Part shown: positions 1 to 64,000 of the stretch, piece by piece
Position numbering within the stretch: the first letter of the stretch is position 1
How the letters are laid out: every line of letters starts with the position of its first letter
Source of the DNA: Rhodococcus sp. ABRD24
Lineage (GTDB): Bacteria; Actinomycetota; Actinomycetes; Mycobacteriales; Mycobacteriaceae
Length of the DNA: 64,000 nucleotides
Direction of reading: 5' to 3'
NCBI RefSeq assembly: GCF_004328705.1
Contig: NZ_CP035319.1
Coordinates: forward strand, 4,650,001 to 4,714,000
Notes under the pieces: generated by a model
The model's input: only the letters and a program-made list of their open reading frames with translations
The model's database searches: none
Told to the model about the DNA's origin: nothing
Program-made: the position numbers and the translations under genes

Positions 1-536
1 GTGCTGACTCTTACCCCATGGGCCGCCAATTCGGCGTCGGCCGCGTCTCCGAAACACAGGACCCCGGCCTTGGTGGCGTTGTAGACGGCCATGCCCGGCA
101 CCGCGACACACCCTGCTATGGATGCGATGTTGACGATCCGGCCGCCGCCGGATGCCATCATCACCCGTCCAGCTGCGCGGGTTCCGTGCAGCACTCCGCG
201 CAGGTTGACGTCCACCACGGTGTCGATCGTCGCATCGTCCTGCTCGAGCAGTGGACCGAGCGGCATGACGCCGGCGTTGTTGATCCAGCCCCACGGCGTG
301 CCGAGAGCCGCTTGGACACCCGTCAGGAAGGATTCGACCGACCGAGGATCGGTGACGTCGAGGACCGTGCCGAAAACTCCGATGGCGTCGGCTGTGCGGC
401 GCACCTCGGTCTCGTCGATGTCGCCGATCGCGACGAGAGCGCCGGAGTCGCGTAGGGCGGCGGCGGTCGCCCGGCCGATGCCCCGCGCCCCGCCGGTTAC
501 CACGACGACGCGACCTGTGATGTCGATTCTTCTCAC
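1..536 (-). CDS. Short-chain dehydrogenase/reductase, partial at window edge
   Basis: An SDR-family NAD(P)-dependent oxidoreductase runs off the left edge, so its C-terminus is missing. The GTG start at 534-536 follows a good Shine-Dalgarno (AGAGGAGAG, read on the minus strand). Visible motifs are the cofactor loop GGARGIG near residue 15, the INNAG motif, the serine segment NIASIAG, and the active-site YNATK. The substrate cannot be read from sequence. It lies 28 bp downstream of the aldehyde dehydrogenase on the same strand and is probably the last visible gene of the leftward operon that begins near 5.07 kb, which suggests a role in oxidising an alcohol or ketone produced by the P450. Confidence 0.85.
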   Translation of the reverse strand, partial: MRRIDITGRVVVVTGGARGIGRATAAALRDSGALVAIGDIDETEVRRTADAIGVFGTVLDVTDPRSVESFLTGVQAALGTPWGWINNAGVMPLGPLLEQDDATIDTVVDVNLRGVLHGTRAAGRVMMASGGGRIVNIASIAGCVAVPGMAVYNATKAGVLCFGDAADAELAAHGVRVS

Positions 537-564
537 TGTTGGCTCTCCTCTGGAACAGCCCCCC

Positions 565-2094
565 TCAGGATCGGTGCCGCGCTCCGAGTAGCGCGCGGGT
601 GCCGGCGTTCATCGCGGCCAGCAGGGTGCCGCGAAGTCGGTCGGGATAGGCGGTCGGAATCCGTTGGGTGGTGACCGTCTGGGGTTCGGTGTAGCGGAGG
701 ATTCCCTCGCGGCCGTGCCGGCGCCCGGTGCCGCTCGACCTCATGCCGCCCATCGGGGCTCCCAGAGACGCGATCGCGGACAGGTAGCCGTCGTTGACGT
801 TCACCGAACCCGCCACCACCTCGGCGGCGATCCGGCGTCCGCGGCGCAGATCCCGGGTCCACACGCTCGCACTCAGGCCGTACTCGCCCTCGTTGGCCCG
901 GCGTACCGCCTCCGCGTCGGAGGCCACCCGGTAGACGGAGACCACCGGACCGAAGGTCTCCTCGGCATAGATTGCCATCTCTGCGGTCACGCCGGTGAGC
1001 ACGGTCGGTTCGTGGAACAGCGGCCCCAGATCTGGACGCGCCCGGCCCCCGGTCATGGCGGTGGCGCCTCTCGCCAGAGCGTCCGCGATGTGCTTCTCTG
1101 TAGTCTCGAGCTGCCGGCGGGAAGTCAGCGATCCCATGTCGACGTCGTAGCCGTACCCGGCGCCGACCCGAAGCTGCTCGGTGCGGGTGACAAGTTCGCG
1201 CACGAATCGGTCGAATATGCTCTCGTGCACATAGATCCGCTCGATGCCGATGCACATCTGCCCGGCATTCGAGAATACCGCCTGTACGGCGCCGCGAGTG
1301 GCCGCCCTGATGTCTGCGTCGGCGCAGACGATCATCGGGTTCTTCCCACCCAATTCGAGCGAGGCTCCAATCAGTCTGTCCGCGCAGCGCCGCGAGATCT
1401 CACGGCCGGTCCTCGTGGAACCAGTGAAGCTCAGGTAATCCACCGCGTCCACGACCGCGGGTCCGATCCGGCTGCCGGGCCCAGTCACTACCTGCCACAA
1501 TGCGTCTGGTATTCCGGCCCGCACTGCCAGGTGGCGGGCGTAGAGCAGCGTGAGCGGGGTCTGCGAGTCGGCCTTGCTGAGTACCGCATTACCGGCGAGC
1601 ACGGCCGGGATCACGTCGCCGACGGCCAGGAAGAGCGGGTAGTTCCACGGTGCGATCACCCCGACCAGGCCCTTCGGCCGGTAGCCGACGCGGGCCGAGA
1701 CCAGTCCCGGCACCGCGCCCCGGACACGACATTCGCGCAGATAGCGGGCGCTGTGGGCGGCGTAGTGCAGGGCGGTGGCGACGACGCCCTGCACTTCGAC
1801 AGCGGCATGCACGCGGGCCTTGCCGGTCTCCCACTGCATGAAGTCGCACAGGCGGTCGTGGTGGTCGACGAGCAGCCTGGCGAAGCGGGCCACGACAGCT
1901 TCCCGGTCCCGGACCGGCCGCGCCGCCCAGGCGGGCTGCGCGGACCGCCCGGCTGCGGCCACGGCGGCGACCGCCTCGGCAGAGGTCTGCGGAACGGAGG
2001 GGAGCGGTTCGCCGGTGAAGGGCGCCGTAGCGCAAGAGAACTCGTCGGATGCGGGGAGCTGCGCCAGCAGCTCTTCATGCAGGGCGCTCAGCAC
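565..2094 (-). CDS. Aldehyde dehydrogenase, succinic-semialdehyde dehydrogenase-like
   Basis: NAD(P)-dependent aldehyde dehydrogenase of 509 residues, a normal family length. Visible are the ELGGKNP segment with the general-base glutamate and the catalytic cysteine in NAGQMCIGIERIYV. As far as I can recall the mycobacterial succinic-semialdehyde dehydrogenase GabD2, the similarity runs the full length, but the family has broad aldehyde specificity and context favours a catabolic aldehyde. The start is GTG at 2092-2094 with no obvious Shine-Dalgarno, so it is less certain than the body of the gene. It follows the TetR gene by 28 bp and precedes the SDR by 28 bp in one apparent operon. Confidence 0.88.
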   Translation of the reverse strand: MLSALHEELLAQLPASDEFSCATAPFTGEPLPSVPQTSAEAVAAVAAAGRSAQPAWAARPVRDREAVVARFARLLVDHHDRLCDFMQWETGKARVHAAVEVQGVVATALHYAAHSARYLRECRVRGAVPGLVSARVGYRPKGLVGVIAPWNYPLFLAVGDVIPAVLAGNAVLSKADSQTPLTLLYARHLAVRAGIPDALWQVVTGPGSRIGPAVVDAVDYLSFTGSTRTGREISRRCADRLIGASLELGGKNPMIVCADADIRAATRGAVQAVFSNAGQMCIGIERIYVHESIFDRFVRELVTRTEQLRVGAGYGYDVDMGSLTSRRQLETTEKHIADALARGATAMTGGRARPDLGPLFHEPTVLTGVTAEMAIYAEETFGPVVSVYRVASDAEAVRRANEGEYGLSASVWTRDLRRGRRIAAEVVAGSVNVNDGYLSAIASLGAPMGGMRSSGTGRRHGREGILRYTEPQTVTTQRIPTAYPDRLRGTLLAAMNAGTRALLGARHRS

Positions 2095-2122
2095 GGCGCA
2101 CCCGCGCTCGTGCGGAACGAGG

Positions 2123-2713
2123 TCACCACACCAGTCGGGTGAGGTATCTCTCGGCGTAGCGGCGTGCCGCGGCGGGATCGGTCGTGTCCAACTGCCCGTG
2201 CGGGTGCAGCATCAGCGACATCGCGATGCGGATGAGGATTTCGGACGCCGCAAGCAGATCGTCCTCCGGCATCGAGGCACCGCTGTGTCGCAGCGCGGCG
2301 GCAACCCGGGCGGCGGTGACGGCGATCGGTGCGCCGTCGGTGCGCGCGGTCACTGCGACCATCAGCTCCGGCTCGCTCTCGAGGATCCGCCCGATCAGCG
2401 GGATCTCGTGGGTCAGTTGGATTCCCCGGGTAAAGCACTCGACGACGGCCTGCGCCGGGTCGAGGTCCTGGGCCAGGGCGTCGAGTTGATCGAAGAACAG
2501 CCCCGCCTCGCGCAGGATGAGCACCTCGACCAGTGCGTCCTTGTTCGGGAACCGTCGGTAAAGGGTGCTGCGGCTGATCCCCGCTCGCTTCGCGATGTCG
2601 TCCATGTTGGTGCGCCGAATCCCGTAGCGCTCGAACTCGTCCCGCGCGGCGTCGAGCATCGTCTGCTCCGCGGTGGTGGCGGGCAGTGTGGTGGGAGCGC
2701 GGCGCGTGGTCAT
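2123..2713 (-). CDS. TetR-family transcriptional regulator
   Basis: TetR-type repressor of 196 residues from the ATG at 2711-2713; a GTG one codon upstream is the alternative. The N-terminal helix-turn-helix is clear (AGISRSTLYRRFPNKDALVEVL, residues about 45-66 in two pieces), followed by a helical ligand-binding domain. It sits between the P450 and the aldehyde dehydrogenase, 21 bp after the P450 stop. A regulator inside an operon commonly controls that operon, so the inverted repeat at 5041-5076 is a plausible operator. That pairing is inferred. The ligand is unknown. Confidence 0.87.
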   Translation of the reverse strand: MTTRRAPTTLPATTAEQTMLDAARDEFERYGIRRTNMDDIAKRAGISRSTLYRRFPNKDALVEVLILREAGLFFDQLDALAQDLDPAQAVVECFTRGIQLTHEIPLIGRILESEPELMVAVTARTDGAPIAVTAARVAAALRHSGASMPEDDLLAASEILIRIAMSLMLHPHGQLDTTDPAAARRYAERYLTRLVW

Positions 2714-2734
2714 CACCGGTCAGCATATCCATCG

Positions 2735-4078
2735 TCAGATCGCTCGCAGCGTCACCGGGAGATGGTCCTTGGGAACCGGCAGTGTGGTGTTGTCGAGCCT
2801 CCAGGTGTAGCCGTCGGGCACGGACCACTCGTACTCGAGCAGGAGATTGTGCATGATCGTCTTGATCTCCATCTGGGCGAAGTAGAGGCCGATGCACTTG
2901 TGCACCCCGCCGCCGAACGGCATCCACGCGTATCGGTGTGACCTGTCCTCGGCGCGTGCGGGGGAGAAGCGGTCCGGGTCGAAGCGTTCAGGATCCGTCC
3001 ACAACGCGGGGTTGTGGTGGTTGACCATGCCGATCGCACTGACATAGGTGCCCTTCGGGACGAAGTGGCCGTCGATCTCGGTGTCCTCCAGGGCTCGTCG
3101 GGCGAGGCCGGGCACCGGCGAGTTCAGCCGCAGCGATTCCTTTATGACGGCGTCGAGCACCGTGAACTCGGCCAGGTTGTCGTAGGTGATGTCACGCGGC
3201 AGCTCGCGGGACTGGGCGCGGGCCCTCTCCTGCCACTCCGGGTGCAGGGCAAGGTAGTACGCCATCGTGGTGAGAGTGATGGTGGAGGTGTCGTGTGCCG
3301 CCATCAGGACGAAGATCATGTGGTTCACCACGTCCTCGTCGGAGAAGGTGTGACCCTCCTCGGACCGCGCCCGGCACAGCACGGAGAACAGGTCCGGGGT
3401 CTCGGTGGCGCGCTTGGCTGGTAGTTGCTCGCGGAAGAACTCCTCGAGCACGGCCCGTCCGGCCAGGCCGCGGGACCACTTGGTTCCGGGGATGTTCCTG
3501 CGGACGAGGGACATCCCGGCGTTGACACAGTCGATGAATGCCTTGTTGATCCGATCCGCCTCCGCGCGCGGCAGATCCAGCCCCATGAAGATCTCCAGCG
3601 CCAGATCGAGGGTCAGTTCCTTGAACCGGTCCAGGATCAGGATGTTCTCGCCGACGGGCAGGCTCCGGACGCCGTCGCGCAGCATCGGCTGCATGTCGTC
3701 GAGGTAGCCGCGCAGGTGCTTGTTGTTGAAGGCCTGCTGCAGGATCAGCCGGTGGTGTCGATGTTCCTCGAAGTCCATCAACAGGATCCCGCGGCGGAAG
3801 AACGGCCCGATCAGGAACCCCCACGCAGGCTCGGCGGCCAGCGCTTTCTGCCGGTTCGCGGCGACCGACTCGGTGCCGTCGGCGGTGAGCGGGACCGCGA
3901 ACTTCTGTCCGAACGCATTGATGTAGGTCATGTCCCCGAAGGCCTCCCGACGCTGGGCCACCAGCCGGATCGGGTTGCGGAAGAACCGCAGGAGTTCGAG
4001 GACTCCCGGATCTCCAGTGCCGTGGATCGGGCGGAGGCCGCTGCCGGCCGGTGGTGGTGCCAACTGCTTGGTACGCAC
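2735..4078 (-). CDS. Cytochrome P450
   Basis: Haem-thiolate monooxygenase of 447 residues. The GTG start at 4076-4078 is chosen because AGGAG lies six to seven bases upstream; the frame stays open further upstream, but only inside the preceding gene. The oxygen-activation helix reads AAHDTS with a normal acid-threonine pair, ExxR appears as ESLR, and the haem loop as FGGGVHKCIG. The start lies 8 bp after the stop of the DUF2236 gene, indicating translational coupling. No ferredoxin or reductase gene is adjacent, so redox partners come from elsewhere. Substrate unknown; pairing with ALDH and SDR suggests stepwise oxidation of an aliphatic or terpenoid carbon. Confidence 0.9.
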   Translation of the reverse strand: MRTKQLAPPPAGSGLRPIHGTGDPGVLELLRFFRNPIRLVAQRREAFGDMTYINAFGQKFAVPLTADGTESVAANRQKALAAEPAWGFLIGPFFRRGILLMDFEEHRHHRLILQQAFNNKHLRGYLDDMQPMLRDGVRSLPVGENILILDRFKELTLDLALEIFMGLDLPRAEADRINKAFIDCVNAGMSLVRRNIPGTKWSRGLAGRAVLEEFFREQLPAKRATETPDLFSVLCRARSEEGHTFSDEDVVNHMIFVLMAAHDTSTITLTTMAYYLALHPEWQERARAQSRELPRDITYDNLAEFTVLDAVIKESLRLNSPVPGLARRALEDTEIDGHFVPKGTYVSAIGMVNHHNPALWTDPERFDPDRFSPARAEDRSHRYAWMPFGGGVHKCIGLYFAQMEIKTIMHNLLLEYEWSVPDGYTWRLDNTTLPVPKDHLPVTLRAI

Positions 4079-4086
4079 GGTATCTC

Positions 4087-5022
4087 CTAGCGAGCGGGGG
4101 CGGATGAGCCCAGGCAGTTCATCAGTGGTCGGGGATCGATCCCGACCCGGCGCCAGGCGTGGTATGCCCAGGGCAGGTACAGCACGCGAAGTGGAAGCCG
4201 GTTGACGAGCGGGTTGATGCGACGCGAGAAGGCGGCGAAGCGCTGGAACCGGCTCTCCTTCTTCGGATTCCATTCGAGACCGCACACTTCACGCATCTGC
4301 GGAGGCAGCGTGCCGACGACGACGGTGCGCATGAAGGCGTTGATCGGAGCGGACAGCACGTTCCACACCGGACGCGGAATCGCCCGCGGGCCGGGCACGC
4401 CCTGGCGGATGTATCCGGTGGCGTAGAGGATTGTCGGAGTCGGCACGAACCGGTCGAGCATCTGCGCCCAGTAGTCGAGGAAGTCCTCGTAGGTCTGCGG
4501 CTGACTCCGATCACTCACCCCGTAGAGCTGGAACCAGATTTTGCTCTCTTCGAAGATCCGCGCCTTCTCCTCGTACGAAAGTCGTCGGATGAAGGTGTCG
4601 GTGACGTAGAGGACCTGGTCGACGAAGGTGGCGTGCGCCCAGTAGAAGAGCTCCGGGTTGAGCGCGTGGTACCGCGAGCCGTCGCTGATCGTGCCCTTGA
4701 TCGGGTTGTGGAAGTCGCGGACCGTGCGCCCCCACTGTTGTGGGTCGTCGCTGTAGACGGTCTTCATGATCGGCGGCCCGCTGCGGCGTGCCCGGCCGAG
4801 CGTGTCCGAGAAGATCACCGAGTGGTCCTCGACTGCTTTCCCGAGCTGCTCGATGCAGTTCTCGGTGCCGGCCAGGCGCTGGAAGCCGAGCAGGCCGCGC
4901 ACGTCGCCGTAGTACTTCCAGATCAGCGAATCGGGGCCCAGCCGCGGCCCCTCAGAGGTGGCGACTGCTTCGACGGGCATGGGGACCGCCTCGCGGATGG
5001 CGGCGTCGAAATCGAGCGGCAT
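4087..5022 (-). CDS. DUF2236 oxygenase-like protein (MpaB/latex-clearing family)
   Basis: Protein of 311 residues with the DUF2236 pattern: DVRGLLGFQRLAG, RTVRDFHNPIKG, the ALNPELFYWAHATFVDQ core and conserved histidines that bind haem b in characterised relatives (rubber oxygenase Lcp, fungal MpaB). Those relatives cleave carbon-carbon double bonds with dioxygen; whether this one does is unproven. The start ATG at 5020-5022 has AGGAA about eight bases upstream; the frame is open further upstream, but those codons overlap the promoter. It is the first gene of the leftward operon and is coupled to the P450, so the two may act in sequence on the same hydrophobic substrate. Confidence 0.82.
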   Translation of the reverse strand: MPLDFDAAIREAVPMPVEAVATSEGPRLGPDSLIWKYYGDVRGLLGFQRLAGTENCIEQLGKAVEDHSVIFSDTLGRARRSGPPIMKTVYSDDPQQWGRTVRDFHNPIKGTISDGSRYHALNPELFYWAHATFVDQVLYVTDTFIRRLSYEEKARIFEESKIWFQLYGVSDRSQPQTYEDFLDYWAQMLDRFVPTPTILYATGYIRQGVPGPRAIPRPVWNVLSAPINAFMRTVVVGTLPPQMREVCGLEWNPKKESRFQRFAAFSRRINPLVNRLPLRVLYLPWAYHAWRRVGIDPRPLMNCLGSSAPAR

Positions 5023-5040
5023 CGATCGTTCCTGTCTGCC

Positions 5041-5105
5041 TTGGGACGGTGGAACAAAACTGTCTCTCTGTCCCAAACGTTAGCGCCGAGTGACCTGCGA
5101 CACAA
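5041..5105 (-). promoter_or_regulatory. Promoter and inverted-repeat operator of the leftward operon
   Basis: On the minus strand a -35 TTGTGT (5100-5105) and a -10 TAACGT (5077-5082) are separated by exactly 17 bp. Directly downstream, over the expected start point, a perfect 7-bp inverted repeat TTGGGAC/GTCCCAA occupies 5041-5047 and 5070-5076. Its position suits a repressor site for the operon's own TetR protein. The elements are seen; the function is inferred. Confidence 0.55.
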
Positions 5106-5227
5106 GGCCGGGCGCGCCCCGTGGCAAGTTGCTTGTCGAGAAAGTCCGCGCGCGGGGCTGGTCTCGGGGAGAGTGGACTACATGCCCCTGTCAGGGTGCT
5201 GGATCCATTCCGCGGAGGGTGATCACG

Positions 5228-6952
5228 GTGGGCGAGCTGCTCTTGAATCCGCACGACTACGACCCGAAGGACCTCGATCCGAACACGCGGCGGCTGCTGC
5301 GCGCGACCGTCGACTGGTTCGAGAATCGCGGTAAACGCCGGCTGCTTCAGGACGACCTGCATGCGGTCTGGGCGGGTGACTTCCTCGACTTCGTCGGACG
5401 GGAGAAACTGTTCGCCACGTTCCTGACCCCGGCCGCAGAGTCTGGCGGGGATCCGAACAAGCGTTGGGATGCTGCCCGCAACGCCGCACTCAGCGAGATT
5501 CTCGGCTTCTACGGCCTCGCGTACTGGTATCTGTGGCAGGTCACGGTGCTGGGGCTCGGCCCGATCTGGATGAGCGAGAACGCGAGCGCCCGCCGGCACG
5601 CCGCCGAGCAACTCGAGGCCGGCGGGGTGATGGCATTCGGGCTATCCGAGCGGGAGCACGGCGCGGACGTGTACTCCACCGACATGCTGCTCACCTCCGT
5701 GCAGGACGGTGGTGTGGCGTTCCGGGCGAACGGAACCAAGTACTACATCGGAAACGGCAACGTGGCGGGCATGGTGTCGGTGTTCGGACGCCGCACCGAC
5801 GTCGAGGGGGCCGACGGGTACGTGTTCTTCGTCGCGGACAGCCGCAACCTGCACTACCGCCTGCTCGACAACGTCGTGCACGGTCAGATGTATGTGAGCA
5901 CGTTCGCGTTGCGGGATTATCCGGTCCGAGACCGGGACATCCTGCACACCGGGCCGGACGCGTTCTCGGCGGCGCTCAATACGGTCAACGTCGGGAAGTT
6001 CAACCTGTGCACCGCCTCGATCGGCATCTGCGAGCACGCTTTCTACGAAGCGATCACCCACGCGCACAACAGGGTTCTGTACGGCAAGCGGGTCACCGAA
6101 TTCCCGCATGTGCGGGCTGCTTTCGTCGACGCCTACTCCCGGCTGGTCGCGATGAAACTGTTCAGCGCCCGCGCAGTGGACTACTTTCGCAGTGCAGGCC
6201 CGGAGGATCGCCGCTACCTGCTGTTCAACCCGATGACGAAGGCCAAGGTCACCTCGGAGGGGGAGGCCGTGGTGACGCTGCTGCACGATGTGATCGCCGC
6301 CAAAGGCTACGAGAAGGACACGTATTTCAGGGAAGCGGCGGAGATGATCGGCACGTTGCCGAAACTCGAGGGCACTGTGCACGTCAACGTCGGGTTGATC
6401 CTGAAGTTCATGCCGAACTATCTGTTCAATCCGGCGTCGTATCCGGACGTCGGGACTCGCACCGATCCCACCGACGACGAGTTCTTCTGGGCACAAGGCC
6501 CAACTCGTGGTGCGGGGAAGGTGCAGTTTCACGACTGGACGCGGGCATATGAGGCGTTCGCCGATGTCCTGAACGTCGCGCGGTTCCTCGAGCAGGCCCT
6601 CGCGTTACGGGAGCTGATCGCCACCGCCGGTCCGGACGAGGCTCAACGTGAGGATCTGGACTTCCTGCTCACGATCGGGCACCTGTTCGAGCTGGTGATC
6701 TATGGCCAGTTGATCCTCGAGCAGGCCGACATCGCGGGCCTGGACCGGGATCTACTCGAGCAGATCTTCGACTTCCAGATCCGCGACTTCTCGGCGCATG
6801 CGGTTGCGCTGTACGGCAAGCCATCGTCGACGCCGGCGCAGCAGGAGTGGGCGATGGCCGCGATCCGTAAGCCCGCCGTCGACGCCGGTCGCTTCGGGCG
6901 GGTCTGGGAGCAGGTCGTCGCGTACGACGGTGCCTACGAGATGCGGCCCTAG
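5228..6952 (+). CDS. Acyl-CoA dehydrogenase/oxidase family protein
   Basis: Flavoprotein of 574 residues, longer than the usual 380-400 because of an extended N-terminal region and a long helical C-terminus, as in acyl-CoA-oxidase-like members. The FAD/substrate segment GVMAFGLSEREHGADVYS lies near residue 140, and the region ANGTKYYIGNGNVAG matches the beta domain. The GTG at 5228 is chosen because GGAGG ends nine bases upstream; another GTG at 5219 overlaps that Shine-Dalgarno. It diverges from the P450 operon across a shared regulatory region. The likely role is alpha-beta dehydrogenation of an acyl-CoA; the chain type is unknown. Confidence 0.82.
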   Translation: MGELLLNPHDYDPKDLDPNTRRLLRATVDWFENRGKRRLLQDDLHAVWAGDFLDFVGREKLFATFLTPAAESGGDPNKRWDAARNAALSEILGFYGLAYWYLWQVTVLGLGPIWMSENASARRHAAEQLEAGGVMAFGLSEREHGADVYSTDMLLTSVQDGGVAFRANGTKYYIGNGNVAGMVSVFGRRTDVEGADGYVFFVADSRNLHYRLLDNVVHGQMYVSTFALRDYPVRDRDILHTGPDAFSAALNTVNVGKFNLCTASIGICEHAFYEAITHAHNRVLYGKRVTEFPHVRAAFVDAYSRLVAMKLFSARAVDYFRSAGPEDRRYLLFNPMTKAKVTSEGEAVVTLLHDVIAAKGYEKDTYFREAAEMIGTLPKLEGTVHVNVGLILKFMPNYLFNPASYPDVGTRTDPTDDEFFWAQGPTRGAGKVQFHDWTRAYEAFADVLNVARFLEQALALRELIATAGPDEAQREDLDFLLTIGHLFELVIYGQLILEQADIAGLDRDLLEQIFDFQIRDFSAHAVALYGKPSSTPAQQEWAMAAIRKPAVDAGRFGRVWEQVVAYDGAYEMRP

Positions 6953-7135
6953 TAGACCGCAGCCGGCGGGGGAGAGGGTACTCGTCCTTGGAAATGGCAC
7001 CCGCTCCGCGATCAGTGAGAGGTGCTCCCGGTCGGCACCGAGCCGGCGAGAGAATTCATACCGGTGAATCGATTCGTGCGGCGGGCACGCCCGACTCACA
7101 TCAGATCACTGTGGGTGGTCCTCGCCGGAGCGCAT

Positions 7136-7657
7136 TCACGGGGCGCGCTTGCCCCTCCGTGACCGTGAGTCGATCCCTGCCTTGACCGAATCTCGGTTCA
7201 GGCGTACCCGAAGTCCGTCGAGGCCGACTTCGGCACCCGATTCGCTCACCAACTGGACGCGGACCGGCGCCCCAGTAGCTTCCTCGACGATGCGTAGCGG
7301 GCCACCGTCATCGTGCAAGTACTTGTCACCCCACTGCATCAAGGCGATCACCGCGGGAAGTAGATCACGACCCATTTCAGTCAGCACATACTCGTACCGG
7401 GTGCGTTGCCCTGGTACGCGGTACGGACTCTTGGTCAGCAGTCCTGCCTGCACCAGGTCCTTGAGACGCGCCGAGGCGACGGCGTCGGTTATGCCGACCC
7501 GATGCGCGAAATCGTCGAATCGCGTAGTGCCGTAGTAGGCCTCACGCAACAGAAGAATCGCCGAACGTGTACCGACGACCTCCATGGCGCGGCCGATCGA
7601 ACAGTGGTCGCCAGTTTCCCAAGCTTCGCGGTCCGATAGCGCCCCTTCCAATTTCAT
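7136..7657 (-). CDS. HxlR-family transcriptional regulator
   Basis: Winged-helix HxlR regulator of about 173 residues. The characteristic N-terminal cysteine and helix are visible in HCSIGRAMEVVGTRSAILLLREA, then FDDFAHRVGITDAVASARL and the wing segment RYEYVLTEMGRDLLP. ATG at 7655-7657 is preferred because AGGA sits six bases upstream; an ATG two codons earlier overlaps that site. It diverges from the MFS transporter 60 bp away and probably represses it, a common arrangement for this family. The signal it senses is unknown. Confidence 0.88.
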   Translation of the reverse strand: MKLEGALSDREAWETGDHCSIGRAMEVVGTRSAILLLREAYYGTTRFDDFAHRVGITDAVASARLKDLVQAGLLTKSPYRVPGQRTRYEYVLTEMGRDLLPAVIALMQWGDKYLHDDGGPLRIVEEATGAPVRVQLVSESGAEVGLDGLRVRLNRDSVKAGIDSRSRRGKRAP

Positions 7658-7680
7658 CACCATTCCTACAGCCTACTGAC

Positions 7681-7709
7681 TTGCCAACAGTGAAGCCAGC
7701 CCCTAACGT
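7681..7709 (+). promoter_or_regulatory. Promoter of the MFS transporter, leaderless
   Basis: -35 TTGCCA (7681-7686), 17-bp spacer, -10 TAACGT (7704-7709). The ATG begins seven bases after the -10 box, so transcription probably starts at or next to the initiation codon, consistent with the lack of a Shine-Dalgarno. A small inverted repeat ACTG/CAGT (7675-7678, 7688-7691) overlaps the -35 and could take part in repressor binding, but it is too short to weigh heavily. Confidence 0.55.
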
Positions 7710-7716
7710 GCTGAAT

Positions 7717-9180
7717 ATGGTCATTAATAGTCAGAGTGATGTCACGCCCAGACGGCCACCTTCTGCGGCGGCCACGCTCACAATCCTCTGTGGCGCACCG
7801 TTTCTCGCGAGCCTCGACCTGTTCGTCGTAAATGTCGCTTTCGATCAGATCGGCACGAGCTTTCCGGGCCACTCACTCGCCGACATGAGCTGGGTACTCA
7901 GCGGCTACGCCATCGTCTATGCAGCCCTGTTGATCCCGCTCGGTCGGTGGGCGGACAATGTCGGACACAAGCGAGTGTTCCTGATGGGTCTGGCGGTGTT
8001 CACCGTCGCGAGCGCTGCCGCCGCGGTCAGCCCTGGGCTGTGGGCGCTCGTGGGCTTCCGCCTCCTACAGGCAGTCGGAGCCGCAGCTCTTACCCCCACA
8101 AGTCTGGGTTTGCTGCTCAACTCCGTGCCATTGGAGAAGCGCGCAATCTCCGTTCGAATCTGGGCCGCGGTCAGCGGTGCCGCCGCTGCCGCATTCGGTC
8201 CGGTTGTCGGCGGATTGCTCGTCGAGGTGAGCTGGCGGTGGATCTTCTTGATCAACATCCCTTTCGGTATCGTTCTTCTCATCGCCGGGACGCGTGTTCT
8301 CGCCGAATGCCGAACCCTGCGGGCGGATTCGAAACTCGATCTGTTCGGCGCAGTGTTGCTCGCGGTCGGCATCGGCGCACTGACCACCGCGATTGTGCAG
8401 GGCCACGACTGGGGGTGGACCAGCTCCGGCGTGATCGCAGCCTTCGTCGTCGCGGTGGTTGCTTCGATCGGATTCCTCCTCAACAACTCTCGCAGGCGAT
8501 CGCCGCTGGTAGATCCGAGCCTGTTCAGGTTGAGGACCTTCACCTGGTCGAACATTGGTGCACTGGTGTTCAGCGCGAGCTTTGCCGCAGGACTCCTCGG
8601 CCTGGTTCTCTGGCTGCAAACAGTGTGGGATTACTCCGCAGTGAGGACCGGACTCGCGATCACCCCAGGACCGATCATGGTGCCGATCTTCGCGATGGTC
8701 GGACAGGCCCTAACCAAGCGCTTCAAGGCCTCCACGCTCGCTTTCGCGGGCAGCGTGCTCTGGGCAGCCGGGACAGTACTGATCCTGCTGTCCGTCGATT
8801 CCCAGCCGGACTATGTCACAGCGGTGCTCCCAGGATGGCTCCTCAGCGGTATCGGCGTCGGCCTGACCTTGCCGACCATCCTGTCGTCCGCTACCGCGCA
8901 GCTGCCGCCTACCAGCGCTGCAACCGGTAGTGCAGTGGTGAACATGACGCGCCAGATCGGCACCGTTCTCGGTATCAGCGGACTCATCGCCCTCATCGGC
9001 AGTCCGATCGGCTTCGACGCGGCGCACGAGGCCTTTCAGCGAGCCTGGTGGGCAGTCGCAGCGACAGGACTGCTGAGCGCCGTCGTCGCTTTCGGGCTGA
9101 CCCCTCGCAGTTCCGTCGCCCCATCTCCCGTTCCCGGATCGACCGAAGCAGAGAACACCCCCTCGGTGACAACCAACTGA
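7717..9180 (+). CDS. MFS drug-resistance-type exporter (DHA2-like, 14 TM)
   Basis: Major-facilitator transporter of 487 residues in the inner membrane, about 14 hydrophobic segments, typical of the DHA2/EmrB drug:proton antiporters. Motif A appears as PLGRWADNVGHKRVF after the second helix, and motif C-like glycine/proline-rich sequence as GAAAAAFGPVVGGLL. The ATG at 7717 is chosen for its position just after a promoter. The regulator of the neighbouring divergent gene is HxlR-type. A thiolase follows 61 bp downstream. Export of a hydrophobic metabolite or toxin is likely; a link to the polyyne-like cluster 5 kb away is only positional. Confidence 0.88.
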   Translation: MVINSQSDVTPRRPPSAAATLTILCGAPFLASLDLFVVNVAFDQIGTSFPGHSLADMSWVLSGYAIVYAALLIPLGRWADNVGHKRVFLMGLAVFTVASAAAAVSPGLWALVGFRLLQAVGAAALTPTSLGLLLNSVPLEKRAISVRIWAAVSGAAAAAFGPVVGGLLVEVSWRWIFLINIPFGIVLLIAGTRVLAECRTLRADSKLDLFGAVLLAVGIGALTTAIVQGHDWGWTSSGVIAAFVVAVVASIGFLLNNSRRRSPLVDPSLFRLRTFTWSNIGALVFSASFAAGLLGLVLWLQTVWDYSAVRTGLAITPGPIMVPIFAMVGQALTKRFKASTLAFAGSVLWAAGTVLILLSVDSQPDYVTAVLPGWLLSGIGVGLTLPTILSSATAQLPPTSAATGSAVVNMTRQIGTVLGISGLIALIGSPIGFDAAHEAFQRAWWAVAATGLLSAVVAFGLTPRSSVAPSPVPGSTEAENTPSVTTN

Positions 9181-9183
9181 CCC

Positions 9184-9201
9184 CCAGCGCCGGCGCGCTG
9201 G
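9184..9201 (+). terminator. GC-rich hairpin after the MFS gene
   Basis: Perfect 7-bp stem CCAGCGC/GCGCTGG with a four-base loop, three bases after the MFS stop codon. There is no T-tract. It may attenuate transcription between the exporter and the thiolase, or simply be a GC-rich palindrome. Confidence 0.35.
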
Positions 9202-9241
9202 ACCCGATCGACTCAACCCTGAACCTGGAAGAAGGAAGACC

Positions 9242-10411
9242 ATGAGAGATGCCGTAATCGTCGACGCTGTCCGCACCCCGCTCGGCCGTGGAAAGGCAAC
9301 AGGGGCCCTGCACAGCGTTCATCCAGTCGACCTGATGGCACACAGTCTCCGAACGATCATCGAGCGAACAGGGATCGACGCCGCACTTGTCGATGACGTC
9401 ATCGGTGGCGTCGTCACTGCAGTCGGTGAGCAGGGGTCCAACCTCACACGGCGAGCCACATTGGCAGCCGGATTCCCCGAATCGGTTCCCGCCACCACCG
9501 TTGATCGCCAGTGCGGTAGCAGCCAGCAAGCGATCCACTTCGCCGCCCAGGGAGTCATCTCCGGCGCCTACGATGTCGTGGTCGCAACTGGCGTCGAGTC
9601 CATGAGCAGGGTCCCCATGGGCGCAAATCTGGTCGGTACAACCGACCCTGCAGGCGTCGCCTTCGCGGAGAGGTACCCGGAGGGTCTGGTTCCTCAGGGC
9701 ATCAGCGCCGAACTCATCGCCGCACGATGGGGTCTCACTCGCACCCAGATGGACGAGTTCGCGCTGGGAAGCCATGCCAAGGCCGCTGAAGCCACCAAGA
9801 ACGGACTGTTCGACGCCGAGCTCAGTCCGGTGGCCGGATTGAGCAGCGATGAAGGCATCCGGGTGGGAAGCACGCTCGACACAATGGCCGGGCTCCGGTC
9901 GGCGTACTACGACGAGGCGATGGCACGACGGTTCCCCCAGATCGGATGGAACGTTACCGCCGGCAGTGCAAGCCAGATCAACGACGGCAGCGCGGCCGTG
10001 ATGATCACCACCAGCGAGCGCGCTGGGCAGCTCGGACTCACCCCGCTAGCGCGGCTTCACAGTTTCGCGGTCGCCGGCGACGACCCGCTCTACATGCTGA
10101 CTGCGGTAATCCCGGCGACCCAGAAGGTCCTTGCCCGTGCCGGACTCTCCATCTCCGACATCGACCTCTTCGAAGTCAACGAAGCGTTCGCATCGGTGGT
10201 CCTGGCCTGGGCGGAAGAGACCGGTGCAGATCTGAGCAAGGTCAACGTCCACGGTGGTGCGATCGCACTCGGCCACCCCCTCGGCGCCAGCGGGGCCAGA
10301 CTGATGACGACGATGGTTCACGCACTTCGTGAGCGCGAGGGAAGATTCGCCTTGCAGACGATGTGTGAAGCGGGCGGTCTGTCCAACGCGACCATCATCG
10401 AGCGGCTGTAA
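9242..10411 (+). CDS. Thiolase (acetyl-CoA acyltransferase, FadA-type)
   Basis: Thiolase of 389 residues that would cleave a 3-ketoacyl-CoA with CoA or condense two acyl-CoAs. The nucleophilic cysteine is Cys91 in DRQCGSSQQA, the catalytic histidine about His345 in GHPLGASG, and the second cysteine about Cys375 in MCEAGG; all expected residues are present. Start ATG has GGAAG upstream. The DRQCGSSQQA signature is shared with the thiolase at 10539-11693, and the two are convergent, so they look like diverged duplicates. Chain-length preference cannot be deduced. Confidence 0.9.
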   Translation: MRDAVIVDAVRTPLGRGKATGALHSVHPVDLMAHSLRTIIERTGIDAALVDDVIGGVVTAVGEQGSNLTRRATLAAGFPESVPATTVDRQCGSSQQAIHFAAQGVISGAYDVVVATGVESMSRVPMGANLVGTTDPAGVAFAERYPEGLVPQGISAELIAARWGLTRTQMDEFALGSHAKAAEATKNGLFDAELSPVAGLSSDEGIRVGSTLDTMAGLRSAYYDEAMARRFPQIGWNVTAGSASQINDGSAAVMITTSERAGQLGLTPLARLHSFAVAGDDPLYMLTAVIPATQKVLARAGLSISDIDLFEVNEAFASVVLAWAEETGADLSKVNVHGGAIALGHPLGASGARLMTTMVHALREREGRFALQTMCEAGGLSNATIIERL

Positions 10412-10424
10412 CTCACTCGGCGAT

Positions 10425-10468
10425 GCCGTGCCGCTGTCGGTGCCGAATGTCACCCACAGCGGCACGGC
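10425..10468. terminator. Bidirectional terminator between convergent thiolases
   Basis: A perfect 13-bp inverted repeat (GCCGTGCCGCTGT, 10425-10437; its complement 10456-10468) extends past one mismatch by GGTG/CACC, leaving an 8-base loop. It lies between the stop codons of two genes facing each other and can serve both. The run of U typical of enterobacterial terminators is absent, as is common in actinobacteria. Confidence 0.75.
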
Positions 10469-10538
10469 CTTCACCCGGCTCGGCGAGGGTGCCCGTGCGG
10501 CAGGACCGGCAGCGCGCGTCCATACGATGAGGCTGCTG

Positions 10539-11693
10539 TCAGAGCCGTTCGACGATGAGAACGTTGGCTGTTCCGCCGCCCTCACACATTGTCTGCAGCC
10601 CGTAGCGTGCGCCTCGGCGTTCGAGTTCGTGGAGCAGCGTGGTGAAGAGCTTGGCACCGGTCGCGCCGAGAGGGTGGCCGAGCGCTATGCCGCCGCCATT
10701 GACATTCACCTTCGACGGGTCTGCACCCGTTTCGGCCAGCCACGCCATCGCAACACTCGCGAAGGCTTCGTTGACCTCGAACAGATCAATGTCCTCGATT
10801 GTCAGGCCAGTCTTCGTCAAAGCATGTTGTGTCGCGGCAATCGGGCCCGTGAGCATCCAGATGGGATCGTCCGCGCGTACCGAGATGTGGCGGATCGTGG
10901 CTCGCGGCCGTAGGTCGTGGGCTTCGACGAACCGCTCTGATGCGAGAATGACCGCACTTGCCCCATCGCCGTTCTGGCTGGCGAGCGCCGCGGTGATCTT
11001 CGAGCCTTCGCTGAGCGCGGGCAGTTTCGCCATCTTCTCGAGGGTGGTTCCTCGCCGCGGGCATTCGTCGCGCTCGAGGCCGTGTAGTGGTGTGATTTCG
11101 TCGTCGAATCTCCCGGAATCGATTGCTTCAATAGCCTTTTCGTTGCTGGCGAGGGCGTATTGCTCCATCTCGCTGCGGGATTGCGACCATTTGTCGGCGA
11201 TCATGTCGGCGCTGCGGAACTGTGAGACGTCGGCGTGACCGTACCGAGTTCGCCATCCTCGAGAACCCGAGAATGGGTCGCTGTGGCCGTACTGCCGGCC
11301 GGCGAGCATTGCCGAGCTCATCGGTATCTGGCTCATGTTCTGCACGCCAGCGGCCACAAGGAGGTCAGCAGTTTCGGACATCACCCCTTGCACCGCGAAG
11401 TGGATGGCCTGCTGACTCGAACCGCACTGACGGTCAACGGTGACACCAGGGACGTGATCGGGCAGTCCCGCTGCGAGCCAGCTGGTTCGACCGATGTTTC
11501 CCGATTGGGGTCCTAGAGTGTCGCAACAACCCATGATGACGTCTTCGACGAGTGCTGGATCGACGTCAGCCCGCGTGAGGACGGCCTTCAGGACGTGTGC
11601 TCCGAGATCTGCGGCATGCACATCGCTGAGCGATCCGCCGCGTCGGCCAACGGGGGTCCGTACCGCGTCGAGCACGTATGCGCTGGAGGTCAT
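10539..11693 (-). CDS. Thiolase (acetyl-CoA acyltransferase, FadA-type)
   Basis: Second thiolase, 384 residues. The active-site cysteine is Cys90 in DRQCGSSQQA; GHPLGATG carries the catalytic histidine (about 340) and MCEGGG the second cysteine (about 370). ATG at 11691-11693 has GGAG six bases upstream. It reads toward the thiolase at 9242 and away from the broken HxlR gene, with which it shares a 171-bp divergent region. It is complete and probably active in beta-oxidation or ketoacyl-CoA cleavage; the substrate is unknown. Confidence 0.9.
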   Translation of the reverse strand: MTSSAYVLDAVRTPVGRRGGSLSDVHAADLGAHVLKAVLTRADVDPALVEDVIMGCCDTLGPQSGNIGRTSWLAAGLPDHVPGVTVDRQCGSSQQAIHFAVQGVMSETADLLVAAGVQNMSQIPMSSAMLAGRQYGHSDPFSGSRGWRTRYGHADVSQFRSADMIADKWSQSRSEMEQYALASNEKAIEAIDSGRFDDEITPLHGLERDECPRRGTTLEKMAKLPALSEGSKITAALASQNGDGASAVILASERFVEAHDLRPRATIRHISVRADDPIWMLTGPIAATQHALTKTGLTIEDIDLFEVNEAFASVAMAWLAETGADPSKVNVNGGGIALGHPLGATGAKLFTTLLHELERRGARYGLQTMCEGGGTANVLIVERL

Positions 11694-11864
11694 GGGTCAC
11701 TCCCTTTTCGAATCGGAAGCACCTACGGCGCCGTGCAAAATCTGCCGGCCTGCCGGGTGTGTTGCTTTTCCTGAAAGTTGTTGACGCCCAAGTTCATGGA
11801 AGTGATCGGCACCGTCGGACGCCATTGCAGTTGGACCATCAAACCGCAGTGGCGGGAGCGTAGC

Positions 11865-12395
11865 GTGAGTGAGTTTGATATGGCAACCATACGAGGTATG
11901 GCCAATGCGAAGAGTGAAACAGGCCCTGTTCCCGTGCGGCGGCCTGCGAGCACGCCACGCCGACGATGCTCGATAGCTGACGCCTTGAAGGTGATTGGTG
12001 AGCAATGGTCACTGCTCGCGATCCGGGAGATCAGCCTCGGTCACCACCGATTCGGGGAGATTGCCGCCAACACAGGCGCACCCGCGATGTTCGCACCACC
12101 AGGCTGCGTGCCCTCGAGCAATCTGGAGTTCTTTACCGCCAGGCATACCTGCAACGTCCAATTCGGCATGAGTACCACCTGTCCGACGCCGGACGCGACC
12201 TGTATGCAGCGTTGGCCGCACCTCGACTATGGCGCGACCGGTGGCTGGTGGGCCAGCCGCCGGTCATCGTTGAGCACGGCTGCGGGCAGCAGATCGAGGT
12301 GGTCGCGCGTTGTAGCAGGTGCGACTGCGACGTCGATCCGACGAGTGCAGAATCCGTCAGGGTTCAGCCCCGGCACACGCGGATCGGGGGGGTGA
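11865..12395 (+). pseudogene. Frameshifted HxlR-family regulator
   Basis: The GTG at 11865 (GGGAG six bases upstream) opens a normal HxlR N-terminus: RRCSIADALKVIGEQWSLLA, then HRFGEIAANTGAP. Homology then jumps to another frame near 12098, continuing as RDVRTTRLRALEQSGVLY and HEYHLSDAGRDLYAAL, so one base appears to be missing. The second frame has no stop of its own before the thiolase; the natural-looking TGA at 12393-12395 follows a run of seven G and would be in phase only with six. Both lesions could be sequencing errors or true decay. If intact it would have been about 176 residues and would probably regulate the flanking thiolases. Confidence 0.75.
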
Positions 12396-12476
12396 ACTCA
12401 CCGTCGCCATGTGCGTTCGAATCCTTCGAATTACTTTGCAGTGCAGGCAATTCTCGGAGGATGGTTGCCAGGGGAG

Positions 12477-12490
12477 TCGAACATGTTCTA
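12477..12490. promoter_or_regulatory. KstR-like palindromic operator upstream of the FadA5-like thiolase
   Basis: TCGAACATGTTCTA fits the published mycobacterial KstR consensus TnnAACnnGTTnnA at every fixed position, with a perfect GAACATGTTC core. It lies 77 bp before the start of a thiolase resembling the KstR-controlled FadA5. A second palindrome, TTCGC-TTAC-GCGAA, follows at 12493-12506. An eight-base consensus is expected about once in 64 kb by chance, so position is the main support. Confidence 0.5.
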
Positions 12491-12510
12491 GTTTCGCTTA
12501 CGCGAAGTGA

Positions 12511-13731
<1,221 letters not shown>

Positions 13732-13906
13732 TCTCAACCGCTTCGCGGCGTGGGACATGAGGGGACTTCAGCTACATCCATCGCGTCATCGAGTGGCAAT
13801 AGAACTGTAACGCCAAGTTATTCGAACATTTCGCCCCAAGTTCACCCAAATCTAGCTATGCTATTGCGTAGGCAGGGAGGGATGGGGACGCTAGGGGGGG
13901 ATGTAG

Positions 13907-14686
13907 GTGGTAACTTCCATTGCCGAGTTCATGGACTCGGATATGATGTCAGATGCGCTGGATCTCAGTGCATTTCATGGTTTCAGTGGGTTGCATGGCG
14001 GGTTGTCGGCGGCCATGTTGCTGCGCGAGATGCGCCAGCACGCGCCGTCCGGCAGCAGACTCGCTCGGATGACCGCGAACTTTCTTCGGCCTGCCGACGG
14101 GCCTCTTCTCCTCAGTTCGGAGTTGGTCAAAGCGGGTTCGAAGGCCTCGATCGTGAAGGGGAGCGCGATCAGCGGGGCCGAGTTGGCGATCGAAGCGACC
14201 TCGATCTTCGTTCTTGCCAGCAGGACTGGAGCCGCGCCGCTGACACCCAGCATGCCGGACACAATCGTCGGAAGAAGCGACGCTCAACTGTTCGAGATCC
14301 CCGCGGAGTTCGTGCCGATTTCGCAGCGAATGGAGATTCGACCGGCGACGGACACGCTCCCTTACAGCGGCTCGGACACTCCGGAACTCTGCGCATGGAT
14401 CCGTCTCAAGGACTCCCTGGCGAACAACGACGAGCGGGTACTACTCCTCGCTGATGCACTGGCGCCATCGTTCTCGGCGGTGCTCTCGGAACTGAGAATG
14501 GTGCCCACCGTCGCGATGTCGGCGACGATGTCGGAGCAAGTGCCGGCCGTCGACTTCGATTGGGTGCTCGTTCGCGCCAGAACGACGATGGCGGGGCGAG
14601 ACGGCTGGGTCCGAGAGGTCATCGATGTGTGGACCGAAGACGGAGTCCACCTCATAACGAGCGACCAACTGCGCGTGGTCCGCTGA
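13907..14686 (+). CDS. Acyl-CoA thioesterase-like protein (TesB-type double hotdog)
   Basis: Protein of 259 residues with the N-terminal hotdog helix pattern GFSGLHGGLSAAMLLREMRQ and ARMTANFLRPADGPLLLSSE, and a second hotdog half ending DWVLVRARTTMAGRDGWV. This matches the TesB/4HBT_3 acyl-CoA thioesterases. Start is GTG at 13907 after a G-rich Shine-Dalgarno; an internal ATG at 13931 is the alternative. It is the first gene of the polyyne-like cluster, 91 bp before the fatty acyl-AMP ligase. A plausible job is freeing a fatty acid from CoA for adenylation, or editing; this is inferred from context. Confidence 0.72.
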   Translation: MVTSIAEFMDSDMMSDALDLSAFHGFSGLHGGLSAAMLLREMRQHAPSGSRLARMTANFLRPADGPLLLSSELVKAGSKASIVKGSAISGAELAIEATSIFVLASRTGAAPLTPSMPDTIVGRSDAQLFEIPAEFVPISQRMEIRPATDTLPYSGSDTPELCAWIRLKDSLANNDERVLLLADALAPSFSAVLSELRMVPTVAMSATMSEQVPAVDFDWVLVRARTTMAGRDGWVREVIDVWTEDGVHLITSDQLRVVR

Positions 14687-14777
14687 CCGCGGGGAACGAA
14701 CCCCGGGAACGTTTCATCACACTCACGGCCGCTCGATGGGGCGCGGCCGATCCGACCAATGATGCAGGGGAACAGCT

Positions 14778-16478
14778 ATGTCAAAATTCGCGACGATAGT
14801 CGACGCCCTCCACGCGAGATCGCAGTCCGATGAGCTTGCGTACATCTTCCTCTCGGACGGGACCGCGGACAGCGAGACGCGCTGGACGTACCGTGAAGTC
14901 GCTTCGGTGTCCGGTGTGTTTGCCGAACGCATGAAAATGGAAGGGGTTCGTGCCGGCGATCGCGTTGTGCTGGCTCTGAATCCAAGCTTGGATTACATCG
15001 CTGCGCTGTACGCGATCATGCAGATCGGAGCGGTGGCCGTCCCCTCGTTCCCGCCCATCAGGCCGAAGGAGCTCGACAGGTTCGTACTCTCAGCCCTGGA
15101 CTCCCGGCCCGCCGCAGTCATCATCGATGCGATGTATCGCGAACCGATGGGTAGCGTCAGCAAGCGCCTGGCGGAGCGGGGTATCGATGCCAAGGTGATC
15201 CAGCCGGGCATGGAGGGGACCTCCTCATCATCGGTCATCGATGGTAACGAGCACCGGCCGCGTCCCGACGCTCTGGCGTTGATTCAGTACACGTCGGGGT
15301 CGACCGGGTCTCCCAAGGGCGTCTGCGTGACACATGCGAACTTGGTCAGCAATTGCGAATCCCTCGGGCGCAGTATGGGATTCGACCCGAACCGGATCGG
15401 CCTGTCCTGGCTTCCGCCCTATCACGACATGGGATTGATGGGCACGATCATCTTGTCCGCCTATCACGGATGGCCGCTCGTGATGATGTCACCCGTTCAC
15501 TTCATCCAAGAGCCGTATCGGTGGCTTCGGGCGATCAGCGACTATGGGGTAACCATCACCGTCGGCCCCAACTTCTCCCTCGACCTGTGCACGTCCTCGA
15601 TCGATGATGCCGAACTGTCTGGACTCGAACTCGGCAGCCTCCGTGAGTTCTACTGCGGCGCAGAGCCGATCCGGCATGCGACGTTGACGGCGTTCGAGGA
15701 CAAGTTCGGAGTATGCGGCTTCGATGCTGCCTCGTTCATTCCCTGCTACGGAATGGCCGAGGCGACTCTCTTCGTCGCGGGAAAGCCCGCCGGTACCCGC
15801 TACCAGGTCATGTCCAAGCCGGGGATCACGGGCGATACCACCCACGTCAGCTGCGGTGTTGTCGACAGCGATCACATCGTCAGGATCGTCGACCCCGACT
15901 CGGGTAGCGTTGTCGCGCCCGGCGAGATCGGCGAAATCTGGGTTGCCGGTCCCAACGTTACCGAGGGCTACCTCGGGATGGGCGAACTGACGTCGACGGT
16001 CTTCCACGCGCATGTCGCCGACGACGGCCAGCAGTATCTGCGGACGGGGGACCTCGGCTTCACGCTCGATAGCGAGCTCTACGTCACTGGTCGCATCAAG
16101 GATGTGATCATCGTCAACGCCCGCAACATCTACCCCCAAGATGTCGAGTCGAATCTGCTGCGCGGTGTCCCGGAAGTGCGGCATGTAGCTGCGGTCTCGG
16201 TACCCGGGCATGACACCGAAGGACTCGGTGTCATCGTCGAGTCGCGGCTTCGCGAGATGACCGCCGAGTTGCATGCGGAGACCATCGAACGGGTCCGTGC
16301 GTCGGTCATCGCGGAACTCGGTATCGCGCCGAAGGTCATTCACGTCGGTCCACGGGGGACGGTACCGACGACGACCAGCGGCAAGGTCCGGCGCCAGCAG
16401 GCCAAGGCCCTGCTGTTGAGCGGTGAGCTGCCGACGTACGAGCTTGCGGCGTCACCTGTGCTCGAGGTGGCGCAGTGA
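14778..16478 (+). CDS. Fatty acyl-AMP ligase (FAAL)
   Basis: Adenylating enzyme of 566 residues that would activate a fatty acid as acyl-AMP and pass it to an acyl carrier protein. The phosphate-binding loop YTSGSTGSPKG is at residues 171-181, the FAAL-typical SWLPPYHDMGLMG at 210-222, then YGMAEATLF, the hinge RTGDLGF, and the C-terminal lysine in TTSGKVRRQ. The HDMGL signature favours FAAL over acyl-CoA ligase. AGGGGA lies seven bases before ATG. It overlaps the first desaturase by 4 bp. FAAL next to desaturases and a free ACP is the hallmark of polyyne and terminal-alkyne pathways (CayA, JamA type). Confidence 0.92.
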   Translation: MSKFATIVDALHARSQSDELAYIFLSDGTADSETRWTYREVASVSGVFAERMKMEGVRAGDRVVLALNPSLDYIAALYAIMQIGAVAVPSFPPIRPKELDRFVLSALDSRPAAVIIDAMYREPMGSVSKRLAERGIDAKVIQPGMEGTSSSSVIDGNEHRPRPDALALIQYTSGSTGSPKGVCVTHANLVSNCESLGRSMGFDPNRIGLSWLPPYHDMGLMGTIILSAYHGWPLVMMSPVHFIQEPYRWLRAISDYGVTITVGPNFSLDLCTSSIDDAELSGLELGSLREFYCGAEPIRHATLTAFEDKFGVCGFDAASFIPCYGMAEATLFVAGKPAGTRYQVMSKPGITGDTTHVSCGVVDSDHIVRIVDPDSGSVVAPGEIGEIWVAGPNVTEGYLGMGELTSTVFHAHVADDGQQYLRTGDLGFTLDSELYVTGRIKDVIIVNARNIYPQDVESNLLRGVPEVRHVAAVSVPGHDTEGLGVIVESRLREMTAELHAETIERVRASVIAELGIAPKVIHVGPRGTVPTTTSGKVRRQQAKALLLSGELPTYELAASPVLEVAQ

Positions 16479-17365
16479 CGGCCGGCGCCGATACGGCGAC
16501 ACGTGATGCCCTCGCATCACGTCTGGCATTCGCGACGGTCGGACTACCGACCGTCGGGACTGTCGCGGCAGTTGTCTATTCGGCCTTCTACGGAATCACT
16601 GTCACCGATATCGCCCTGTTCCTGGTGATGTACCTGACCACGGCACTCGGCGTCGAAGCCGGCTTGCACCGGTACTTCACGCATCGGTCCTTCACCGCCA
16701 CCGAACCGGTGAAGGTCTTCCTCGGAGTCGCTGGATCGATGGCGGCACAGGGGCCGATCGTGTTCTGGGTCGCGAACCACCGACTCCATCACGCTTACGC
16801 AGACACCGAGCGGGATCCGCATTCACCGAGACCTCTCGGCCCAGGGCTCCGAGGGCGCATCAAGGGTCTGTGGCACGGGCACATGGGGTGGCTGTTCGAA
16901 GTCAAGACGACCGACTGGAGCCGGCACTGCCGCGATTGGCTCAGCGACCGACGGGTCATGAAGATCAACCAGCACTACTTCACACTCGTACTCCTCGGCA
17001 TCCTGCTTCCGGGGCTCGTCGGGTGGTTGGTCACCATGAGCGTGCACGGGCTCATCGGTGGCGTCCTATGGGGCGGATTCGCACGGATCTTCGCTCTCGA
17101 TCACGCGACATGGGCCGTCAACTCGATCGGGCACACCTGGGGAGCCCGTGAGTTCAACACCCGCGACGGGAGCCGCAACATCGGTCTGCTTGCACCGCCG
17201 ACGGTCGGCGGGTCCTGGCACAACAATCACCACGCCCGACCGGTGCTCGCGCTCACGAGACGGCACTGGTGGCAACTCGATATCGCTGGTGACTTCATCC
17301 GGATCCTCAGTCGTCTCCGGCTGGTCAGTAACGTCAAATATGTCGACACATCGACACGTCGATAG
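16475..17365 (+). CDS. Membrane fatty acid desaturase/acetylenase 1
   Basis: Integral membrane di-iron desaturase of 296 residues, related to acyl-CoA delta-9 desaturases. Three histidine boxes are intact: HRYFTH (65-70), HRLHH (102-106) and HNNHH (249-253); the conserved NSIGHTWG lies near 216. Hydrophobic segments near 20-60 and 170-205 would place the boxes at the cytoplasmic face. GTG start overlaps the FAAL stop by 4 bp, so the two are translationally coupled. In the caryoynencin cluster the corresponding gene is cayB. It probably acts on the ACP-bound chain to form a double or triple bond; position is unknown. Confidence 0.9.
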   Translation: MTAGADTATRDALASRLAFATVGLPTVGTVAAVVYSAFYGITVTDIALFLVMYLTTALGVEAGLHRYFTHRSFTATEPVKVFLGVAGSMAAQGPIVFWVANHRLHHAYADTERDPHSPRPLGPGLRGRIKGLWHGHMGWLFEVKTTDWSRHCRDWLSDRRVMKINQHYFTLVLLGILLPGLVGWLVTMSVHGLIGGVLWGGFARIFALDHATWAVNSIGHTWGAREFNTRDGSRNIGLLAPPTVGGSWHNNHHARPVLALTRRHWWQLDIAGDFIRILSRLRLVSNVKYVDTSTRR

Positions 17366-17373
17366 GGGGCAAC

Positions 17374-18360
17374 ATGACTGAAACAGTAGGAGATTCGTCA
17401 GTATCGGTCGACAAGCGCGAGTCGGTTGCACGCGCGATCGTCCAACTCAATCCGCAGAGCGCACGGGCCAAGCGAATCGTTGCTGCCGTGACGATCGGTA
17501 TCCCCGGGGTCGGCTTCGTCGTGGCCTGCTATCTGGTGCTCACGGGCCGGGCGACCGGGCTGGACTACATCCTGTTCGCAGTGTTCTACGCAATCCAGAT
17601 GTTCGGAATCACAATCGGATTCCATCGCTATGCCGCGCACAAGTCGTTCAAGACCTCTCGTACGTTCGAGGGGATCTTGATGATCGCGGGATCGATGGCA
17701 ATGGAAGGCCCCCTGCTGTTCTGGGTCATCACCCATCGCCGACACCATCGATTCGCCGACGAACTGGGAGACCCGCACTCTCCGAATCTCAGTGGATCAG
17801 GTCTGGGTGGGAAGCTCAGAGGCCTGTGGTATGCCCACATCCCGTGGATGTTCAGCACCCAGGAATCGCGGGTCGACGTCTTCGCTCCGGATATCCTCCG
17901 CGATCGCCGCCTGTTCTTCTACAACCGCACCTACTTCCTGTGGGCATTGATCGGCCTCGTTCTGCCGGCGCTCGCTGGTCTCCTGATCGGCGGCACGTGG
18001 TCGGCGGCATTCTCCGGGTTCATCTTCGGTGGACTTGCTCGAGTGTTCCTTGCGAACCAAGCCGCGTGGTGTGTGGGGTCGGTCAGTCACATGATCGGTT
18101 CCCGGCCCTTCGTTACCAAGGACGACAGCGCCAACAACTGGCCCGTAGCGATAGCCACCTTCGGTGAGGGACTGCAGAACAATCATCACGCGTTCCCAGG
18201 GGCATACAAGCATGGAATGCGCTGGTGGGAACCGGATTTGAGTGGACGCGTACTCACTGTCCTGGGGAAGATGCGGATCGTCTGGGACCTACGAATGCCC
18301 GACCGCAACGCCATCAACGATCGTCTGCGGCGCAACTCTGCAACTGCTCTCTCGAATTAG
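17374..18360 (+). CDS. Membrane fatty acid desaturase/acetylenase 2, altered third His box
   Basis: Second di-iron desaturase, 328 residues, with a longer hydrophilic N-terminus. Boxes are HRYAAH (84-89), HRRHH (121-125) and QNNHH (268-272). The first histidine of the third box is replaced by glutamine (Gln268), unlike its neighbour. The same exchange occurs in front-end desaturases, so activity is not excluded. It begins 8 bp after desaturase 1. The pair are related but clearly diverged, as expected if each introduces a different unsaturation. It corresponds in position to cayC. Confidence 0.88.
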   Translation: MTETVGDSSVSVDKRESVARAIVQLNPQSARAKRIVAAVTIGIPGVGFVVACYLVLTGRATGLDYILFAVFYAIQMFGITIGFHRYAAHKSFKTSRTFEGILMIAGSMAMEGPLLFWVITHRRHHRFADELGDPHSPNLSGSGLGGKLRGLWYAHIPWMFSTQESRVDVFAPDILRDRRLFFYNRTYFLWALIGLVLPALAGLLIGGTWSAAFSGFIFGGLARVFLANQAAWCVGSVSHMIGSRPFVTKDDSANNWPVAIATFGEGLQNNHHAFPGAYKHGMRWWEPDLSGRVLTVLGKMRIVWDLRMPDRNAINDRLRRNSATALSN

Positions 18361-18371
18361 ACGGAAGGCAC

Positions 18372-18662
18372 ATGATGTTCAAGCGAAATCGTACGTCGAC
18401 AGTATCCGGGCCCCTTACGCGCGACGCGTTGGAAGGGTGGCTCGTCGCCGAACTGGCGCGGCGCACGCAAAGTGCCGAGTCCAGCATCGACACCAACAAG
18501 CCGTTCGAGGCCTACGGTCTCGATTCGCGCGCAGCGGTACAAGTTTCCGGACAGCTGGAGAAGGTCGTCGAGCGCCGACTGTCCCCTGGAATCCTGTTCG
18601 AGCACAAGACGATCAGCGATCTGACCGACTACTTGACCCGTGAGCTGCGCATCAGTTCGTGA
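18372..18662 (+). CDS. Free-standing acyl carrier protein
   Basis: Small carrier protein of 96 residues. The phosphopantetheine attachment serine lies in AYGLDSRAAV (about residue 55), followed by a helix with LEKVVERRLSPGILFEHKTI, the usual ACP helix II-III pattern. GGAAGG precedes two adjacent ATG codons (18372, 18375); either may start translation. It lies between the second and third desaturases, exactly as in polyyne clusters (cayD), and should hold the chain during desaturation. It needs a Sfp-type transferase; the PptT at 58179-58847 is a candidate. Confidence 0.9.
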   Translation: MMFKRNRTSTVSGPLTRDALEGWLVAELARRTQSAESSIDTNKPFEAYGLDSRAAVQVSGQLEKVVERRLSPGILFEHKTISDLTDYLTRELRISS

Positions 18663-18689
18663 GGTCTACTGATCCGGGAGGGAATTCTC

Positions 18690-19775
18690 ATGACCCACGT
18701 GATACCAACAGATCCTGATCCGCGCTTTCGTGAGTTCATGGCGAAGAGCGATGCAATCAGCGGTGAGAAGCTGACGGCAGCCATCCCGCGTGAGCTGATG
18801 GAGCCTTCGCTGGCCCGCGGAATGATGGGATTCGCCCTCAGTTGGGCCTTGTACATCGGCTCCATCGTGGGCATGGCAGTCTTCCACCACTGGTACGTCT
18901 ATCCGTTCCTGCTGGTGACGGCTGGACTGGGCGGCTGGGGGTTGCATTGCATTGCCCACGATTGCGGACACGGTTCGTTCTCGCGGAATCGGAAGCTCAA
19001 CTTCTTCATCGGACATCTGTCGTTGATGCCTCTGCTCTACCCATTCCACGCGTGGCGACACGTGCACAACCTCCATCACGGCCACACGAACAGCCTCGAA
19101 CTCGACACGGACTGGAGGCCCATTTCTGAGGACATCTACCGGCGAATGCCGCTCCGTGACCGGGTCGTGTACATCAGCACGAGGACCTGGGCGGCCTGGG
19201 CCGGCACCATCAACTACTGGGTCGTCTCGGGATTCCGCCCTTCGTACTTCCCGAAGAAGGACATGCGCCGCGATGTCCGGCGCTCGATCATCTTCGTGAT
19301 CATCATCGGTGGTGCCTACCTTGCGACGTTGACCTATTTCACGGGGTGGCAGGGTCTTCTGCTGTACTTCGTGGCACCGTGGTTCGCGATTCACGCCTGG
19401 TTCAGCATCACGACGCTGATGCACCACAGTGCCGAGGACATTCCCTATCTGCCGGAGCGCTACTGGACCCGAAATGCCAGCCGACTGCTCGTGACCACCG
19501 ATTTCCGGTACCCGCGGTGGCTGTTGTTTGTCACTCACAACATCTCGATTCACACTGCACACCATGTCGCTCCGGTTGTCCCGTTCTACAACCTGCCGAA
19601 GGCCCAGGCTGCACTGAAACAGACCTATCCGGGAATGGTCCGCGAGGAGCCTGCCAGCCTTCGCCGGGTGTGGACCGTCCTGCGTAAATGTCGCTTCTAC
19701 GACCCCGTCTCGGGACTGTACTCGACGACGCCGATGGCGAAGATCGGCGACGCTGACATGAAGGAGTCAGCGTGA
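18690..19775 (+). CDS. Membrane fatty acid desaturase/acetylenase 3 (FAD2-like)
   Basis: Third desaturase, 361 residues, of a different branch: the delta-12/omega-3-like family. Boxes are HDCGH (90-94), HNLHH (126-130) and HTAHH (288-292), with an extra MHHS near 244. Hydrophobic stretches at about 44-85 and 200-240 cross the membrane. FAD2-like enzymes include known acetylenases, so this is a good candidate for triple-bond formation. It corresponds in position to cayE. The hydrolase gene overlaps its stop by 4 bp. Confidence 0.9.
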   Translation: MTHVIPTDPDPRFREFMAKSDAISGEKLTAAIPRELMEPSLARGMMGFALSWALYIGSIVGMAVFHHWYVYPFLLVTAGLGGWGLHCIAHDCGHGSFSRNRKLNFFIGHLSLMPLLYPFHAWRHVHNLHHGHTNSLELDTDWRPISEDIYRRMPLRDRVVYISTRTWAAWAGTINYWVVSGFRPSYFPKKDMRRDVRRSIIFVIIIGGAYLATLTYFTGWQGLLLYFVAPWFAIHAWFSITTLMHHSAEDIPYLPERYWTRNASRLLVTTDFRYPRWLLFVTHNISIHTAHHVAPVVPFYNLPKAQAALKQTYPGMVREEPASLRRVWTVLRKCRFYDPVSGLYSTTPMAKIGDADMKESA

Positions 19776-20611
19776 TCGCTCACCCTGTCCTCAGCGACAC
19801 CCTTGCCAAGAACTACCGGTGGATGCCCCGGATTGCCGGATATTACTTCACGTCGATTTACAGCACGACTCGCAGGCTGGGTACCTTCCCCGATGATGTG
19901 TGCCCGATCGGGGCGCGCCGCGTGCCGTTGGCCGACGTCCACAGAGTCAAAGCGGCCTATGTGTGGGGTGACGCCGATCCGACTGTGTTGGTTCTGCACG
20001 GGTGGGGTACCGACAGCACAAGCATGATGGGAATCGTCGAGACCGCTGCGGCGCTTGGGGAATCGGTCGTCTGCTTCGATGCCCCTGGCCACGGCGTGTC
20101 TCCGGGGGGCCAGGCGACGATGTCCGAGTATGCGATGGCAACCGTGGAAGTTCTCCGGCGGTTTCCGACGATCCGCACTGTCGTCTGCCACTCGCTGGGC
20201 TGTATTGCTGCGGTTTCCGCTATCGCAACCGTCGGCGTCGTGAGGTCGCTGATCATGCTTGCCCCCGCATGCACCTTGGCAGGAACACTCGAACGGTGGG
20301 CCGACGAGCGAAACCTGCCGAATGGCCTGGTCGCGGAGATGTACCGTGAGCTACAGAGACGGAACGGTGTCCCGGTATCCCACTGGGACATCCGGACGCT
20401 CGGCCTGCCGCAGGACCTCGAGGCCGTAGTCCTGCGTGACCCGGACGATGACTGGATTCCGGCTAGCGACGCGCAGCAGATCCTCGAGGCATACCCGCAG
20501 ATCCCGCTTCGCGATGTCGCCGGCACTGGCCACCACGGCATTCTCCGAAGTCCGCTGGTCAAAGCAGCGCTCGCCTCAGCAGTAGGGCACCGTGAGGGGG
20601 ATCGCCTGTGA
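19772..20611 (+). CDS. Alpha/beta hydrolase, probable chain-releasing thioesterase
   Basis: Alpha/beta-hydrolase of 279 residues. The oxyanion segment [13 protein letters not shown], nucleophile elbow [13 protein letters not shown] (Ser in a CxSxG rather than GxSxG context), acid region [11 protein letters not shown] and histidine segment [11 protein letters not shown] form a complete triad. GTG start overlaps the desaturase stop by 4 bp. Its place after desaturase 3 matches CayF, the thioesterase that frees the finished polyyne from ACP. It could equally act on another ester; the assignment comes mainly from context. Confidence 0.82.
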
Positions 20612-20802
20612 GAGTTCGAGCTAAGGAACGCAGGGATACGAAGGCGTGGCTGTGCCTGGTGTGCGGGTGGGTCTACTACGAGGAACTCGGATCTCCCGAG
20701 GACGGAATCGAACCGGGTACACGCTGGGAAGACATTCCCGACGACTGGATCTGCCCAGACTGCGGCGCACGTAAAGAGGACTTCGTGATGACCGAATTGT
20801 GA
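20608..20802 (+). CDS. Rubredoxin
   Basis: Small iron protein of 64 residues with the two metal loops [18 protein letters not shown] and [11 protein letters not shown], supplying four cysteine ligands. Start GTG overlaps the hydrolase stop by 4 bp. Rubredoxins pass electrons to membrane di-iron oxygenases such as alkane hydroxylases, and occur in several bacterial polyyne clusters. Here it probably feeds the three desaturases. No rubredoxin reductase is seen in the window. Confidence 0.95.
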
Positions 20803-20847
20803 TTCTCACCAGACTTTTTCAAATCGATAGGCGGCAGAGGAGACCAG

Positions 20848-22083
20848 ATGAGTACCACATCGACAGTGCGAAGCCCGCTCGAGATCATGGCGGAATTGCT
20901 GTCTTTCGACGGGAAACAGAATCCGTACCCCCTTTACGAACAGATGCGGGCGCACGGCCCGGTTGTTGACGTTCAGGGTGCTCACTTCTTCGTCACCGGC
21001 TATCGTGAATGCTCCTGGGCGCTAAGGGAGCCCGAGCTTCTAGCCTCGACGGATGACGCGGTCCAGGATCGGCGGCTACCAGGTTGGAGAGACCACTCCT
21101 CGTGGGTATGGCTGACGAAGAACATGCTGTTCAGCAACAACCCACGACATGAGCGATTGCGCCGGTTCTTCGGCAACGCGTTCTCGGCCCAGAGGGTTCT
21201 TGCCCTCGCAGACATGATCGACCGGCTCTCCGACGACGTCGTGGACCATCTGGCGCGTGAAGGCGCGGATGGCCGGACTGTCGATCTCGTCGAGCACTTC
21301 TCCTACCGTTTCGCGATCTCGGTCATCGGTGAACTCATCGGTGTGCCTTCGGAAGATCAGCCGGGGATGCGACATGGAATCGGTGCCATCACGATCGCAC
21401 TCGACCCCATCACCGACATGTCGATGCTCGATCCGGGTGATGTTGCCATGGATCGGTTCGCCGAGTACTTCTACGGGTTGGTCGCTCGTTTGCGGGCGAA
21501 TCCAGGAACCGACATGACGAGCGGGTGGATCAAAGCGCTCGACAACGGCGGTGACATCACTGAGGAAGAGCTCGTCGCCAATCTGATGCTGCTGGTCGTC
21601 GCAGCTACGGAAGCCCCGCAGGATCTGTTGAGCAATACCATCCGGCTTGCGATCGAGCATCCGGAGTTCCACGATCGGATCAAGACGGATCCGGATTTCA
21701 CCGCAGGGTTCATCGAGGAGTCCTTCCGGTTCGATCCAGCAGTGCAGGCACTGAATCGGGTTGCTACCCGAGACTTCGACTTCTTCGGCCACCCGGTTGC
21801 AGCGGGTACTCCTCTCACCTTGCTGATCGCTGCCGCCAACCGGGACCCACGCCGGTACGACAACCCCGCCTCGTTCGTACCCACACGAACCGAGAACCAA
21901 CCACTGACGCTCAGCGGTGGGAGTCACTACTGCCTCGGCGCAGCACTGGCGCGGATGTCGGTTCAGGCAGTCCTGCCGAAATTGATCACTCGATTCCCCG
22001 ACCTGACGATTGCCGGGGCGCCCACCTTCCGAAACCAGATCGTCCAACGTGGCCACGCCACCCTTCTCATCACGCTGAAGTAA
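20848..22083 (+). CDS. Cytochrome P450 with atypical oxygen-activation helix
   Basis: P450 of 411 residues. ExxR is ESFR (291-294) and the haem ligand is Cys362 in LSGGSHYCLG, with the usual leading phenylalanine replaced by leucine. The I-helix reads VAATEAPQ (251-258): the acid Glu255 is kept but the following threonine is Ala256 and then Pro257, and the usual AG is AA. Loss of this threonine alters proton delivery and is seen in some P450s with unusual chemistry. It lies 45 bp after rubredoxin. In caryoynencin the P450 CayG hydroxylates the chain; this enzyme is probably a tailoring counterpart. Confidence 0.88.
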   Translation: MSTTSTVRSPLEIMAELLSFDGKQNPYPLYEQMRAHGPVVDVQGAHFFVTGYRECSWALREPELLASTDDAVQDRRLPGWRDHSSWVWLTKNMLFSNNPRHERLRRFFGNAFSAQRVLALADMIDRLSDDVVDHLAREGADGRTVDLVEHFSYRFAISVIGELIGVPSEDQPGMRHGIGAITIALDPITDMSMLDPGDVAMDRFAEYFYGLVARLRANPGTDMTSGWIKALDNGGDITEEELVANLMLLVVAATEAPQDLLSNTIRLAIEHPEFHDRIKTDPDFTAGFIEESFRFDPAVQALNRVATRDFDFFGHPVAAGTPLTLLIAAANRDPRRYDNPASFVPTRTENQPLTLSGGSHYCLGAALARMSVQAVLPKLITRFPDLTIAGAPTFRNQIVQRGHATLLITLK

Positions 22084-22093
22084 GGGGCCGAAC

Positions 22094-22984
22094 ATGCTAC
22101 CGACCGTTGCCATGACCGATGCCGACCTCGCTGCATCCCTCGGCGACTTCACCAGTGAGTACGCGGAGGTGAACGGTATCCGTTTGCACTACGTCACCGG
22201 CGGGTCCGGCACGCCGCTGATCCTCCTGCCCGGATGGCCGGAGACGTGGTGGGAATACCGGAAGCTGATGCCGGCTCTGGCGACCGAACATCGCGTCTTC
22301 GCGGTCGATATCCGAGGCATGGGCAGCTCGGACAAACCGGATTCCGGGTACTCGAAGAAGTCGATGGCGAACGACATCAAGGAGCTCGTCCACGCCCTGG
22401 GGTACGAGAGGGCGAACCTTGCCGGCCACGGCATCGGGGCGATGGTCGCGTTCGCTTGCGCGGCGAATCATCCGGAGGTGGTCGAGAAGGTTGCGATCCT
22501 CAACACCACACACATCGACAACAGCTATTACGAGTTCCCCATGGTTCCCCGTCCCGGCGATGCGCCACCTCACCGCTGGTGGCTTGCGTTCAATCAGGTC
22601 CGCGAACTGCCTGAGCAACTGCTGGCCGGCCGAGCTCGACATCTGGTCGACTACATGTTCGGCATCAGCCTCGTCAATCCCGATGCCATCTCCGAGTTCG
22701 ACCGTGAGGTGTACGCCCAGGCGTACAACGCGCCCGGCGCGATTCGTGCAGCGACGGGGTGGTTCCAGACGTATCAGCAGGACATCGACGACTTCAACTC
22801 CTACGACCCCGTCTCCGTGCCGATGCTGGGACTGGCGTACGGCGGATTCTTCGACTACATGGCGAAGGCGCTGCCCAGGCAAGGGGTCGACGTGCGTGTC
22901 GAACAGATCTCCGACAGCCGCAACTATCTCGTCGAAGAGCAGCCCGCCGCGGTCGTGTCCGCCTTCGCCGCATTCTTCTCCTGA
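22094..22984 (+). CDS. Alpha/beta-hydrolase-fold protein lacking catalytic residues
   Basis: Protein of 296 residues aligned by eye with epoxide hydrolases and haloalkane dehalogenases (GSGTPLILLPGWPETWWEYRK in two parts, then VDIRGMGSSDKP). At the nucleophile elbow GHGIG (111-115) glycine 113 replaces the catalytic aspartate or serine. Near the end SRNYLVEEQP has Asn277 where the catalytic histidine stands, and the oxyanion HGxP is PGWP. The fold is kept while at least two of three catalytic residues are gone, so it is unlikely to be a normal hydrolase. It may bind a substrate, act as a lyase or isomerase, or support its neighbours. It starts 10 bp after the P450. Confidence 0.8.
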   Translation: MLPTVAMTDADLAASLGDFTSEYAEVNGIRLHYVTGGSGTPLILLPGWPETWWEYRKLMPALATEHRVFAVDIRGMGSSDKPDSGYSKKSMANDIKELVHALGYERANLAGHGIGAMVAFACAANHPEVVEKVAILNTTHIDNSYYEFPMVPRPGDAPPHRWWLAFNQVRELPEQLLAGRARHLVDYMFGISLVNPDAISEFDREVYAQAYNAPGAIRAATGWFQTYQQDIDDFNSYDPVSVPMLGLAYGGFFDYMAKALPRQGVDVRVEQISDSRNYLVEEQPAAVVSAFAAFFS

Positions 22985-23014
22985 CCCGAGCCACACACCG
23001 CGAAAGGCACTGCG

Positions 23015-24025
23015 ATGAAACGTTCACCACTTGCCGACGTTGCATGGAACTACATGTCGGCACAGATTCTGAACGATGCGGCCGAACTCGAGATTGCCGA
23101 CAGACTCGCCCACGGTGCACAGTCGAGTATCGAGCTGGCTGCTGCGACCGGGACTCATGCGCCGTCGCTGCGCCGTCTGCTGCGGGCTCTCACCGCCCTC
23201 GGGGTCCTCGAGCAGTGCGACGCGGACCGATTCGCACTGACCGACCTCGGCGCACAACTTCGCAAGGATGCGCCCGATACTGTCCGCGACGTAGTCCGGT
23301 TCCTCTGCTCCGAGGGTGCGTGGAGCTCGTGGGGGGACTCGCTCCACAGCCTCCGCACGGGGGAGACAGCCTTCGAGCACAACTACGGGATGCAGGCGTT
23401 CGAGTACCTCGGTCAGCATCCCGAGGAGGCCGCGAAACTCAACGGTGCAATGGGTCGTATGACGGGTGAGACCGCCGCTGGAATCATTGCCGGATATGAC
23501 TTCTCGCAATTCTCGACGATCGTCGATGTCGGCGGCGGCAACGGAACGTTCCTCGCCGAAATCCTGCGTTCAGCAAAGGACAGCAAGGGCATCGTGTTCG
23601 ACATGCCGACAGGGGTGACCGACGCGGCTGCCACGCTGGGAGCAGCTGGCGTGGCCGATCGAGCCGACGTCGTCGACGGGAGCTTCTTCGCGTCGGTCCC
23701 CAGTGGCGCCGATGCCTACGTGCTCAAGCTGGTCCTCCATGACTGGGACGATGACCGGTGCCTGCGGATTCTCGAGAACGTTCGTCAGGCCATCGCCCCC
23801 GAGGGCCGTCTGTTGGTCTTCGAGCGGGCTGTCCCTGAGGTCGTCACCGCCGAGCATCGCCGAGCGCTGCTAGCGGATCTTCTGATGCTCGTCCTCACCG
23901 GCGGTAAGGAACGCACAGTGACCGAGTACCGCGCGTTGTTCGAGTCGGCGGGCTTCACCCTCGACACGGCTACCGGCCCTCTGGGGGACCTGGGTTTCAC
24001 GCGATTGGAAGCGACTCCCGCGTAG
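23015..24025 (+). CDS. SAM-dependent O-methyltransferase
   Basis: Small-molecule O-methyltransferase of 336 residues, related to polyketide and plant-type OMTs. An N-terminal dimerisation/winged-helix domain (LAAATGTHAPSLRRLLRAL) precedes the SAM-binding motif VDVGGGNG (170-177); the catalytic histidine is in LHDWDD (242-246). It starts 30 bp after the degenerate hydrolase and ends at a hairpin, making it the last gene of the cluster. It would methylate a hydroxyl or carboxyl group of the product, perhaps one installed by the P450. The core caryoynencin set lacks it. Confidence 0.9.
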   Translation: MKRSPLADVAWNYMSAQILNDAAELEIADRLAHGAQSSIELAAATGTHAPSLRRLLRALTALGVLEQCDADRFALTDLGAQLRKDAPDTVRDVVRFLCSEGAWSSWGDSLHSLRTGETAFEHNYGMQAFEYLGQHPEEAAKLNGAMGRMTGETAAGIIAGYDFSQFSTIVDVGGGNGTFLAEILRSAKDSKGIVFDMPTGVTDAAATLGAAGVADRADVVDGSFFASVPSGADAYVLKLVLHDWDDDRCLRILENVRQAIAPEGRLLVFERAVPEVVTAEHRRALLADLLMLVLTGGKERTVTEYRALFESAGFTLDTATGPLGDLGFTRLEATPA

Positions 24026-24029
24026 GCAC

Positions 24030-24053
24030 GAGGCGGCCCGACGGACCCGCCTC
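24030..24053 (+). terminator. Terminator at the end of the polyyne-like cluster
   Basis: Perfect 7-bp stem GAGGCGG/CCGCCTC (24030-24036, 24047-24053) with a ten-base loop, five bases after the methyltransferase stop. No T-run. It marks the likely end of the cluster transcript. Confidence 0.55.
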
Positions 24054-24077
24054 CCGGTGTGCGTCGCTGCGCGGTCG

Positions 24078-24083
24078 TAGCAT
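24078..24083 (+). promoter_or_regulatory. -10 box of the receiver gene, leaderless
   Basis: TAGCAT ends six bases before the GTG start of the following gene, which has no Shine-Dalgarno. This spacing implies transcription begins at the start codon. The -35 region (about 24055-24060) does not match a consensus. Confidence 0.35.
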
Positions 24084-24089
24084 CGGTCC

Positions 24090-24533
24090 GTGACCGACGC
24101 GACCGCCCGACCCAGCCGATCGACAGGCCCTACGAGTGTCCTGCACGTGCTCGTCTACAGCAGTGACGCGAACACCCGCGCACAGGTCGTGCGCGCGCTC
24201 GGTACGCGGCCGCATCCGGATCTGCCGGAGCTCGAGTGCATTGAAGTGGCGACGGAGCCGGTCGTGATTCGACGCATGGACTCCGGGGGGATCGATCTGG
24301 CAGTCCTCGACGGCGAGGCCGCTCCGGCCGGTGGGATGGGGATCGCGAAGCAGTTGAAGGACGAGCTCGACTCCTGCCCGCCCATCGTGGTGCTCACGGG
24401 CCGCGCTGACGATGCCTGGCTGGCCGACTGGTCCCGAGCTGAGGCGGTGGTCCCACATCCGATCGATCCGATCGAGCTGGCCACGTCGGTGGTGACGCTG
24501 CTACGCGGTCGTGACAATCCGCGCCCTTCCTGA
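24090..24533 (+). CDS. Degenerate response-regulator receiver protein
   Basis: Single receiver-like domain of 147 residues with no output domain. The phosphoacceptor position is Asp74 in DLAVLDGEAAP and the beta-4 threonine in IVVLTGRADD. The first acidic pair is reduced to SSD (Asp26), and the conserved lysine-proline after beta-5 reads VPHPID, with histidine for lysine, so ordinary phosphorylation-driven switching is doubtful. A similar gene (Rv3143) lies just upstream of nuoA in Mycobacterium tuberculosis; conserved placement suggests a role in complex I expression or assembly. GTG start, apparently leaderless. Confidence 0.82.
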   Translation: MTDATARPSRSTGPTSVLHVLVYSSDANTRAQVVRALGTRPHPDLPELECIEVATEPVVIRRMDSGGIDLAVLDGEAAPAGGMGIAKQLKDELDSCPPIVVLTGRADDAWLADWSRAEAVVPHPIDPIELATSVVTLLRGRDNPRPS

Positions 24534-24596
24534 GATGTTCTCGAAGCCGGGAAAGTTCGCGGGTAAAACACGAGCCAAGGGCGGGGACTGTCCCGG

Positions 24597-24602
24597 TAGG
24601 CT
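24597..24602 (+). promoter_or_regulatory. Candidate -10 box of the nuo operon
   Basis: TAGGCT at 24597-24602 would start transcription near 24610, immediately before the hairpin at 24611-24630 and about 140 bases before nuoA. No good -35 is visible 16-18 bp upstream, so an activator or an alternative sigma factor may be needed. Supported only by eye. Confidence 0.35.
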
Positions 24603-24610
24603 GAGGTCTG

Positions 24611-24630
24611 GATCACACTTCGGTGTGATC
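24611..24630 (+). promoter_or_regulatory. UUCG-capped hairpin in the nuo leader
   Basis: GATCACAC and GTGTGATC form a perfect 8-bp stem closed by the very stable TTCG tetraloop. If the -10 at 24597 is right the mRNA begins with this hairpin, which would protect the 5' end. It could instead end transcription of the receiver gene, but the run of U is missing. Confidence 0.5.
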
Positions 24631-24751
24631 GCGGTACGGGCTCGCGCGGCAGTCGGAAGGTGTCGAATCGAGTACTGACGACCACGCGCAAGCTCCGAAC
24701 GACCGTCCGGCATCGGGCGGCCAGGCTCGCGTGGAGAGGAGCACGGACGCA

Positions 24752-25135
24752 ATGAACGTCTACGTGCCGATTCTCGTGCTGGGCGCTATCGCAGTCGCAT
24801 TTGCGGTCTTCTCCGTGATTGTCGCGTCCGTCGTTGGTCCCAGACGGTACAACCGCGCCAAGCTCGAAGCGTACGAGTGCGGCATCGAGCCGACTCCGCA
24901 GGCGCTGGGCGGCAGCGGTATCCGCGGCGCGATCGGGCAGCGAATCCCGGTGAAGTACTACCTGACGGCGATGCTGTTCATCATCTTCGATATCGAGATC
25001 GTCTTTCTCTACCCGTGGGCCGTCCATTTCGACGTGCTCGGACTCTTCGGCCTCGCCGCGATGGCCGTCTTCATCTTCAACGTCTCCGTCGCCTATGTGT
25101 ACGAGTGGCGGCGGGGCGGTCTCAGTTGGGATTAG
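24752..25135 (+). CDS. nuoA: NADH-quinone oxidoreductase subunit A
   Basis: Membrane subunit of complex I, 127 residues with three hydrophobic segments. The conserved loop [11 protein letters not shown] carries the switching cysteine, and FLYPWAV is typical of NuoA. The ATG at 24752 fits the family N-terminus better than an in-frame start seven codons upstream that overlaps the GAGAGGAG Shine-Dalgarno. It is the first gene of the nuoA-N operon. NuoA helps form the quinone-chamber roof at the junction with NuoH and NuoJ. Confidence 0.95.
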
Positions 25136-25160
25136 GCACCTAGTCGGAAGCGAGTCGATC

Positions 25161-25748
25161 ATGGGTCTCGAAGAGAAGCTGCCGAGTGGATTTCTGCTGA
25201 CCACGGTCGAGGGCCTGGCCGGATACGCCCGCAAGGGTTCACTGTGGCCTGCCACCTTCGGACTCGCCTGTTGCGCAATCGAAATGATGGCGACCACGTC
25301 CGGGCGCTTCGATATTGCGCGCTTCGGGATGGAGGCGTTTCGTGCGTCGCCGCGACAGGCCGACCTGATGATCGTGGCCGGCCGGGTGAGCCAAAAGATG
25401 GCGCCGGTACTGCGCCAGGTCTACGACCAGATGGTGGAGCCGAAATGGGTGCTGGCAATGGGGGTGTGCGCATCGTCCGGCGGGATGTTCAACAATTACG
25501 CGATCGTTCAGGGCGTCGACCATGTAGTGCCCGTCGACATCTACCTGCCGGGGTGCCCACCGCGGCCGGAAATGTTGATCAACGCGATTCTGATGTTGCA
25601 CCAGAAGATTCAGGACATGCCTCTCGGTGTCAACCGTGAGGAGGCGGTGCGGGCCGCGGAGCAGGCCGCGCTCTCGTCGCCCACCACGCTCGAACTCGGA
25701 TTGGCTGCCCGCGCCGCCGGCTCTGCTTCCGGGGGGATGTCGAAGTGA
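25161..25748 (+). CDS. nuoB: NADH-quinone oxidoreductase subunit B
   Basis: Peripheral-arm subunit, 195 residues, that carries the terminal [4Fe-4S] cluster N2 donating to quinone. Cysteine ligands are visible in [17 protein letters not shown] and PGCPPRPE. The ATG at 25161 matches the family start [13 protein letters not shown]; the frame is open further upstream only by overlap with nuoA. Stop overlaps the nuoC start by 4 bp. It has the Ala-rich C-terminal tail usual in actinobacteria. Confidence 0.96.
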
Positions 25749-26497
25749 CGAAGGAGCCCGTCAACCACATCGGTGGCCCCGATCCGGGGGCGACCGCGGG
25801 CCCGGAGGGCACCGTGCCGCCGGAATCTGCGGTCGGCACCGAGCTGATCGGTGTTCGGCACGGCATGTTCGGGGCCGCCGGCAGCGGTGATACTTCCGGA
25901 TACGGGCGGCTGGTCCGTCCGGTGACGTCGCCGGGCAGCACACCCCGACCCTACGGTGGGTACTTCGACGATGTGGCGGACGTCCTCGCAACAGAGCTGG
26001 CGGGCGTCGGCATCGACTACGCGGACGCGATCGGCAAGGCGGTCGTGTACCGAGATCAGTTGACGTTCCATGTCCGGCGTGAACACCTACAGCAGGTCGC
26101 CGGCAGACTGCGGGACGCGCCCGGTCTGCGCTTCGAGCTGTGCCTGGGTGTCAGTGGCGTGCATTACCCGGAGGACGCCGGGCGTGAACTGCACGCGGTC
26201 TATCCGCTGATGTCGATCACGTGGGGCCGTCGAGTCCGGCTCGAGGTCTCGGTGCCGGACGCCGATCCGCACATCCCGTCGCTCTACGGGGTGTATCCGA
26301 CCACCGACTGGCACGAACGGGAGACGTACGACTTCTTCGGCATCGTCTTCGACGGGCATCCGTCGCTGACTCGCATCGAGATGCCCGACGACTGGCAGGG
26401 CCATCCGCAACGCAAGGACTATCCGCTCGGCGGCATCCCCGTCGAGTACAAGGGCGCGAGGGTGGCACCGCCGGAAGAGCGGAGGACATACAGCTGA
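25745..26497 (+). CDS. nuoC: NADH-quinone oxidoreductase subunit C
   Basis: Subunit of 250 residues. The signature [17 protein letters not shown] and the ending [11 protein letters not shown] are diagnostic. The first 75 residues are poorly conserved and glycine-rich. GTG start overlaps nuoB by 4 bp and its stop shares one base with the nuoD start, so the genes are coupled. NuoC packs against NuoD in the connecting part of the peripheral arm. Confidence 0.96.
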
Positions 26498-27840
26498 TGA
26501 GCGACATGACACGTGAGGCGACCGAGCCGGAGCCTGGGGCGCGTCCGAAGACGACGTTCACGGTCGCCGGCCAGGACTGGGACGAGATCGTCGGCGCCGC
26601 CCGGGCATCCACGGAGGCTGGTGAGGAGCGGATCGTCGTCAACATGGGTCCCCAGCACCCGTCCACCCACGGTGTGCTCCGGCTGATTCTGGAGATCGAG
26701 GGTGAAACCGTTACCGAGGCGCGGTGCGGGATCGGCTACCTACACACCGGAATCGAGAAGAATCTCGAGTACCGCAACTGGACTCAGGGTGTCACTTTCG
26801 TCACTCGCATGGACTACCTCGCGCCCTTTTTCAATGAGACCGCCTACTGCTTGGGCGTCGAGAAGCTACTCGACATCACCGAGCAGGTCCCCGAACGAGC
26901 CAGCGTCGTGCGGGTCTTGCTCATGGAGCTCAACCGCATCTCCTCGCACCTCGTCGCGCTGGCCACCGGCGGTATGGAACTCGGCGCGATCACCCCGATG
27001 CTCTTCGGTTTCCGGGAGCGTGAACTGGTACTCGACGTGTTCGAGACCATCACCGGACTGCGCATGAATCATGCGTACATCCGGCCCGGCGGCCTGGCGC
27101 AGGACCTGCCGCCCGGCGCGGTGGACCAGGTTCGCGCGCTGCTCGATCTCATGCCCCGCCGGCTGAAGGACATGTCGGATCTGCTCGACGACAACCCGAT
27201 CTGGAAGGCCCGCACACAGGGCGTGGGCTACCTCGATCTTGCTGGCTGTATGGCGCTCGGGGTCACCGGGCCGATCCTGCGAGCGACGGGCCTGCCGCAC
27301 GACGTCCGCAAGAGCGATCCGTACTGCGGATACGAGACCTACGAGTTCGACGTCGTCACGGAGACCGGGTGCGACTGTTACGGCCGCTATCGGATCCGGG
27401 TGAAGGAGATGGCCGAGTCGCTCAGGATCGTCGAGCAGTGCCTCGACCGCCTGCGCCCCGGCCCGGTCATGCTGGAGGACAAGAAGATCGCGTGGCCTGC
27501 GGACCTGGGCGTGGGTCGCGACGGGATCGGCAACTCGCACGAGCATGTGCAGCGGATCATGGGCACGTCGATGGAGTCGCTGATCCACCACTTCAAGCTC
27601 GTGACCGAGGGATTCAGGGTTCCGCCCGGTCAGGTCTATGTGCCCGTCGAATCACCCCGTGGCGAACTCGGTGCGCACCTGGTCAGCGACGGCGGCACAC
27701 GCCCGTACCGGGTGCACTACCGGGACCCGTCGTTTACGAATCTGCAGGCAGTGGCCGCGATGTGCGAAGGCGGCATGGTCGCCGACGTCATCGCCTCGGT
27801 CGCCAGCATCGACCCCGTGATGGGGGGAGTCGACCGATGA
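26497..27840 (+). CDS. nuoD: NADH-quinone oxidoreductase subunit D
   Basis: 49-kDa subunit, 447 residues. [22 protein letters not shown], the quinone-site histidine within HPSTHG, and the C-terminal DPVMGGVDR identify it. Start ATG at 26497 has GGAGG about 13 bases upstream and overlaps the nuoC stop. NuoD and NuoB form the quinone-reduction site. It overlaps nuoE by 4 bp. Confidence 0.96.
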
Positions 27841-29936
27841 CGCAGCGACGCGACGACGCCGCGAAGCGGGTGTTCCTGGAACTGGGGCCACGGCCGGAGG
27901 ATGACCGCGTCCTCGGGTCTCCCGGCGCCCGGCCGACCTATCCGCCCGAGGTTGCCGAGCGACTGTCCGCCGACGCGGTAGAGATCCTCCGGCGGTATCC
28001 CGCGGGCGCCGCTCGTTCGGCGCTGCTACCGCTCCTGCATCTCGTACAGGCCGAGGACGGCTGGATCACACCTGCCGGAATCGGCTTCTGTGCACAGCAA
28101 CTCGACCTCACCGGTGCGGAGGTGGCTGCGGTGGCCTCGTTCTACACGATGTACCGAAGCCGGCCTACCGGCGAACACCACGTGGGCGTGTGCACCAACA
28201 GCCTGTGCGCGGTGATGGGCGGCGATGCGATCTTCGCCGCGCTCAGCAGCCGTCTCGGCATCGGTCATGGCGAGACGACCCCGGACGGGGCGATCACACT
28301 CGAACACATCGAATGCAACGCGGCCTGTGACTACGCCCCGGTCGTGATGGTCGACTGGGAGTTCTACGACAACCAGACGCCGCAGTCGGCGGAAGACTTG
28401 GTGGGCGGGCTCCGCGCGGGCACTGCGCCCGACCCCACGCGCGGCGCGCCGCTGCAGTCGTTCCGTGATGCTGCCCGTCTCCTCGCCGGCTTCCCGGACC
28501 GGCGCCTCGGTGCGGTGGACGCCGGCGGCGGCGCGGGCGGTGCCACGCTCGCGGGGCTCAGGGTTGTCCGGGATCGCGAGGCATCGGCGGACGCCGCCGG
28601 ACCGGACCCCACCGACGGTGGGGCCGAGCCGGAACATCCGCTGACTCCGGTACTGAGTCGGTACTGGGATGCGCCCCGATCCTGGACGCTGGACACCTAC
28701 CGTCTGCACGACGGTTACACGGCTCTGGACAAGGCACTCCACATGCACCCGGACGAGGTGATCCAGACCGTCAAGGATTCCGGGTTGCGCGGGCGCGGTG
28801 GCGCGGGGTTCCCGACCGGCATCAAGTGGTCGTTCATTCCGCAGGGGGACGATCGCCCGCACTACCTGGTGGTGAACGCCGACGAGTCGGAACCGGGCAC
28901 CTGCAAGGACATTCCACTCATGCTGGCCACCCCGCACGCTCTCGTCGAGGGTGCGATCATCGCGGCTTATGCGATCCGCGCCGACTGGGCATTCATCTAC
29001 CTGCGCGGTGAGGTGGTGCCGGTGCTGCGTCGGCTACAGGCGGCGGTCGCGGAGGCCTATGCCGCGGGGTACCTCGGCCGGGACATCCTCGGTTCCGGAT
29101 ATGACCTCGAGCTGGTGGTCCATGCGGGCGCCGGCGCCTACATCTGCGGTGAGGAGACCGCGCTGCTCGACTCGTTGGAGGGCCGCCGGGGCCAGCCGCG
29201 TTTGCGCCCGCCATTCCCGGCCGTCGCCGGCTTGTACTCGTGCCCCACGGTAGTCAACAACGTCGAGTCGATCGCGAGTGTGCCGCCGATCATTCTGGGC
29301 GGCGCCGAGTCCTTCCGGACCTTGGGCAGTGAGAAGTCGCCGGGCTTCACGCTGTACTCGCTCTCAGGTCACATCCGCAGTCCCGGCCAGTACGAGGCAC
29401 CGCTGGGGATCACGCTGCGCGAACTGCTTCGGTACGCGGGAGGTATCCGGGACGGGCACCGGCTCAAGTTCTGGACGCCCGGAGGATCGTCGACACCGAT
29501 CCTCACGGATGCGGACCTCGACGTGCCGCTCGACTACGAGGGTGTCGCAGCCGCTGGCTCAATGCTCGGCACCAAGGCGCTCCAGATTTTCGACGAGACC
29601 ACCTGCGTGGTGCGGGTTGTCCTGCGGTGGACCGAGTTCTACGCGCACGAATCGTGCGGCAAGTGCACACCCTGCCGGGAAGGTACCTATTGGCTGGTGC
29701 AGATCCTGCAGCGGCTGGAGGCGGGCGAGGGCACTGCGGAGGATCTGACGAAGCTCCTCGACATCTCCGACACGCTTCTCGGAAAGTCGTTCTGTGCGCT
29801 CGGGGATGGTGCGGCGAGCCCGATCATGTCGTCGCTGCAGCACTTCCGCGACGAGTACGTCGCGCACCTCACTCACGGCGGCTGTCCGTTCGATCCGGAT
29901 CGGTCCGCCCTCACGGAGGGGAGCTACGCGCGATGA
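27837..29936 (+). CDS. nuoEF: NADH-quinone oxidoreductase subunits E and F fused
   Basis: A single open frame of 699 residues holds both NuoE and NuoF. NuoE (about 1-225) has the thioredoxin-like [2Fe-2S] ligands [11 protein letters not shown] and [10 protein letters not shown] linker of roughly 40 residues, rich in Ala, Gly, Asp and Pro, follows. NuoF begins near residue 268 ([20 protein letters not shown]) with the FMN/NADH motifs [10 protein letters not shown] and [13 protein letters not shown] and the [4Fe-4S] ligands [12 protein letters not shown]. The linker has no ATG, and its only GTG lacks a Shine-Dalgarno, so separate translation of NuoF looks unlikely. In related genera I know these as two genes. 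Confidence 0.9.
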
Positions 29937-32377
29937 CGGTGGACACCAACAGCGACGCGACGGGGCTACCTGTGCCGTCGGGCCGGGTCACGCTCACCAT
30001 CGACGGCGTCGAGGTGAGCGTCCCCAAAGGCACCCTGGTCATCCGTGCCGCGGAACTGATCGGTATCCAGATCCCGCGGTTCTGCGACCATCCCTTGCTC
30101 GAGCCGGTCGGTGCGTGCCGCCAGTGTCTCGTCGAGGTCGATCTGCCGGGCCAGTCGGCGGGCGATGCACCGGTCCGCCAGCGCAAGCCGCTCGCGTCGT
30201 GCACCACTGTCGTCACCGACGGCATGGCGGTCCACACACAGCTGACGTCGGCCATTGCCGACAAGGCGCAGCGGGGAGTGATGGAGCTGCTGCTGATCAA
30301 CCACCCGCTGGACTGCCCCGTGTGCGACAAGGGCGGCGAGTGCCCGCTGCAGAACCAGGCGATGTCCAACGGGCGTGCCGAGTCGCGATTCGGTGGCGTC
30401 AAACGCACGTTCCCGAAACCGATTCCACTGTCCACCGAGGTGTTACTCGACCGTGAGCGGTGCGTCTTGTGCGCCCGATGCACCCGATTCTCGCGGCAGA
30501 TCGCCGGCGACCCGTTCATCGAGCTGCTCGAACGCGGTGCACTGCAACAGGTAGGGATCCAGGAGGGGGAGCCGTTCGACTCCTACTTCTCCGGAAACAC
30601 GGTGCAGATCTGTCCGGTCGGTGCCCTCACCGGGGCCGCCTATCGGTTCAGAGCCCGCCCATTCGACCTCGTGTCGAGCCCCAGCGTGTGTGAGCACTGT
30701 GCGAGCGGCTGCGCCCAGCGGACAGACCACCGGCGCGGCGTGGTGTTGCGGCGGATGGCGGGCGACGACCCGCAGGTCAACGAGGAATGGAACTGCGACA
30801 AGGGGCGCTGGGCGTTCGCCTATGCCACCGAGCCCGATCGCCTCACCACCCCCCTGATCCGGGACTGTGACGGCAACCTGACAGCCGCGTCGTGGCCTGA
30901 GGCGCTGTCGATCGCGGCTGGCGGACTTGCCGCCGCGCCGGGTGGGGTGGGTGTCCTCGTCGGTGGCCGGGCGACGTACGAGGACGCGTACGCGTACGCG
31001 AAGTTCGCACGGATCGTGCTGCACACCAACGACATCGACTTCCGTGCCCGCGATCATTCCGGTGAGGAGGCGCAGTTCCTCGCCGCCCGGATCGCGGGGC
31101 GACCGATGACGGTCACGTACGACGACCTCGAGCACGCCCCGGTTGTGCTGCTCGTCGGGCTCGAACCCGAGGAGGAGTCGCCGATCGTGTTCCTGCGGCT
31201 GCGTAAGGCGGTCCGCGCCGGCCGGACCGAAGTTCACGCCGTCGCCCCATTCGCCACCCGCGGCCTGGAGAAGATGTCGGCGAAGCTGCTGCAGGCCGGG
31301 CCCGGCGGCGAGCCCGGCGTGCTGGGTGCGCTCCGTGGATCGGATCTGCTGCGTCGGCCCGGGTCCGTGATCGTCGTCGGGGAGAGGCTCGCAGCGGTGC
31401 CCGGCGGGCTGTCTGCCGCGGGCCGACTCGCGGCAGAGACCGGGGCGCGTCTGGCGTGGGTACCGCGGAGGGCCGGCGAGCGTGGGGCACTCGAGGCCGG
31501 GGCACTACCTGATCTGCTGCCCGGTGGCCGGCCGGTCGGCGATCCCGAGGCCCGGCGTCAGACCGCCGTTGTGTGGGGCGCCGACCTGCCGGTGAGCCGG
31601 GGCCGCGATACCGCGGAGATTGTTGCCGCCGCCCGCGCCGGTGCGCTCGGGGCGCTGCTGACCGGCGGGGTCGACCTCGACGACCTGCCCGATCCGCGCG
31701 CCGCGCGGGGGGCGGTGGAGGCGGCGGGATTTGTCGTGAGCCTGGAGTTACGTCGCAGCGCGCTCACCGACCGTGCCGACGTGGTGTTCCCGGTGGCGGC
31801 GGTGGCCGAGAAGCCCGGAACATTTCTGGATTGGGAGGGGCGGGAACGGTCCTTTGCCGCGGCGCTGCGCGGCTCCGACGCGCTGCCCGACCATCGTGTC
31901 CTCGATGCGCTGGCTGGTGCGATGGGCGTGCCCCTCGGGCTCGGGGATGTCGACGCCGTGCGCCGCGAGCTTGCCGGCCTCGGTGTCTGGGACGGCGTCG
32001 CCCCGCCGCCGCCGGACGTCGACCCGACCGCTGCTCCCTGGCCCGGTCCGGGCGAGGCAGTGCTCGCAAGCTGGCGGATGCTGCTCGACGCCGGCCGGAT
32101 GCAGGACGGCGAGGAACATCTGGCGGGCACGGCCCGGCCGCCGGTGGCGCGGCTGTCGGCTGCGACGGCCGCCGAGATCGGCGCCGGGGACGGCGACCCC
32201 GTCACAGTCGGCACCGACCGGGGTGAGATCACGCTGCCGCTGACGATCACCGACCTGCCCGATCGCGTGGTGTGGCTGCCGCTCGACTCGCCAGGCTCCG
32301 AGGTGCACCGTCGGCTCGGGACAGCGGTCGGACGTGTCGTCCGCGTGCGGGCGGCGTCGGGGGAGGCGATCCGATGA
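29933..32377 (+). CDS. nuoG: NADH-quinone oxidoreductase subunit G
   Basis: Large iron-sulfur subunit, 814 residues. The N-terminal ferredoxin part has [20 protein letters not shown], followed by [18 protein letters not shown] and [13 protein letters not shown], and a further cluster site in [13 protein letters not shown]; the rest is molybdopterin-oxidoreductase-like but without a cofactor role. ATG overlaps the nuoEF stop by 4 bp with GGAGG upstream. The C-terminal third is low in complexity (Ala, Gly, Arg), common in high-GC actinobacteria. Confidence 0.95.
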
Positions 32378-33651
32378 GCGGATCCGCTTACGCCGACCTG
32401 TCGATGTTCGGCCACGATCCGTGGTGGCTCGTGGTCGTCAAGGCCGTGTCCATCTTCGCGTTCCTGGTGCTGACAACTCTGATCGCGATCCTCGCCGAGC
32501 GAAAGATCCTCGCCTGGATGCAGATGCGGGTGGGCCCGAACCGGGTGGGGCCGGGCGGCATCCTGCAGACCCTCGCCGACGGAATCAAACTTGCGCTCAA
32601 GGAGGGCATCGTTCCCGCCGGTGTCGACAAGCCGATCTATCTGCTCGCCCCGATCATCGCTACGGTGCCGGCGTTCATGGCATTCGCCGTGATTCCGTTC
32701 GGCCCGGTGGTGTCGATCCTCGGGCACCGCACGCCACTGCAGCTGACCGATCTGCCGGTGGCCGTCCTCTATGTTCTCGCGGTCACCTCGGTCGGTGTCT
32801 ACGGCATCGTGCTCGCCGGGTGGTCGTCGGGCTCGACGTATCCGCTTCTGGGCGGCATTCGTTCTACCGCGCAGGTCATTTCGTACGAGGTCGCAATGGC
32901 GCTGTCGTTCGCCGCGGTCTTCCTGGACGCGGGCACGATGTCGACGTCGGGCATCGTCGCCGCGCAGGAGGGCACCTGGTACATCTTCCTGCTGCTGCCG
33001 TCGTTCCTCATCTACGTGACATCGATGGTCGGCGAGACCAATCGCGCCCCGTTCGACCTGCCCGAGGCCGAGGGGGAGTTGGTCGGCGGATTCCACACCG
33101 AGTACTCGTCGCTGCGGTTCGCGATGTTCATGCTCGCCGAGTACGTGAACATGGTCACTGTCTCGGCGCTGGCCGCCACGCTGTTCCTCGGTGGCTGGCA
33201 CGCGCCTTGGCCGCTCAACATGTGGGACGGCGCCAACTCCGGCTGGTGGCCGCTGCTGTGGTTCACGATCAAGGTCTGGGGCTTTCTGTTCGTGTTCATC
33301 TGGTTGCGGGGCACTCTGCCTCGGCTGCGCTACGACCAGTTCATGAACCTGGGATGGAAGGTGCTGATCCCGATCTCGCTGGCGTGGGTGATGATCGTCG
33401 CGACGGTCCGAGCGCTGCGCATCGAGGGGTACGACGGCCGGGTGATCGCACTCTTCGCGCTAGGGGTCGTCATCGCACTGGCCGTTCTCGCCTTGCTGTG
33501 GCCACGCCTACGGGGTGCGCGGCAGCAGCTGGCACCCGGCGCTTCGCTGGTGGAGCCGTTCGATGCAATGGCCGGCGGATTCCCCGTCCCGCCCCTGCCC
33601 GGCCAGGTTCCGCCGGTGTCCTCGACCACCAAGGAGGGCAGCGATGCCTGA
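32374..33651 (+). CDS. nuoH: NADH-quinone oxidoreductase subunit H
   Basis: Membrane subunit linking the two arms, 425 residues, about eight helices plus extra C-terminal ones. [22 protein letters not shown] and [24 protein letters not shown] are the classic quinone-site signatures. The start overlaps nuoG by 4 bp. The hydrophilic C-terminal tail of about 35 residues is typical of actinobacteria. Confidence 0.96.
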
Positions 33652-34165
33652 ATTCCTCGACCCCATAGCCGGTTTCGGTGTGACCTTCTCGACGATGTTC
33701 AAGAAGCCCGTCACCGAGTTCTATCCGGAGCAGAAGACGCCGACCGCGCCTGGCTATCACGGTCGGCATCAGCTCAATCGGTACGGCGACGGCCTCGAGA
33801 AGTGCATCGGGTGCGAGCTGTGCGCGTGGGCGTGCCCGGCGGACGCGATCTACGTCGAGGGCGCGGACAACACCGACTCGGAGCGCTACTCCCCGGGAGA
33901 GCGGTACGGCCGCGTCTACCAGATCAACTATTTGCGGTGTATCGGCTGCGGGCTGTGCGTCGAGGCCTGCCCGACAAGGGCGTTGACGATGACCAGCGAC
34001 TACGAGATGGCCGACGACAACCGCGCCGCCCTCATCTACGAGAAGGATCGTCTTCTCGCGCCGCTCGACCCCGGCATGGTTGCCCCGCCCCATCCGATGG
34101 CGCCCGGCGCGACAGACGAGGACTACTACCGCGGCGCCGTGTCAGTGCCGACCGACAACGCCTGA
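33644..34165 (+). CDS. nuoI: NADH-quinone oxidoreductase subunit I
   Basis: Ferredoxin-like subunit, 173 residues, with two [4Fe-4S] motifs [16 protein letters not shown] and [16 protein letters not shown] carrying clusters N6a and N6b. ATG at 33644 has AAGGAGGG upstream and overlaps nuoH by 8 bp. It lies between NuoD/B and the rest of the peripheral electron chain. Confidence 0.96.
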
Positions 34166-34181
34166 GGAAGGGGAAGTTGCA

Positions 34182-35006
34182 GTGGTGAACATGATGGCGT
34201 CGTTGGCATCCGAGGCCCTGCTGGCGGCGGAACCACTCGCCCGGACGTCGACGGGCGAGGGCGTTCAGTTCTGGGTCCTCGGTACCGTCGCGGTGATCGG
34301 CGCGCTGGGTACGGTGTGTGCGACCAAGGCCGTCTACTCGGCCATCTTTCTCGCCATGACGATGATCATCCTGGCGGTGTTCTACATCGCGCAGGGCGCA
34401 CTGTTCCTCGGCGTCGTGCAGGTGGTCGTCTACACCGGCGCGGTGATGATGCTGTTCCTGTTCGTACTCATGCTGGTGGGCGTCGCCTCCGCCGATTCCC
34501 TGGTGGAAACCCTGCGCGGGCAGCGGGTCGCGGCCGCTGTGTCGGGTCTCGGCTTCGGCCTCCTGCTGATCGGGGGGATCGGTCGCGCATTTGCGGTGTC
34601 GCCGAGCCCTCAGTTCGTGGGGCTGCAGGATGCGAATGCGGGGGGCAACGTCGAGGGCCTCGCGGATCTGATCTTCGTCCGCTACCTGTGGGCCTTCGAG
34701 CTGACCGGTGCGCTGCTGATCACTGCGACCGTGGGAGCGATGGTGCTCGCGCACCGCGAACGCTTCGGGCGCCGCAGTAGTCAGCGTGAGCTGTCCCAGG
34801 CTCGGTTCCGGAACGGCGGTCGCGCCACACCCATGCCCAGTCCCGGTGTTTACGCGCGGCACAATGCGGTCGACATTCCCGCCTTGCTGCCGGACGGCTC
34901 GTACTCGCGGGAGTCGGTCAGCGGAACCCTCTGGCCGCGGGCGCACACGCCGCCGGAGTCGGGCCCGCATGTATCCGACCCGCGGGACGGGGAGGCACAG
35001 CGATGA
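34182..35006 (+). CDS. nuoJ: NADH-quinone oxidoreductase subunit J
   Basis: Membrane subunit, 274 residues with five hydrophobic segments; [20 protein letters not shown] is the conserved third helix with its pi-bulge region. The GTG at 34182 is chosen for the GGAAGGGGAAG just upstream; GTG at 34185 is possible. The soluble C-terminal tail of about 80 residues is long compared with enterobacterial NuoJ but usual for this group. It overlaps nuoK by 4 bp. Confidence 0.94.
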
Positions 35007-35302
35007 ATCCCGAGAACTACCTGTACCTGTCGGCGTTGCTGTTCACGATCGGCGCGGCCGGGGTTCTGTTGCGCCGCAGTGCGATCGTCGTCTTCATGTG
35101 CATCGAACTGATGCTCAACGCTGCCAATCTTGCCTTCGTGACCTTCGCGCGAATGCACGGCAACCTCGACGGCCAGGTCTTCGCGTTCTTCACGATGGTG
35201 GTCGCCGCTGCCGAGGTCGTCGTCGGTCTGGCGATCATCATGACCATCTTCCGTGCTCGGCATTCGACCTCGGTCGACGACGCAGACCTGCTGAAGTACT
35301 GA
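35003..35302 (+). CDS. nuoK: NADH-quinone oxidoreductase subunit K
   Basis: Small three-helix membrane subunit, 99 residues. The glutamates on the helices ([24 protein letters not shown]) belong to the proton pathway. ATG overlaps the nuoJ stop by 4 bp. Confidence 0.96.
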
Positions 35303-35318
35303 CATGGGAGGGGGGATC

Positions 35319-37196
35319 GTGTCGACCGTCTGGTTGCTGCCGGCGCTGCCGCTGCTCGGTGCCGCGGTGCTGCTGCTCACGGGGCGCCGAGCCGACCGTT
35401 GGGGCCATTGGCTCGGTTGTGCTGCAGCGCTGGCTTCGTTCGTCCTCGGCATCGCGCTGTTCACCGACATGGTGGGTCGCGAGAGCTCCGATCGCACATT
35501 CCAGCAGCACCTGTTCAGCTGGGTTCCGGTCGCAGATCTTCAGGTGGACTTCGGACTCCGGCTCGATCAGCTGTCGATGTGCTTCGTACTGCTGATCACC
35601 GGCGTCGGGTCGCTGATCCACATCTACTCGGTCGGGTACATGAGGTCCGACCCCGGGCGCAGACGGTTCTTCGCGTACCTGAACCTCTTTCTCGCGGCGA
35701 TGCTGCTGCTGGTGCTCGCGGACAACTACCTCGGCCTGTACCTGGGCTGGGAGGGAGTGGGCCTCGCGTCGTACCTGCTGATCGGGTTCTGGCAGTTCAA
35801 ACCGGCCGCGGCGACGGCGGCGAAGAAGGCGTTCGTGGTCAATCGCGTCGGGGACATGGGACTGGTGGTCGCCATGATGATCATGTTCGCGACCTTCGGT
35901 TCGGTTGGATTCGACGTTGTCTTCGCCGGCGCACCCGACGCGGGCGAGGGAGTGCTGACCGCGATCGGCCTCATGCTGCTGCTGGCCGCTTGCGGGAAGT
36001 CGGCGCAGGTACCGCTGCAGTCGTGGCTCGGCGATGCGATGGAGGGGCCGACGCCGGTCTCGGCGCTCATCCACGCTGCCACGATGGTCACCGCTGGCGT
36101 CTACCTCGTCGTCCGGTCCGGTCCGATCTTCGACCTGACGCCGGCCGCGCGGGTCGCGGTGGTGATCGTCGGTACCGTCACCCTGCTGTTCGGGGCGATC
36201 ATCGGTTGCGCCAAGGACGACATCAAGAAGGCGCTCGCGGCCTCGACGATGAGCCAGATCGGGTACATGGTGCTCGCCGCGGGCCTCGGTCCCGCCGGAT
36301 ATGCGTTCGCGATCATGCACCTGCTCACTCACGGGTTCTTCAAGGCGGGACTGTTCCTCGGCGCCGGTTCGGTGATGCACGGGATGAACGATGAGACCGA
36401 CATGCGACGCTTCGGCGGGTTGCGCACGCTCATGCCGATCACTTTCGTGACCTTCGGGATCGGCTACCTCGCGATCATCGGAATCCCGCCGTTCGCCGGC
36501 TACTTCTCCAAGGACCGGATCATCGAGGCCGCATTCGGATCCGGCGGCGCCCAGGGCATGGTGGTCGGATCGGCGGCGCTGATCGGGGCCGGTATCACCG
36601 CGTTCTACATGACCCGCGTGATGCTCATGACGTTCTTCGGAGTGAGACGGTGGCGGCTGGACGCGCACCCGCACGAGTCGCCGGCGGTGATGACCTGGCC
36701 GATGATGCTCATCGCGGTCGGCTCGGTGGTGTCGGGCGGGGCGCTGGCCTTCGGTGGGGCGCTGCAGAACTGGCTCGCGCCGATCGTGGGGGAGCACCAT
36801 GGCGAACTGGGGGTGCCGGTGTGGGTGATCACCGCAGGAACCCTGGTCGTCGTGCTTGCCGGCGTCGCGGTCGCCTACCGGCAGTACGCCGGTCACGACA
36901 TCCCTGAGGCCGCGCCGACCGATGTCGGTGCGCTGACCGTCGCCGCACGACGGGACCTGTACGGCGATGCGGTCAACGAGGCGGTGTTCATGAGGCCGGG
37001 CGGAGAGGCGGTGAGCGTCCTGAATGTCCTCGACGACAAGGGAATCGACGGGTTCGTTACCGGGATTCCCGCGCTCCTCGGCAGGATGTCGACATGGCTG
37101 CGGCGACTGCAGACTGGGTTCGTCCGGTCGTACGCCCTGTACATGCTGGCCGGCGCCGCCCTTGTGCTCGCGGCAGTGCTGGCAGGGAGGGCATGA
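35319..37196 (+). CDS. nuoL: NADH-quinone oxidoreductase subunit L
   Basis: Antiporter-like proton-pumping subunit, 625 residues, 14-16 helices including the C-terminal lateral helix. [23 protein letters not shown] and the lysine-containing [17 protein letters not shown] region identify it. The GTG at 35319 is preferred because GGGAGGGGGG sits just upstream; an ATG at 35304 would place the Shine-Dalgarno inside the gene. It ends 3 bp into nuoM. Confidence 0.95.
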
Positions 37197-38836
37197 TGAG
37201 TGACTTCCCGTGGCTGACAACGCTGTGGCTGCTGCCGTTGGCCGGGGCCGGCGCGGTTCTGCTGGTGCCCGCCGCGGGGCGGCGACTTGCCAAATGGGTC
37301 GCCCTCGCCGTGTCGTTGTCGACGCTCGCGGTAGCTGTCGGGCTGGCAGTGGGCTTCGAGCCGGACGGCGAACGCTACCAGTTCGTCGAATCCCATACGT
37401 GGATACCGGCGTTCGGTACTCGGTACACGCTGGGACTCGACGGCATCGGACTGGCACTGGTGCTACTGACCGCGGTGCTGCTGCCGCTGCTACTGCTGGC
37501 CGGGTGGCGCGATGTCGCGCCCGACGATCCGCGCGGGCGTCCGGTGCACACCTACGTCGCGCTGATGCTCGTGGTCGAGGCGATGGTGATGGTGTCGTTC
37601 CTCGCGCTCGACATCCTGCTGTTCTATGTGTTCTTCGAGGCGATGCTCATTCCGCTGTACTTCCTGATCGGCGGGAGCGGAGCCGGCGGAGCGACCAGGG
37701 CTGGCGGGAGCGGAGCCGGCGGAGCGACCGGGGCTGGCGCATCCGGCAACCGGGGTTCGGGACCCGCGGCGGTGAAGTTCCTGCTGTACAACCTCTTCGG
37801 CGGCCTGATAATGCTGGCCGCGGTGATCGGGCTGTACGTCGTGACCGCGGGAGCTGACAGTCCGCTTGCCACCGGCACATTCGACTTCCGGGCGATCGCC
37901 GATGCGGTCTCGTCGGGCACGCTGGTGATCGACGCCCCGGTCGCGAACGCGCTTTTCCTCGGCTTCATGTTCGCGTTCGCGGTCAAGGCACCGCTGTGGC
38001 CGCTGCATACGTGGCTGCCGGATGCTGCAGTCGCGTCGACACCGGCGACGGCGGTGCTGATGATGGCCGTCGTCGACAAGGTCGGGACGTTCGCGATGCT
38101 GCGTTTCTGCCTGCAGTTGTTCCCCGATGCCGCGGAGACCTTCACACCGCTGATAGTGGTGCTCGCGGTGATCAGCATCGTGTACGGAGCGCTGCTGGCG
38201 ATCGGTCAGACCGATGTGATGCGCCTGATCGCGTATACGTCCATCTCCCATTTCGGGTTCATCGTCCTCGGAGTCTTCGCGATGACGAGCCAGGGCCAGA
38301 CCGGTTCGACGCTCTACATGGTCAATCACGGCATCTCGACCGCGGCGCTGATGCTGGTGGCCGGGTTCCTGGTCTCGCGGCGGGGCAGCCGGGCCATCGC
38401 CGACTACGGCGGGGTGCAGACCGTCGCCCCGCTCATGGCCGGCACGTTCCTCGTCGCCGGGCTCGCGACGTTGTCCCTGCCGGGGCTGGGGCCGTTCGTG
38501 AGCGAGTTCCTGGTGCTCATCGGCACGTTCCCCCGGTACCCGGTCGCCGCGGTATTCGCGACGCTCGCCCTCGTACTCGCGGCCCTGTACATCCTGTGGA
38601 TGTACCAGCGGATGATGAACGGACCGGTGCGACCCGGGAACGAGTGCATCCGTGACCTCGGGCGCCGCGAGCTCGCGGTGGTGGCGCCGCTGCTCGCGCT
38701 GCTGCTCGTTCTCGGCGTCTATCCGAAACCGATCCTGGACATGATCGACCCCGCCGTCGGGCACACGCTCAGCACGATCGACCGGCAGGATCCTGCACCG
38801 GCAGTGGCCGAGCGAGACGGAGGTGAACCCCGATGA
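37193..38836 (+). CDS. nuoM: NADH-quinone oxidoreductase subunit M, with glycine-rich insertion
   Basis: Antiporter-like subunit, 547 residues; [14 protein letters not shown] and [22 protein letters not shown] are conserved. After FLIGG, at about residues 160-185, an insertion made of two copies of an 11-residue Gly/Ala/Ser unit precedes [13 protein letters not shown]. It falls in a loop between helices where relatives have only a few residues. The DNA repeat is listed separately. The start overlaps the nuoL stop; a second ATG follows at once. Confidence 0.95.
37671..37736 (+). repeat. 33-bp tandem duplication inside nuoM
   Basis: Two copies of a 33-bp unit (37671-37703 and 37704-37736) differ at one base (A to G at 37697 against 37730). 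Each encodes 11 residues rich in Gly, Ala and Ser and keeps frame. The near identity suggests a recent duplication. Confidence 0.9.
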
Positions 38837-40452
38837 GACCGTCGGAGTCGGTGCTGATCGCGCCGAGTATCGAGTACGGCCTGCTCGCGCCGATGCTCAT
38901 CGTGTTCGGTGTCGGTGTCGCCGGCGTGCTCATCGAGGCGTTCGCGCCGCGCCGCGCCCGTTACGCGACCCACCTGGTGCTCAGCCTCGGTGGTCTCACC
39001 GCGGCCTTCGTTGCGGTCATCGTTCTTGCGACACAGTCGGATTCGTCGGGATCCGGTCGGACTGCCGTGATGGGGGCGGTGGTGATCGACGGTCCGACGC
39101 TGTTCCTGCAGGGCACCATCCTGCTCATGGCGATGCTCGCAGTTCTCCTCGTCGCCGAGCGTGGTGCCGGTGGCACGGATGGGGGCGTGGACACGAGCGG
39201 TGGGGGCGTGGACGCTTTCACCCCCCGCGCCTCCGCGGTTCCTGGCAGTGTCGCCGAGCGGGAGGCCACTCGGAGAGGGGTGATGCAGACCGAGGTCTTT
39301 CCGCTCACGCTCCTCGCGGGCGGTGGGATGTTGCTGTTCCCGGCATCCGGTGATCTTCTCACGATGTTCGTCGCACTCGAGGTGTTGTCGCTGCCGCTGT
39401 ACCTGCTGTGCGGGCTGGCCCGGCGTCGACGCCTGCTGTCCCAGGAGGCCGCGCTCAAGTACTTCCTGCTCGGAGCCTTCTCCTCGGCGTTCTTCCTGTT
39501 CGGAGTCGCGTTGCTGTACGGCTACTCCGGGACTGTGTCCCTGACGGGCATCGCGGACGCTGTCGCCGGCGAGGGCGTGAGCACCGCGCCCGGTGGCGAG
39601 GTGCTCGCGCAGATCGGTGTCGGACTTGTTGCGGTGGGGCTGCTGTTCAAAGTCGGCGCGGTGCCGTTCCATTCGTGGATTCCCGACGTCTATCAGGGTG
39701 CACCGACGCCGATCACCGCCTTCATGGCGTCGGCCACCAAGATCGCTGCTTTCGGCGCGCTGCTTCGCGTTCTGTACGTTGCGGTACCGGGACTGGACTG
39801 GGACTGGCGGCCAGTGTTGTGGGTGGTCTCGATCCTGACGATGGTGGTTGGCGCGGTGCTCGCGGTGACGCAGACCGACATCAAGCGCATGCTCGCGTAC
39901 TCGTCGGTTGCGCACACCGGCTTCCTGCTCACCGGCGTCGTCGCCGACGACACGGCGGGGTTGTCGTCCACGATGTTCTACCTGCTGGTCTACGGTTTCA
40001 CGACGGTCGGGGCGTTCGCCGTGGTCGGCGTAGTCCGCAGCACGTCCGGGGACGGTGCCGAGGCGCCCGAGATCGGCCGGTGGGCCGGTCTGGGCCGGAC
40101 GTCGCCGGTGATCGCGGGTGTATTCGCACTGCTGTTGCTGGCCCTCGCGGGCATTCCGCTGACCAGTGGTTTCGTCGGTAAGTTCGCGGTTTTTCAGGCC
40201 GCGGCCGCGAGCGGAGCCTCTCTGCTCGTCATCGTCGGCGTCCTGTGCAGCGCGATCGCGGCTCTGTTCTATGTGCGGGTGATCGTGCTGATGTTCTTCG
40301 CCGCACCACCTGCCGATCCGCCACGGGTGGTGGTACCGGGGGCGGCGACGGTCGTGGTGATTTCCGTTGCGGCGGCGGTGACGGTGGTGCTGGGAATCCT
40401 GCCGCAGCCGATGCTGGACCTGGCGGACCGGGCGGCGAGCTTCCTGCAGTGA
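38833..40452 (+). CDS. nuoN: NADH-quinone oxidoreductase subunit N
   Basis: Third antiporter-like subunit, 539 residues, last gene of the operon. FVALEVLSLPLYLLCGLARR and SAFFLFGVALLYGYSG are typical; KVGAVPFHSWIPDVYQGAPTP marks the conserved mid-region lysine helix. A hydrophilic glycine-rich loop (about residues 115-150) contains a 12-bp direct repeat in the DNA. It overlaps nuoM by 4 bp. No strong terminator is visible in the 76 bp after its stop. Confidence 0.95.
   Translation: MRPSESVLIAPSIEYGLLAPMLIVFGVGVAGVLIEAFAPRRARYATHLVLSLGGLTAAFVAVIVLATQSDSSGSGRTAVMGAVVIDGPTLFLQGTILLMAMLAVLLVAERGAGGTDGGVDTSGGGVDAFTPRASAVPGSVAEREATRRGVMQTEVFPLTLLAGGGMLLFPASGDLLTMFVALEVLSLPLYLLCGLARRRRLLSQEAALKYFLLGAFSSAFFLFGVALLYGYSGTVSLTGIADAVAGEGVSTAPGGEVLAQIGVGLVAVGLLFKVGAVPFHSWIPDVYQGAPTPITAFMASATKIAAFGALLRVLYVAVPGLDWDWRPVLWVVSILTMVVGAVLAVTQTDIKRMLAYSSVAHTGFLLTGVVADDTAGLSSTMFYLLVYGFTTVGAFAVVGVVRSTSGDGAEAPEIGRWAGLGRTSPVIAGVFALLLLALAGIPLTSGFVGKFAVFQAAAASGASLLVIVGVLCSAIAALFYVRVIVLMFFAAPPADPPRVVVPGAATVVVISVAAAVTVVLGILPQPMLDLADRAASFLQ
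39181..39213 (+). repeat. Short direct repeat in the nuoN loop
   Basis: The 12-mer GGGGGCGTGGAC occurs at 39181-39192 and 39202-39213, coding GGVD twice in a Gly/Asp-rich loop of NuoN. Its 21-bp spacing keeps the reading frame. Confidence 0.75.
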
Positions 40453-40528
40453 CGGCTGGCGCGCCGACGGTGAGAGTGTGCGCGTCGCCGGATCTGGGAC
40501 TGCGATCTGCGAACCAAAGGCGTGCTTG

Positions 40529-40735
40529 TCAGCGGAAGTTCACCAGCAGCGCCGCGATCGCGACGCATGTGGTGGTGAACAGGGTGACCAGTCCTGCTGT
40601 GGTGGCAGGCATTCCGGACATGAGAGCGATCATTCCCGGAATGACGAGGATCGCGACGATGCACGCGAGCCATCCGATCCTGAGCGCTGCCGCGCTCACG
40701 ATCCGGCGCGGTGTTCGGCGTGGGAGTTCAGACAC
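40529..40735 (-). CDS. Small two-helix membrane protein, unknown function
   Basis: Predicted protein of 68 residues from GTG at 40733-40735, preferred because GGAG lies six bases upstream; an ATG two codons earlier directly abuts that site. Two hydrophobic helices (IGWLACIVAILVIPGMIALM and TTAGLVTLFTTTCVAIAALLV, read in parts) follow a basic N-terminus. It is convergent with nuoN. I do not recognise the family. A small membrane protein beside a respiratory complex could be accessory, but nothing shows it. Confidence 0.5.
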   Translation of the reverse strand: MSELPRRTPRRIVSAAALRIGWLACIVAILVIPGMIALMSGMPATTAGLVTLFTTTCVAIAALLVNFR

Positions 40736-40921
40736 TGTCATCTCCAAATTCTCTGGACTTGTCGGGCACCCGGAGATCGGATGGGATGGCCCCGGCTTGC
40801 GGATGGGGCATGGCAGCGACCGCGGTAGCGCGAACGCTGGCCCCGTGCGGTGTTGGTTGAGGTGCGCTGCCGCTCATGGGGCTGTGAGCCGATCCTGAGT
40901 ATGGGTGAGTACCTCTGCGGT

Positions 40922-42214
40922 TCAGCCCGCTTCGCGGCCGGTGTCGCCGGGACAGGCGTGGTTTCGTTTTCGGCGACGCTCGGCGATGGATGGGTTGGTG
41001 TTGGCATGGACGGTGCCCTCGTCGATGACCAGTTCGGTGATGTCGTCACGGCTGGGGATGTCGTACATGAAGGGTTGGAGCACCTCCTCCAGGATGGCCC
41101 GTAGTCCTCGAGCGCCGGTTTCCCGGACGAGCGCCTCGGATGCAATTGCGTCGAGGGCAGCGGGAGTGAAGGTGAGCTCGACGCCGTCGATGTCGAACAG
41201 CCGGGCGTACTGCTTGACGAGCGCATTCTTCGGTTCGGAGAGGATCCTGACAAGGACAGCTTCGTCGAGGGGATCAAGCGCAGTCACGATCGGTATGCGG
41301 CCGATGAATTCGGGGATGAGGCCGAACTTGTGCAGGTCCTCCGGCATGACCTTGCCGAGGTGGTCACGGATGTCGGTGTCTTTCGAGCGGATTTCGGCGC
41401 CGAACCCTGTTCCGTGGTGGCCGACACGGTTGGCGACCATCTTCTCGAGTCCCTCGAATACCCCGGAGACGATGAAAAGGATGTGGGTGGTGTCGAGTTG
41501 AATGAAATCCTGGTGGGGGTGTTTGCGACCGCCCCGCGGGGGGACGCTCGCGTGGGTCCCCTCGAGGATCTTCAGGAGCGCTTGTTGGACGCCTTCGCCC
41601 GAGATATCGCGCGTGATCGACGGGTTCTCACTCCTTCGGGCGACCTTGTCGATCTCGTCGATGTAGATGATTCCGGTCTGGGCCCGTTGGATGTCGAAGT
41701 CGGCGGCTTGGATCAGTTTGAGAAGAACGTTCTCGACGTCCTCCCCGACATAGCCCGCCTCGGTGAGCGTCGTCGCGTCGGCGATGGCGAAGGGGACGTC
41801 GAGTATTCGGGCGAGTGTTTGGGCGAGGTAGGTCTTCCCGCAGCCGGTAGGGCCGAGCATCAGGATGTTCGATTTCGTGATCTCGACGGCCTCCCCACCC
41901 GTCGTGGCACCCTCGTTCGCAGAACGGATTCGCTTGTAGTGGTTGTAGACGGCGACAGCGAGCGATCGCTTGGCAGCCTGCTGACCGATGACGTACTCGT
42001 CCAGGTGATCGCAGATTTCAGCCGGCGTAGGTATCCGTTCGCGTTCACTGACACCGGGGTGTACCCGCTCTTCGTCGAGAATGTCGTTGCACAGGTCGAT
42101 GCACTCGTCGCATACGTAGACACTGCGTCCGGCGATCAGCTTCCGAACCTGCTTCTGATTCTTGCCACAGAACGAGCATTTCAGCAGGTCAACTCTTTCG
42201 CTGATCTGTGCCAT
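40922..42214 (-). CDS. clpX: ClpX-type AAA+ unfoldase, solitary copy
   Basis: Protein of 430 residues with all ClpX features: the N-terminal zinc domain with Cys13, Cys16, Cys35 and Cys38, Walker A GPTGCGKT (121-128), Walker [10 protein letters not shown], and [12 protein letters not shown] with the sensor region. ATG at 42212-42214 has GAGGAG seven bases upstream. Normally clpX follows clpP1P2; here no protease gene is near and the upstream neighbour on the same strand is a TetR gene 52 bp away. It also looks diverged from my recollection of mycobacterial ClpX, so it may be a second, horizontally acquired or specialised copy. Confirming that needs the rest of the genome. Confidence 0.9.
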
Positions 42215-42266
42215 GTCTCACTCCTCGTCAATGGGTGATGCGATGGTCGGGGTGATGAAGGGCCCG

Positions 42267-43364
42267 TCAGTTTCGGGCGGAGCCCAGGGCGTCGACGCGC
42301 AGGCAGGCGCCCCGGCCCCTGCTGCGCGAGACGATGCGTCCCTCGTGGATGGCCACGGCGAGTTCGGTGTCGTCGTCGACGGTGTCCGCTCCACTTGCCG
42401 CGGCGATCTCCCCGTTGGCATCGACAACGAGCTGGATCTGCGGCCACGTATGGGAGGGGAACGCCTGGCGGAGTGACCGGCACAGGTCCGACAGTGCCAA
42501 CCGGGCGAGTGGAGCGAGCTCGGCAGGATCAGCGGTGACGATGACAGCTGTGACGGGGGTATCGGTGGGCACGGCACGGACCAGGTGCTCGATGTGTTCG
42601 AGCCGGTTCATGCCCACCAGGGCAAGGATCCCGTCGCCGATCGTCGCAGTCTTCCCGCGAACAACGTCGGTCGCCCGCGGGAAGGTCCACTCTTCGTCAG
42701 TCTCCTCGGTGGTGACGTCATCGATGTGCGGGGGAGTCCATCGATCCTCGATCTCGATGCCGATAGCGTGCCGGCAGGTCGCTACCACCGTGGCCGGATT
42801 CACGAAATCAGGTGCAACGAAAGATAATTGGCTTGCCCCGTACAGAATGGTGAGCACCGATTCGGCGACGGCGACCATGCGCTCGGCTGCGCAGGGGCGA
42901 TGCTGTTGCATGCGCTCGAGTGCCAGCCCGAGAAGTATGGCGTCGAGTTTCAGCAGCTGGGCGAACGGCCGCTGGAATTGCTCCTCGGTCAGGATCTCGG
43001 GGATGAGATCGAGACCGAGCACCGGCGAGGTGAGTTGCACAGATCCCTGGTACTCGTAGTCACTGGTCCGGGGAAGTCGATCCACCCACGTGCCCGCGAA
43101 GACCCCGAGTGCCCCCGCTGGGGTATCTGCGTGAGTGTGCAGGACCTCGCTGGCATTCTCGGCCTCCTCGGCGAGGACCGCGAGGTAGAGGGCGCGTTTG
43201 CCGGGGAAGTTGGAATACACGGCTCCGCGGGTGAGGTCGGCGCGGATGGCGATGTCGTCGACCGTTGCCCTGCGGAAGCCTCGCTCGGAGAACTCGGCCC
43301 GGGCCGCGGTGAGCACCCTGCGCCGATTGAGCTCTCGCTGCTGGAGCCTCGTCAGCCGCGCCAT
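42267..43364 (-). CDS. TetR-family regulator with long C-terminal extension
   Basis: Protein of 365 residues, about 150 longer than usual TetR proteins. The DNA-binding domain is clear (ATVDDIAIRADLTRGAVYSNFPGKRALYLAVL, residues about 30-62, in parts). After about residue 230 a separate alpha/beta region contains TPVTAVIVTADPAELAPL, IQLVVDANGEIAAASG and ELAVAIHEGRIVSRSRG, a strand-helix-strand pattern like redoxin domains but with no CxxC. GGAGG precedes the ATG by ten bases. It probably forms an operon with clpX, and the three repeats upstream are a likely operator. The function of the extra domain is unknown. Confidence 0.82.
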   Translation of the reverse strand: MARLTRLQQRELNRRRVLTAARAEFSERGFRRATVDDIAIRADLTRGAVYSNFPGKRALYLAVLAEEAENASEVLHTHADTPAGALGVFAGTWVDRLPRTSDYEYQGSVQLTSPVLGLDLIPEILTEEQFQRPFAQLLKLDAILLGLALERMQQHRPCAAERMVAVAESVLTILYGASQLSFVAPDFVNPATVVATCRHAIGIEIEDRWTPPHIDDVTTEETDEEWTFPRATDVVRGKTATIGDGILALVGMNRLEHIEHLVRAVPTDTPVTAVIVTADPAELAPLARLALSDLCRSLRQAFPSHTWPQIQLVVDANGEIAAASGADTVDDDTELAVAIHEGRIVSRSRGRGACLRVDALGSARN

Positions 43365-43398
43365 CGGTCCGTTTCCTCCGCTTACCTCTGGTTCATCC

Positions 43399-43443
43399 CA
43401 TTTGGAATGCGGGCATCATCTGAATGTTGCTACCATCCGAATG
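43399..43443. promoter_or_regulatory. Triple CATnnGAATG operator-like repeats
   Basis: Three similar near-palindromes stand in a row: CATTTGGAATG (43399-43409), CATCTGAATG (43417-43426) and CATCCGAATG (43434-43443), with starts 17-18 bp apart. They lie 35-79 bp upstream of the TetR start, where an autorepressor would bind. Regular phasing at about 1.7 helical turns suggests cooperative binding. Confidence 0.55.
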
Positions 43444-43649
43444 CTACACGGGGGTGCTCTCCGGGGGGGGGATGGCCGGAACGCTCCGCCGAATGATCAG
43501 CGATGCGCGGGGGTGCCTGCGCTGAGGGGGCCGAGGGGGCAGAACGTGGGGAGCGCAACTGTCGGGCACCCGACCCGTGCATCGAAATCATCGAAGTCTG
43601 TCGACGATGTCCTTGCTGATGCTCGCGCACTGCTCGGGCTCAGGCTCTC

Positions 43650-43990
43650 GTGTCACTGTGCGCTGGCCAGCCGGACGGTCTCGATTTCGAAACTCGTTCG
43701 ACTGTCGAGATCAGTGACTGCATGTCCATGATCGAAGGCAAGACTGCATCTCTACTCGCGTGTGCATGCGAAATAGGCGCAACTGCAGCCGGGGCAGACC
43801 GCGCGACGGCGTCGCTCCTGGCGCAGTTCGGCCGCGACATCGGAATCGCCTACCAACTGACCGACGACATACTCGGGATCTGGGGTGACTCCACCGTGAC
43901 GCCAAGCCCGTTTTCTCCGACCTCGACAATCGGAAGAAGTCACCGCCCATTGTCGTCTGGCTACTCCGCGCGTTCCTCGCCCCGGGACGC
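43650..43990 (+). pseudogene. Remnant of a polyprenyl (geranylgeranyl) diphosphate synthase
   Basis: The frame from 43650 reads like the middle of a trans-prenyltransferase: GQPDGLDFETRSTVEISDCM, MIEGKTASLLACACEIGA and the second aspartate motif YQLTDDILGIWGD. Directly after GDSTVT homology moves to another frame (AKPVFSDLDNRKKSPPIVVW), showing a frameshift near 43903. The N-terminal half with the first DDxxD and the C-terminus are absent. The remnant lies just upstream of the P450, UbiA-type and idi genes and explains why that locus lacks a prenyl donor enzyme. Confidence 0.8.
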
Positions 43991-44046
43991 CGTTGCAAAC
44001 CGACCGTCCGCAGCCTAGATCCTCAGCATCGGAGGACCACAATCTC

Positions 44047-45426
44047 ATGGACACCATCGACGCCGTTCCCCTCGCCAAGGGTCACCTTCCGCTCCTCGGG
44101 CATGGTGCGTCCCTTCTCCGGGACCCGCTCGGTTTCGTCTCCTCCCTCCCCTCCATGGGCAAGCTCGTCCGCGTCAAGATGGGACCGATGACGGTCATCG
44201 TCGTCTGCGACCCGCAGCTGACTCGAGAGGTTCTTCTCGACGACCGGACCTTCGACAGAGGTGGTCCGCTGTACGACAGGTCCCGGGAGGGTGCCGGCGA
44301 AGGGCTTGGGACATGCACCTACGCCACCCACCGGCGTCAGCGCAGGCTGTGTCAACCGACGTTCCGTCTCGATCGCTTCCCGGGCTACGCGAAGGTGATG
44401 GCCACGGCGGTCGAAGATGTCACTCGGTCCTGGCGCGACGGACAGGTCATCGACCTGAGCTCCGAGATGTCGAAGCTCACTGTCCGGGTAGCGGTGCGGA
44501 CGATGTTCTCCACATCATTGCCCGAGTCGACCGTCCAGCAGGTCTCGGATGACTTCGGCGTGATCGCCGAGGGCGTGTTCCGTCGGATGGTGATGCCACC
44601 TCTGGTCAACCGCCTGCCGACACCTGGCACCCGCCGCTACTACCAGGCCAAGGACCGACTTCGACGAATCGGCGCACAGCTGATCGCAGAAAGGCGCTCC
44701 GACGATCGCGATCGAGGTGATCTGCTGTCCTCGCTGCTGAGCGCGCGCGATCCTGAAGCCGGGGCCGACAGCGCGTCGATGACCGATATCGAGCTTTCCG
44801 ACCAGATATTCACCTTCTTCCTGGCTGGCGCCGAAACCACGGCAAGCACGCTCGCCTGGAGTCTCTACATGCTCGGCCGTGCGCCCGACGTCGAGCAGGC
44901 CGTTCACGCCGAGGTCGACCATGTGCTGACTGACAGAACAGCGGTGTTCGACGATCTCGGGAACCTGCCGACCCTGAACCGGATGCTGACCGAGACACTG
45001 CGCATGTATCCGGCGGGTTGGCTGCTGACCCGAGTGGTCGCGCGGGAGACCGAGTTGGGTGGGATACGGCTGCCGGCTGACACGACAGTGGCGGTCAGCC
45101 CGCACATCATCCATCGACGCGAGGACATCTACGAGCGCGCAAACGAGTTCGTCCCTTCCCGCTGGGAAGATGCCAAACCAGACCGAACGACGTACATCCC
45201 TTTCGGCGCCGGCGCCCGGAAGTGCATCGGTGACCAGTTTGCGCTGACCGAGGCCGGACTCGCGCTCGCCACCATTGCCGCGCGCTGGCAACTGGCAGCG
45301 TTGACTGACCGTCCCGTCTCGCCCTCGCTGAAACACCTTCCGGCCCCGCGCAATCTGATGATGCGGCTCACGAGTCGGATCACAGTCGAGGGCGCTCCGG
45401 GAATTGCGGAACAGCCGGTGCGGTGA
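44047..45426 (+). CDS. Cytochrome P450, terpenoid-oxidase-like
   Basis: P450 of 459 residues. The N-terminus PLAKGHLPLLGHGASLLRDP is of the soluble kind seen in terpene oxygenases such as pentalenene oxidase. I-helix FFLAGAETTAST is canonical, ExxR is ETLR, and the haem loop is PFGAGARKCIG. ATG at 44047 with GGAGGA ten bases upstream is preferred. The UbiA-family gene follows 3 bp later, so both are probably co-translated. Its likely job is oxidising the product of that enzyme; no substrate can be named. Confidence 0.88.
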   Translation: MDTIDAVPLAKGHLPLLGHGASLLRDPLGFVSSLPSMGKLVRVKMGPMTVIVVCDPQLTREVLLDDRTFDRGGPLYDRSREGAGEGLGTCTYATHRRQRRLCQPTFRLDRFPGYAKVMATAVEDVTRSWRDGQVIDLSSEMSKLTVRVAVRTMFSTSLPESTVQQVSDDFGVIAEGVFRRMVMPPLVNRLPTPGTRRYYQAKDRLRRIGAQLIAERRSDDRDRGDLLSSLLSARDPEAGADSASMTDIELSDQIFTFFLAGAETTASTLAWSLYMLGRAPDVEQAVHAEVDHVLTDRTAVFDDLGNLPTLNRMLTETLRMYPAGWLLTRVVARETELGGIRLPADTTVAVSPHIIHRREDIYERANEFVPSRWEDAKPDRTTYIPFGAGARKCIGDQFALTEAGLALATIAARWQLAALTDRPVSPSLKHLPAPRNLMMRLTSRITVEGAPGIAEQPVR

Positions 45427-45429
45427 CCC

Positions 45430-46347
45430 ATGACCATCAGCATCAAACCTGCCCACACCAAACAGGCAGACTCACGAATGAACCGCCTCGTGCGTGCACT
45501 GCTGCACGAGGCCCGGGTGTGCTGGTCGTTCACCTGGGGCGACCTGTCAGCGACGGTGCTCCCCGCAACGATGTTCGCCATCGCCGCCTGGAACAGCACG
45601 GACCTGCCGGCGCAGTCCATCCTCGTTGTCGTCGCGAAGTGTCTGGTGTACTTCTGGCTGTACATCTACACCTTCAACTTGTCGAACCAGCTCATCGGCA
45701 TCGACGAGGACCGGATCAACAAGCCGCACCGGCCCCTGGTCACGGGGCTGATCACGCCCACAGGCGCGCGCCGACGCCTGATGGTCGCGACCGCGGCGTT
45801 CTTGATCGTCGGCACGCTGTTCGGGGTACTGGTCTGGACGTGTCTGTGGATAGCTGCTTGGGCCCTGCACAACCATCTCGGGTGGGCGCGGACCGCGTGG
45901 GGCAAGAACGCCGCAATGGTCGCAGGAACGATCGCCCAACTCGCGGCCGCCTGGCAGATCGTCACGCCGCTGAGCGATACCGCGTGGACCTGGATCCTGA
46001 CGATCGCGATCCCACTGGGAGCCCTTGTCTCCCTCCAAGACCTGCGCGATCTTGCCGGCGACGCCGCGATAGGTCGAAGGACCGCGGTGATGGTCATGGG
46101 GGAGGAGAATTCTCGGAGGTTCTTCTGCCTGGCGTTCGCCGTCTATCCCGTGCTGACATACCTGGCCCTTTATCGTGGCGCGCCGACGGCAGCTCAGTAC
46201 ATCGGAGGGGCCGCGGCGATCATCTCACTTTCGATCGCGTACCGAGTGATCCGTCTGCGAGACCGGCGATCCGACAATACGACCTACATGATGTACACCT
46301 ACTGGTACTGCATCACGCTCGTCAGCGCCGTATTCGCGGTCGGTTGA
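45430..46347 (+). CDS. UbiA-superfamily prenyltransferase or terpene cyclase
   Basis: Integral membrane protein of 305 residues with about eight hydrophobic helices. The first aspartate-rich motif, usually NDxxDxxxD, reads NQLIGIDED (86-94), with Gln and Gly replacing two aspartates; the second is DLRDLAGD (204-211), matching DxxDxxxD. Such altered first motifs occur in UbiA relatives that cyclise prenyl diphosphates rather than transfer them, so a cyclase is a real alternative. It sits between a P450 and IPP isomerase in a locus with a dead prenyl-diphosphate synthase. Confidence 0.78.
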   Translation: MTISIKPAHTKQADSRMNRLVRALLHEARVCWSFTWGDLSATVLPATMFAIAAWNSTDLPAQSILVVVAKCLVYFWLYIYTFNLSNQLIGIDEDRINKPHRPLVTGLITPTGARRRLMVATAAFLIVGTLFGVLVWTCLWIAAWALHNHLGWARTAWGKNAAMVAGTIAQLAAAWQIVTPLSDTAWTWILTIAIPLGALVSLQDLRDLAGDAAIGRRTAVMVMGEENSRRFFCLAFAVYPVLTYLALYRGAPTAAQYIGGAAAIISLSIAYRVIRLRDRRSDNTTYMMYTYWYCITLVSAVFAVG

Positions 46348-46381
46348 AATGGGCACTGATCACAGCAAGAGATGAGGACTA

Positions 46382-46945
46382 GTGCGAACGACAGAAGAGA
46401 TGGTCATCCTGCTGGATGACTCGGGCATCCCGATCGGAAAGGCTCCCAAAGCCGCTGTGCACACTGAGAATACGCCACTGCACCGGGCATTCTCCTGTCA
46501 CGTTTTCGCCCCTGACGGACGCTTGCTGGTCACGCGTCGGGCGCTGACGAAACTCACCTGGCCGGGAGTATGGACCAACTCGTTCTGTGGTCATCCTCTG
46601 CCTGACGAGTCGGACCATGACGCGATCACTCGACGCGGGCAGTGGGAACTCGGAATCACGCTGACCGACATCCGCCCGCTGTTGCCGATGTACCGATACC
46701 GAGCCGTGGACTCCTCGGGAATCGTGGAGAACGAGATCTGTCCCGTGTACGCGGCGACGACGGCGGATGAGCCCACCGCTAATCCCGCCGAGGTACAGGA
46801 GTGGAGCTGGGTCTCGGCTTCCGACATAGCAGCGGCGACGCACTGCGCGCCTTTCGCGTTCAGCCCGTGGTTCGTCGAGCAGATCTCGCAGATCGAGCTG
46901 TATGGCACCGGTTCGAGGTCGGTTCCACCGAAAATGGCCCAGTAG
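46382..46945 (+). CDS. idi: Isopentenyl-diphosphate delta-isomerase, type I
   Basis: Nudix-fold isomerase of 187 residues that interconverts IPP and DMAPP. The catalytic cysteine lies in WTNSFCGHP and the glutamate in VENEICPVYAA, both present. GTG start has GAGG six bases upstream and follows the UbiA-type gene by 34 bp. In actinobacteria idi often travels with terpenoid or carotenoid clusters, which fits the neighbours. Confidence 0.92.
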   Translation: MRTTEEMVILLDDSGIPIGKAPKAAVHTENTPLHRAFSCHVFAPDGRLLVTRRALTKLTWPGVWTNSFCGHPLPDESDHDAITRRGQWELGITLTDIRPLLPMYRYRAVDSSGIVENEICPVYAATTADEPTANPAEVQEWSWVSASDIAAATHCAPFAFSPWFVEQISQIELYGTGSRSVPPKMAQ

Positions 46946-47015
46946 AGCGGTGATCACCATGTCGACGGGATTCGTCAGTACACCTCCGTCGTCGATCGCG
47001 ATCTGATCGACCGCT
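46946..47015. terminator. Possible bidirectional terminator between idi and the NTF2-like gene
   Basis: AGCGGTGATCA (46946-46956) can pair with TGATCGACCGCT (47004-47015), with one bulged base and a 47-base loop, between convergent genes. The long loop makes it a weak candidate. Confidence 0.3.
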
Positions 47016-47023
47016 GAGGACGA

Positions 47024-47512
47024 TCAGCCCTCGGTGACCACTGTGCCCTCGGTCAGCGGCCGCACCATCGACCACAGCGTGATCGATTGGCACTTAGAGA
47101 TTTTCCACTCGCCATTCTCGATCACGTACTCGTCGACGTACTCGATGGAGCGGACGGTCTCGGTGTGGTCGATCAGGTTCACCTGGCGGAAGTGCAGCGT
47201 CCACTTCCCGGCGGCGAGGGCGTCTCCGAGGAGTGTGATCTCCGGGTGGAGAGCGTGGTGCATGTCGAGGATGACATGCCGATCGTCGACCTTCCGCAGG
47301 GCAACCGTCCGGAAGATCTCCGCGATCGGACCGGCGTCGTCGAAGGTTCCCAACGGGCCGTAGTCGATCACTGCGCCGTGATCGACGAAACATGCCCGAA
47401 AGGTCTCCGGGTCCTTGGCATCACAGGCCCGCAGGTAGCGGTACTTGAGGGTCTTGATCGCCTCGATCCGTTCCAGGTCGGCCAGGCGCTGCTCGATCGA
47501 ACGTTCCGTCAC
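47024..47512 (-). CDS. SnoaL/NTF2-like protein
   Basis: Protein of 162 residues with the SnoaL-like fold pattern: an N-terminal helix (ERIEAIKTLKYRYLRACDAKD), then FRACFVDHGAVIDYG and a sheet ending RSIEYVDEYVIENGEWKISK. The family includes dehydratases, cyclases and small-ligand binders, so the reaction is open. GTG at 47510-47512 has GAGGAA about five bases upstream. It stands alone on the minus strand, convergent with idi and 87 bp downstream of the ferritin-like gene. Confidence 0.8.
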   Translation of the reverse strand: MTERSIEQRLADLERIEAIKTLKYRYLRACDAKDPETFRACFVDHGAVIDYGPLGTFDDAGPIAEIFRTVALRKVDDRHVILDMHHALHPEITLLGDALAAGKWTLHFRQVNLIDHTETVRSIEYVDEYVIENGEWKISKCQSITLWSMVRPLTEGTVVTEG

Positions 47513-47599
47513 TGCGGTTCCTCTCGGTCGCGGGATACTGTCCTGCAACCTAGGTGCTGCAACGCGATTCGCGGCGTGTTTTGCGGCGGCGGGGGACAA

Positions 47600-48046
47600 T
47601 CACGGTTGACCGGGGAACGCCACGGTCGGAGGTGTGATCCCGAGGATCGAACGCCAATTCGCCACGCGCAGAGTGGCTTCGGTGAGTGCGACGATGGCGA
47701 CTTCGCGGGTGTGCTCGGACTGGCTGCGTTCGATCACCGAACGCCAGGCGACGGCCGTGTCCGCCTCGACCTGTGCGGCGAGTTGCGCGGCGGAGATGGG
47801 GTCGGTAACCGGGAACGGCACCGCGTACCCGGCCTGCGGTTCGGGCGCGTCGACGCTGGCCGCGATCAGGGCGTCGCGAGTGGCATTGCGCCGCGCCCGG
47901 TGAGCTGCGGTGTTCGCGGCCACCAGATCCGTGCGGTTGGCGTTGGAGAATGCCGCCACCAGTCCGTACGCGAAGATCGCCGCGTACTCGGCGTTGAGCG
48001 CGTCGATCAGGGCCTGCTGCTCCGGTCCGAGGCCTCGTGTACTCAT
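47600..48046 (-). CDS. DUF4439 ferritin-like protein
   Basis: Mostly helical protein of 148 residues (EQQALIDALNAEYAAIFAYG, HRARRNATRDALIAASV, EADTAVAWRSVIERSQ), matching DUF4439, a ferritin-like four-helix domain whose function is not established. The ATG at 48044-48046 overlaps the lipoprotein stop by 4 bp. A similar alanine-rich gene pair lies next to rimP in mycobacteria (Rv2843/Rv2844 region), so linkage to the rimP-nusA block looks ancient. Confidence 0.75.
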   Translation of the reverse strand: MSTRGLGPEQQALIDALNAEYAAIFAYGLVAAFSNANRTDLVAANTAAHRARRNATRDALIAASVDAPEPQAGYAVPFPVTDPISAAQLAAQVEADTAVAWRSVIERSQSEHTREVAIVALTEATLRVANWRSILGITPPTVAFPGQP

Positions 48047-48543
48047 GGCAGCAACACCGCCTGCTGGGCGGCGCACGCGGCGCTGATCGAACCGAGGAGC
48101 CCCGCACGGTAGCCGGACTGGGTGCGGGCGAGCTGCGCGGCGTCCCGTTGCACGGACGCGAGGTCTGCACGCAGCTGAGCGAGGGTGGGCGGCGCCGCGA
48201 CCGGCGGTGTCGTGGTCGCCGAGGTCGTCGACGCGGCGGCCCGGGCTATCTCGGCGTCGAGTGCGTCAGCGTGTGCGGTGCGCTCTGCCGCGACGATGCC
48301 CAGTGCGCCCGCCAGGCCGGGATTGGCCGCAATCGCAGTGGTCGCGTTCACCGCGTCGCGCCGGGCCAGCTCGGCCTGGGTGGAGAGCGCATCGATCGCG
48401 GCCGGACTGTCGGACGCCCCGGGGTCCGAGCAGCTCGCAGTCAGGGAGATCACGGCGGAACCGAGTGCGGTACTGCCGGCGACGCGCAGGGCACTGCGCC
48501 GCGACAGTGTGGAGGTTGGGGAGGTGAGGAAGGGCGTTCGCAC
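48043..48543 (-). CDS. Probable Tat-exported lipoprotein, coupled to DUF4439 gene
   Basis: Protein of about 166 residues from the GTG at 48541-48543. The N-terminus has a twin-arginine motif (LSRRSALRV), a hydrophobic stretch and a lipobox LTASC, so it is probably exported by Tat and anchored by lipid at the Cys. The mature part is Ala-rich and helical with TLAQLRADLASVQRDAAQLA. No strong Shine-Dalgarno is seen and the frame is open upstream, so the start is tentative. It diverges from rimP. Function unknown; likely a partner of the ferritin-like protein. Confidence 0.65.
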   Translation of the reverse strand: MRTPFLTSPTSTLSRRSALRVAGSTALGSAVISLTASCSDPGASDSPAAIDALSTQAELARRDAVNATTAIAANPGLAGALGIVAAERTAHADALDAEIARAAASTTSATTTPPVAAPPTLAQLRADLASVQRDAAQLARTQSGYRAGLLGSISAACAAQQAVLLP

Positions 48544-48762
48544 TCGATCATCGTGCCAGGAGTCGGAATGATCCCTGATACCGAGCAGGTCGCACCGGAG
48601 AGCCGGGTCCGGACGGCTGGTCACGACCAGTCTGAAACCGCGATACCCTGATAACTCCACAGTCCGCCTGTGGTGTGTGCCGTCTTGCCACGATGAAGCG
48701 ACCTCAGGGTCGGCGCCGCCACACGTCAGTCATGACCACAACTGAAGCGAGGAGCGTCCGAG

Positions 48763-49326
48763 ATGCCGGTGCCGTCAAAGGAGAGGGTGATCGAGCTTCT
48801 CGCCGATCCGATCCAGCGCGAGGGCTACGACCTCGAGGACGTCGCGGTCACTCTCGCCGGCCGACACAGTTCCGTGCGCGTCATGGTCGACAGTGACTCC
48901 GGGCTCGAGCTCGACGAGGTCGCTCGGCTGAGCCATGTCATCTCCGAGGTTTTCGACGCAGTCTCCGACTTCGGGGAGTCGCCGTACACGCTGGAAGTGA
49001 CGTCGCCGGGGATCGATCGCCCCCTCACCGAGGACCGGCACTGGCGGCGCGCTCGCGGTCGCAAGGCTCTGATCGAGCTCGAATCGGAGTCGGTGACCGG
49101 TCGGATCGGTCAGCTGGGCGACGGTGCCGTCGATGTCGTCGTGGGTGGTAAGGGTGGTCCGGCGGTGCGCCGGGTGGAACTGAAAGATGTCAGGAAAGCT
49201 GTTGTGCAGGTGGAGTTCTCGCGTCCCGATGCGAGGGAACTCGAGCTAGCGGGAGGGATCCCGGAAGGTCGTGTCGCGCCTGCGGACGCTGAAGCGTCAT
49301 ACGAGGTAGAGGAGTCGGACAAGTGA
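48763..49326 (+). CDS. rimP: Ribosome maturation factor RimP
   Basis: Protein of 187 residues needed for 30S maturation. The N-terminal domain ([34 protein letters not shown]) and [22 protein letters not shown] are typical, followed by an SH3-like C-terminal domain and an acidic tail. ATG with GAGGAG upstream. It overlaps nusA by 4 bp and starts the translation-transcription operon. Confidence 0.95.
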
Positions 49327-50354
49327 ATATCGATATCGCCGCGCTGCGGGCTATCGAGGCGGACAAGGGTATTTCGGCGGGCACGATCATTTCGGCGATC
49401 GAAACCGCACTGCTCACCGCCTATCGTCATACCGAGGGCCACCAGCCCCATGCCCGCATCGACGTCGACACCAAGTCCGGCATCGTTCGCGTGATGGCGC
49501 ACGAGGTCGACATGGACGGCAACAGGGTTGGCGAGGAGTGGGACGACACCCCCGAGGGATTCGGGCGGATTGCGGCCACCACTGCACGCCAGGTGATTCT
49601 CCAGCGGCTTCGGGATGCGGAACACGAGCGCAGCTTCGGCGAGTTCGCCACTCACGAAGGTGAGATCGTCGGTGGCGTCATCCAGCGAGACAACCGCGCG
49701 AACGCCCGCGGCATGGTCGTGGTGCGGATCGGTAGCGAGGCGAACGGCGCTGAGGGACTGATCCCGCCGGCGGAGCAGGTTCCCGGGGAGACCTACGAGC
49801 ACGGCGAGCGAATCAAGTGCTATGTGGTCGGGGTCTCCCGCGGTCAGCGCGGCCCTCAGATCACGTTGTCCCGGACGCACCCGAATCTGGTGCGCAAGCT
49901 GTTCGCACTCGAGGTGCCCGAGATCGCAGATGGTTCCGTCGACATCGTTGCCGTCGCCCGTGAGTCCGGGCACAGGTCGAAGATCGCCGTTCATTCCCGC
50001 GTGCAGGGTCTCAATGCGAAGGGCGCATGCATCGGCCCGATGGGTCAGCGTGTCCGCAATGTGATGAGCGAACTCGCTGGCGAGAAGATCGACATCATCG
50101 ACTACGACGAGGATCCGGCGAGGTTCGTCGGGAACGCGCTGTCGCCATCCAAAGTGGTGTCCGTCACTGTCGTCGACCCCGAGGCGCGTGCGGCGAGGGT
50201 CGTCGTTCCCGACTTCCAGCTCTCGCTGGCGATCGGCAAAGAGGGACAAAATGCACGTCTGGCTGCACGGTTGACCGGGTGGCGCATCGACATCCGCAGT
50301 GATGCCGTACCGGGACCCGAGTCACAGGTCGGTCGCGAAACGACAGGTGCTTAG
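49323..50354 (+). CDS. nusA: Transcription termination/antitermination factor NusA
   Basis: NusA of 343 residues: N-terminal RNA-polymerase-binding domain (1-120), S1 domain ([19 protein letters not shown] onward) and two KH domains ([38 protein letters not shown]). It lacks the C-terminal acidic repeats of E. coli, as usual in actinobacteria. GTG start overlaps rimP by 4 bp. Confidence 0.96.
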
Positions 50355-50398
50355 GAACGGAATGCGGAGATCAGGGCAAGACAGCGGTAGAGTGGTCG

Positions 50399-50734
50399 AT
50401 GGTTCAGCGTGAACTGTCTGTGTCGACGCGTGCCCGAGCCGGTGAACCGGTCCGGACATGTGTCGGATGCAGACAGAAAGGGCTGGCCGCCGATCTGCTC
50501 AGGGTCGTGGCTCGGGAGGCCGAATCCGAAGGGTTCGCTCTCGTTCCCGATCCGAAGCGCAGGCTCCCAGGGCGAGGTGCGTGGCTGCACCCTGACCCCA
50601 AGTGTCTGAGCGAAGCGGCACGGCGCCGAGCATTCGGCAGAGCACTGCGGGTGTCCGGAAGTCTGGATTCCTCGGAACTCGACCATCTGGTCGGGGCAGT
50701 CGAGTTATCGGAGGCGGGTCACTCGGGCCTGTGA
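50399..50734 (+). CDS. ylxR: YlxR-family RNA-binding protein
   Basis: Protein of 111 residues with the DUF448 signature PVRTCVGCRQKGLAADLLRVV and GRGAWLHPDPKCLSEA. The family is small, basic and regulates transcription or RNase P activity in the bacteria studied. ATG at 50399 has no clear Shine-Dalgarno. It lies between nusA (44 bp) and infB (206 bp). Confidence 0.9.
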   Translation: MVQRELSVSTRARAGEPVRTCVGCRQKGLAADLLRVVAREAESEGFALVPDPKRRLPGRGAWLHPDPKCLSEAARRRAFGRALRVSGSLDSSELDHLVGAVELSEAGHSGL

Positions 50735-50940
50735 AGATGGGACAGTGGCCACGCAGGACGTTTAGTACTCGAGACCCCTCGAGATGGCAGTACCGGCTCG
50801 GGAATGTCGAGAAGTACCTCGAAGAGAACAGGCACAAGCACTCATGAGCACACCGTGAAGCACCAGCGATGAACGTCCATCGGAGATAAACCGAGGTCGT
50901 GCGGGCAACCAGCCGCTCGGCCTCTCAGTAGAGGAGAGCA

Positions 50941-53832
50941 GTGGCAGGCAAAGCCCGCGTGCACGAGTTGGCGAAAGAACTCGGTGTCACAAGTAAGGAA
51001 CTACTCGCACGGCTCAAGGAGCAGGGCGAGTTCGTGAAGTCGGCGTCCTCCACGGTGGAGGCCCCCGTCGCCCGACGTCTACGGGAATCGTTCCCGTCCG
51101 CAAAGTCGAAGTCCGAGGGATCGGACAGCGCCCCGCGAACGGCCGCGAAGCCAGGCGCCCCCGCGCCCAAGCCCGGTGGCCCGCGCCCCGGTCCCAAACC
51201 CGCTCCGGCTGCTCCCGCAGCTCCGGTAGTGGAAACCCCCAGCGTTCCCGCCGCGTCGGCTGCTCCGGCAGCGCAGACGCCCGCACCGCGTCCGGGCCCG
51301 GCTGCGGCTCCGGCCGCCAAGCCGGCTCCCCAGGCCCCCGCGGCGCCGGCTCCCGCGCCGCAGGCCCCGGCTACTCCGGCAGCCTCGGCACCACAGGCCC
51401 CCGCTGCTCCGGCAGCTCCCGGGCCCAAGCCGGGTGGCCCGCGCCCCGGTCCCAAGCCGCCGCGTGTGGGTAACAACCCGTACTCCTCGGCTCCGGCAGA
51501 ACGTCCGGCTCCGCGTCCGGCTCCCGGGGCCCCGCGTCCCGGTGCCCCGCGGCCCGGTCCGCAGGGTGGAGCGCCGCGCCCCGGTGCGCCGCGTCCGGCC
51601 TCCGGCCCCGGCGGCCCCCGCCCCGCGGCACAGGGCGGACCCCGTCCCAGCCCCGGCTCCATGCCTCCTCGGCCCAGCCCTGGCGCCATGCCGGCTCGCT
51701 CGGCTCGACCGGCACCCGGCGCCGGCCGTCCCGGTGGCGGCCGTCCCGGCGCTCCCGGTGGTCGTCCCGGTGGCGGCGGTGGTGGCGGCTACCGCGGTGG
51801 CGGTGCTCCCGGTGCCGGTGCTCCCGGCGCAGGTGCTGGTGCAGGTGCAGGTGCACCCGGTGGTTTCCGCGGTCGTCCCGGTGGCGGTGGCGGTCGCCCG
51901 GGTGGTCGTGGCGGTGCAGCGGGCGCGTTCGGTCGTCCCGGCGGTGCTCCGCGTCGCGGTCGTAAGTCGAAGCGGCAGAAGCGGCAGGAATACGATTCCA
52001 TGCAGGCGCCCGCCGTCGGCGGCGTGCGGTTGCCCCGCGGTAACGGCGAGACCATCCGTCTCGCCCGCGGCGCTTCCCTGTCCGACTTCGCCGAGAAGAT
52101 CGACGCGAATCCGGCAGCATTGGTCCAGGCGCTGTTCAACCTCGGCGAGATGGTCACAGCCACTCAGTCGGTGAACGACGAGACCCTCGAGCTGCTCGGC
52201 GGCGAGATGAACTACGTCGTCCAGGTCGTGAGCCCCGAGGACGAGGACCGCGAGCTGCTCGAATCGTTCGATCTCACCTACGGGGAGGACGCGGGCGACG
52301 AAGAGGACCTCATGTCTCGTCCGCCGGTGGTCACCGTCATGGGTCACGTCGACCATGGCAAGACTCGCCTACTCGATACGATCCGTAAGGCCAATGTCCG
52401 CGAGGGCGAGGCCGGTGGCATCACCCAGCACATCGGTGCCTACCAGGTGCTGACCGAGCTGGACGGCAACGAGCGTCTGGTGACGTTCATCGATACCCCG
52501 GGTCACGAGGCGTTCACCGCAATGCGTGCACGTGGTGCCAAGGCCACCGACATCGCGATTCTCGTGGTCGCGGCCGACGATGGCGTCATGCCGCAGACGG
52601 TGGAGGCGATCAACCACGCCCAGGCGGCCGACGTGCCGATCGTGGTCGCGGTGAACAAGATCGACAAGGAGGGGGCCAACCCCGACAAGATCCGCCAGCA
52701 GCTCACCGAGTACGGCCTCGTCACCGAGGAGTACGGCGGCGACACCATGTTCGTCGACATCTCGGCCAAGCAGGGCACCAACATCGATGCCCTCCTGGAA
52801 GCTGTGCTGTTGACCGCGGACGCCTCCCTGGATCTGCGCGCGAACCCGGACATGGATGCCCAGGGTGTCGCGATCGAGGCTCACCTCGACCGTGGCCGTG
52901 GCCCGGTGTCCACCGTGCTCATCCAGCGCGGCACTCTGCGGGTCGGCGACTCGATCGTCGCGGGCGACGCTTACGGCCGCGTTCGGCGCATGGTCGACGA
53001 GCACGGCGAGGATGTCGTGGAGGCGCTGCCGTCGCGGCCCGTCCAGGTCATCGGCTTCACGTCGGTTCCCGGTGCAGGCGACAACCTGCTCGTGGTCGAC
53101 GAGGACCGGATCGCCCGGCAGATCGCGGATCGCCGCAATGCACGCAAGCGCAACGCGCTCGCGGCACGCAGCCGCAAGCGCATCAGCCTCGAGGATCTGG
53201 ATGCGGCGCTCAAGGAGACGAGCGAGCTCAACCTCATCCTCAAGGGTGACAACTCCGGCACCGTGGAGGCGCTTGAAGAGGCCCTCATGGGGATCCAGAT
53301 CGACGACGAGGTACAGCTGCGGGTCATCGATCGCGGTGTCGGTGGAATCACCGAGACCAACGTCAACCTGGCGTCGGCCTCCAACGCGATCATCATCGGC
53401 TTCAACGTCCGTGCCGAAGGCAAGGCGACGGAGCTGGCGAACCGCGAAGGCGTCGACATCCGGTACTACTCGGTGATCTACCAGGCCATCGACGAGATCG
53501 AGATGGCGCTCAAGGGCATGCTCAAGCCGATCTACGAAGAGGTGGAGCTCGGTAAGGCCGAGATCCGCGCGATGTTCCGTTCCTCGAAGATCGGAAACAT
53601 CGCTGGTTGCCTCGTCACCTCGGGCTTCATCCGTCGCAATGCGAAGGCACGTCTGCTGCGCGACAACAAGGTGATCGCCGAGACCGTCACCATCTCCTCG
53701 CTCAAGCGGGAGAAGGACGATGTGACCGAGGCTCGCGAAGGCTACGAGTGTGGTCTGACCGTCACGTACTCCGACATCAAGGTCGGCGACGTGATCGAGG
53801 CCTACGAGCTTCGCGAGAAGCCGCGGGACTAG
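50941..53832 (+). CDS. infB: Translation initiation factor IF-2
   Basis: IF-2 of 963 residues. After the N-terminal helix domain ([20 protein letters not shown]) comes a Pro/Ala/Gly/Arg-rich disordered region (about 60-345), then the conserved IF2 N2 part and the G domain: GHVDHGKT (467-474), DTPGHEAF and NKID. C-terminal domains bind fMet-tRNA. GTG start with GAGGAG five bases upstream. The long disordered segment is common in high-GC actinobacteria; its repeats ([13 protein letters not shown]) may vary in length between strains. Confidence 0.96.
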
Positions 53833-53841
53833 TAACGCTGT

Positions 53842-53887
53842 AACGTGTCCCTCCCCGGCGGCGTGAGTCGCCGGGGAGGGACACGTT
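53842..53887 (+). terminator. Strong hairpin terminator after infB
   Basis: A perfect 19-bp inverted repeat (53842-53860 and 53869-53887) with an eight-base loop begins 10 bp after the infB stop. Without a T-run it resembles actinobacterial I-shaped terminators, and it separates infB from the DUF503-rbfA group, which must then have another promoter or depend on read-through. Confidence 0.85.
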
Positions 53888-53928
53888 GGCGGTCCCGGGA
53901 ATCGACACGGCTCACCGGAGGAGGCCTG

Positions 53929-54219
53929 GTGTATCTCGGTGCGCTCGAGATGGACATCCTGTTCGGGGATGTTCGGTCGCTGAAGGAGAAGCGGTCGCTG
54001 GTGCGGCCCATCCTGACCGAGCTGCGCCGATTCGCGGTGTCCGCTGCGGAGACCGGAGAACAGGACCGCTACCGGAGGGCCCTGCTCGGAATCGCGATGG
54101 CCAGCTCGACGGTGGATCACGTCCACGACGTGCTCGACCAGTGTGAGCGGCACGTTGCGGGTCGACCCGAATTGCAGTTACTGGCGGTACGGCGGAGGAT
54201 TTTCGGTCCGGAAGACTGA
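53929..54219 (+). CDS. DUF503 (YlxP-like) protein
   Basis: Protein of 96 residues, DUF503, with GALEMDILFGDVRSLKEKRSLVRPIL, typical at the start. GTG at 53929 follows GGAGGAGG. In Bacillus YlxP sits in the same operon and is linked to ribosome assembly, but its role is poorly known. Conserved placement between infB and rbfA supports a translation role. Confidence 0.88.
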   Translation: MYLGALEMDILFGDVRSLKEKRSLVRPILTELRRFAVSAAETGEQDRYRRALLGIAMASSTVDHVHDVLDQCERHVAGRPELQLLAVRRRIFGPED

Positions 54220-54327
54220 CACTGTCACGAACCGATGCCGGGTCGCTCGCGAACCGGCAGGAATCATCATTGTTCGGATGCCCCGGGCCATCGGCCACGG
54301 GCTGTCAGGGAGAGGAGACTGGTTGCC

Positions 54328-54813
54328 ATGGCTGATCCTGCACGGGCACGCCGGCTCGCGAAGCGAATCAACACCATCGTTGCGACGGCGATCGACCACG
54401 AGATCAAGGATCCGCGGCTGGCGTTCGTGACCATTACCGACGCGAAAGTGACCGCGGACCTGCACGACGCCACCATCTACTACACCGTGATGGGCGAGGA
54501 CCTGGACTCCGAGCCCGACGTGGCAGCCGCGGCGGCGGGGCTCGAGAAGGCCAAGGGCGTGCTGCGCTCGAAAGTCGGCGCCGGTACCGGCGTGCGGTTC
54601 ACCCCGACGCTGACCTTCGTCGCGGACACGGTTCCGGACACAGCTCGGCACATGGAGGAGCTGCTCGCGCGGGCGCGGGCCGCGGACGATGCCGTCGCGC
54701 AGGCTCGGGCCGGCGCGAAGCCCGCCGGTGATGCCGATCCGTACAAGGAGCCGCGTACCGCGGGCGATGGCGAACCGGCCGGCGGGGACGCGTCCTCACC
54801 CGAGGACGACTGA
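54328..54813 (+). CDS. rbfA: Ribosome-binding factor A
   Basis: Cold-shock 30S maturation factor, 161 residues, with the KH-like domain ([41 protein letters not shown]) and [23 protein letters not shown]. The C-terminal 45 residues are acidic and Gly/Pro-rich, absent in many homologues. AGAGGAG upstream of ATG. Confidence 0.95.
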
Positions 54814-54826
54814 CCCGAGGCCGCCC

Positions 54827-55828
54827 ATGACCTACAGTCCGGACACCGCGCCACCGGCCCTCGCACCGCAGTTGCTGCAGCCACTGCAGGCGGTGGAGGT
54901 GCTGGCGTCGGCGACATCGGTAACGATCCTGTGCCACGTCCACCCCGACGCCGATACGATCGGTAGTGGTCTCGCCCTCGGAATCGCTTTCGAGCGCAAG
55001 GGTATTCCTGTTCAGGTGTCGTTTGCGGCGCCGGTCGAGCTGCCCGCCTCGATGCGTGAGCTTCCCGGGACTCACCTGATGGTCGCGCCCGACGCGGTCG
55101 CGGACGAGGTTGATCTTCTGGTCACCGTCGACTGTGGGAGCGCCGGCCGACTGGGCTCCCTCAGGAGTCGGTTGGACGGGGCCCGTCGGACGCTGGTCGT
55201 CGATCATCACCGCTCCAACACGAGGTTCGCCATGCTCAATCTGATCGACGAGTCGGCCGAGTCCACCACCGCGATACTGGCGCGACTGTTCGACCTGTGG
55301 GGCGTGACGATCGACGCCGACATCGCCCACTGCCTGTACGCCGGGCTGGTTACCGACACCGGGTCGTTCCGGTGGGTGCAGCCGGACAGTCACCTGCTGG
55401 CCAAGCGCCTCCTCGACACCGGCATCGACGGTGCCGGCATTGCCCGGCGCCTTCTCGACACCCATCCGTTCGGATGGCTGCCGATGCTCTCCTCGGTGCT
55501 CGGCTCGGCCACCCTTGTCACCGATGCCGCACACGGTGCCGGACTCGTGTACGCGCTGATCCGCTGCGCCGATTCGGCGGGACTGCGATCCGAGGAGGTG
55601 GAGAGCGTCATCGACATCGTGCGCACCACCTCCGAGGCCGAGGTCGCCGCAGTCTTCAAGGAGAGCGCGCCCGAGTCCTGGTCGGTGTCGCTGCGCTCGA
55701 AGGAGTCGGTGGACGTCTCGGCTGTCGCCGAGCGTCTCGGCGGCGGTGGGCATCGGTTCGCGGCAGGCTACACCGCGTCCGGCTCCGGCGAATCGGTCGT
55801 CGCCGCGTTACGCGAGGCACTCGACTGA
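54827..55828 (+). CDS. nrnA: DHH-family phosphoesterase (NrnA-like oligoribonuclease/pAp phosphatase)
   Basis: Protein of 333 residues. Metal ligands appear in HVHPDADTIGSG, VDCGS and the DHH motif VDHHRSN, with the DHHA1 substrate motif GGGGHRFAAG at the end. Homologues degrade short RNAs and 3'-phosphoadenosine-5'-phosphate; the mycobacterial one (Rv2837c) also cleaves cyclic di-AMP intermediates. It starts 13 bp after rbfA and ends at the dinF start. Confidence 0.93.
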   Translation: MTYSPDTAPPALAPQLLQPLQAVEVLASATSVTILCHVHPDADTIGSGLALGIAFERKGIPVQVSFAAPVELPASMRELPGTHLMVAPDAVADEVDLLVTVDCGSAGRLGSLRSRLDGARRTLVVDHHRSNTRFAMLNLIDESAESTTAILARLFDLWGVTIDADIAHCLYAGLVTDTGSFRWVQPDSHLLAKRLLDTGIDGAGIARRLLDTHPFGWLPMLSSVLGSATLVTDAAHGAGLVYALIRCADSAGLRSEEVESVIDIVRTTSEAEVAAVFKESAPESWSVSLRSKESVDVSAVAERLGGGGHRFAAGYTASGSGESVVAALREALD

Positions 55829-55829
55829 T

Positions 55830-57203
55830 TTGACCGAGACCACGGCGGACCCGGTGACCGCGGTTCCCGAGCCCGCGGAGGCCGGGCCCCGCACAATCCT
55901 TGCCCTCGCCTTGCCCGCGCTCGGGGTGCTCGCCGCGGAACCGCTCTACCTGCTGCTCGACATCGCCGTCGTCGGGTACGCCGGCGCCCTCGCACTCGCG
56001 GGCCTGGCCGTCGGCGGACTCGTCCTCGCCCAGGTCAGCACACAGCTGACTTTCCTGTCGTATGGCACGACGGCCCGCGCATCGCGCATGCACGGCGCCG
56101 GTCGGGAGCGGGACGCGGTGGGGGAGGGCGTCCAGGCAACGTGGCTCGCACTCGCGATCGGCGTGGTGCTGGTCGCGACGGTCCAGTTGCTCGCGGGCCC
56201 GATCACCGCACTCATCGCCGGTTCCGGCGACATCGCCGCCGAGGCCGAGCAGTGGCTGCGAATCGCGGTGCTCGGGGCGCCATTGATCTTGGTGGCGATG
56301 GCGGGCAACGGCTGGATGCGCGGCGTCCAGGACGCCATGCGACCGTTGCGGTTCGTGCTCGTCGGCCAGGCGATCTCCGCGGTGCTCTGCGTACTGCTCG
56401 TTCATGGGCTGGCGGGCGCACCACAGCTCGGGCTCGTGGGTTCGGCCGTCGCGAACGTGGCCGGCCAGACGGCATCGGCGCTGCTGTTCGGTGCGGCGTT
56501 GGTGCGTGCCGGGGTGCCGCTGCGCCCACGATGGACCGTCATGACTGCTCAGCTGGTCCTCGGTCGTGACCTCATCCTGCGGAGCATGGCGTTCCAGGCG
56601 TGTTTCCTGTCGGCGGCGGCCGTCGCGTCCCGGTTCGGTGCCGCGTCCGTCGCCGCCCACCACGTGGTGCTGCAGTTGTGGAACTTCGTGGCGCTCACCC
56701 TTGACTCGCTGGCGATCGCGGCGCAGGCGCTGGTCGGCGCTGCGCTGGGCCGTGGCCAGGTACGTGGCGCCACCCGGTTGGCGTGGCGTCTGACGCGCTG
56801 GTCGACGGTGTTCGCGACCGTGCTGGCGTTGGTGTTCGCGGCGGGGCACACGCAGATTCCGGCGTTGTTCACTCGCGATTCCGAGGTGCTTTACCAGACC
56901 TCCCTGGCGTGGTGGTTCTTCGTGTGCATCATGCCCGTCGCCGGTGTCGTCTTCGCACTCGACGGCGTCCTGCTCGGCGCCGGCGACGCCCGATTCCTGA
57001 GGACTGCGACGCTGACGTGCGCGTTGCTCGGATTCCTGCCGCTGATCTGGTCGTCACTAGTGTGGGACTGGGGGCTCGCCGGAATCTGGGCGGGGCTTAC
57101 GGTGTTCATCGTGCTGCGGATGGTCGCGGTGGTGTGGCGCACAGCGTCGGGCCGCTGGGCGGTCGCGGGTGCGGATCTGCAAGCGCAGACGTCGAAAGGG
57201 TAG
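55830..57203 (+). CDS. dinF: MATE-family efflux protein DinF
   Basis: MATE transporter of 457 residues with 12 hydrophobic helices in two similar halves (AEPLYLLLDIAVVGYAGALALAG; QACFLSAAAVASRFGAASVAAHH). The start is uncertain: TTG at 55830, just after the nrnA stop, or GTG at 55854. MATE proteins export cationic compounds by Na+ or H+ antiport. A dinF at this place in the operon is conserved in mycobacteria; why is unclear. Confidence 0.9.
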   Translation: MTETTADPVTAVPEPAEAGPRTILALALPALGVLAAEPLYLLLDIAVVGYAGALALAGLAVGGLVLAQVSTQLTFLSYGTTARASRMHGAGRERDAVGEGVQATWLALAIGVVLVATVQLLAGPITALIAGSGDIAAEAEQWLRIAVLGAPLILVAMAGNGWMRGVQDAMRPLRFVLVGQAISAVLCVLLVHGLAGAPQLGLVGSAVANVAGQTASALLFGAALVRAGVPLRPRWTVMTAQLVLGRDLILRSMAFQACFLSAAAVASRFGAASVAAHHVVLQLWNFVALTLDSLAIAAQALVGAALGRGQVRGATRLAWRLTRWSTVFATVLALVFAAGHTQIPALFTRDSEVLYQTSLAWWFFVCIMPVAGVVFALDGVLLGAGDARFLRTATLTCALLGFLPLIWSSLVWDWGLAGIWAGLTVFIVLRMVAVVWRTASGRWAVAGADLQAQTSKG

Positions 57204-57207
57204 GGGT

Positions 57208-58131
57208 GTGGCAGGCAAGCTGATGGCGGTGAGTGACACGCACGTCGGGCACCGGGGTAACCGGCCGATCACCGAGGAGATCTTCCCGGACTCACCCGAC
57301 GATTGGCTGATCGTTGCAGGAGACGTCTCCGAGAAGACCGATGACATCCGTTGGGCTCTGACGCTGCTGCGGAGCCGGTTCGCGAAGGTGATCTGGGTGC
57401 CGGGGAACCACGAGCTGTGGACCACCGCGAAGGACCCGGTCCAGATGCACGGGAAGGCGCGCTACGACCACCTCGTCGCGATGTGCCGCGAGATCGGCGT
57501 CATCACGCCCGAGGATCCGTACCCGGTGTGGGAGGGCGATGGCGGGCCGGTGACGATCGTGCCGATGTTCCTGCTGTACGACTACACGTTCCTGCCGGAC
57601 GGAGCCACCGACAAGGCGGACGGTCTGCGGATCGCGCGGGACAAGAACGTCGTCGCGACCGACGAGTTCCTGCTGTCGTCCGAGCCGTACGCGACGCGCG
57701 ACGCGTGGTGCCACGCGCGGCTCGAGGAGACTCGTGCCCGCCTGGATGCGCTGGATCCGGCGATCTCGACGATCCTGATCAATCACTTCCCGCTCGTGCG
57801 TCAGCCCACCGAGGTGCTGTTCTACCCGGAGTTCGCGCTGTGGTGCGGCACCGAGGCGACCAAGGACTGGCACACCCGTTACAACGCGCTGTGCTGTGTG
57901 TACGGACACCTCCACATTCCGCGCACCACGTACTACGACGGAGTCCGGTTCGAGGAGGTGTCGGTGGGTTACCCGCGTGAGTGGCAGCGTCGTGGCCTGC
58001 CGGCGAAGCTGCTGCGGCAGATCCTGCCGGTGCCCGAGTACGCGCCGGGCACACTGAACAAGTTCGGTGGTCACTTCACGATCACCGCAGAACAAGAAGC
58101 CGAGTACGAGCGAATGAGAGCACAGCGGTGA
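57208..58131 (+). CDS. Metallophosphoesterase
   Basis: Calcineurin-like phosphoesterase of 307 residues. Metal-binding motifs are visible in order: SDTHVGH, VAGDVSEK, PGNHELW, INHFPL and YGHLH. A homologue lies next to pptT in mycobacteria (Rv2795c). There it is described as a PPTase-linked hydrolase that removes phosphopantetheine from carrier proteins, which would counteract PptT; by context that is the best guess here. GTG start after a G-rich site. Confidence 0.88.
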   Translation: MAGKLMAVSDTHVGHRGNRPITEEIFPDSPDDWLIVAGDVSEKTDDIRWALTLLRSRFAKVIWVPGNHELWTTAKDPVQMHGKARYDHLVAMCREIGVITPEDPYPVWEGDGGPVTIVPMFLLYDYTFLPDGATDKADGLRIARDKNVVATDEFLLSSEPYATRDAWCHARLEETRARLDALDPAISTILINHFPLVRQPTEVLFYPEFALWCGTEATKDWHTRYNALCCVYGHLHIPRTTYYDGVRFEEVSVGYPREWQRRGLPAKLLRQILPVPEYAPGTLNKFGGHFTITAEQEAEYERMRAQR

Positions 58132-58179
58132 GGGAGACACTGGGTTGAGGGAGAAACTGGGTTGAGGGAGAAACTGGGT
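58129..58179 (+). repeat. 17-bp tandem repeat (three copies) at the pptT start region
   Basis: Three head-to-tail units of 17 bp lie at 58129-58145, 58146-58162 and 58163-58179; the second and third are identical and the first differs by one base. Each carries GGGAG and ends in GGGT, so each junction makes a Shine-Dalgarno followed by TTG, but in three different frames. Only the last leads into pptT. Confidence 0.85.
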
Positions 58180-58847
58180 TGATCGAGCGCATCCTGCCTG
58201 CCGGTATCGCGTCGTCGGAGCTCTTCGAGGACCCGCCCGGGCTGCAACCGCACCCGCAGGAGGAGTCGTTGATCGCGAGGGCGGTCGAGAAGCGTCGTCG
58301 CGAATTCATCGGGGCCCGTCACTGCGCACGCCTCGCGATGGCCGACCTCGGGGTCGATCCGGCCCCGATCCTGCGGGGCGACAAGGGCTCTCCCGTGTGG
58401 CCGCGCGGCATCGTCGGCAGCCTGACACACTGCGACGGCTACCGCGCGGCGGTGCTCGGCCACGCGATGCAGGTGCGTGCACTCGGGATCGACGCCGAAC
58501 CGAACGGGCCGCTCCCGAACGGCGTGCTGGACGCGGTGAGCCGGCCGGAAGAGCGGGCATGGCTCGCCACTGTCGACTCGTCCGTCGTGCATTGGGACCG
58601 GCTGCTGTTCTGCGCCAAGGAGACCACGTACAAGGCGTGGTTCCCGCTGACCGGTCGCTGGCTCGGGTTCGAGGACGCGCACATCACCTTCACGAGTGAC
58701 GCCGACGGGGCCGACGGGACCATGGGTTCCTTCCACTCGCGACTGCTCGTGCCCGGCGGAACCCTCGACGGGCCGCCGCTGGCGAGTTTCGACGGTCGTT
58801 GGATCGTCTCCGACGGGCTGATCGTCACCTCGATCTCGGTGACCTGA
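58179..58847 (+). CDS. pptT: 4'-phosphopantetheinyl transferase (PptT type)
   Basis: Sfp-type transferase of 222 residues that converts apo-ACPs and PKS/NRPS carriers to holo forms. The magnesium-binding GIDAEPN and FCAKETTYKAW motifs are intact. The TTG start at 58179 uses the Shine-Dalgarno in the last 17-bp repeat. In mycobacteria PptT is essential and serves lipid PKSs, siderophores and FAAL partners; here it may activate the ACP of the polyyne-like cluster. Next to a phosphoesterase that may remove the same group. Confidence 0.94.
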   Translation: MIERILPAGIASSELFEDPPGLQPHPQEESLIARAVEKRRREFIGARHCARLAMADLGVDPAPILRGDKGSPVWPRGIVGSLTHCDGYRAAVLGHAMQVRALGIDAEPNGPLPNGVLDAVSRPEERAWLATVDSSVVHWDRLLFCAKETTYKAWFPLTGRWLGFEDAHITFTSDADGADGTMGSFHSRLLVPGGTLDGPPLASFDGRWIVSDGLIVTSISVT

Positions 58848-58872
58848 CCGGCGGCTGGCAGAATCGGACCAC

Positions 58873-59802
58873 GTGTCCAAGTCTGAAAAACCGTCCTCCG
58901 GCCTCGTCGGCGCCGGACTGCTGATTGTCGACAAGGATGCGGGGTTGACCAGTCACGACGTCGTCGCGAAGTGCCGCAAGCTGCTCGGCACCCGCAAGGT
59001 AGGGCACGCCGGCACCCTCGACCCGATGGCGACGGGTGTGTTGGTTCTCGGGGTTGAACGCGCGACCAAACTTCTGGGACTGCTCGCATTGACGACCAAG
59101 TCGTACCGCGCGACCATCCGACTGGGGCAGAGCACGTCCACCGATGACGCGGAGGGTGAGGTGCGCTCGACCGCCGACGCTGCCCCAATCACCGACGAGG
59201 AGATCGCGGCCGAGGTCGAGCGGCTCACCGGCGACATTCAGCAGGTCCCGGCGAGCGTCAGCGCGATCAAGGTGGACGGCCAGCGTGCCCACGCACTGAT
59301 CCGCGCGGGCGAGGAAGTCACCCTCGCGGCTCGTCCCGTCACCGTCTCCCGATTCGAGGTTCTGGCACGGCGCGACGTACCGGGCGTCGGTGGCGGAGCG
59401 TACGTCGACCTCGATGTGGATGTGGACTGCTCGTCGGGCACCTATATCCGGGCGCTCGCCCGTGACCTGGGTGCCGCGTTGGGCGTCGGCGGTCATCTGA
59501 CGGCGTTGCGGCGCACCAAGGTCGGTCCGTTCACGCTGGAACACTCCCGCACCCTCGAGCAGCTCGCGGACGATCCCGCGGTCAGCCTGGACATCGATCA
59601 GGCCGCGCAGACCGCCTTCCCGCATCGGCAGATCAATGCCGCGGAGGCCGAGGCGATCAGCCAGGGCCGCTGGCTCGAGCCGATCGGGCTCAAGGAGATC
59701 TATGCGGCGATCGACCCGAGCGGACACACGATTGCGCTGATCCAGGAGCGCGGCAAGCGGGCCAGTTCGGTGATGGTCGTCCGGCCCGCGACGCTGCGCT
59801 AG
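58873..59802 (+). CDS. truB: tRNA pseudouridine-55 synthase
   Basis: TruB of 309 residues. The catalytic aspartate lies in GHAGTLDPMATGVLVLG; later SGTYIRALARDLG and a C-terminal PUA-like part. GTG start with a weak Shine-Dalgarno. It modifies U55 of the tRNA T-loop. Convergent with the DtxR-type regulator. Confidence 0.95.
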   Translation: MSKSEKPSSGLVGAGLLIVDKDAGLTSHDVVAKCRKLLGTRKVGHAGTLDPMATGVLVLGVERATKLLGLLALTTKSYRATIRLGQSTSTDDAEGEVRSTADAAPITDEEIAAEVERLTGDIQQVPASVSAIKVDGQRAHALIRAGEEVTLAARPVTVSRFEVLARRDVPGVGGGAYVDLDVDVDCSSGTYIRALARDLGAALGVGGHLTALRRTKVGPFTLEHSRTLEQLADDPAVSLDIDQAAQTAFPHRQINAAEAEAISQGRWLEPIGLKEIYAAIDPSGHTIALIQERGKRASSVMVVRPATLR

Positions 59803-59826
59803 GCGGTTGCTGGGAGGCTTCAGAGG

Positions 59827-59844
59827 CCCGGGATGAGTCCCGGG
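59827..59844. terminator. Bidirectional hairpin between truB and the DtxR-type gene
   Basis: CCCGGGA/TCCCGGG, a perfect 7-bp stem with a TGAG loop, 24 bp after the truB stop and 46 bp beyond the stop of the opposite gene. Confidence 0.6.
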
Positions 59845-59890
59845 TGGGCGACTCGCTCGGTGCCCTGCCCGGGCGTCGGTCAGGCGCGGC

Positions 59891-60601
59891 CTAGACCAGC
59901 CAGATGGCTTGTGCGGCAGGGTTGCCGAGGTCCACGGTGTCGGGTTCCGAGCCCAGGCGAATCGAGACGGTGCCCGCGAAGTCGCGACGCTCGACGACGG
60001 CGATCTCGGTGTCGAGGGCGATTCCGACCGAGTCGAAGTACCGCAGCATTGCCGGATCGGCGTCCGAGATTCGGGCGACCCGGCCGGTGTCTCCGTTCTC
60101 GAAGTCGCTCAGCTGACGAGCGGGCGGGGTGGGGATGGTGCCGTCGGCCGCCGGGATCGGATCACCGTGGGGGTCACGTTCAGGGAAGCCGAGCTTGGCA
60201 TCCATGCGGTCGATCATGCGGTCCGAGACCGCGTGTTCGAGCACCTCGGCCTCGTCGTGGACCTCGTCCCATCCGTATCCGAGTTCGTTGACCAGGAATG
60301 TCTCGATGAGGCGGTGCCGGCGCACCATCGACACGGCCGCCGATCGGCCGGCGTCGGTCAACGCGATCGAGCCGTAGCGGGCATGATCGACCAGTCCCTG
60401 GTCGGACAGCTTGCGGATGGCCTCCGACACCGTCGACGCCGACACCCCGATCCGTTCCGACAGCAGTTTGGTCGATACCCGTTCGCGCGACCACTCCTGC
60501 ACGGTCCAGATGACCTTGAGGTAGTCCTGCGCGACCGATGACAAGGTGTCCGGGCGGGCCGCCTCACCCGGGGCGGTTACGTCTGTCTTCTGCGTGGCCA
60601 C
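59891..60601 (-). CDS. DtxR-family metalloregulator (SirR/MntR-like)
   Basis: Metal-dependent repressor of about 236 residues: an N-terminal winged helix (SERIGVSASTVSEAIRKLSDQGLV), the metal/dimer domain (RRHRLIETFLVNELGYGWDEVHDEAEVLEHAVSD, in parts) with histidine and glutamate ligands, and a C-terminal SH3-like FeoA domain. The start is uncertain: GTG at 60599-60601 or TTG at 60619. The SirR gene of mycobacteria (Rv2788) has the same neighbours. Manganese or iron homeostasis is probable. Confidence 0.88.
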   Translation of the reverse strand: MATQKTDVTAPGEAARPDTLSSVAQDYLKVIWTVQEWSRERVSTKLLSERIGVSASTVSEAIRKLSDQGLVDHARYGSIALTDAGRSAAVSMVRRHRLIETFLVNELGYGWDEVHDEAEVLEHAVSDRMIDRMDAKLGFPERDPHGDPIPAADGTIPTPPARQLSDFENGDTGRVARISDADPAMLRYFDSVGIALDTEIAVVERRDFAGTVSIRLGSEPDTVDLGNPAAQAIWLV

Positions 60602-60733
60602 GGTTACGAGCTTAGGCAACCGTCATCGCGGACACACATCAACACCCGGCGCGCCGCCGCGCAGTCACGTCACATCATCTGCGGATTCGTGGCGGACGGT
60701 CGATCCGAAGGTGACCGACGTGGGTCGTGGCCG

Positions 60734-60739
60734 TAGGCT
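60734..60739 (+). promoter_or_regulatory. -10 box of ribF, leaderless
   Basis: TAGGCT ends seven bases before the GTG start of ribF, which has no Shine-Dalgarno; GTGACC (60711-60716), 17 bp upstream, is a partial -35. This points to a leaderless transcript. Confidence 0.45.
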
Positions 60740-60746
60740 GCCACCT

Positions 60747-61718
60747 GTGCAGAGATGGCGAGGTCTGGACGATGTGCCGGCGGACTGGGGGCGTTGTGTC
60801 CTGACGATAGGCGTTTTCGACGGCGTGCACCGTGGGCATGCGCAGCTGATCACGCGGGCGGTCGACGCGGCCCGCGAACGCGGAACAGCCAGCATTCTCA
60901 TGACTTTCGATCCACATCCCGCAGAGGTGGTTCGCCCGGGCAGTCATCCGGCGCAGCTGACGACGTTGCCCCGGCGGGCGGAACTCGTCGAGGAACTCGG
61001 CGTCGATGTCTTCTGCGTCATGCCGTTCACGACCGAGTTCATGAAGCTCTCGCCGGAGCGCTACGTGCACGAGATCCTCGTCGAGCGGCTCCACGTCGCG
61101 GAGGTGGTCGTCGGCGAGAACTTCACGTTCGGGCGCAAGGCGGCCGGAAACGTGGACCTGCTCCGGGAGACCGGTGCTCGCTTCGGTTTCGCGGTGGACG
61201 GCGTCAGCTTGCTCGCCGAGCATGCAGTGACCTTCTCGTCGACCTACATCCGTTCGTGTGTCGATGCCGGTGACGTCGCTGCCGCTGCCGAGGCGCTCGG
61301 TCGTCCGCATCGCGTCGAGGGCGTCGTGGTCCACGGTGACGGCCGTGGGCGCGGCCTCGGGTTCCCGACCGCCAATATCGCTCCGCCGATGTACTCGGCC
61401 ATTCCGGCCGACGGCGTCTACGCCGCGTGGTTCACCGTCCTCGGTTCAGGTCCGGTCGCCGGCACCGTCGAACCGGGGCAGCGGTACCAGGCCGCGGTCT
61501 CGGTGGGCACCAACCCCACCTTCTCCGGTCGCACCCGCACTGTCGAGGCATTCGTGCTCGACCGGGAAGCAGACCTGTACGGCCAGCATGTGGCTGTCGA
61601 CTTCGTCGAACGGGTCCGCGGTATGGAGAAGTTCGACTCGGTGGATGCGCTGATCGAGGAGATGGGCCGCGACTCCGACAGGGCACGGCAGATCCTCACC
61701 GCCGCAGCCGCCGGCTGA
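60747..61718 (+). CDS. ribF: Bifunctional riboflavin kinase/FAD synthetase
   Basis: Protein of 323 residues making FMN and FAD. The N-terminal adenylyltransferase has GVFDGVHRGHAQLI and TFDPHPAEV; the C-terminal kinase has GRGRGLGFPTANIAP and VSVGTNPTF. The GTG at 60747 fits the conserved start QRWRGLDDVP; a longer frame upstream would run into the divergent regulator. FAD/FMN are used by NuoF and the acyl-CoA dehydrogenase nearby. Confidence 0.94.
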   Translation: MQRWRGLDDVPADWGRCVLTIGVFDGVHRGHAQLITRAVDAARERGTASILMTFDPHPAEVVRPGSHPAQLTTLPRRAELVEELGVDVFCVMPFTTEFMKLSPERYVHEILVERLHVAEVVVGENFTFGRKAAGNVDLLRETGARFGFAVDGVSLLAEHAVTFSSTYIRSCVDAGDVAAAAEALGRPHRVEGVVVHGDGRGRGLGFPTANIAPPMYSAIPADGVYAAWFTVLGSGPVAGTVEPGQRYQAAVSVGTNPTFSGRTRTVEAFVLDREADLYGQHVAVDFVERVRGMEKFDSVDALIEEMGRDSDRARQILTAAAAG

Positions 61719-61852
61719 AGCGGGTAACGCGCCTGGTAATCTCTTGCGTTGGTGTGTGCTGCGGTTCGCGGCGGCTGCACCCGTCGGAGGTCCGGGTGTG
61801 AGCCCGGTCTGCGATTCCTTTCACGCGGACGTCAGTTACAGGAGTGCACAAA

Positions 61853-62122
61853 GTGGCATTGACCACCGAGCAGAAAAAGCAGATCCTCGGCGAGTATGGA
61901 CTGCACGAGACCGACACCGGTTCGCCGGAGGCGCAGGTGGCCATGCTCACCAAGCGCATCGTCGATCTCACCGAGCACCTGAAGATGCACAAGCACGACC
62001 ACCATTCCCGCCGCGGCCTCCTGCTGCTGGTCGGGCGCCGTCGTCGTCTGCTCAAGTACATCCAGAAGGTCGACATCGCGCGTTACCGCTCGTTGATCGA
62101 GCGTCTCGGCCTGCGCCGATAA
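61853..62122 (+). CDS. rpsO: 30S ribosomal protein S15
   Basis: S15 of 89 residues, the exact family length when started at GTG 61853 (AGGAG eight bases upstream). [21 protein letters not shown] and [19 protein letters not shown] are diagnostic. It binds 16S rRNA helix 22. It is followed by pnp, a very old gene pair. Confidence 0.97.
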
Positions 62123-62132
62123 AACGCGCTCA

Positions 62133-62150
62133 CGGCGAGTCGCCTCGCCG
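62133..62150 (+). terminator. Hairpin after rpsO
   Basis: Perfect 7-bp stem CGGCGAG/CTCGCCG with a four-base loop, 10 bp after the S15 stop. It may end part of the rpsO transcripts or act as a 3' stabiliser. Confidence 0.55.
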
Positions 62151-62155
62151 ACCTC

Positions 62156-62225
62156 ACCGATAGCCAGCGAGGCTTGCATAGTCGATGCTTAGACTGAGTC
62201 TCGTTGGCTATCGGTGTTTGCACCA
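62156..62225 (+). promoter_or_regulatory. Long hairpin in the rpsO-pnp intergenic region
   Basis: ACCGATAGCCA (62156-62166) pairs perfectly with TGGCTATCGGT (62215-62225), extended inside by CGAG/CTCG after one mismatch, with a 38-base loop. With the neighbouring stems it forms a structured leader before pnp. In E. coli pnp expression is controlled through cleavage and decay of a leader hairpin; a similar role is possible here. Confidence 0.5.
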
Positions 62226-62346
62226 GCAGTGTGTGTACGACTGCCGTCCGCGCCCACAGCCGTGGCGTCGGTCTTCGGTAGTGGCCCTCCGGATTCCATC
62301 CGGCAGGCTTCAATCGACGGCCGCCTCCGCGCTGTGAGGGAGCGCA

Positions 62347-62369
62347 GCCGCGACCAGGAGGGTCGCGGC
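62347..62369 (+). promoter_or_regulatory. Hairpin 48 bases before pnp
   Basis: A 9-bp perfect stem GCCGCGACC/GGTCGCGGC encloses AGGAG. It holds a Shine-Dalgarno-like loop but is too far from the pnp start to serve it. It is probably part of the pnp leader. Confidence 0.45.
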
Positions 62370-62416
62370 GCCCATGCGGATACGGCAAAAGACGAGAGGG
62401 AAGAGAAGAAAAGCAA

Positions 62417-64000
62417 TGACAGACAATTCCGCGAACTCCGCAATCGAGGTCGAGGAGGGCGTGTTCGAGTCCACCGCCGTCATCGACAACGGGAGCTACG
62501 GCACCCGCACCATTCGTTTCGAGACCGGCCGCCTCGCGCAGCAGGCAGCCGGCGCCGTCGTCGCCTACCTGGACGACGAGACCATGCTGTTGTCGGCCAC
62601 CACGGCCAGCAAGCAGCCCAAGGAGCACTTCGACTTCTTCCCGCTGACGGTGGACGTCGAGGAGCGCATGTATGCCGCGGGTCGCATCCCCGGCTCGTTC
62701 TTCCGTCGTGAGGGCCGCCCCTCCACCGACGCGATCCTCACCTGCCGCCTGATCGACCGGCCGCTGCGACCGTCGTTCGTCGACGGTCTCCGCAACGAGA
62801 TCCAGGTTGTCGTGACGGTCCTGAGCCTCAATCCAGCCGACCTGTACGACGTTGTCGCGATCAATGCCGCATCCGCGTCCACCCAGATCGCCGGCTTGCC
62901 GTTCTCCGGCCCCGTCGGTGGCGTGCGTGTCGCGCTCATCACGTCCGAGGACGACAAGAAGGGCCAGTGGGTCGCGTTCCCGACGGTCGAGCAGCTCGAG
63001 ACCGCAGTGTTCGACATGGTCGTCGCCGGCCGCGTCGTCGAGTCCGGTGACGTCGCCATCATGATGGTCGAGGCCGAGGCCACCGAGAACGTCATCGAGC
63101 TCATCGACGGTGGTGCGCAGGCGCCCACCGAGGCGATCGTGGCCGAGGGCCTCGAGGCCGCGAAGCCTTTCATCGCCCGCCTGTGCCAGGCCCAGCAGCA
63201 GTTGGCCGAGAAGGCTGCGAAGCCGACCGGTGAGTTCCCGCTGTTCCCGGCCTACCAGGACGATGTCTTCGCCGCAGTGGAGAAGGCTGCGGCCGCTTCG
63301 CTGACCGATGCGCTGTCCATCGCCGGCAAGCAGGAGCGCGACGACAAGACCGACGAGGTCAAGGTCGCCGTGCTCGAGCAGGTGGCTCCGCAGTTCGAGG
63401 GCCGCGAGAAGGAGATCGGCGCGGCGTTCCGCTCGCTGACGAAGAAGCTTGTGCGCCAGCGCATCCTGCGCGATCAGTTCCGCATCGATGGCCGTGGCAT
63501 CACCGATATCCGGTCGCTGTCCGCCGAGGTCGCGGTGATCCCGCGTGCGCACGGCAGCGCGTTGTTCGAGCGTGGCGAGACCCAGATCATGGGCGTCACC
63601 ACTCTCGACATGGTCAAGATGGCGCAGCAGGTCGACTCGCTGGGTCCCGAGACCAGCAAGCGCTACATGCACCACTACAACTTCCCGCCGTACTCGACCG
63701 GTGAAACCGGTCGCGTGGGCTCGCCGAAGCGTCGCGAGATCGGCCACGGCGCTCTCGCGGAGCGCGCGCTCATGCCGGTGCTGCCCAGCCAGGAAGAGTT
63801 CCCGTACGCGATCCGGCAGGTCTCCGAGGCGCTGAGCTCCAACGGCTCCACCTCGATGGGCTCGGTCTGTGCCTCGACGCTGTCGCTGCTCAACGCCGGT
63901 GTGCCGCTCAAGGCCCCGGTTGCCGGCATCGCGATGGGCCTGGTCTCCGACGAGGTTGACGGCGAGACCCGCTACGTGGCGCTCACCGACATCCTCGGCG
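62417..64000 (+). CDS. pnp: Polyribonucleotide nucleotidyltransferase, partial at window edge
   Basis: PNPase (GpsI in mycobacteria), phosphorolytic 3'-5' exoribonuclease. The first 528 codons are in the window: the first RNase PH-like domain ([38 protein letters not shown]), the helical linker, and most of the second domain with [33 protein letters not shown] and [12 protein letters not shown]. The KH and S1 domains lie beyond the end. ATG at 62417 follows GAGGGAAGAGAAG. It works in RNA decay, here behind a structured leader. Confidence 0.96.

What the first reader, a model, noticed from the sequence alone, without database searches (positions are those of the whole stretch)
13907..24025. 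Polyyne-type biosynthetic cluster in an actinobacterium, with extra genes
FAAL, desaturase, desaturase, ACP, desaturase, hydrolase, rubredoxin and P450 follow each other on one strand, several overlapping by 4 bp. Apart from the rubredoxin this is the order of the caryoynencin genes cayA-G. The known polyyne clusters I can name are mostly proteobacterial. This one adds a TesB-type thioesterase, a degenerate hydrolase and an O-methyltransferase, so the product may be methylated and new. A terminal alkyne, polyene or conjugated acetylenic acid are all possible.
Basis: partly seen in the sequence, partly recalled or inferred. Interest (0 to 1): 0.88.

Follow-up and report, generated by a model that had tools for sequence, protein, structure and literature searches.

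The report
Actinobacterial polyyne cluster with dead hydrolase
An actinobacterium carries a set of genes that very probably makes a chain of carbon-carbon triple bonds (a polyyne, a kind of antibiotic), and beside the known machinery sit three spare thiolases that may shield the cell and a conserved hydrolase-like protein whose active site has been rebuilt so that it cannot hydrolyse in the usual way.

Summary
In detail: genes at 13907-24025 form the bacterial polyyne core (FAAL, two desaturases, ACP, desaturase, thioesterase/hydrolase, rubredoxin) plus TesB, P450, a hydrolase-like protein (Hyd2) and an O-methyltransferase. The reading needs four changes. (1) Actinobacterial polyyne clusters, Rhodococcus included, were catalogued in 2021. 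(2) Rubredoxin is core and TesB recurs in actinobacterial clusters; neither is an extra. (3) The unit starts about 6 kb earlier, with an MFS exporter and three thiolases. Massilia polyynes alkylate a thiolase, proposed as that producer's self-resistance, so these are probably self-protection; thiolases also flank 4 of 6 Streptomyces clusters of this subtype. (4) Hyd2 is the surprise: in its clade the epoxide-hydrolase nucleophile Asp is Gly and the catalytic His is Asn in 44 of 44 proteins; both are intact in 76 of 76 nearest relatives. It stands beside the P450 here and in 6 of 9 Streptomyces genomes that carry it; in 3 of 9 no core gene is near. The core resembles Mycobacterium/Nocardia clusters, the P450-Hyd2-OMT end S. 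ureilyticus: probably a mosaic. Product, Hyd2 function and resistance are untested.

The parts
7567..9180 (+). MFS transporter, likely exporter (start uncertain)
   Evidence: PF07690 1e-36; 45-48% identical MFS in the 6 Streptomyces clusters of the subtype and in L006, L014
9242..10411 (+). thiolase Thi1
   Evidence: PF00108/PF02803; 59-65% to cluster thiolases of 4 Streptomyces loci; catalytic Cys/His/Cys kept; best solved match FadA5
10539..11693 (-). thiolase Thi2
   Evidence: 64% to two thiolases elsewhere in the same genome
11880..12400 (+). HxlR-type regulator split over two reading frames (bounds approximate)
   Evidence: HxlR match only to profile 32-87 in one frame; what looks like the preceding part is in another frame
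12568..13731 (+). thiolase Thi3
   Evidence: 71% to two near-identical thiolases elsewhere in the genome; best solved match FadA5 1e-154; start chosen by eye
13907..14686 (+). TesB-type acyl-CoA thioesterase
   Evidence: PF20789, PF13622; near the core in 11 of 16 other loci
14778..16478 (+). fatty acyl-AMP ligase (FAAL)
   Evidence: PF00501; FAAL models lead the NCBIfam list after one NRPS/PKS model, all below cut-off; solved matches include FadD23 and 3pbk FAALs, the top one is filed as polyketide synthase
16475..17365 (+). desaturase DesB
   Evidence: PF00487; three His boxes; 72-77% to Mycobacterium-genus clusters
17374..18360 (+). desaturase DesC; third box QNNHH in this and 15 of 15 relatives
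   Evidence: PF00487
18372..18662 (+). acyl carrier protein
   Evidence: PF00550; GLDS serine; start chosen by eye
18690..19775 (+). desaturase DesE (polyyne-type)
   Evidence: PF00487; 55% to B. gladioli, 57-78% to other relatives compared
19772..20611 (+). a/b hydrolase / thioesterase of the core (HydF), Ser-Asp-His kept
   Evidence: PF12697
20608..20802 (+). rubredoxin
   Evidence: PF00301 8.8e-22; CxxC x2
20848..22083 (+). cytochrome P450; I-helix Thr replaced (EAP), as in most relatives
   Evidence: PF00067; 73% to S. ureilyticus
22094..22984 (+). Hyd2, epoxide-hydrolase-like protein with Asp nucleophile -> Gly113 and catalytic His -> Asn277
   Evidence: model pLDDT 94, TM 0.96 to Alp1U
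23015..24025 (+). O-methyltransferase, SAM motif kept
   Evidence: PF00891 1.3e-49; among the loci examined a relative only in S. ureilyticus, there matching in three frames

Best explanation
A complete actinobacterial polyyne biosynthesis unit (7567-24025). By the published logic of such clusters, FAAL loads a fatty acid on the ACP, three membrane desaturases fed by rubredoxin turn it into a conjugated (poly)alkyne, and the HydF thioesterase releases it (inferred from homology; 0.85). The P450 then oxidises the chain, and Hyd2, whose gene is next to the P450 in 7 of 7 polyyne clusters that have it, acts on the oxidised product without the usual covalent Asp intermediate, e.g. as a ring-opening or cyclising catalyst (0.4), or binds and shelters it (0.3). 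The O-methyltransferase adds a methyl group (0.6). The MFS protein exports the product, and the three thiolases are spare, sacrificial or tolerant copies of enzymes that polyynes alkylate at the catalytic Cys, so the producer survives (0.65).
For: Core content and order equal the published polyyne core FAAL-2xFAD-ACP-FAD-H/TE-Rd (window) and that of Streptomyces plasmids. Catalytic motifs intact. S. ureilyticus has the same set, P450, Hyd2, OMT and thiolase included. Hyd2: G113 in 44 of 44 (window included) against D in 76 of 76 outgroup; N277 in 44 of 44 against H in 76 of 76; nine more switched positions, which speaks for selection. Window and 6 of 9 Streptomyces genomes have Hyd2 right after the P450 and near the core. 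Thiolases: within the sequence held, in 5 of 7 P450-Hyd2 clusters (window included) against 0 of 10 other polyyne loci (Fisher p 0.003, relatedness ignored). No other beta-oxidation gene among the ORFs scanned from MFS to OMT. Thi2 and Thi3 look like diverged second copies of thiolases elsewhere in the genome. Four Streptomyces clusters also hold an ACAT-like copy; the one searched matches MasL (7ei3, 3e-91), though other biosynthetic thiolases score higher. Published: polyynes alkylate MasL Cys90, and MasL or ERG10 overexpression rescues a sensitive yeast (passages). GC3 is 0.71-0.82 from MFS to OMT against 0.84-0.85 in three genes upstream.
Against: No product, expression or mutant is known. 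3 of 9 Streptomyces genomes with Hyd2 have no core gene within the 40 kb fetched, so the link is not strict. Two of the 6 linked Streptomyces clusters show no thiolase in the 40 kb fetched. Thi1 and Thi3 are FadA5-like, not MasL-like. In the passages seen, protection by MasL was shown by overexpression in a heterologous host, and masL insertion did not affect biosynthesis. OMT is in 2 of 7 such clusters and looks broken in the other one. An acyl-CoA dehydrogenase-like gene lies at 5090-6952, outside the GC3 drop. GC3 of nuoA-C (0.78-0.84) overlaps that of the cluster.
Confidence: 0.72

Rival explanations
1. The thiolases are biosynthetic: they shorten the acyl chain after desaturation (beta-oxidation) to set the product length.
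For: Thi1 and Thi3 are nearest to FadA5-type thiolases among solved structures; TesB, an acyl-CoA thioesterase, is at hand; an acyl-CoA dehydrogenase-like gene lies at 5090-6952.
Against: No hydratase or hydroxyacyl-CoA dehydrogenase among the ORFs scanned in 7567-24025; three paralogues from three subfamilies are more than one shortening step needs; four Streptomyces clusters pair a Thi1-like with an ACAT-like copy.
Confidence: 0.2
2. The cluster makes a terminal alkyne or conjugated polyene/enyne rather than a true polyyne.
For: The number of triple bonds cannot be read from sequence; related clusters differ (tetrayne, triyne, diynyl allene; passage).
Against: In the 2021 survey the two extra desaturases, thioesterase and rubredoxin are what sets polyyne clusters apart from jamABC alkyne cassettes; all are present here.
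Confidence: 0.15
3. Hyd2 is a decaying leftover of an epoxide hydrolase without function.
For: Both catalytic residues are gone.
Against: The same replacements in 44 of 44 protein clusters of 62% identity or more; 79% identity to S. ureilyticus, above every core gene of that pair (45-72%); open frames; confident fold.
Confidence: 0.07
4. The three thiolases are ordinary catabolic genes that happen to neighbour the cluster.
For: The genome holds 42 PF00108 matches, 24 of them of 50 bits or more, so some adjacency is expected; Thi2 points the other way.
Against: Three in 4.5 kb inside the low-GC3 unit; Thi1 relatives flank 4 of 6 Streptomyces clusters.
Confidence: 0.15

Closest known systems
Bacterial polyyne clusters (caryoynencin cay, cepacin ccn, collimonin col, massilin mas, protegencin pgn, ergoyne)
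   Same: FAAL-2 desaturases-ACP-desaturase-H/TE-rubredoxin in this order (window; text)
   Different: Actinobacterial host; TesB, Hyd2, O-methyltransferase and three thiolases, of which two tested are FadA5-like. The genes of the named clusters were not themselves compared, only the papers' descriptions
Streptomyces ureilyticus YC419 polyyne-type locus (L005 / G1581)
   Same: Same order FAAL to OMT; P450 73%, Hyd2 79%, OMT 62-74% in pieces, Thi1-like thiolase 65%, TesB, MFS
   Different: Core 45-65% identical except rubredoxin 72%; thiolase, TesB and MFS lie downstream; OMT matches in three frames; second thiolase ACAT-like and upstream
Mycobacterium-genus polyyne-type loci (L024-L028)
   Same: DesB 72-77%, DesC 74-80%, DesE 68-74%, FAAL 54-57%
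   Different: No rubredoxin, cluster-type P450, Hyd2, OMT or thiolase found by tblastn; in 4 of 5 a second FAAL follows the hydrolase
MasL, polyyne self-resistance thiolase of Massilia sp. YMA4 (PDB 7EI3)
   Same: Thiolase inside a polyyne cluster, catalytic Cys/His/Cys kept
   Different: MasL is a biosynthetic thiolase; Thi1 and Thi3 are nearest FadA5; Thi2 not searched
Alp1U, epoxide hydrolase of kinamycin biosynthesis (PDB 6KXR, 6KXH, 7CLZ)
   Same: Fold (TM 0.96, 1.0 A, 50% identity); Trp162, Trp163, Tyr211 invariant in 45 of 45 aligned (Alp1U itself not in that alignment)
   Different: Asp nucleophile and His replaced by Gly and Asn

Membership tests
Bacterial polyyne biosynthesis cluster | FAAL + desaturase + ACP cassette (jamABC) | tested here: met
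   FAAL by best relatives, all NCBIfam models below cut-off
Bacterial polyyne biosynthesis cluster | Two further desaturases, H/TE and rubredoxin | tested here: met
Bacterial polyyne biosynthesis cluster | Order FAAL-2xFAD-ACP-FAD-H/TE-Rd | tested here: met
   window; definition
Bacterial polyyne biosynthesis cluster | DesE in the polyyne desaturase clade | tested here: inconclusive
   Groups with actinobacterial and Burkholderia relatives, but no ordinary desaturase was in the tree
Bacterial polyyne biosynthesis cluster | Acetylenic product depends on the genes | not testable with these tools
   needs culture or expression
a/b-fold epoxide hydrolase (Hyd2) | Fold with cap domain | tested here: met
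a/b-fold epoxide hydrolase (Hyd2) | Asp nucleophile | tested here: not met
   Gly113; 44 of 44 clade members Gly, 76 of 76 outgroup Asp
a/b-fold epoxide hydrolase (Hyd2) | Catalytic His | tested here: not met
   Asn277; 44 of 44 Asn, 76 of 76 outgroup His
MasL-type polyyne resistance thiolase | Encoded in the polyyne cluster | tested here: met
MasL-type polyyne resistance thiolase | Type II biosynthetic thiolase close to MasL | tested here: not met
   Thi1 and Thi3 best match FadA5; Thi2 not searched; a Streptomyces ACAT-like copy matches 7ei3 among others
MasL-type polyyne resistance thiolase | Reactive Cys, His, Cys | tested here: met
   3 of 3 window thiolases
MasL-type polyyne resistance thiolase | Protects against the product | not testable with these tools
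   needs enzyme assay

The most novel reading that the evidence does not exclude
Hyd2 founds a new kind of a/b-hydrolase-fold protein that works with the adjacent P450: with Gly for the nucleophile and Arg-Asn for Gly-His it keeps the epoxide-binding cap but opens or cyclises (or shelters) an oxidised polyyne without a covalent enzyme ester, giving an unseen actinobacterial polyyne scaffold; and the producer survives by keeping spare copies of several thiolase subfamilies, which would make several thiolases, not only ERG10/ACAT, polyyne targets.
Probability: 0.35. Interest if true: 0.78.

Novelty: new variant of a known kind. Interest (0 to 1): 0.6.

Why it matters
As of the 2021 survey no actinobacterial polyyne had been tied to its genes (passage). 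This cluster comes with a conserved, active-site-rebuilt hydrolase that predicts an unknown tailoring step, and with thiolase copies that make the bacterial target of polyynes, which a 2025 paper leaves open (passage), directly testable in vitro.

Tried and rejected
Rejected: TesB and rubredoxin as unusual additions. Rejected: Hyd2 as a lone pseudogene. Rejected: Hyd2 strictly tied to polyyne cores (3 of 9 unlinked; among the neighbours scanned there are SpoIIE-type regulators, permeases and metallopeptidases).

Mosaic claim, result against it: a tree of the five core proteins on the same seven taxa as the P450-Hyd2 tree also joins the window with S. ureilyticus (UFB 100 in both), so topology alone shows no conflict. 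The claim rests on reversed identities and gene order. An earlier core tree used for L030 what is evidently the DesC gene as DesB too; it was redone without L030. For G1391 only the larger of two FAAL pieces entered.

Led nowhere: promoter and terminator scan below the shuffled mean; tRNAs none; paper searches for polyyne with acetylenase and Streptomyces, and with thiolase and Streptomyces, gave none; polyyne with Rhodococcus gave 4, one relevant by the listing; polyyne with epoxide hydrolase and gene cluster gave 2, judged from the listing only.

Subsets: searches used the 120 listed of 631 Hyd2 relatives (window's own included); A1 used 45 sequences; one search used 25 DesE sequences, 22 of them from the 158 proteins listed; one search used 21 of 39 non-window PF00108 matches of the genome (weaker ones left out); one search read 13 of these on the wrong strand and was replaced. 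The contig-length matches were read by eye from the lists.
Full report
1. What is there. The eleven genes at 13907-24025 are real and intact: TesB, FAAL, desaturase B, desaturase C, ACP, desaturase E, hydrolase/thioesterase (HydF), rubredoxin, P450, a second hydrolase-like protein (Hyd2), O-methyltransferase. Downstream begins a nuo operon (nuoA-C by Pfam, 24731-26497). Upstream lie an MFS transporter, three thiolases and a split HxlR regulator. Third-position GC is 0.71-0.82 from MFS to OMT, against 0.84-0.85 in three genes further upstream and 0.78-0.84 in nuoA-C, so the unit is taken as 7567-24025.

2. Is it a polyyne cluster? The published core is FAAL-2xFAD-ACP-FAD-H/TE-Rd (PMC9098870, section 7 read, passages; PMC8406139, section 5 read, passages). 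All parts are present in that order with catalytic motifs kept. Streptomyces goshikiensis and sp. Mg1 plasmids show TesB-FAAL-des-des-ACP-des-hydrolase-rubredoxin-P450-MFS as annotated. DesE is 55% identical to B. gladioli desaturases (that these belong to the caryoynencin cluster is recalled, not tested). Actinobacterial clusters of this type, Rhodococcus included, were in the 2021 survey, where two Mycobacteriaceae lacked rubredoxin; in the five Mycobacterium-genus loci found here tblastn also finds none.

3. How rare is it? DesE at E<=1e-80 or stricter: own genome only among 14 of the genus, 1 of 401 of the family (own), 2 of 394 of the class (own and one more), 5 of 396 in the genus of G065 and 2 of 150 in the genus of G034. 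These groups overlap in part.

4. The hydrolase-like protein. Hyd2 has an a/b-hydrolase fold: the model has mean pLDDT 94 and superposes on the epoxide hydrolase Alp1U with TM 0.96, rmsd 1.0 and 50% identity (Alp1U's activity from passages of PMC9391479). Of 631 relatives found, the 120 best were aligned. They fall into 44 (62% identity or more, window's own included) with Gly at the nucleophile and Asn at the catalytic His, and 76 with Asp and His; no exception on either side. Further switched positions: Arg276, Asn137 (42 of 44), Thr138, Pro159, Leu164, Tyr227, Phe234 (43 of 44), Tyr249, Gly250. Such joint fixation speaks for a new function, not decay. Seven of the other 43 clade members have the same longest-contig length as a DesE hit or 28 (read by eye: 222141, 8612339, 657836, 11277, 39387, 3115, 17688), and one more (393948) matches G1537. 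For the remaining 35 no link was seen; many lie on contigs of a few kb, and the DesE lists were capped.

5. Linkage. In 6 of 9 Hyd2 directly follows the P450 and the core lies within about 10 kb; in 3 of 9 no core gene was found in the 40 kb fetched. In the five linked clusters other than S. ureilyticus, P450-Hyd2 lies upstream of TesB-FAAL; in the window and S. ureilyticus it follows rubredoxin and is followed by OMT.

6. Thiolases. Window Thi1-3 keep the catalytic Cys, His and Cys. Thi1 is 59-65% identical to a thiolase beside 4 of 6 Streptomyces clusters; these 4 have a second one, ACAT-like, and the one of G1391 matches MasL (7ei3) at 3e-91, with PhaA-type and other biosynthetic thiolases scoring higher. 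Among the sequences compared, Thi2 and Thi3 are nearest to other thiolases of the same genome (64% and 71%; UFB 100 each), so they look like diverged second copies; thiolases of other species were not searched. Thiolases were found in 5 of 7 clusters with P450-Hyd2 and in 0 of 10 without (L006, L014, L015, L024-L030; flanks differ, L006 and L024 being short; Fisher p 0.003, not corrected for relatedness, and L014 and L015 are near-identical). With MasL as precedent, self-protection is the best reading; chain shortening is the rival.

7. Mosaic. Window against S. ureilyticus: core FAAL 46, DesB 58, DesC 63, ACP 57, DesE 65%; P450 73, Hyd2 79%. S. ureilyticus against the other five Streptomyces of the subtype: the same core genes 54-73%, P450 69-71, Hyd2 64-68%. 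So the end of the cluster is more alike between the window and S. ureilyticus than within Streptomyces, while the core is not. The window core groups with Mycobacterium-genus and Nocardia-genus loci apart from the Streptomyces loci (UFB 100). Exchange of the P450-Hyd2-OMT piece is likely (about 0.7), with the caveat that a seven-taxon core tree has the same topology and that Thi1 follows the core pattern (window 65%, other Streptomyces 70-76%).

8. Mechanism, step by step. Shown by sequence: gene set, order, intact or lost catalytic residues, linkage. From published families: loading, desaturation, rubredoxin supply, release, thiolase alkylation by polyynes. Inferred: P450 oxidation before Hyd2, non-covalent chemistry or binding by Hyd2, methylation, export, protection.

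9. Literature limits. Actinobacterial polyyne clusters are in print; I found no paper on a Hyd2-like protein or thiolases in them, by the searches in an open-licence library only, most hits seen as listings. One wide search returned 1,644 papers of which 20 were listed.

Noticed in passing
window 11880-12400: An HxlR-type regulator between Thi2 and Thi3 appears split over two reading frames; natural lesion or sequencing error not told apart.
   Followed up: partly
L005 14368-15343: The S. ureilyticus O-methyltransferase matches in three different frames, so it looks broken there.
   Followed up: no
G1391 (L105 about 1087-2789): The FAAL of this Streptomyces cluster matches in two frames, and the TesB of G1548 in two pieces.
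   Followed up: no
window 20848-22083 and relatives: The cluster P450s lack the usual I-helix Thr: EAP in 9 of 10 compared; L030 has QSP.
   Followed up: no
window 17374-18360 and 15 relatives: DesC has QNNHH instead of HNNHH as third His box in 16 of 16 compared.
   Followed up: no
L024, L025, L026, L028: A second FAAL (33-35% to the first) follows the hydrolase in four of five Mycobacterium-genus polyyne-type loci.
   Followed up: no
L074 and L076 (own genome): Two almost identical FadA5-like thiolases at distant places of the genome.
   Followed up: no
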